Shown in pieces: positions 1 through 20,683 of a stretch of 20,683 nt of DNA. A model generated the notes under the pieces. The model ran no database searches and was not told the origin of the DNA. It saw only the letters and a program-made list of their open reading frames with translations. The position numbers were made by a program, and so were the translations under genes. The DNA lies in IMG/VR virus record IMGVR_UViG_3300017708_001362, positions 1 through 20,683 of that record; one strand, written 5' to 3'. Within the stretch, counting starts at the first letter, position 1; every line of letters starts with the position of its first letter. Source of the DNA: a virus.

Positions 1-446
1 ACATTAATGCTTGTTAAAATATAACCTTCATACCCAGCTGGGGGACTAAGTGATACTTTAACTACAGTGTAGGTGTAGGTAGAAGTCTGTGGGGTTACTG
101 TCTGCGTGCAGTCAAAAAACCCATCGTGATACGCATTTACTAGGAACATGTAGTCATTGGGGAGAGGTGCCCGGTCTACATTAAACCCAGTGATAGACGC
201 CCCGTGGAAGAAGCACTTGAGCCGTGCTTCAACCACTAGGGCTCGTAAATCGTCTATCCTTTTCTGAGATTGCTCAAAGCCATCACGGTACTTATTACCC
301 TCTGGGGAATAGCGTTGCTTGATGAACCTATGCATTGCATTGTTCAGCTCGTGATCTATCTCCTGCGGAAGGAGGTTGTCAACCTGGAAGGATGCAATCT
401 TTTGCACCCCAAGGTTAACTGCTATGTGCATCTCTTCTATGGTCAT
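1..446 (-). CDS. Partial structural protein, probable ring/connector (head-to-tail) protein; 3' end outside window
   Basis: An open minus-strand frame starts with ATG at 446 and runs off the left edge, giving about 148 residues without a stop. It begins MTIEEMHIAVNLGVQKIASF and continues with a helical segment (DNLLPQEIDHELNNAMHRFI). I associate this type of N-terminus with the first gene after the capsid block in crAss-like and related Bacteroidota podoviruses, where it is a ring or connector-type protein of the tail stub. That role comes from memory of the family and gene order, not from a motif. The start overlaps the preceding gene's stop as ATGA (446-443), which suggests translational coupling within the late operon. 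Coding is well supported; the precise function is tentative. Confidence 0.7.
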   Translation of the reverse strand, partial: MTIEEMHIAVNLGVQKIASFQVDNLLPQEIDHELNNAMHRFIKQRYSPEGNKYRDGFEQSQKRIDDLRALVVEARLKCFFHGASITGFNVDRAPLPNDYMFLVNAYHDGFFDCTQTVTPQTSTYTYTVVKVSLSPPAGYEGYILTSIN

Positions 447-1249
447 TTAACCTCTTTGAGTTGAGCTCTCATGGCGTTTACTGCGCCAGAGTTCTTCTTG
501 TTGTTAAAATAAATGATGGCATCTGTCATGTTTTCTCCGATGGTTTCGTCACCGTAGATAACCTGGTTTCCGATTGTGCGAAGCACTCCCTTCTCTACCA
601 TCTCTTCTAATTCTGCACGAACGTCGAGATTCTTGTCAGTACTATGCTTAAGGAAAGCTGCGGGCTTATTATCCTTAATATTGTACATCGTGTTCTCAAC
701 TTCTATGTCGGTCATCTTATCAGGAGTAGAACCCTTGACAAGGACACGCATCAGTCTGCGCATCTTATCGAAGTCAGACGAGATCTTAATGAACTCTTTG
801 TCTGCTTCTTTCTTGACTTTTACCTCAGCGTTCTTCTTAAGCAAGTCACGTTGCGGGTCGTACATATAGAACCGCTTTTGGCCGTCTGCCTTCATCTGAG
901 CTTCAGATTCTGCAACTTGTCTGTGCTTGAGGCACCACTTGTAGGTGATGTAATCCATGGTATTCATGGGATTACCTTCCTCGTCTGTGGTAATGTCTAG
1001 TTCCGCTCCTTCGAATGGAACTTTCAGTGACATACTAGCCCAAAACTCTTTTTCTTGTTTGGGCCAAGCTTCATGTCCTGGCGGTACATCTAAGATGCCA
1101 GACAAGAGTTTATGAGACTCTTCTCCTTCTACACCTCTTAGTGGTTGTCTACCGATATAGATACTACCGATTGTGACTTTTGCGCCTGCTCTTATCTCTT
1201 TAGGTAAGTGATTCAGGACTTCTTTTCTGCGGATAAATATTTTACGCAT
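443..1249 (-). CDS. Head-associated structural protein of unknown function
   Basis: A 268-residue, highly charged protein lies directly downstream of the major capsid gene. It starts at ATG 1249 after a 132-base intergenic gap and ends in TGA overlapping the next start. I see no signal peptide, membrane segment or catalytic motif. The N-terminal third is mixed beta/loop, residues about 120-190 are rich in K, E and D and likely helical, and the C-terminus (about 205-268) alternates short helices and strands. Position between capsid and ring-protein genes suggests an auxiliary capsid, head-completion or connector protein. A regulatory or protease role cannot be excluded. It is probably co-transcribed with the capsid gene, with a hairpin in the gap that may lower downstream transcript level. 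Confidence 0.75.
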   Translation of the reverse strand: MRKIFIRRKEVLNHLPKEIRAGAKVTIGSIYIGRQPLRGVEGEESHKLLSGILDVPPGHEAWPKQEKEFWASMSLKVPFEGAELDITTDEEGNPMNTMDYITYKWCLKHRQVAESEAQMKADGQKRFYMYDPQRDLLKKNAEVKVKKEADKEFIKISSDFDKMRRLMRVLVKGSTPDKMTDIEVENTMYNIKDNKPAAFLKHSTDKNLDVRAELEEMVEKGVLRTIGNQVIYGDETIGENMTDAIIYFNNKKNSGAVNAMRAQLKEVK

Positions 1250-1255
1250 GGTTTA

Positions 1256-1317
1256 TTGTTCTTTTAAGTTTAGAAAGAATAACTAAGTTGTTCTTTTATG
1301 AAGAAGAATAACTTAAG
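1256..1317. repeat. Imperfect tandem repeat in the capsid-downstream gap
   Basis: Two adjacent units, 1256-1287 and 1288-1317, both begin TTGTTCTTTTA and both end in AAGAATAACT(T)AAG, with a short variable middle. The repeat lies immediately 5' of the minus-strand gene starting at 1249, so on the mRNA it forms an AT-rich leader. It could be a ribosome-entry or protein-binding element, or simply a slippage duplication. Confidence 0.5.
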
Positions 1318-1332
1318 CTTTTGTTGGTAAGC

Positions 1333-1362
1333 GGAGGGGACCACTCATTAGCAGCCCCCTCC
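1333..1362 (-). terminator. GC-rich hairpin after the major capsid gene (attenuator or mRNA-end candidate)
   Basis: On the minus strand GGAGGGG (1362-1356) pairs perfectly with CCCCTCC (1339-1333). The stem can be extended by a G-U and a C-G pair, leaving a loop of about 12 bases. It begins 20 bases after the capsid stop codon. No T-run follows, so it is better read as a partial terminator or a 3'-end stabiliser for the abundant capsid mRNA than as a full intrinsic terminator. Confidence 0.55.
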
Positions 1363-1381
1363 TATGCAAACCAAACACAAA

Positions 1382-2824
1382 TTACGATGCCACACACTGG
1401 AGATCAAGCGAAGTATCGAATCTGCGGAGCAGGATACCAGCCGTCTTCAACATGTGTACAGATGCACCGTCTATGTCACTAGCGCGGGTGTCAGTTTCTG
1501 CAAAGCCTTTTGGCACAACAGAACCAGCAACACACCAGCGCAACATTTCACGACCCTTCTTATTGATCATCTGGAGATTGTTTTCTCCGTCGTAAGAAGA
1601 CTGGTCGACAAACGTCATTCTGTAAGATTCCAGCGGCAAGCCAGTCTCAGGGTGCTTACGAGAAGCCTGAGCAACAGGACCGTGGTCAAACAAAGGAACT
1701 TTAACTACGTTCACGCGGTGACCATCAATGTGGTCGTATGACGTGAAGTAACCAGTGATACCCAAGCTACGACCGCTACCGGTAATGAACTTAGATTCAG
1801 TAGTCTGGAGGTAGTTAGAAGTTCCACCACCTGCAGTTGCACTGCCGTAGTAGTTACGCAAAGCTCTGTCGAACTCACGTGCACCACCAATACCAGTAAA
1901 GAGAGTAACCTGCTTGTCTGTAGCATCAGTCATGCCGTAGAACAAGTCACCGATAGTGTTCTCAATCTTCTTCTGGGTCAACGTAGAGTAGGTGTCCTTG
2001 TTGATAATCTGCTCAAACAGACCAGGACCAGCAAGAACTGGTTGACCGTTTTCATCGAGCATATTATTTTGGCCGTCAGTTCCGTAAGTCTTCTGACCGT
2101 ACCAGTAGTACATCTCACACTCTTCTTTAAACTTGAGCATGTGACGGTACTCCTCATAGTCCATCCACAATTTTGTGCTAGAACCTTCTTTCAAAGGAAG
2201 CTCAAATTGTGCAACATAGTCCTTAGCATTACCAGACATGTGGTAAGACTTACGTACTGTTCCGATCTTAGAACGTACGAGTCCTGGTGCTGTCCAGTTA
2301 GATGCGTTACCTCTAGAGAAATCAATTCCTACAGAAGCAAACAGCATTCCGAAGAGCGCGCCAGAAGCAACGTCTGCAGCAGGCATGCTAGCTTGGTCGG
2401 GAGAGACTAGTTTCAAAGTGTACTCGTATCCACCAGAAACAGGTTGTGGCTCAGCCATGATACGCGCGAGCACACCAGATTGAGACACGAGAGTGTATGG
2501 GAATATAAAGAACTTGTCTGGGAAGACTACCTTGAAGAGTTGTCCATTAGCACCTTGATTACCGCTTACAGTGGTAACAACGGGACGAACATTCACTTCG
2601 TGAGTTTTTACACGGTACTCATACTCGAAGCGGTCAATAGAGCGAGTGTTACCCACACCTTCCGTCATGAAAGACAGGGGGAACTTCTTCTCTTCTCGGC
2701 CTGCGAGGTGAGTAATAATTGGGGAGAGCTCTTCGGGCTTCTCCATAAGCGCATTGACCAACGAGTTTGTGTCGGTCATCTGCTGGTCGTTGTAGTACGT
2801 TTTCAGTACTTGTGTTAGAGCCAT
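1382..2824 (-). CDS. Major capsid protein
   Basis: A 480-residue protein begins MALTQVLKTYYNDQQMTDTN. Its size, position (scaffold-like gene just upstream, head and ring genes just downstream) and overall character (long beta-rich domain, few cysteines, no signal peptide) fit an HK97-fold major capsid protein of the crAss-like/Bacteroidota podovirus type. HK97-fold capsids have no catalytic motif to verify, so the call rests on order, size and general resemblance. Start ATG 2824 lies 24 bases after the scaffold stop and is preceded by an AT-rich spacer without a Shine-Dalgarno sequence, as is usual for Bacteroidota. It should be the most abundant virion protein, and a GC-rich hairpin follows its stop. 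Confidence 0.8.
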   Translation of the reverse strand: MALTQVLKTYYNDQQMTDTNSLVNALMEKPEELSPIITHLAGREEKKFPLSFMTEGVGNTRSIDRFEYEYRVKTHEVNVRPVVTTVSGNQGANGQLFKVVFPDKFFIFPYTLVSQSGVLARIMAEPQPVSGGYEYTLKLVSPDQASMPAADVASGALFGMLFASVGIDFSRGNASNWTAPGLVRSKIGTVRKSYHMSGNAKDYVAQFELPLKEGSSTKLWMDYEEYRHMLKFKEECEMYYWYGQKTYGTDGQNNMLDENGQPVLAGPGLFEQIINKDTYSTLTQKKIENTIGDLFYGMTDATDKQVTLFTGIGGAREFDRALRNYYGSATAGGGTSNYLQTTESKFITGSGRSLGITGYFTSYDHIDGHRVNVVKVPLFDHGPVAQASRKHPETGLPLESYRMTFVDQSSYDGENNLQMINKKGREMLRWCVAGSVVPKGFAETDTRASDIDGASVHMLKTAGILLRRFDTSLDLQCVAS

Positions 2825-2848
2825 GATTTTCTAATTTAAGTTAGTTGT

Positions 2849-3940
2849 TTATTGTAATATGCTACCGAGATCTAGTTGGTCAAAGTCGACGTTCCTAGAA
2901 CTACGTTGTTGTTTGCGAGCACTCTTGACTCTCTCTTCGTTTGAAACAATTCTGTCTCTTAGATTACGAGCGGCTTGAGTTTTCGCCTTTTTTTCAATTA
3001 CACCTTTAAGGTCAAACCCACTATACAGCATATAATCTATAGCTAGCTTGACATCCGTTCCCGCTTCTTGATAGTCTAGGTCGCGTTGAGTTTCCCCACT
3101 ATCACCTACAGGTTGAGATATGTAATCGAAGAAGTTTGATTTTTCTCTATCTGGGATCTTAACTCCAGCAAATTCGTTTCCTGATTCGATTTGGTCAGCG
3201 ACCTCACCCCAGAACTGCTGCTGTTGTTCTTGTTGTTCTTCGTACTGCTGTTGTTGCTCTGACATTACTCGTTGTTGTTCCTCTTGTTGGAACTGAACAA
3301 GATGTTGCTTTGCTTTCTCAGCGTTGTTGTAGAGTCTTCCAGACGCTTCATACGTTTCAATGGTATCTTGTATGAATTCAGTATCGTGGCCTTTAGTCTG
3401 AAGATATTGAGCCAGCACTGCGCGTTGCATGTTGACATCTTCTTCGTTGACTTCAATAGCATTGTAGTCTACTTGTTGGCCCTGGCTTTGAAAGAACTCA
3501 CGAGATTCACCTCCCGCTAGTACATAATCAAGATGTTGTTGAACCTCAGGGAATTGTTCGAATAGTGACTGCAGCTGATCTTCTGCTGTGTTCTGACTGA
3601 TATCTCTAACGAAGTTCGTAATGCCTTCAAGTGAGTCATCATAGTCACCTTCTAATTCGAATCCCAATGTGCGGGCTACCTCGGCAGCTACACTAGCAGG
3701 TTCTCCATCTTCTTCGTGCTCGTCTTCTACGTAGGTTTCTTCCTCAGGCTGCTCATAATAATCATCATCAGCATCTTCGTCCCCCACTTCTGGGTCTACG
3801 TTTTTATCTTGCACTTCCTCCTCAACTTCTTGAGGAACTTCTTCGACGACGTCTTGGACGTCCTCTACTGTTTCGACTCCATCACCGATCACATTGTCGA
3901 GTGTCAGAGAGTCAATATTTAACTTGTCGTCTGGTTGCAT
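2849..3940 (-). CDS. Probable scaffolding protein
   Basis: A 363-residue protein is encoded immediately before the capsid gene. Three features match capsid scaffolds: a very acidic N-terminal third (residues about 15-85, runs of E and D), a glutamine/glutamate-rich predicted coiled coil at about 210-245, and a basic C-terminal tail (RKQQRSSRN followed by DFDQLDLGSILQ) of the kind that binds the capsid subunit. There is no sequence signature for function, so the call is positional and compositional. Start ATG 3940 has a TAAATTTG box only five bases upstream, which would give a nearly leaderless local transcript in addition to read-through from the packaging genes. A protease fusion is not evident. 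Confidence 0.65.
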   Translation of the reverse strand: MQPDDKLNIDSLTLDNVIGDGVETVEDVQDVVEEVPQEVEEEVQDKNVDPEVGDEDADDDYYEQPEEETYVEDEHEEDGEPASVAAEVARTLGFELEGDYDDSLEGITNFVRDISQNTAEDQLQSLFEQFPEVQQHLDYVLAGGESREFFQSQGQQVDYNAIEVNEEDVNMQRAVLAQYLQTKGHDTEFIQDTIETYEASGRLYNNAEKAKQHLVQFQQEEQQRVMSEQQQQYEEQQEQQQQFWGEVADQIESGNEFAGVKIPDREKSNFFDYISQPVGDSGETQRDLDYQEAGTDVKLAIDYMLYSGFDLKGVIEKKAKTQAARNLRDRIVSNEERVKSARKQQRSSRNVDFDQLDLGSILQ

Positions 3941-3945
3941 GTCTA

Positions 3946-3953
3946 CAAATTTA
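3946..3953 (-). promoter_or_regulatory. Candidate -7 box (TAAATTTG) of scaffold/capsid promoter
   Basis: The minus strand reads TAAATTTG, an exact match to the Bacteroidota -7 consensus TAnnTTTG, ending five bases before the scaffold ATG at 3940. No good TTTG/TTG is seen 17-23 bases upstream, so it may be weak or need an activator. It is one of several genes here with a -7-like box 4-5 bases before the start. Confidence 0.35.
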
Positions 3954-3974
3954 ATTAGTTAATTAGCTTGTTTC

Positions 3975-3995
3975 TTGTAAAATTATTTTTTACAA
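3975..3995 (-). other. AT-rich hairpin between virion-protein and scaffold genes
   Basis: TTGTAAAA (3975-3982) and TTTTACAA (3988-3995) form a perfect 8-bp stem with a 5-base loop, in the 71-base gap between two late genes. It is too AT-rich for a strong terminator. It may be a processing site or overlap the promoter region of the scaffold gene. Confidence 0.4.
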
Positions 3996-4011
3996 AAGCT
4001 CTTATAATATA

Positions 4012-6030
4012 TCACTTCCGTAATCTGAAGTATTTTCTCATTGGTCCTCCTCGGCGTCTTTGTCTTCTCTCAAAGTAGTTAGGTCTGTCTTCTAAAAACA
4101 TGTAGTTGCGCAAGTTATCCTGCTCAAGTCCTCTCATGCTTTCTCTAAACTCTTCTCTTGCTGCCTGCTCATCCGGTCTTCTGTTGTGTCCTCTATACCA
4201 AAGAGTTTCTATATCTGTTTCCCCCGCCCCATATGCCATCCCAGGTGCAGGTCCTTCGATAAGATCTCCCATAAATAGCATGTCCTGTTGTTCTCTAGAA
4301 AGAGTATCTGCTCTAGACGTTCCAGAACTGTCTTGAAGATCAGTTATAAATTGTGGTGTCTCTAGACCCATATAACTGGAAATACTATCTACTCTATTTG
4401 CAGCAGTTAGCGTAGAAGGCTGGTCATACATGTACATTCCTCTTCCTACTCCTTGTCCTCCTCTATTTGTAATCTGAATTGCATTTGGCTGCATTCTTTG
4501 ATGCGGCCCAGTTTCATGATATGCAATAGTATCTCTTACTGCATGTGGTTGTAGTATTCCCTGTCTGTGCTCAGACACTAGATCTAATGCAGTTAAGTTG
4601 AGGGTATCCCCAAACTGGTCGGGCCCATATTGCTCCCCAATCCACTCCATTGTGTCTTCAAATCTAGGACCCGGTTGTTGGGGCTGTGGTCTTGTAGCTT
4701 GAGCTGTATTAGGGGGAGTTGCAGGAACAACAATTCCATCAGGTCCTTGCTGTGGAAAAGTGCCTCCTGTCTGCATTTTTCTAGGTACGTACTGCAGTTG
4801 ATTCTCTCCAAAATATCCTGTGGGATTAGCTATCATCTTGCGCTCAGGACTAAGCATCTGAGACATGAACTCTAGCTTAACTGTAGGGTGCTCTTTGGAC
4901 TTAAGTAGCATCCCAGTTTTATGGTCTACTGAAGGATAGTGACCTGTGGCGTCAGGCTTGTAGCCGAGCTCTTGGGCTCTAGCCATGTTGTAGTTGCCGC
5001 CTGACTGCTTTTGTTCTATAGGCCGTCCTGTTTCAGGATTATAGTAGATTCTTCCGTACAGTTCGGGTGCCCTTACCCCAGCCAGAGCCTGAGCTGCACT
5101 GCTTATTGCCGTTGCAACTTTGCCTGTAAACGGGTCAAAGTCGTACTCATCATAATAAGAAAGGTAGCTTCCCTGGTCACCTTCTCCCTTGGTAACTGTG
5201 TAGTTACCCAAAACATTATCATTCACTCCGGCATGGTATCCTACTCGTCCTGCATGGTCCTCTATATATTTTAGTGGATCTTTACTTTGACTTAGTTCTT
5301 GTCTTAGATTTTTTTCTGTTACAGGAGATCTGAAATACTCTGCGTCAGGATTTTTTGCATTAGTGGGCTTGTACTCAGCTGCAGGTAAGTCATCACTTTG
5401 TCCCATAGCATAAGCAAGGAGATTTTTCCTTTCTTCCAAGCTGTCTCTGTCAATGGCACCACTTGCTCGGCTACCAGGCTCCGGCTCGTTTTTTATTACA
5501 GTATCATAAATTCTTTTTGCAGGCACCTTGTTTAGAGACTCAGCTACATATCCTGATGGGAACACATTGTCGGCTATTCTTTGCTTAGTCTGGTTAATAA
5601 ACATCTTTGGGACTTGAAGGGCTCCTCCTAACTGCATATTAGCAGGAGTCTCAATAACTGTCCCGCGTTGAGGGCCGGTGGGGAGACTCTGTACACCTGG
5701 GGGAACGTTATCGTATGACTTGACTAAGTGTCCCTGCTCATCGAACTTCTTGATATCGATTGGGGCCTTCATGCCCATCGTATTGAATGGAGTGTTAGGA
5801 GGGACATTAGGGAATGCCATACTTTGATTAACGTTCCCCGCTTGGTGCGCAGGTCTCAATCCTTGCTGTTGTTGTTGAGGAGTACGAGCAACTTGCATAT
5901 TATTTTGCTGCTCAAATTGCCCAAGTAGGTCAATACCCATGTCGTACGCCTTGAAGACATCTAGAATGGAGCCTGGATACCCAGACTGTCTGTGTCTCAT
6001 TAACAACTGTCTTCTTGTAGCGTTATCCAT
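4012..6030 (-). CDS. Large virion-associated (probably internal) protein between portal and scaffold
   Basis: A 672-residue protein starts with TAATG overlap to the portal stop (6032-6028), so the two are probably translationally coupled. It opens with a helix (MDNATRRQLLMRHRQSGYPG), has a glutamine/proline-rich linker (about 42-85), then a central domain (about 270-320) containing the aromatic/acidic string SYYDEYDFDPFTGK followed by LYGRIYYNPETG. A second Q/P-rich linker (about 420-455), an acidic-polar region and a very basic C-terminus follow. I associate the central string with virion proteins of Bacteroidota podoviruses but cannot name a function. Alternating linkers and folded segments suit an internal or ejected protein. 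Motifs MQ-x-GG occur twice (near residues 132 and 419). Confidence 0.6.
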   Translation of the reverse strand: MDNATRRQLLMRHRQSGYPGSILDVFKAYDMGIDLLGQFEQQNNMQVARTPQQQQQGLRPAHQAGNVNQSMAFPNVPPNTPFNTMGMKAPIDIKKFDEQGHLVKSYDNVPPGVQSLPTGPQRGTVIETPANMQLGGALQVPKMFINQTKQRIADNVFPSGYVAESLNKVPAKRIYDTVIKNEPEPGSRASGAIDRDSLEERKNLLAYAMGQSDDLPAAEYKPTNAKNPDAEYFRSPVTEKNLRQELSQSKDPLKYIEDHAGRVGYHAGVNDNVLGNYTVTKGEGDQGSYLSYYDEYDFDPFTGKVATAISSAAQALAGVRAPELYGRIYYNPETGRPIEQKQSGGNYNMARAQELGYKPDATGHYPSVDHKTGMLLKSKEHPTVKLEFMSQMLSPERKMIANPTGYFGENQLQYVPRKMQTGGTFPQQGPDGIVVPATPPNTAQATRPQPQQPGPRFEDTMEWIGEQYGPDQFGDTLNLTALDLVSEHRQGILQPHAVRDTIAYHETGPHQRMQPNAIQITNRGGQGVGRGMYMYDQPSTLTAANRVDSISSYMGLETPQFITDLQDSSGTSRADTLSREQQDMLFMGDLIEGPAPGMAYGAGETDIETLWYRGHNRRPDEQAAREEFRESMRGLEQDNLRNYMFLEDRPNYFERRQRRRGGPMRKYFRLRK

Positions 6031-8252
6031 TACTCGCCGTTAGGTTCGAGGTCGCCTTCTTTATCTAATGCTTCGCGCTTCAGGTCGACCTCCTTCAACT
6101 TGATGTCATAGTCTTGTACCACCTTCTGCAGGTCTATGTCCAACCTATTAGCTTGGTCTTTAGCCTCTGCATTGATGAGCGCAATCTCTATATCCTTCTG
6201 CCTATCTCTATCTTTCTCTTGCGCTTCTTGTTGCATCTTTGCCTGATCCATTTGCATCTGCTGTTGCGCCTGTTGTTGTTGAGCCTGCTGCTGTGCAGCT
6301 TCAAGCTCCTCGCGTGCAGCTTCTGCTTTTCTAAGTTTCTCTTTAATCCCAGTAAAGTTTTCTGTGTCGAGTAACTCCAAAACTGCAGATGCAGGCATTC
6401 CGTTTTGTAACATAGCTTGAGACAGCTCGCGTGCTTGTCTGATGTTTTCTTGGTCCCTGCCTGCGTCAGACATAAAGATGCCGTATTCACTTTCCATGTG
6501 CCCAAGAGAGTCAAGGTCTAAGTATTGCATAGACGTATCGGGGAGGACGTACATTCCCTTCTTCCCAGATATCCAAGCTTCCTTAGAGTAATCAAGCATA
6601 CCCTGCAACTCCCTTTGCTCAAAGCGAGAGAACTTACGGAACAGGTCTTCAGTAATGTGAGACGACTGTACTATTGCTTGTTGGGATGCCCCCTTGCCCT
6701 CGTATGCACCGATGCTACCCTGACGTTGTCTGTTGACGCCAGAGATTTTTTCCCACTCTTGCATGGTGGTCTCAAGCAAGAGAACGTATTGTTCTATTGT
6801 CTTGATAGACATGTCCAGTACAGACTGATGCTGCGGTGAAAGCTGAATACCTTCTTTGTTGTAGTCGACCCAAGCAATACCTGTGCCCTCTACGTAGTAC
6901 ATGAACTTATCGAGATCCCACTTCTTAGGAATCATATTGATGTCGAACTGTGCGATGATATCCTTACTACGTGCAATTGCAAGCTCCATACGGTACTTGA
7001 ATATGTTGTAGTTAATCTGGAATGGGATACCCAAGGACACCAACGAGATGTTGCTGGAGTTGATATCAGAATACTTGAACCCGTTGATTGGGAGCTTACA
7101 TACAGACGGGTTGTCGATAGAAGTACGTTGATTAGCGACAGGAGACATCTTCACGTAGAATCTACCGTCAATCTTAGTTCCTTCCCATACTTCGTTAACC
7201 CACTCATACTTGATCTTAGCTCCCATCTCCTTCATCTCGGCAGATAGTTTGTAGCCTTCCTCTACCTCAAACTCCTCAATCATCCCAGTCTGGTTGTCTT
7301 GATAAGACACAAAGCCTATACGCTTACGGCTCTTCCAGTACACAGTTACAACTTCTACGAGTCTGTTTCTATAGATATTGTCGTCCGTCCCCGTAGCCTC
7401 TGACCTGTAAAGCAGATATGTATCTACTGATTGATGCTTGGGGTCTTCTAGTTGGAGGACTTGTTCTTCAGTGAGGTAGTCTCCGAAGTGATCGACGACA
7501 GTAGCTGCGTGCGAGTAGCGTCGAACTATTGCCCAGTCCCCGTCCTCAACAAACTCCACATCTGGATCTTTGTCAAAGTCGATGTCAATAGGATTGATTA
7601 CATCATAGAATGGCTCGGCTCTGCGAACACCTTTGTGTGAGTACGTTTCCCCAGATACCAAGAAGTGGAAGAACTGCTTCTGGAACTTATCGTACATCTC
7701 TTGCTCATACATGATGTAGTTCATCGCTGCCTGTCCTTTGATGGCGCGGTCATCTACGTATGTACGTTCGAATTGTTCAGCAACTTGCTTAGGGAGTAGA
7801 GGCGCTTGTTGCTGTGCCTGTTGTGACTGGAGATCTTTGGGTTCTGCTATCTCTTGCAGAAACATAGACTCTACTGCCTTTTTAATCTGGTCTGTCTTTG
7901 CCTGTTGCTTCAGGCTAATGCTGTCCGCATTTTTTACAGTCACACTATAATTGAGAGGTCTTTTGGACTTCTCCCCCAGCAGCAGATCAATGATCGGCTT
8001 GATGATAGGGTAGTTTCTCAGCTTCGACGGGAAGTTCTCTCGACTCTTTCCGTATGGTTTGATTACATATCTGTAGTCAGTCTCATCGACTTCTCCGTTA
8101 TAATAGTCATATAGTGCTTTCAGATTGCCGCGTCTTTCGCTCAATCCGAACTTAGATATATTGATGAAGGCGTCTACACATTCCTCTCTCCACTTCTTAG
8201 TCTTCTTATTTAACGGTAGTCTTTGCTGCGGTATTTTTGCTGCTCCGTACAT
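6030..8252 (-). CDS. Portal protein
   Basis: A 740-residue portal follows TerL, as is standard. The N-terminal part (about 20-110) has ERRGNLKALYDYYNG, then REN-FPSKLRNYPIIKPIID and LLLGEKSKRP, which match the start of crAss-like and related Bacteroidota phage portals. A long alpha/beta body follows, then a glutamine-rich coiled coil over roughly the last 110 residues and an acidic end. I chose ATG 8252 rather than an in-frame codon at 8315: 8252 lies 19 bases after the TerL stop, follows an AT-rich spacer, and the extra 21 residues of the longer form look like read-through of TerL sequence. The portal forms the dodecameric DNA channel and packaging motor dock. It overlaps the next gene as TAATG. 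Confidence 0.85.
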   Translation of the reverse strand: MYGAAKIPQQRLPLNKKTKKWREECVDAFINISKFGLSERRGNLKALYDYYNGEVDETDYRYVIKPYGKSRENFPSKLRNYPIIKPIIDLLLGEKSKRPLNYSVTVKNADSISLKQQAKTDQIKKAVESMFLQEIAEPKDLQSQQAQQQAPLLPKQVAEQFERTYVDDRAIKGQAAMNYIMYEQEMYDKFQKQFFHFLVSGETYSHKGVRRAEPFYDVINPIDIDFDKDPDVEFVEDGDWAIVRRYSHAATVVDHFGDYLTEEQVLQLEDPKHQSVDTYLLYRSEATGTDDNIYRNRLVEVVTVYWKSRKRIGFVSYQDNQTGMIEEFEVEEGYKLSAEMKEMGAKIKYEWVNEVWEGTKIDGRFYVKMSPVANQRTSIDNPSVCKLPINGFKYSDINSSNISLVSLGIPFQINYNIFKYRMELAIARSKDIIAQFDINMIPKKWDLDKFMYYVEGTGIAWVDYNKEGIQLSPQHQSVLDMSIKTIEQYVLLLETTMQEWEKISGVNRQRQGSIGAYEGKGASQQAIVQSSHITEDLFRKFSRFEQRELQGMLDYSKEAWISGKKGMYVLPDTSMQYLDLDSLGHMESEYGIFMSDAGRDQENIRQARELSQAMLQNGMPASAVLELLDTENFTGIKEKLRKAEAAREELEAAQQQAQQQQAQQQMQMDQAKMQQEAQEKDRDRQKDIEIALINAEAKDQANRLDIDLQKVVQDYDIKLKEVDLKREALDKEGDLEPNGE

Positions 8253-8271
8253 TCTTGTAAAAGTATAAAAT

Positions 8272-10233
8272 TTATTGATAGTTCCGATCGAACCACTCGT
8301 TCTGGGACATATCATTGATGGTTTCTACGACCTCTTTATTATATAGCTCTCTGGTGTGATACATGCCCACCATAAATGCCATAACACGGTCGAAGTTACC
8401 CTTATGGTTAAATTTAATTAATTCTTGTAATAATCCAACGTCATAAATCTCATGCAAGTTAAGCCTTATGTTCCCATCTTCGTCACTACTTCTTGGAGAT
8501 ATTAACCAGTCCCTTATATAAAGCTCTCCTTGACGCTTGCGTTGTTCAGTCATGTGCATCCCGTATTGACGTCGTACGTTCCTGCTGCGCAGCTCTTTCT
8601 TATCTAGCATCTCAAACTCTTCCTGCAGCTTATGTAGCTTGCGGTAACGCTTAGCGTACGCTATCAACTCTCCCCGATCATTCTCAAATCCAATCTTTGC
8701 ATTGTAGTAGTCGGCTAGCATGAACAGGTTTCTGTTGTATTCATCCTGTGTCTGCGGCCTGCCTACATAACTGGCTACAATCATATCGTCTGGTTTGGAC
8801 AGATTGTTGGGACGTTTGATTACATACGCAGCACCGAGCGACTGGTTGCTTGTAGACTTGCTCTGCGCATATGGGTCATGGCAGATGACGTACAAGTTGT
8901 GCGGTGTATTCCCATCCTGTGTCTTCCAGGGATTCTGGTAGATAACTACACCCCCAGTTAAGTCGTCATCTTTTCTGTGCGGGAACTTTGTGATAGGTTT
9001 GATTGATGGGTCAGGTCGGAAGTCTACCTGTTCTCCGCTGTGGTATAGCACCCCCGCTGTGCCCTCTTTCTCAAGATTGTGTGCTTTGACACGATTGTAT
9101 TGTTCCTTGAGCGACGTGACATCGAATACGTTGATTGTTGTTTGTAGCGTCGCTTCTTGTGGGGTGAACGGGTGCTCTGCCACGTACTGATCAAGTGCCT
9201 TGGCGTCGTTAGCCTTCTTTTTATTGACTCTAGCAGCCTCTTCAAACTCTTTTGCATCTTCAATTAGTGAATTACCGTGTTCATCCATGAACCCATCTAG
9301 GTTCTGGTAAATAGGGACGAAGTATCCGCAGGTTGTACCTATTGCGCCTGCATCCCATTCGTTATCAAACGACATACAGTTGTAGGCTTCGGGGTGATAA
9401 AACAGCTCTTCTAGTGATGCGAAGCCATGCCCTTCTTCACCACCTGTACCAAAGGCTATCATAGTACCTAAGGTCTTAGACCCCTGTTTCATTGTAGGCA
9501 TAGCTATCTCCCATGCAGTCAATAGGCCTGAGAACGAGCCTGCTTCCTCGAAGAAGATGAGTTCCCCTGCCTTACCACGTACTTTGTGTGGATTGTCTTT
9601 AAGTGACACTCCAATAATCTGGGACTTCATGCCCAGTGCTACGTCAGTTCCATTGACACGTTTCTTGTACCCAGCCTGTTTGTGCATCTCCTTGTCGATC
9701 AGACGAGGTTGTGTCCATGCTGTGTTGTCATCTACGAATGAGATAAAGTCCCAGGTTTTACTTAGCAATCCGTCCCCAGTTAGGTACTCTTTCTGCTCTG
9801 CAAACACGAAGTTCTTTGAGTTGCGGATGTGGAAGTAGTTTCGGGCTAGCATTGACCCTGCTTTATAGGAATATCCCTTACGTCTGGCCTTGAGCACAGA
9901 CATATGCTTGTTTTCCTTGCGGCATCGGTCTACTGCGTGGTAATATTCGTAGTCTCCGTCGTAGAATGCAGGAAATGTCCGTTCTCTGCGGGCTTGAACC
10001 GTCCCATCTGGGAGAACTTCGTCAATTGCGCGGTCAATTGGGCAATAGTTAAGGTAGAAGTAGTGATATCCTGTAATTCGGACTCCGTCAAGCTCATATC
10101 CGTACAAACATCTGTTGCGTTCTGTGTCCCAGAAGTCGTAATACTCTTTTGTTCCTGCAAGTGCGTCTGTATAGTAGCCTTGTCTTAGGAATGCAGTGGC
10201 TGCAGGAGAGAACCTCTCTGTATTCTTAAACAT
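8272..10233 (-). CDS. terL: Terminase large subunit
   Basis: This 653-residue ATPase/nuclease packages DNA into the procapsid. Visible motifs are a Walker A-like KARRKGYSYKAG at 115-126 (an atypical P-loop, as in crAss-like terminases), Walker B ELIFFEEAG at 224-232 with catalytic Glu, and a coupling motif FGTGGE at 261-266. Nuclease acidic residues are D453 (in VICHDPYA), E517/D519 (in FENDRG) and the Asp of FDRVMAF near 625. The N-terminal RITGYHYFYLNYCPID string also fits crAss-like terminases. The start overlaps the preceding gene as TAATG (10235-10231). Full length with all motifs present, so it is probably active. Confidence 0.93.
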   Translation of the reverse strand: MFKNTERFSPAATAFLRQGYYTDALAGTKEYYDFWDTERNRCLYGYELDGVRITGYHYFYLNYCPIDRAIDEVLPDGTVQARRERTFPAFYDGDYEYYHAVDRCRKENKHMSVLKARRKGYSYKAGSMLARNYFHIRNSKNFVFAEQKEYLTGDGLLSKTWDFISFVDDNTAWTQPRLIDKEMHKQAGYKKRVNGTDVALGMKSQIIGVSLKDNPHKVRGKAGELIFFEEAGSFSGLLTAWEIAMPTMKQGSKTLGTMIAFGTGGEEGHGFASLEELFYHPEAYNCMSFDNEWDAGAIGTTCGYFVPIYQNLDGFMDEHGNSLIEDAKEFEEAARVNKKKANDAKALDQYVAEHPFTPQEATLQTTINVFDVTSLKEQYNRVKAHNLEKEGTAGVLYHSGEQVDFRPDPSIKPITKFPHRKDDDLTGGVVIYQNPWKTQDGNTPHNLYVICHDPYAQSKSTSNQSLGAAYVIKRPNNLSKPDDMIVASYVGRPQTQDEYNRNLFMLADYYNAKIGFENDRGELIAYAKRYRKLHKLQEEFEMLDKKELRSRNVRRQYGMHMTEQRKRQGELYIRDWLISPRSSDEDGNIRLNLHEIYDVGLLQELIKFNHKGNFDRVMAFMVGMYHTRELYNKEVVETINDMSQNEWFDRNYQ

Positions 10234-10730
10234 TACTGGGAGTATTTATTAGTTACTACCCCGCCGCGGTTAGGATTGTCCTTTTGTTGCTGTTTCTTAA
10301 CCAGTTCTTCCAGCTCCTCTAAGCCATTTATCACCTTGCCCATGTTGGCTAGGTTGGAGATGAGGTCCTTAGCGTGGAATATGGGCTTCCCGTTGTCATC
10401 CATCATAGTCAGGTCTATGTCCTTGAAGTATTTCTCCAACTTTGTGACGGATTCGCGCGCTGCTTTTAGGAGTTTGACTGCAGATGACTCTGATAGCTCT
10501 CTGTATTTCTCTACTGCTGTGTTAACATTGGGTGTAGCGGAAACCTTTAGCAGTTCTTTGATATGATTCCACCTGTCTGACTCTTCGTATACGCTATACG
10601 GGGAGCGGTGGTCCACAAAGAAATAAACAGCAGACAGCTCCTCTATCTTAAGTTTGCTAAACTCTGGGATAGTTAGTGCATAGGGTGAGGGTATCACCTT
10701 ATTGCCGTCAACTTCTATCAGATCTTTCAT
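10233..10730 (-). CDS. TerL-adjacent protein, candidate small terminase subunit
   Basis: A 165-residue, mostly helical, charged protein is encoded directly before TerL with TAATG coupling. Size, helical content (two long helices at about 85-115 and 120-150), a C-terminal lysine/glutamine tail and position fit a small terminase subunit, which recognises DNA and regulates TerL. I see no clear helix-turn-helix, and TerS proteins diverge too fast to confirm by eye. An alternative is a structural or packaging accessory unique to this phage group. Its start at 10730 lies 23 bases inside the HU/IHF-like gene, so expression of the two is probably linked. Confidence 0.5.
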   Translation of the reverse strand: MKDLIEVDGNKVIPSPYALTIPEFSKLKIEELSAVYFFVDHRSPYSVYEESDRWNHIKELLKVSATPNVNTAVEKYRELSESSAVKLLKAARESVTKLEKYFKDIDLTMMDDNGKPIFHAKDLISNLANMGKVINGLEELEELVKKQQQKDNPNRGGVVTNKYSQ

Positions 10731-10917
10731 TGAGATATGTTAATCGTCTTTCGTTTACGTGGAACTTGCCTAGGAATGGGAGTCTGACTGATTCAAACTT
10801 CCCTGTTCTAATTACGTCAGCTACGTATTTGAACTGAAAGTAAACTGCTTCTTCTACCTTTTGTAGTGGGAGGCCGTGTTCACTCGCTAGTTTCTGTATC
10901 GCTATCTTCTCCTTCAT
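10708..10917 (-). CDS. HU/IHF-like DNA-binding protein
   Basis: A 69-residue basic protein. The N-terminal half is helical (QKLASEHGLPLQKVEEAV, then FQFKYVADVI) and leads to VRLPFLGKFHVNERR, which parallels the beta-turn of HU/IHF (I-x-G-F-G-x-F-x-V-x-x-R). The usual long DNA-clasping arm is missing, so this is a shortened HU/IHF-fold protein. IHF-like genes near the packaging block are known from crAss-like phages. Likely roles are bending DNA at the packaging site or compacting phage DNA. It overlaps the upstream gene by 38 bases and the downstream gene by 23, typical of tight phage operons. The fold is moderately sure; the role is inferred. Confidence 0.6.
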   Translation of the reverse strand: MKEKIAIQKLASEHGLPLQKVEEAVYFQFKYVADVIRTGKFESVRLPFLGKFHVNERRLTYLNERSDRS

Positions 10918-11143
10918 CTGCCCATCTATTATCAGGGCACTCTGCAGTAGCCCACTTTGCTTTTTCTTCTACTACGCAGCCACACATCCCACACCTATAC
11001 TCCTCTAGATGCGGGCATGCTTCACATTCCGCAAGCCTATTTTCATAGGAGTCTTCTGAAACATGAGGTGCCCCCATCCGTGCATACTGAATTACATCCT
11101 CTGCAAAGTTTAGAAGCATACGACCTATTGATAGCTTACCCAT
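10880..11143 (-). CDS. Small cysteine-rich zinc-binding-type protein
   Basis: An 87-residue protein with six cysteines in a zinc-ribbon-like arrangement: C40-x2-C43, then C51-x2-C54-x-C56, and C69-P followed by DNRW. An N-terminal amphipathic helix (about 5-25) precedes it, and a very acidic tail (ADEGEDSDTETSE) follows. The C-P...RCGMCGC...ECPDNRW layout recurs in small proteins of Bacteroidota phages and hosts, but no function is known to me. It could be a structural zinc knuckle that binds DNA or a packaging partner. Its start overlaps the upstream gene's end by eight bases, within the packaging operon. Confidence 0.65.
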   Translation of the reverse strand: MGKLSIGRMLLNFAEDVIQYARMGAPHVSEDSYENRLAECEACPHLEEYRCGMCGCVVEEKAKWATAECPDNRWADEGEDSDTETSE

Positions 11144-11456
11144 CCCCGTATAGTATTTGCAGATTTACTTTATTCTGCGGTTTTAGTATTGGGGACAGCT
11201 TGTATCCGTCCTTTGTTTTCTTGATAGCTCCCTTGTCTTTCAGCTTCTTAACATAGTTGTTAAGCGTGTTGTAGTCCTTTATCCCCAAGCTGTCTGCTAC
11301 TACTCTTTTGTTTTCTGTAGAGCACAGGTTGACTGTGTCTGAGAGATCTATGAACTTAGAGAGAACTAGCAGCTCTTTATCTGTCAGTTCAAGTATTCCA
11401 TTGAACACCTGCAGATACTTGAGCGTAGTGTCTACTTGTATCTTAAGCGTTTTCAT
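11136..11456 (-). CDS. Winged-helix-like small protein, putative DNA-binding regulator
   Basis: A 106-residue protein. Residues about 22-75 read as a winged helix-turn-helix: ELTDKELLVLSKFIDL, then KRVVADSLGIKDYNTLNNYVKKLKDKG (helix, turn, recognition helix) and a short hairpin wing (IKKTKDGYKLSPIL). This is like MarR-type or replication-initiator winged helices, but no specific family is recognised. It sits at the head of the packaging operon, overlapping neighbours by 14 and 8 bases. Possible roles are a late-gene regulator or a DNA-recognition partner for packaging. Coding is likely, the fold is plausible and the function is unknown. Confidence 0.6.
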   Translation of the reverse strand: MKTLKIQVDTTLKYLQVFNGILELTDKELLVLSKFIDLSDTVNLCSTENKRVVADSLGIKDYNTLNNYVKKLKDKGAIKKTKDGYKLSPILKPQNKVNLQILYGDG

Positions 11457-11685
11457 TTATCTGTACTTTTGCTTTGCCGTCAACAATTAGTATTGTAGCA
11501 CGGCTGGATTGGTTGTTGAACTCGTCTACATATATCTGTATGTTTTCACGAGTGCACAGAAAAGACAGAAACACCTCAATCTCCTTAGCGGCTCGAGATA
11601 GCTTCTGTCTTAGTTCCTGTGTTTCTTCTGTCGAGTTGCGTAACTCGTCAAAGTCTTTCAACGGGATTGTTACTGTCCCGTCCAT
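11443..11685 (-). CDS. Small protein of unknown function
   Basis: An 80-residue protein, MDGTVTIPLKDFDELRNSTE and onward, with an N-terminal beta strand, a predicted coiled-coil helix (about 10-40) and a C-terminal beta segment (RATILIVDGKAKVQINENA). There are no signal peptide, membrane segment or metal-binding residues. It lies three bases after the co-chaperonin stop and overlaps the next gene by 14 bases, so it belongs to the same operon. I do not recognise a family. Confidence 0.6.
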   Translation of the reverse strand: MDGTVTIPLKDFDELRNSTEETQELRQKLSRAAKEIEVFLSFLCTRENIQIYVDEFNNQSSRATILIVDGKAKVQINENA

Positions 11686-11688
11686 ACC

Positions 11689-11976
11689 TTACACTAGTTT
11701 GGGGATGACCCCTACTATTTGAAACTCATTAACGCAGGCGTACTCCCCATCATCGATATGTATGATCAATGCCCCAGACTCTGGGTGCACGAGGACAGTA
11801 TCACCAACCTTTACCATCTCGCAGGTTGGTCCGCAGGCAAGTACCTCAACTATGTTTGTACTTATTGCTTTTTGAGACTCACCCAAAAGGTGAATACCCG
11901 CGTCTGTTTGTTCTACACGTGGACTTGCGAAAATGACCCAGTCACGCGAGGGTCGGAATCTGATTTTGTTTCCCAT
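11689..11976 (-). CDS. groES: GroES-like co-chaperonin
   Basis: A 95-residue protein with the chaperonin-10 layout: RFRPSRDWVIFASPR at the N-terminus, a mobile-loop region (EQTDAGIHLLGE), then VLACGPTCEMVKVGDTVLVHP, GALIIHIDDGEYACVNE and a final IVGVIPKLV. Length and order match the GroES family. Phage co-chaperonins (T4 gp31 is the classic case) replace host GroES to let GroEL fold the phage capsid protein, which fits its place in the operon leading to the capsid. No GroEL is present here. It has its own near-perfect Bacteroidota promoter at 11994-12024, so it may be an important transcription start for the late operon. Confidence 0.85.
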   Translation of the reverse strand: MGNKIRFRPSRDWVIFASPRVEQTDAGIHLLGESQKAISTNIVEVLACGPTCEMVKVGDTVLVHPESGALIIHIDDGEYACVNEFQIVGVIPKLV

Positions 11977-11993
11977 ATTTGCTTGGTTTGTAG

Positions 11994-12024
11994 CAAATAT
12001 AAAGAAACTTTATACAGAGTCAAA
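11994..12024 (-). promoter_or_regulatory. Bacteroidota-type promoter for co-chaperonin/late operon
   Basis: On the minus strand TTTG (12024-12021), a 19-base spacer and TATATTTG (12001-11994) match the Bacteroidota sigma-A consensus TTTG-N19-TAnnTTTG exactly. The -33 element lies inside the last codons of the DUF5675 gene. The leader to the ATG at 11976 would be about ten bases. This is the strongest promoter match seen in the window. Confidence 0.75.
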
Positions 12025-12480
12025 GTCTGTATAGGTAATTTTCACACATTCCCCTTCCTTAAGTGCCCTAGCAATTGGGGGATACACTCGTTTGTATGCA
12101 CTGGTAGATGCTCCTACAAACCCGTCCGATACGTTGTTCTGGGTTTGCGTGTCGCCCAAGAGTAGGCACCCGCTAGTGTCATCGTCATCATTACCGCAGT
12201 GGATAAGAATGTACTCAAAATTAGGAACATCGCGAACCCAAAGCATCCCCTGATGAAGTTCAGGAAACCGCTTAGAGTAACGACCATGATACCCACCAAC
12301 AGTTCTAAGAGTAATCTCATATGTCCCAGCCGGGATACGAGTTTCATGCATGACTTTGTCTTTTCTGTGCTCATCTTCTAATGTGTAACATAGAAACTCT
12401 CTGTTACCGTCGGTTTCATTAAACAGCAGTCCTAATGTGCTGTCTTTTTGCGAACTAAATCGCATAACATGTAGTTTCAT
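12010..12480 (-). CDS. DUF5675 family protein, possible cell-wall-active lysis protein
   Basis: A 156-residue protein. It opens with a strand (MKLHVMRFSSQKDSTLGLLF), then LCYTLEDEHR, IPAGTYEITLR, and later IHCGNDDDDTSGCLLLG, the pattern of DUF5675. The His followed ten residues later by S-G-C recalls the H...SHGC arrangement of L,D-transpeptidases (YkuD), but homology is only a suggestion. DUF5675 proteins are common in phages and Bacteroidota and lack a settled function. A role in peptidoglycan cleavage during lysis is plausible, because no other endolysin candidate is in the window. It has a promoter at 12510 and a 29-base leader, and is divergent from the T9SS type B gene. Confidence 0.7.
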   Translation of the reverse strand: MKLHVMRFSSQKDSTLGLLFNETDGNREFLCYTLEDEHRKDKVMHETRIPAGTYEITLRTVGGYHGRYSKRFPELHQGMLWVRDVPNFEYILIHCGNDDDDTSGCLLLGDTQTQNNVSDGFVGASTSAYKRVYPPIARALKEGECVKITYTDFDSV

Positions 12481-12509
12481 ATTTGATATGCTTATTTAAC
12501 TATTAATCA

Positions 12510-12517
12510 CAAATATA
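12510..12517 (-). promoter_or_regulatory. -7 box (TATATTTG) upstream of the DUF5675 gene
   Basis: The minus strand reads TATATTTG, an exact TAnnTTTG, 29 bases before ATG 12480. A CTTTT sequence lies 19 bases upstream in the -33 position, a partial match to TTTG. This promoter and the plus-strand promoter for the gene at 12534 share the 53-base divergent gap. Confidence 0.55.
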
Positions 12518-12521
12518 CACT

Positions 12522-12529
12522 TATCTTCG
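12522..12529 (+). promoter_or_regulatory. -7-like box (TATCTTCG) four bases before a GTG start
   Basis: TATCTTCG differs by one base from TAnnTTTG and ends four bases before the GTG at 12534. If used, the transcript would begin at or within a base or two of the start codon (leaderless). No clear -33 TTG is seen. Spacing is the same as at 18866 and 19003. Confidence 0.35.
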
Positions 12530-12533
12530 TTCC

Positions 12534-14237
12534 GTGAAAAGATATATCCTCCTTCTGTTTTTCTACGTGTCTTCTATCCCCGCTCAGTGTGATTTGGAGA
12601 TACTTAGTTTTGACCCCGAAGCAGCCCTCATAACTGTAGCGTTTAATAATACTACAAACTGTGGTGGTGCGTCTGGTCCTAATGGGGTGGCCGAAATTCA
12701 GTTTGGGTTTCAGGCTTTAGACAGCGATTGCAATGCAATGAATCAGGGGTGGGATTTCCCCTGGGGTTTGAGCACGCCGGATGAAAGTAATCACCCCGGT
12801 TGGATCTATTCAGCTACTACTACTCTAGATGGGAACAATTGGACTAATCTAGATGTGTGGTCAGACTACAATGTAGATCCTCCGTACTACGCGGGTGATG
12901 TGATTACGTTTCCTCTTGACGACTTCTATCAGTCTAATGGGTCAAGTTTATTTTCTAATCTCTCCAATGCCTTTGACTTTTGGCTAGATCAAGACTTGAG
13001 CATACAAGCGGTAATCTGGCAAATTAGCTACGGTCCTACTATGTATGCTGATGAGGGAGGCTGGGCAGAAGTAGGGAGCCTTGGGGGTGGGGTAACCCCT
13101 CCCTGCTGTGGGATTTATGATGACAGTAACTGGGAGGACAACTGGACAGTAGTAGGTCCTTGTGCAGTCCCCAGCCCGGGGCCTGATGCTGTTGTGTCTA
13201 ACATCGAATTTAATATAGGCTGCATCGGGGATGTGCCTGTGTATAGTTTGGACTACCAAGTAATTAATATGGGGGAGGATACCATCACAGACTACTGCAT
13301 AGAAATCTGGAATGAAGATTATTACCAGTGTTTTGATGGTAATCTATTCGGGGCCTACGAAATACCCCCGGGGGAAGGGCAGTCATTTACTACCCCGTTT
13401 TTCCAATACGAAGGCGGCGGTAATATATTCGTGGTCTCTGTTGATAGCGTGAATGATGGCGATGAAATTATAACGGGGAACAACAATACAACAGTATACT
13501 ACCCGGATTTTCCAACATGCCCTATCGTAGCCGACACTGTCTTTGTTGCAGAATATGACACTACGTATATCGAGCTTCCTCCAGACACTCTTGTTGTGCT
13601 AGAGGTTGACACTCTTGTAATAAATGATACGATCCCTGTCCCAATTAACTGGTACTTCTACGACACAACGTACATCTACGTTACGGACACATTGGTAGAA
13701 TACATTGAGCTCCCGAATGACACTATCACTTTGATAGAATATGATACTACGTATGTAGAGCTGCCCCCTGATACAATCTTTCAGTTAGAGGTTGATACCC
13801 TGTATCTTACACAGACAGACACGATAGTCCAAGAGATTATTGTTGTAGAGTATGTGTACCTTACTGACACTCTTACTGAATATATCTACGAAGAGCTTTG
13901 GATAGACTGCAGTACAGGCCTTCCGTGCGGGGATGAGCCCCCAGGAATTTTAGAATGCTCTGTCTTTGTCCCTAATACATTTACCCCAAACAACGACGGG
14001 AACAACGATAGCTTTTATGCTGTCACTGAGAGTGATTGCTGGGACGAGTGGGAGCTGTCTATCTACAATAGATGGGGTGACCGTATATGGGAAACGCCGT
14101 ACATCAATGAGAGATGGTACGGCCAAGTGCAATTGGGGGAACACTACGCTTCGGACGGAGTGTACGTGTGGGTCATTAAAGCAAAGGGCCCCGGAGAATC
14201 ATTGGACCTCCAGGGCACTGTTACTTTGTTTCGTTAA
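12534..14237 (+). CDS. Secreted surface protein with T9SS type B (gliding-motility-type) C-terminal domain
   Basis: A 567-residue exported protein starting with GTG. An N-terminal signal peptide (KRYILLLFFYVSSIPAQ) is followed by a cysteine-containing beta domain (about 20-210), a CARDB-like domain (about 213-330, SLDYQVINMGEDTITDYC onward), a threonine/aspartate-rich stalk with a 62-residue repeat (about 340-455), and a C-terminal domain (about 474-567) containing VPNTFTPNNDGNND, YNRWGDRIWET and DGVYVWVIKAKG. This last domain is diagnostic for the T9SS type B (CHU_C/gliding-motility-associated) sorting family. The host would export it by Sec and T9SS and probably attach it to the surface. 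It is the only plus-strand gene among the late genes, has its own promoter, and shares its stop with the convergent gene. The role (adhesin, surface shield) is inferred. Confidence 0.9.
   Translation: MKRYILLLFFYVSSIPAQCDLEILSFDPEAALITVAFNNTTNCGGASGPNGVAEIQFGFQALDSDCNAMNQGWDFPWGLSTPDESNHPGWIYSATTTLDGNNWTNLDVWSDYNVDPPYYAGDVITFPLDDFYQSNGSSLFSNLSNAFDFWLDQDLSIQAVIWQISYGPTMYADEGGWAEVGSLGGGVTPPCCGIYDDSNWEDNWTVVGPCAVPSPGPDAVVSNIEFNIGCIGDVPVYSLDYQVINMGEDTITDYCIEIWNEDYYQCFDGNLFGAYEIPPGEGQSFTTPFFQYEGGGNIFVVSVDSVNDGDEIITGNNNTTVYYPDFPTCPIVADTVFVAEYDTTYIELPPDTLVVLEVDTLVINDTIPVPINWYFYDTTYIYVTDTLVEYIELPNDTITLIEYDTTYVELPPDTIFQLEVDTLYLTQTDTIVQEIIVVEYVYLTDTLTEYIYEELWIDCSTGLPCGDEPPGILECSVFVPNTFTPNNDGNNDSFYAVTESDCWDEWELSIYNRWGDRIWETPYINERWYGQVQLGEHYASDGVYVWVIKAKGPGESLDLQGTVTLFR
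13551..13826 (+). repeat. Internal protein repeat (62-residue period) in the stalk of the T9SS type B protein
   Basis: EYDTTYIELPPDT followed by LEVDTL begins at 13551, and EYDTTYVELPPDT followed by LEVDTL begins at 13737, exactly 186 bases later. Between them a half-copy (FYDTTYIYVTDTL, ELPNDT) keeps the same rhythm, and a further partial copy follows. The bases have drifted at third positions, so the repeat is old and selected at the protein level. It suits an extended stalk. Confidence 0.8.
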
Positions 14238-14599
14238 AAGTCTCCCAGTATTATCTCATCTACTGCGTCCTGAACCTCATCTTGGGTCGTCTCCATTGCC
14301 ATCATGATGTTGGCTTGGAATCTTTTGACTTCTTCTCCTTCGTTGAACACCACGATTGTTGGGACCACCACTATTTGGTGTTCCTTCTGCAGGTCGGGGG
14401 CACTCGCAATGTCCACACGATCCGTCGCACAGTCGTTTAGTTTTTCTATCCAAGGCACAGTATTTTGTTGATTAAAGCTGGCGTTAAATTCTACAACGCA
14501 GATTCCTGCGTTACATACTTCCTTATCCTCTTCCACAGATGCCACAAAGAGCATTGTTGAAAACAAGAAAGCAAATACAGTTATTGCAAGGGTCTTCAT
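14234..14599 (-). CDS. Exported thioredoxin-fold protein lacking the CxxC active site
   Basis: A 121-residue protein. An N-terminal signal peptide (MKTLAITVFAFLFSTMLFVA) precedes a thioredoxin-like domain: VVEFNASFNQQN at the position of the usual ...A-W-C-G-P-C, then RVDIASAPDLQKEHQI, VVVPTIVVFNEGEEVKRF with the conserved cis-Pro loop, and a C-terminal helix. The active-site cysteines are replaced by Asn (FNQQN for WCGPC), so it cannot do thiol exchange in the normal way. It is the last gene of the envelope operon and starts six bases after the preceding stop. Its stop is embedded in the TTAA shared with the convergent T9SS gene. A chaperone-like or binding role in the periplasm is inferred. 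Confidence 0.75.
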   Translation of the reverse strand: MKTLAITVFAFLFSTMLFVASVEEDKEVCNAGICVVEFNASFNQQNTVPWIEKLNDCATDRVDIASAPDLQKEHQIVVVPTIVVFNEGEEVKRFQANIMMAMETTQDEVQDAVDEIILGDF

Positions 14600-14605
14600 T
14601 TGGAT

Positions 14606-14890
14606 TCATCTTAGTTGGTCTATTTTTTCTTCAATCCTTTTAATGTCTTCTTTGATCTCAGTGACATCTTGCTGAGTAGACATTATGGTTTGTCGAACTA
14701 GTTGGTCTTTCATGTCAAACTCCATTCGAGTAATTTCTGGATCTGGGGGTATTGGTAGCTTCTTAGCTTCTTCAATATCTGCTTGTAATACAAACCACGC
14801 ACTGATTACAGCAGCCATTACAGCCCCAATACCCACTAGCGTTTTTATGCTTACGTGAAATCCAGTATCCTCATTCAGTTCTTTGGCCAT
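14606..14890 (-). CDS. Small inner-membrane protein with periplasmic coiled coil (spanin-like candidate)
   Basis: A 94-residue protein with a short cytoplasmic N-terminus, one membrane segment (about 15-36, LVGIGAVMAAVISAWFVL), a proline-rich neck (LPIPPDPE), and a C-terminal coiled coil (about 55-94, heptad-like I/L/V with E and K). Topology resembles i-spanins and other lysis accessory proteins. The gene follows the barrel-like protein with a one-base gap (TAA, G, ATG) in the holin operon. I know similar small proteins from marine phage sequences, but their function is not established. A structural or regulatory membrane role is equally possible. Confidence 0.65.
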   Translation of the reverse strand: MAKELNEDTGFHVSIKTLVGIGAVMAAVISAWFVLQADIEEAKKLPIPPDPEITRMEFDMKDQLVRQTIMSTQQDVTEIKEDIKRIEEKIDQLR

Positions 14891-14891
14891 C

Positions 14892-15935
14892 TTAAAGTAA
14901 TATGTAGTTTATTCCAATAGAGAAGTCGTGCCATTCTCTATTCCAGTACTTGTTGTATCTACCTTCAGTAAATACTCCTAAGCTCTTAGTTATTTTTGAC
15001 CCGAACACGAGGCCTGCACCAATGTCTACCCACTGCGTACTGCTGACGAAGTTGTGGTAGGAATATTCATCTCCGTTGTTTAAGTGATAGGGCATCACAT
15101 TTCCCCAGCTGTGTAGCCAGAAGTCTTTGGTGTAGTGGTAGAAGTCAAACCCCACCACAGCAGAGTGCATCCAAATACTTGGGAGCTCTGCTTGCCTAGC
15201 ATCTACATAGTTGTTGAGCACTTGTGGGATTACTACTTGGTCCCATATTGCAGGGTCATCTGCCACTAGCTGTCCGGCAGGATCAAAAAACTCTCCTGTA
15301 TTTACGTCTATACTATAACCCTCTTGTAAGGCTAGGGCAGTATAATGCAGCTGGTTGTTTTCAAGTACCCACTCTTGCAGTGGGTCGTATCCGTAAGGCT
15401 GAGAGATACGCTGGACTATACCTGCATTGATAGAGAACTTACTGCCTAGCTTTACTCTGAGTCGTTGTGATGCTTCAAAGTATTTCACATCAGCAAAGCC
15501 GTCCTGCAAGAACTCTGCTTTAACAAGCCACCAGTCATCTACGTAACGAATAAAATAGTCTTGGTCTAAGAAGTCTTTACCTTGCTGTCGCCTCCAGTCT
15601 GCTTCTGCTAGGAACTCTAGTCCGTTGTACTTACCAACAGTAGCAGCGTCCCCATATGTTTTTTCTGTTCCGTCATAAAATACGTTGGCTCTGTTCTCAT
15701 ATCCAAAGCGTGCAATCTTTCGTACTCCCAGGGTTAGACTGTAGTCAAACGGGGTCTCGATTACTCCTGTCTCTAGTGCTCCGGTACCAACAGAGTAGAC
15801 GTCTTCGTCAGCTACAGAGTTACCGCCGTTGACTGCTGCGTAGAATGTGGCACGGCGGAGTACCTTCTTGTAGAAGTCGCTTTGTCCCCAAGCAATGGCA
15901 GGGGCGAGGAGCAACAATGCTATTAAGTGTCTCAT
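14892..15935 (-). CDS. Exported outer-membrane beta-barrel-like protein
   Basis: A 347-residue protein with a clear signal peptide (MRHLIALLLLAPAIAWGQ, cleavage near 18/19). Alternating aromatic/polar strands run through the mature part (DYSLTLGVRKIARFGYENRA, NGLEFLAEADWRR, DQDYFIRYVDDWWLVKAEFL, HDFSIGINYILL), the look of an outer-membrane barrel ending near the C-terminus. It has few cysteines and no T9SS tail. Similar proteins recur in marine Bacteroidota phage sequences as I remember them, but have no assigned function. It is translationally coupled to the T9SS type A protein (ATGA, 15935-15932). It could alter the host outer membrane, block superinfection or assist lysis; it could also be a virion protein, though the signal peptide argues against that. 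Confidence 0.75.
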   Translation of the reverse strand: MRHLIALLLLAPAIAWGQSDFYKKVLRRATFYAAVNGGNSVADEDVYSVGTGALETGVIETPFDYSLTLGVRKIARFGYENRANVFYDGTEKTYGDAATVGKYNGLEFLAEADWRRQQGKDFLDQDYFIRYVDDWWLVKAEFLQDGFADVKYFEASQRLRVKLGSKFSINAGIVQRISQPYGYDPLQEWVLENNQLHYTALALQEGYSIDVNTGEFFDPAGQLVADDPAIWDQVVIPQVLNNYVDARQAELPSIWMHSAVVGFDFYHYTKDFWLHSWGNVMPYHLNNGDEYSYHNFVSSTQWVDIGAGLVFGSKITKSLGVFTEGRYNKYWNREWHDFSIGINYILL

Positions 15936-18007
15936 TCTTTTATGATTGTTTGTTTGACGATATAACCGTTGTAGTTAACCATCACTACATACATTCCTGC
16001 AGTCGGTAAGTTAATCACATTATTTGTTGTAGTGATTAATTCTTGCCCTAAATAGTTGTATATTGTAGTAACCGCAACATCAGGCGTTTGTATCTTTATC
16101 TCCCCCCTGGTTGGGTTTGGGTATACTTTGATTACTCGACTCAGTGTTGGTACACTTGTCAAGCCGTCTTGGCAGTACCCGTACATCTCCATGCACACAT
16201 CGTCCCACCCGGTGTTACAGCAGTAGGGGTCGACACTAATAACCCATGAGTAACATTGGTCGTTTGCCCAGTACGGATCGCCGGGCTCCCCGATACACCC
16301 TGCGTCATATAAACAGGACTCGTTATCAGGGGTGTTTGCGTCCTCGTCGTAGTTAAACGCGTCGATATCTGTACACCCAACAACTACTGGGATGCAGCCA
16401 CTGTTATCTACGTTGGCCTCAGGGTCGTAGTTAAGTGCAGTTTCGTCTGTGCACCCAAACACGGCTAACGTTACACAAGAGCCGTCATCAAAGTCAGCTT
16501 CGTATCCCTGCGTGTAGTATTCTAAGTAGCCAGCTTGCATACATCCCGCAGCGTAGTAGCAGCTCCCGTCCTCAGTGTTGGCCTCCGCGTCGTAGTTCTG
16601 GGCTTCTGCATCTAGACACCCATAGGCATAAGGTATGCAACTAGTCCCGCAGTAAGGGGTGAACTTATATATATTCCACTCGGGCTGTGCAAACGGTTGA
16701 AGGGCACCCTGCCCGTTATCAGAGAATGGGTTATCACCCTCTACGAGTAACGTGTCCCCTGCTTCGTTGGTTATGATGATTGCGTTGTGCAGGGTTTGGA
16801 ACTCTGTCTCTTGCGGTGGTTGTTGCGGGCTCCCAATCTCAAAGTAGTATACCTCTACTTCTTCGTCAGAGTCTAACACTAAGTCCCATGATTGTTCAAA
16901 CTCGTTTGGTCCAACTGTAAAGATCCACTGCAGCTCTCCTTGTCTTATCCCTACGTGTGAGTTACCCCACCCGTCACCGGCGTCGTCTTCAAGCGTAATG
17001 GTTGTGAGACATGGACTATTAAGGTCTGAGATAGTAGCTGTACTATCGTAGTTAAATGCTGACTCGTCCATGCAGCCCCAGGTGTGTAGTGTAAGGCAAT
17101 CGTCAGGTTCAGTAGCTTCAGGATTGTAGTCGACGTAATCGTCATCCATACACCCTACTATTGGGGGCTCTACTGGACAGGGCTCTACAAATACAGCACC
17201 TGAGTATGCTACTGTTCCGTCCCCGTCTGAGAAGTCTATGTCTTCTAGTTCCCAAACTACAGAGTCGTTACAAGCTGTGACAACTACTGCTCCGTCAGCA
17301 AATCCCCCACTGGCTGTCCCGCTTAGTCCGTCCCCATATGTATCAGTGAGGATTAGTTCGAAGCCTAGTGCTACGCAGAAGTCGTAGGTGTAAGTAGACA
17401 GCTGGTCCCCAAAGTTGAACTCACCTGGGAGGATCTGTTCGTAGAATTCTCCCACTGCTAAGTCAACTAGTGTGAAGCCTGTCTCGTTTGGCCAGTTATC
17501 TAGCGTGAGCTCCATAGATACAAACGCCTCCCCTTCGGGACATGCACTAACGTTGCAACTACCATTGTCTACTGTGGCCCATGGGTTGTAGTTGTTGGAG
17601 GACTCATCCATACACCCAGGGATTGGGAGGGCGCATGTCTCTAGGGTAAATGGGATTGTTAGTTGGCTTTCTTCAAAGTCGTATACTACTGTGTCTAGGC
17701 CGCAAGTATTCTCCAACCCAAACCACCCATCCCCGTATTGGCAGCATATCCCATCCCCAAACTCGTCGTAGATAATGAACTCGTAGTCTCCTTCCGGGAG
17801 CATTATCATATTGTTGTAGAGGGAGTTGCCTGTGTATCCCCCGGGTGGGGATTGTACTATAACTGCGGGGCCTGCTGGGAGGTTAGGGTCTACTATCTCC
17901 CAACTTGTTTCTCCCCCGTATTGGTCAGTTTGTATCGTTACTCTTACCCAGCTTTGTCCCAGGGCGAGCGTTGGGATGAGCAAGAGCAGTGCCAGTAAGG
18001 ATCTCAT
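15932..18007 (-). CDS. Secreted repeat protein with T9SS type A C-terminal sorting domain
   Basis: A 691-residue exported protein. It has a signal peptide (MRSLLALLLLIPTLALGQ), then beta domains with D-x-x-G-D-G loops (DEFGDGICC near 81, DTYGDGLSG near 222, DDAGDGWGN near 341). Seven cysteine-bounded repeats of the pattern GC-[MTL]-D...NY...A...C lie near 131, 285, 311, 463, 489, 518 and 544. A cysteine-rich module (DPYCC...WDDVC...C, about 570-612) is followed by a T9SS type A tail (623-691: VYPNPTRGEIKI ... YNYLGQE ... GMYVVMVNYNG ... KQTIIKE). The modules are typical of secreted marine flavobacterial proteins, and the tail directs T9SS export and surface attachment. It lies between the holin and a barrel gene with ATGA couplings at both ends, so it is co-expressed with lysis functions. 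The exact role is unknown. Confidence 0.9.
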   Translation of the reverse strand: MRSLLALLLLIPTLALGQSWVRVTIQTDQYGGETSWEIVDPNLPAGPAVIVQSPPGGYTGNSLYNNMIMLPEGDYEFIIYDEFGDGICCQYGDGWFGLENTCGLDTVVYDFEESQLTIPFTLETCALPIPGCMDESSNNYNPWATVDNGSCNVSACPEGEAFVSMELTLDNWPNETGFTLVDLAVGEFYEQILPGEFNFGDQLSTYTYDFCVALGFELILTDTYGDGLSGTASGGFADGAVVVTACNDSVVWELEDIDFSDGDGTVAYSGAVFVEPCPVEPPIVGCMDDDYVDYNPEATEPDDCLTLHTWGCMDESAFNYDSTATISDLNSPCLTTITLEDDAGDGWGNSHVGIRQGELQWIFTVGPNEFEQSWDLVLDSDEEVEVYYFEIGSPQQPPQETEFQTLHNAIIITNEAGDTLLVEGDNPFSDNGQGALQPFAQPEWNIYKFTPYCGTSCIPYAYGCLDAEAQNYDAEANTEDGSCYYAAGCMQAGYLEYYTQGYEADFDDGSCVTLAVFGCTDETALNYDPEANVDNSGCIPVVVGCTDIDAFNYDEDANTPDNESCLYDAGCIGEPGDPYWANDQCYSWVISVDPYCCNTGWDDVCMEMYGYCQDGLTSVPTLSRVIKVYPNPTRGEIKIQTPDVAVTTIYNYLGQELITTTNNVINLPTAGMYVVMVNYNGYIVKQTIIKE

Positions 18008-18435
18008 TTCTTGGTCTTTTCAATGGTTCTCCCTGCGAAGTATGCACCAAAAGAAGTGAGCATCAAGATCTGCAACAAGTCAATGTAGCTATCCTTAACG
18101 TTAAATGGCCAGTTGTCCATGCTGTCAAAGATCATTGTCAAGCAGAACATGCCCATAAGGGCAATGAGGGTGAGGGGGCGGATAAGCTTTGCAAGCTTTA
18201 CATCGCTCCCCATGTCTGCCTTCCAACGTTCTGTTACGTTCTCTTGGAACTTGACCTCTGCATCTATTTTGGCTTGGGCTTCTGCCGGGTCTATACCGGG
18301 CTCTTTGTCTAGGAGATTCTTTACAAGTCCGAGCGCTCCTTGGTCAGGGAGAAGGTCTCCTACGGTCCCAAGAACATTCGGAGCTTTCTCCTTTAACCAA
18401 GCGCCTAACTTGGTCTCTTTAATCTTCTTACTCAT
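18004..18435 (-). CDS. 3TM-type phage holin
   Basis: A 143-residue protein from ATG 18435. A basic/helical N-terminal half (MSKKIKETKLGAWLKEKAPN; DPAEAQAKIDAEVKF; ERWKADM) precedes hydrophobic segments IRPLTLIALMGMFCLTMIF and IDLLQILMLTSFGAYFAG, joined by DSMDNWPFNVKDSYI. This is the layout of the GTA/3TM holin family. Holins open the inner membrane at the time of lysis. A longer frame using TTG 18477 exists, but that codon lies within the promoter -7 box, so 18435 is preferred. It is the first gene of the five-gene envelope operon and overlaps the next gene's start as ATGA. Confidence 0.75.
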   Translation of the reverse strand: MSKKIKETKLGAWLKEKAPNVLGTVGDLLPDQGALGLVKNLLDKEPGIDPAEAQAKIDAEVKFQENVTERWKADMGSDVKLAKLIRPLTLIALMGMFCLTMIFDSMDNWPFNVKDSYIDLLQILMLTSFGAYFAGRTIEKTKK

Positions 18436-18474
18436 ACGACTAGTTAGTTTGTCGTAAAAGTAGTCAATTAAAAT

Positions 18475-18482
18475 CAAACATA
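18475..18482 (-). promoter_or_regulatory. -7 box (TATGTTTG) of the holin/envelope operon promoter
   Basis: The minus strand reads TATGTTTG, an exact TAnnTTTG, with TTTA about 22 bases upstream as a weak -33 element. It leaves a leader of about 30-40 bases before ATG 18435 and supports that start. It would drive the holin, T9SS type A, barrel, coiled-coil and thioredoxin-like genes together. Confidence 0.5.
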
Positions 18483-18552
18483 ATTATCCCCCTTGGGATT
18501 TTCTTAAACGACACATTTCCACTCGGCGTATTGAGCCTAACGTCCGGGGGAG

Positions 18553-18681
18553 TTACTTATTACCTTGGTTCCCAGACCCGAGTTTTATAGTGTCGCACTT
18601 TGCACAGCTATTGGGGACAACCTCACCGCTATCGTTGCCTGTTATCTCAAGGCTGCAGTTACTAACCCAACTTCTGACCCC
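18553..18681 (-). other. Ambiguous 42-codon open frame in the 299-base gap between holin and small basic gene
   Basis: The gap 18436-18734 holds no convincing gene. One minus-strand frame (18681-18553, TAA stop) reads NCSLEITGNDSG then SCAKCDTIKLGSGNQGNK, which looks protein-like with a C-x2-C pair, but it has no ATG, GTG or TTG start and is closed upstream by two consecutive TAG codons. The antisense frame (plus, TTG 18565 to about 18768) is also open, codon-aligned with it, and overlaps the 43-codon gene. Either could be a remnant or an artefact of base composition. The holin promoter lies at the left end of this gap. Confidence 0.25.
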
Positions 18682-18734
18682 CTACTAATTATCCTCGGGG
18701 GTGATCAACTTACGTTGGCTGTTAACTTAGTTGC

Positions 18735-18866
18735 TTATCGTCCTTGGCCTTTGTATGCCTTCTTGTAATTCTTTGACGCCTTGTGTTTGCTCGTCTTACT
18801 CTTTGCGTGTACGCCGGGTCGAGAGACACTTTTTGCTGTCCGTTCGACTAGTTTGACTTTTGCCAT
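18735..18866 (-). CDS. Very small basic protein (43 residues)
   Basis: A 44-codon frame begins with ATG 18866 and ends with TAA 18737-18735. The product is strongly basic, about 14 lysines or arginines (MAKVKLVERTAKSVSRPGV, then HAKSKTSKHKASKNYKKAYK and GQGR). There is no hydrophobic segment, and it is probably disordered or nucleic-acid binding. Similar tiny Lys-rich proteins ending in a GQGR-like tail occur in Bacteroidota phages in my memory, without known function. An exact TAGCTTTG promoter box lies four bases before the ATG, which strongly supports expression and suggests a leaderless transcript. It may be a DNA-compaction or host-takeover peptide. Confidence 0.7.
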   Translation of the reverse strand: MAKVKLVERTAKSVSRPGVHAKSKTSKHKASKNYKKAYKGQGR

Positions 18867-18870
18867 GGTG

Positions 18871-18878
18871 CAAAGCTA
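18871..18878 (-). promoter_or_regulatory. -7 box (TAGCTTTG) of the small basic gene
   Basis: The minus strand reads TAGCTTTG, an exact TAnnTTTG, followed by CACC and the ATG at 18866. The -33 region is a T-run (TTTTTTAC) rather than a clean TTTG. Transcription should start at or next to the ATG. The divergent 136-base gap 18867-19002 also contains A/T tracts and the plus-strand promoter of the 62-residue gene. Confidence 0.55.
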
Positions 18879-18967
18879 GGAAAAAAATTGGGGTAAAAAA
18901 TTTTTAGTGGGGAGTTTTTTCGAACGCGGAATCCTACGAGGTCCATGACCCCCGCTATGCATCGTCA

Positions 18968-18998
18968 TTGGGGCATCCCCCCTTCACTCAAATCTTTT
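18968..18998 (+). promoter_or_regulatory. Candidate promoter of the rightward small-gene block
   Basis: TTG at 18968-18970, a 20-base spacer, then AATCTTTT (18991-18998), an imperfect TAnnTTTG, followed by ACAC and the ATG at 19003. Spacing and the four-base distance to the start repeat what is seen at 18866 and 12534. A short GGGG/CCCC inverted repeat lies inside the spacer and could be a regulator site. Confidence 0.4.
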
Positions 18999-19002
18999 AC
19001 AC

Positions 19003-19191
19003 ATGGCACAAGCTTTTTCTCCAGAAGAAGTCCGACGCTCCGACAAGGGAGTAGGCTTTCTTCGCACAGACATCGACCTTACGAACCTCACTATCAACGA
19101 GCGGTTCGCCTGGGTACGACCCGATTCTCCACAGTACGCTACGGCTCTCAAGCTCGCCGAAGCTATCGAGAAAGCCGGGAAGAAGACGTAA
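19003..19191 (+). CDS. Small rightward gene product of unknown function (62 residues)
   Basis: A 62-residue protein starts at ATG 19003. It has a charged N-terminus (FSPEEVRRSDKGVGFLR), a central DLTNLTINERFAWVRPDSPQ and a C-terminal helix (YATALKLAEAIEKAGKKT). There are no cysteines and no membrane or signal segment. I do not recognise a family. It is the first gene of the rightward block and probably early, given its orientation away from the late genes. Its stop codon TAA lies exactly in the loop of an intrinsic terminator (19180-19202), so the last codons encode the terminator stem. Confidence 0.65.
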   Translation: MAQAFSPEEVRRSDKGVGFLRTDIDLTNLTINERFAWVRPDSPQYATALKLAEAIEKAGKKT

Positions 19192-19202
19192 GTCTTCTTT
19201 TT
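19180..19202 (+). terminator. Intrinsic terminator with stop codon in its GTAA tetraloop
   Basis: AAGAAGAC (19180-19187) and GTCTTCTT (19192-19199) form a perfect 8-bp stem around GTAA, a GNRA-type tetraloop that contains the TAA stop of the upstream gene. A run of T extends through 19202. The stem is AT/GC mixed with a good T-tract, a plausible Rho-independent terminator. Confidence 0.7.
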
Positions 19203-19269
19203 AAGTGGGACTTCTGTAACAATTTACAGAGGGAGCGAGAGCACACACCAGTGTTCTCCTCCCACTTTT
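19203..19269 (+). ncRNA. Three-way-junction RNA leader upstream of the 88-residue gene
   Basis: Three nested helices are visible: P1 AAGTGGGA (19203-19210) with TCCCACTT (19260-19267), perfect 8 bp; P2 CTGTAA-CAAT-TTACAG (19214-19229), perfect 6 bp; P3 GAGAGCAC (19237-19244) with GTGTTCTC (19251-19258), 8 bp with one G-U. A short T-run follows P1. Such a compact junction directly after a terminator and 50 bases before a gene could be a cis-regulator, a second terminator or a small stable RNA. No known riboswitch is recognised. Confidence 0.55.
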
Positions 19270-19301
19270 CCCCACAATTCACCACCCAACAGATTTGTAC
19301 A

Positions 19302-19315
19302 CATACAATTGTATG
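19302..19315. promoter_or_regulatory. 14-base perfect palindrome just before a start codon (operator candidate)
   Basis: CATACAATTGTATG is a perfect 14-base palindrome ending four bases before ATG 19320. It occupies the place where other genes here carry the -7 box, so a dimeric repressor binding there would block transcription. The same four bases, ACAC, separate the element from ATG as at the gene starting at 19003. Confidence 0.45.
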
Positions 19316-19319
19316 ACAC

Positions 19320-19586
19320 ATGGAACACATTGCTCCTTACCAAGTGGACTTGCTTAAGTCCTTTGCTGTAGTTACCAGACACACAGCACTCATCAATGAC
19401 AGAGATCTTCGGATTGCTGTCAGTCACCGTGTGGAAGAAGCACCACACAATGGCACGTATGGATTCCTCGCAGCAAGCGATGACGTCCAAGAACTTACTG
19501 AGCGGGAAGGAGTTTCCCTGCACAATAAGATGACTTTGTATACTGTTCGTGACGCACTCAAGCGTATTCATGAACAGCTTAACTAA
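19320..19586 (+). CDS. Small rightward gene product of unknown function (88 residues)
   Basis: An 88-residue protein, MEHIAPYQVDLLKSFAVVTR then HTALINDRDLRIAVSHR and a C-terminal helix (LYTVRDALKRIHEQLN). It is mixed helix/strand, soluble, with no cysteine or membrane segment. No family is recognised. Start ATG 19320 follows a perfect palindrome and the three-way-junction leader, so expression is probably controlled by both. The stop codon (19584-19586) overlaps the 5' strand of a tRNA-like acceptor helix beginning at 19585, so RNA processing there would trim the mRNA right at the stop. Confidence 0.6.
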   Translation: MEHIAPYQVDLLKSFAVVTRHTALINDRDLRIAVSHRVEEAPHNGTYGFLAASDDVQELTEREGVSLHNKMTLYTVRDALKRIHEQLN

Positions 19587-19627
19587 GTATGAATGGTTGA
19601 AGAGGGGTTCGATTCCCCTCCATACTT
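19585..19627 (+). ncRNA. tRNA-like minihelix (acceptor stem plus T-arm, no D or anticodon arm)
   Basis: AAGTATG (19585-19591) pairs perfectly with CATACTT (19621-19627). Just before the 3' strand lies a canonical T-arm: stem AGGGG/CCCCT with loop TTCGATT. Only about ten bases separate acceptor and T-arm, so the D and anticodon arms are missing. The sequence ends C-T-A rather than CCA. It matches the minimal acceptor/T-arm helix that RNase P can recognise. Alternatives are a tRNA 3'-end relic (an attP-type core) or a domain of a larger structured RNA that continues rightward. Confidence 0.55.
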
Positions 19628-19637
19628 CTATTAAAAT

Positions 19638-20009
19638 CCTGACGCTGCAGAGTCAGGTCACCGTGGCTACCCGTACAGTAGCAATCAGTTTGAATAGCAT
19701 GCAACGATGTCTATTAACTGTGGTCGGTGACAACAAAAAGGTGAGAATCCTTTTAACGCTTGGTATGTGCCGTGGCTCATGTCTATTCTAGTGATAGCAT
19801 TAGTGTCCTACAGAACATACTATACTGAGATTAGATTCTCACTAGCCTTACTTCGACTACGTGATACACTACGTAGCTCAGCCCATTGTGGGTATGAGAA
19901 GGCGAGACTAAACACGTGCTTGTAACCTGAAAAGCAGGGCAAGCAGTAAGTGCACTTGCGAGTCATGCAGTATTCCCGCAATAGGGTACTATAGGGTAGC
20001 TACCTATAG
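19638..20009 (+). ncRNA. Dense structured noncoding region, candidate large phage RNA
   Basis: The 474-base gap 19587-20060 has no gene but many perfect stems: CCTGAC/GTCAGG (19638-19657); GTCACCG (19657-19663) with CGGTGAC (19725-19731) enclosing GCTAC/GTAGC (19666-19682) and AATAGCAT/ATG-T-CTATT (19693-19715); AAAAGG/CCTTTT (19736-19754); CTACGT/ACGTAG (19857-19876); CTCA-CCCA/TGGG-TGAG (19877-19898); GCTTG-CCTG/CAGG-CAAGC (19918-19944); GTA-CCC/GGG-TAC (19970-19989); and CTATAGG/CCTATAG (19989-20009). GTGAGAATC (19741-19749) and GATTCTCAC (19834-19842) are exact complements, a possible pseudoknot. Strand is assumed plus from neighbours. The density suggests a stable ornate RNA. Confidence 0.5.
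19654..19665 (+). repeat. Direct repeat CAGGTCACCGTG, copy 1
   Basis: The 12-base sequence CAGGTCACCGTG occurs here and again at 20631-20642, in both cases followed by a similar C/G-rich stretch (GGCTACCCGT versus CCTGCCGGT). CCTGAC is found near both copies, before the first and after the second. In each the TCACCG part is paired in a helix, so both may be the same domain of two related RNAs. Confidence 0.5.
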
Positions 20010-20060
20010 GCATGTGACAGTGTTGGTCTATAAACTTTGAATCAATCAACACAATATATC

Positions 20061-20291
20061 ATGACGCCAACTGACAAACTTAGAAAGCGCATTCAACTCC
20101 ACTCTCGGAGATATAGTTTGCACACCAAGCACGCTCATCAGCGTCGAAATGAAATCCTCAACAAAGTACCAGAGCATGAGCGTGAAGCTATGCGTAGTTT
20201 GTTGGGACAGTTTGCAGATTACGTGAGGTTCAGTGATTCTGCACAACGTAAGATCTATAATCTTCAACAAGAACTGAAAGAGAATCAGTAA
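20061..20291 (+). CDS. Small basic helical protein of unknown function (76 residues)
   Basis: A 76-residue protein from ATG 20061. The frame can be extended upstream to a TTG at 20037, but the ATG is preferred. The N-terminal half is strongly basic and histidine-rich (KLRKRIQLHSRRYSLHTKHA), and the C-terminal half is helical (EREAMRSLLGQFADYV then a short coiled coil ending QQELKENQ). This suits an RNA- or DNA-binding helical protein. No family is recognised. It sits between two structured noncoding stretches and is followed within eight bases by a CCTAGG hairpin (20299-20318). If the flanking stretches are one large RNA, this frame may be an insertion in it, or it may encode an RNA-binding partner. 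Confidence 0.55.
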   Translation: MTPTDKLRKRIQLHSRRYSLHTKHAHQRRNEILNKVPEHEREAMRSLLGQFADYVRFSDSAQRKIYNLQQELKENQ

Positions 20292-20298
20292 ACATCTG

Positions 20299-20318
20299 CC
20301 TAGGATTCATGGCCTAGG
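20299..20318 (+). terminator. Hairpin after the 76-residue gene
   Basis: CCTAGG (20299-20304) and CCTAGG (20313-20318) form a perfect 6-bp stem with an 8-base loop, starting eight bases after the TAA stop. No T-run follows, so it is a weak terminator or a processing/stability element, or the first helix of the structured region to the right. Confidence 0.4.
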
Positions 20319-20683
20319 TAAACTTGCTCGTCTACAACGTATAGAAGGAGTAGCTCAGCAGTAATGCTGTAGAAAATAGTTCCAGCAGTGAGTGGGTGAC
20401 TGTTAGAGGCTTGGGTGGCGACCCTTGCTTTGCGCGTTAAGACATCAGGGGCAGTTCAACATCGGCCTCTTCAACCAAAGTAGAATAGACATTGTTGAGC
20501 GGATTGACGACCGCGAGTCACACAGCCGGATCTAGTGACCGAGCGAGGATAAAGCTCAGATAACTGACCGTCTCGGTGCATGGACGCATGTGCTTAAATA
20601 TATTTAAATAGGGTGAAGACCCAGGAATTACAGGTCACCGTGCCTGCCGGTGCTAGTAGTAAACCTGACGAGGTAAGCTACGA
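20319..20683 (+). ncRNA. Second structured noncoding region, running off the right edge
   Basis: No open frame of note lies in 20292-20683. Visible stems are CAGC/GCTG (20356-20369); AGAGGC (20405-20410) with GCCTCT (20465-20470), enclosing GGGT-GGCG-ACCC (20413-20424); GCGG/CCGC (20499-20514); GTCAC/GTGAC (20517-20539); ACCGAG (20538-20543) with CTCGGT (20572-20577); GTGCATG/CATGTGC with two wobbles (20576-20593); palindrome TTAAATATATTTAA (20594-20607); GGGT-GAAG-ACCC (20611-20622); and CAGG/CCTG enclosing CACCG/CGGTG (20631-20667). Some helices compete at their edges. The 5' part (GAAGGAGTAGCTCAGC) looks like a tRNA start but no T-arm follows. The region resembles 19638-20009 in style and shares a 12-base motif. 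Confidence 0.45.
20631..20642 (+). repeat. Direct repeat CAGGTCACCGTG, copy 2
   Basis: An exact second copy of the 12-base motif at 19654-19665, 977 bases away, within the structured region at the right edge. CACCG of the motif pairs with CGGTG (20648-20652), and CAGG pairs with CCTG (20664-20667). Confidence 0.5.

Follow-up and report, generated by a model that had tools for sequence, protein, structure and literature searches.

A contig of 20,683 nucleotides (the window, meaning the whole stretch that was analysed) encodes, within the lysis region of a phage, a cassette in which two cargo proteins end in sorting domains of the type IX secretion system (T9SS) and an outer-membrane beta-barrel accompanies one of them. 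Viruses of Bacteroidota share this cassette in a conserved and interchangeable form, and because its products bear the address tags of the host T9SS, an infected cell very probably has its surface decorated or remodelled by the virus. The complete reading, in which a late module sends variable cargo through this system and remodels the cell surface chiefly for superinfection exclusion, stands in our judgment at an even chance.

Judged by its Crassvirales-type capsid, portal and terminase, the contig is a crAss-like phage. The major capsid protein (1382..2824, minus strand; PF23898, E 3e-78), the portal protein (6030..8315, minus strand; phrog_6547, E 3.6e-123) and the terminase large subunit (8272..10233, minus strand; phrog_6681, E 1.2e-129) were all recognized by profiles, and the terminase, which has a crAss-like placement, is 42% identical to that of the Suoliviridae phage cr114_1, Suoliviridae being the nearest deposited family. 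Since the layout of the contig also recurs in independently assembled relatives, it is neither a chimera nor host chromosome, two artefacts that the initial annotation had considered and that this recurrent phage architecture contradicts. The linkage to phage genes is likewise borne out across independent contigs, although the distance of 6 kb first given applies to the terminase and portal genes relative to the type B gene and not to the capsid gene, which is separated from the type B gene by 9.7 kb and from the type A gene by 13 kb.

Sorting tails of the two cargo proteins

The type A protein (691 aa; 15932..18007, minus strand) consists of a signal peptide (residues 1-18), a Cys-rich passenger and a sorting domain (residues 626-691; TIGR04183 match at 15935..16126, minus strand). 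TIGR04183 matched residues 628-691, up to the end of the protein, over the full profile (positions 1-72) with 28.9 bits (cut-off 23, E 8.3e-7); Pfam PF18962 scored 20.9 bits, under its cut-off of 27. In the structure model, residues 624-691 take the Ig-like seven-strand fold of T9SS C-terminal domains (CTDs) and match the RgpB CTD (5ag8) with Z 9.8 and 1.6 Å over 64 residues, as well as the translocon-bound CTDs of RemA, RemZ, FspA and NucA; entries 8glj, 8glk and 8gl6 gave Z 8.1-8.7. TIGR04183 also matched 32 of the 34 aligned homologs (alignment A2) at E <= 0.01. The type A (Por) tail initially reported is thus upheld both by its profile and by solved CTD structures.

The passenger contains 30 Cys, 10 K+R against 114 D+E residues, and GC(M/T)D..A.NY(N/D)P.A repeats. 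Fold assignments for it were rejected, as the model is weak (pTM 0.29) and its matches are dominated by the sorting domain; a weak CBM60-like match of residues 161-274 (Z 6.2) is within chance level. Profile searches found no catalytic domain in either cargo protein, and nothing in the passengers could be recognized as a domain known to act in binding or exclusion.

The type B protein (567 aa, GTG start; 12534..14237, plus strand) has a signal peptide, an N-terminal domain (about residues 19-210), a second domain (about 211-330), DT..YVELPPDT stalk repeats (about 331-455) and a CHU_C/type B sorting domain (about 478-552). This tail, also claimed at the outset, scored well over the cut-off with CHU_C (PF13585; 60.7 bits, cut-off 27, E 1.5e-16) and slightly under it with TIGR04131 (32.6 bits, cut-off 35, E 6.8e-8), so that of the two profiles proposed for checking the tails, TIGR04183 passed and TIGR04131 fell just short. 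CHU_C and TIGR04131 each matched all 28 homologs in alignment A3 at E <= 0.01. Among seven deposited Bacteroidota phages, TIGR04183 had no match and CHU_C a single sub-threshold one. Given the match counts in the type A and type B homologs and the near absence of matches in these deposited phages, the tails are not a product of chance. Searched by sequence against solved structures, the type B alignment gave no match.

Signal peptides were seen by inspection on both the 691-aa and the 567-aa protein (MRSLLALLLLIPTLALGQ^ and VKRYILLLFFYVSSIPAQ^, respectively), in agreement with the initial annotation, and are conserved across homologs in the alignments inspected. A cognate PorP/SprF gene directly downstream of a type B gene is common, not universal. 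Within the window no PorP/SprF ORF adjoins the type B gene, and TIGR03519 had no match in this record and 34 other phage records, a search in which the built-in controls were silent, although in another search the same model matched G045 and G046, two Bacteroidota metagenome-assembled genomes. It is very likely that both cargo proteins are exported by the host T9SS; export in vivo, surface location and timing are inferred, as are the role of the barrel and the purpose.

The barrel and its neighbours in the lysis region

Next to the type A gene lies that of a 347-aa protein with a signal peptide (14892..15935, minus strand), assigned as an outer-membrane beta-barrel on its model, fold matches and linkage. 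The model predicts 12 long strands at moderate confidence (pLDDT 70.8), in contrast to the 14 of the FadL-type barrels PorV and PorP, and the best among the 50 matches listed were the 12-stranded porins KdgM, Tsx and NanC (Z about 14), with PorV and PorP/SprF families absent from those 50, an absence that carries no weight against either. On sequence profiles, kinship with PorP/SprF was rejected (no Pfam match above cut-off; hhalign probability 2%), as was kinship with PorV (four proteins of that family compared, hhalign probability 0.4%), and the barrel alignment likewise gave no match by sequence to solved structures. IMG/VR holds 580 relatives of this barrel.

The cassette occupies the stretch between a holin and a DUF5675 gene, in the order holin, type A cargo, barrel, 94-aa membrane protein and thioredoxin-like protein, with the type B gene convergent, and so forms a larger unit than the two cargo genes described in the initial annotation. 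The holin (18004..18435, minus strand; phrog_3427, E 2.3e-22), upstream neighbour of the type A gene, is the first gene of the late operon; a holin adjoins the cassette in a second phage lineage too, and in the relative L159 (G005) the cassette stands at the head of the late gene block. By inspection of its topology, the 94-aa protein (14606..14890, minus strand; alignment A5, mean column identity 73%) has one transmembrane segment at its N terminus and a helix resembling a coiled coil at its C terminus, and the 121-aa protein (14234..14599, minus strand; alignment A4) is an exported thioredoxin-like protein with sub-threshold thioredoxin matches and no CxxC. The DUF5675 protein (12010..12480, minus strand; PF18925) takes the position held by an Amidase_2 (PF01510) endolysin in the relative L216, and from this position it is probably a peptidoglycan-active enzyme. 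Placement between a holin and a probable endolysin is equally compatible with a lysis role. A sigma-70 promoter scan gave no excess over shuffles, and the Bacteroidota -7 box TANNTTTG was no more frequent than expected by chance; TATATTTG, found upstream of DUF5675, is too weak for a promoter claim.

Linkage and exchange of the cassette

When loci were picked by the barrel alone, type A cargo lay directly beside it in 79 of 80; the remaining locus (L286) reaches only 352 bp upstream of the barrel, and its cargo follows across a contig gap, just past that end on the same contig (L037). Among the 147 barrel loci from all routes, the only non-truncated one lacking type A cargo (L169) carries type B, and in a divergent clade the neighbour of the barrel carries a signal peptide but a tail that has diverged beyond the reach of the profiles. 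A functional partnership between the barrel and the cargo is, in our view, rather probable. Most cassettes hold type A cargo only, so the pairing of one substrate of each class, as first described, is true of this phage and not a general rule. The genome search panel comprised 50 of the 80 terminase loci, and none of the deposited phages searched was found to carry the cassette.

Compared with the window, the relative L145 is 98% identical in the terminase, 95% in the holin and 93% in the barrel (92-98% across neighbouring genes). Its cargo matches at 94% in the signal peptide and 93-95% in residues 571-691, and at only 37-55% in residues 19-570. On these alignments, the signal peptide and sorting tail stay constant while the cargo body that they enclose is exchanged. 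Sequence comparison further indicates that the cassette moves between unrelated phage lineages, as the barrel of the crAss-like L015 shares 82-84% identity with the barrels of the elemovirus-like L007, L008 and L012 and 79-81% with that of the window, and terminases of the two lineages are alignable at only 21-28%. Every cassette gene had a dN/dS of 0.03-0.11 among near relatives.

In relatives with 79-91% terminase identity, a secreted M43 metallopeptidase, which likely acts on the envelope or surface, occupies the slot between holin and DUF5675; the M43 protein is alone there in L170, L216 and L222, and the type B gene in L148 and L149. G045 and G046 contain cassette contigs and encode PorV, PorP-family and many TIGR04183 proteins, a link to hosts that may be a binning artefact.

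Possible roles and relation to known systems

We propose that the cassette is an accessory late-gene module of Bacteroidota phages. Its signal-peptide proteins would enter Sec, and the host T9SS would then recognize the C-terminal sorting domain of the cargo and carry it through the outer membrane, with PorV as the expected host shuttle for type A and a PorP/SprF-like protein for type B. The phage barrel probably acts as partner or anchor for the cargo, and the membrane protein and the thioredoxin-fold protein may assist. Late in infection the cell would thus bear an adhesin or layer made by the phage, and its likeliest use would be to block or alter adsorption, as superinfection exclusion or by keeping progeny off producer cells and debris; adsorption blocking as the purpose is a plausible reading that falls somewhat short of an even chance. 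A more far-reaching version is possible but doubtful: the barrel may be a new T9SS accessory without sequence kinship to PorV and PorP/SprF, a dedicated receptor or anchor in the outer membrane that holds exchangeable cargo by the sorting tail they have in common and so builds a phage-specified surface coat, a secretion-delivered form of surface exclusion traded between phage lineages.

The cassette could instead help to disrupt the outer membrane, with the 94-aa protein working as an inner-membrane spanin would and the barrel, cargo and M43 protein weakening the outer membrane or surface layer. Its site between holin and DUF5675, the holin adjacency repeated in a second lineage, the spanin-like topology of the 94-aa protein and the ability of the slot to hold a secreted metallopeptidase fit such a role, which we nevertheless consider unlikely: none of the cassette genes is universal, as the loci with M43 or type B alone illustrate, so the cassette is not an essential lysis function; swapping of passengers at a constant tail is not expected of a lysis protein, and periplasmic lysis proteins have no need of a T9SS tail. 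Still less probable is an ecological benefit, by which exported adhesins or enzymes would alter how infected cells attach, aggregate, are grazed or use polymers. The available text of the Cryophage report proposes this for endoglucanase and GH39 cargo (PMC7468147), and adhesins or enzymes are frequent among type A and type B substrates (PMC12618676). However, the CBM60-like resemblance of the passenger that would suit it is at chance level, neither cargo has a catalytic domain in profile searches, and a gain in fitness is less obvious for phages with no integration genes in view.

Cargo serving in the virion as a fibre or decoration protein, with CHU_C and Por domains as structural modules, might be expected from distant crAss-like relatives, where Cys repeats occur in large signal-peptide-less ORFs near structural genes (L327:666-5192, L328:6745-11934, L330:6306-10727). 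This is very unlikely, as both cargo and barrel have signal peptides, the linkage to an outer-membrane barrel is strict, and the near relative G005 lacks Cys repeats in its other ORFs, except for one in its type B gene. A general rule of repeats shared by cargo and virion fibres was rejected and not used, because they are present in structural-type ORFs of the distant clade but absent from those of G005. The cargo domain types do resemble those of host T9SS proteins, but the occurrence of one architecture in many independent contigs and several phage lineages rules out host contamination, and a dN/dS far below 1 speaks against passive cargo, so that mis-assembled host genes or functionless passengers are extremely improbable.

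The reading we favour, delivery of surface proteins by the host T9SS, had been taken for an undescribed system, which does not hold: T9SS cargo on a phage was reported in 2020 for Cryophage (Bellas et al.; PMC7468147). In the available text of that report, the cargo consists of glycoside hydrolases (endoglucanase, GH39) and a PA14 protein, the type A-tailed genes are, as here, hypervariable between near-identical Bacteroidota phages, and superinfection exclusion is suggested; the same text makes no mention of type B cargo, a partner barrel, a multi-gene cassette or a lysis-region site, all of which distinguish the present case. De Jonge et al. (2019; PMC6949934) noted, on gut phage contigs with BACON domains, that proteins with T9SS sorting domains are encoded beside the head genes, and that one BACON ORF had a tail, a passing mention that gives no class, partner gene or function. 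In the SprB-SprF pair of Flavobacterium johnsoniae, a type B CTD protein with its PorP/SprF shuttle (PMC12618676, PMC9143113), an exported cargo gene also adjoins an outer-membrane beta-barrel that handles or anchors the cargo, whereas the phage barrel pairs with type A cargo, resembles neither PorP/SprF nor PorV at a detectable level of sequence and has 12 predicted strands against 14 in PorP/SprF. No description of a dedicated T9SS cassette with its own outer-membrane protein was found in the literature searched; phage-encoded T9SS cargo as such was already known. Lambda Lom/Bor-type morons are accessory genes, located near lysis or tail genes, whose envelope-directed products alter the surface of the infected cell. 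These and similar surface genes use ordinary outer-membrane targeting, and to our knowledge none works through a dedicated secretion system.

If this interpretation is true, phages of a major bacterial phylum, the Bacteroidota, have a host export machine deliver surface proteins of their own, and a modular plan of constant address tag, swappable body and partner barrel is conserved in hundreds of uncultivated phages. Direct tests in Flavobacterium johnsoniae become possible through the tails, the barrel and the replacement of the cassette by M43. It would give a handle on superinfection and on how Bacteroidota phages manage the outer surface of their hosts, and may reveal an unknown class of T9SS partner proteins.

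Sorting tails in a crAss-like phage

The window (20,683 bases, an IMG/VR viral record) encodes a capsid protein (PF23898, E = 3e-78), a terminase and a portal by profile match, and because of these genes we assign it to a crAss-like phage. The closest deposited terminases come from uncultured gut phages at 42% identity, with Suoliviridae phage cr114_1 at the top. The initial annotation had named two phage-encoded substrates of the host type IX secretion system (T9SS), one of each sorting class, and both proteins are present as described. The 691-residue protein (15932-18007, minus strand) has a C-terminal TIGR04183 match over the curated cut-off, confirming its type A tail, and the type B tail of the 567-residue protein (12534-14237, plus strand) was confirmed by CHU_C, well over its cut-off, with TIGR04131 slightly under its own. 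In an AlphaFold model that is weak overall, residues 624-691 of the type A protein fold like type A sorting domains of known structure, four of which were observed in complex with the T9SS translocon. The capsid gene, said to lie within 6 kb, is in fact 9.7 kb from the type B gene and 13 kb from the type A gene.

Searches of IMG/VR gave 74 loci for the type A protein and 67 for the type B protein; for the terminase 80 loci were kept, and for the barrel whose gene adjoins the type A gene the best 80 of 580 matches. TIGR04183 was matched by 32 of 34 diverse type A homologs, and CHU_C and TIGR04131 were both matched by all 28 type B homologs. In a 50-record panel, 21 records had TIGR04183 at E ≤ 0.01 (over the cut-off in 17 of those) and 9 had CHU_C above its cut-off, counts that are not prevalence estimates because the panel was partly selected via the cargo itself. 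Neither the TIGR04183 nor the CHU_C cut-off was reached by any of seven deposited Bacteroidota phages in a profile search.

The initial annotation knew of no described system of this kind, but phage T9SS cargo was reported earlier in Cryophage with the same proposals (PMC7468147), and T9SS tails near phage head genes have also been reported (PMC6949934). Within open-licence PubMed Central, we found no description of type B cargo on phages, of a conserved T9SS cassette with an outer-membrane partner, of exchange between phage lineages, or of tail-constant passenger swapping.

A cassette in an exchangeable slot

The holin gene (18004-18435, minus) is followed by the type A cargo, a 347-residue barrel (14892-15935, minus), a 94-residue membrane protein and a 121-residue thioredoxin-like protein, and then by the type B gene in the opposite direction and a DUF5675 gene (12010-12480, minus). 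The model of the barrel contains 12 long strands and resembles 12-stranded porins in structure comparison; profile comparison gave probabilities of 2% for PorP/SprF and 0.4% for PorV. When loci were picked via the barrel alone, type A cargo adjoined it in 79 of 80, and the remaining locus (L286) ends 352 bases upstream of the barrel, with cargo just beyond on the same contig (L037). Over 147 barrel loci from all routes, exceptions were confined to four loci that are truncated and to L169, where type A has been lost and type B retained. The barrel of a more distantly related crAss-like clade has next to it a protein with a signal peptide; profiles miss the tail of this protein, which closes with a recognisable type A pattern.

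A second T9SS cargo lies between the type A gene and the barrel in one relative (L004:12013-13248); it is a 33% match to the type B protein of the window yet has a type A tail, which suggests tail exchange between the two classes. In distantly related crAss-like phages, large ORFs that lack signal peptides and lie close to structural genes (L327:666-5192, L328:6745-11934, L330:6306-10727) have Cys repeats in common with the type A cargo.

Relatives with 79-91% terminase identity encode a signal-peptide M43 metallopeptidase between the same holin and DUF5675 genes (PF05572, E = 3e-12 to 7e-20 in the four tested, L167:5234-6394, L170:2431-3621, L212:5701-6885 and L216:2325-3473, which also have weak dockerin-like matches), and the same kind of ORF occurs in L207, L210, L215 and L222. 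The membrane and thioredoxin-like genes are present in some M43 versions and absent from others, and in L148 and L149 (terminase 95%) the slot holds type B only. Since an Amidase_2 protein replaces DUF5675 in L216, DUF5675 probably acts on peptidoglycan, and the slot is located within the lysis region. In a 78.6-kb relative (G005), the unit heads the late gene block. Taken together, the slot alternatives and this position indicate that the unit is accessory and late-placed, and its position points to late expression. The exported thioredoxin-fold protein (14234-14599, minus), which is found alongside the T9SS cassette and also in the M43 version of the slot, lacks CxxC; Cys57 is present in all homologs and Cys34 in nearly all.

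Directly upstream of the holin, where the late gene block begins, about 300 non-coding bases (18481-18790, minus) are strongly conserved and show strong covariation, with a 53-pair consensus in which 16 pairs have changes on both sides. Paired cells amount to 96.4% vs 38-43% when slid, and the covariation score is 0.289 vs 0.142 after shuffling and 0.03-0.08 after sliding. Judged from these alignments, this is a conserved structured RNA-like element; it has no match in Rfam and is still recognisable in distant relatives (L181, L175). On the far side of the divergent region is a small ORF (19320-19586, plus), and a similar protein starts contig L149.

Movement between lineages and cargo replacement

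At least two phage lineages, with terminases that align to each other at only 21-28%, have the cassette: one is crAss-like (the window, L145, L152, L159, L014, L015) and one elemovirus-like (L004, L007, L008, L012, L019, L038, L042 and others), the latter nearest to the deposited MW202828 (49%) and Flavobacterium phage elemoE (42%). The barrel also occurs in records of 119-156 kb (L296, L301, L309) that match neither terminase well. The crAss-like L015 barrel is 82-84% identical to those of elemovirus-like L007, L008 and L012 and 79-81% to the window's, so barrels pass between lineages.

L145 and the window share 92-98% identity in their terminase, holin, barrel and DUF5675 proteins. The type A cargo differs: its residues 19-570 are 37-55% identical, flanked by a signal peptide at 94% and residues 571-691 at 93-95%. 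The cargo body has therefore been swapped, with the signal peptide before it and the sorting tail after it left unchanged. Every cassette gene for which dN/dS was computable gave 0.03-0.11, except the swapped cargo at 0.29.

Host and proposed role

The barrel was found in three bacterial records, two of them Bacteroidota MAGs (Sphingobacteriales and Flavobacteriales) that both have genes for PorV, for PorP-family proteins and for many proteins with TIGR04183. This gene content is in line with a host that has a T9SS; binning artefacts may explain the phage contigs in both MAGs. The sorting domain alone sets the destination of T9SS cargo, with type A domains gathered by PorV and then anchored or released, and type B domains requiring specific PorP/SprF shuttles (PMC12618676); PorP-like barrels hold type B proteins at the surface (PMC9143113). 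A PorP-family gene was found in 0 of 35 phage records by a profile search whose own controls had no match and whose model matched in two MAGs, and therefore the type B protein of the phage must depend either on a shuttle supplied by the host or on the phage's own barrel.

The tails, their fold, and the conservation, linkage and exchange of the cassette are direct observations, and from them we propose that, late in infection, cargo would reach the infected-cell surface together with the barrel, its putative partner, and that surface cargo may alter adsorption. The chief rival explanation is an outer-membrane lysis role, which the location of the cassette in the lysis region keeps in contention. 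Surface exclusion or receptor change is compatible with each of four features: the hypervariable bodies, the patchy presence among close relatives, the movement between lineages and the secreted peptidase that can take the cassette's place.
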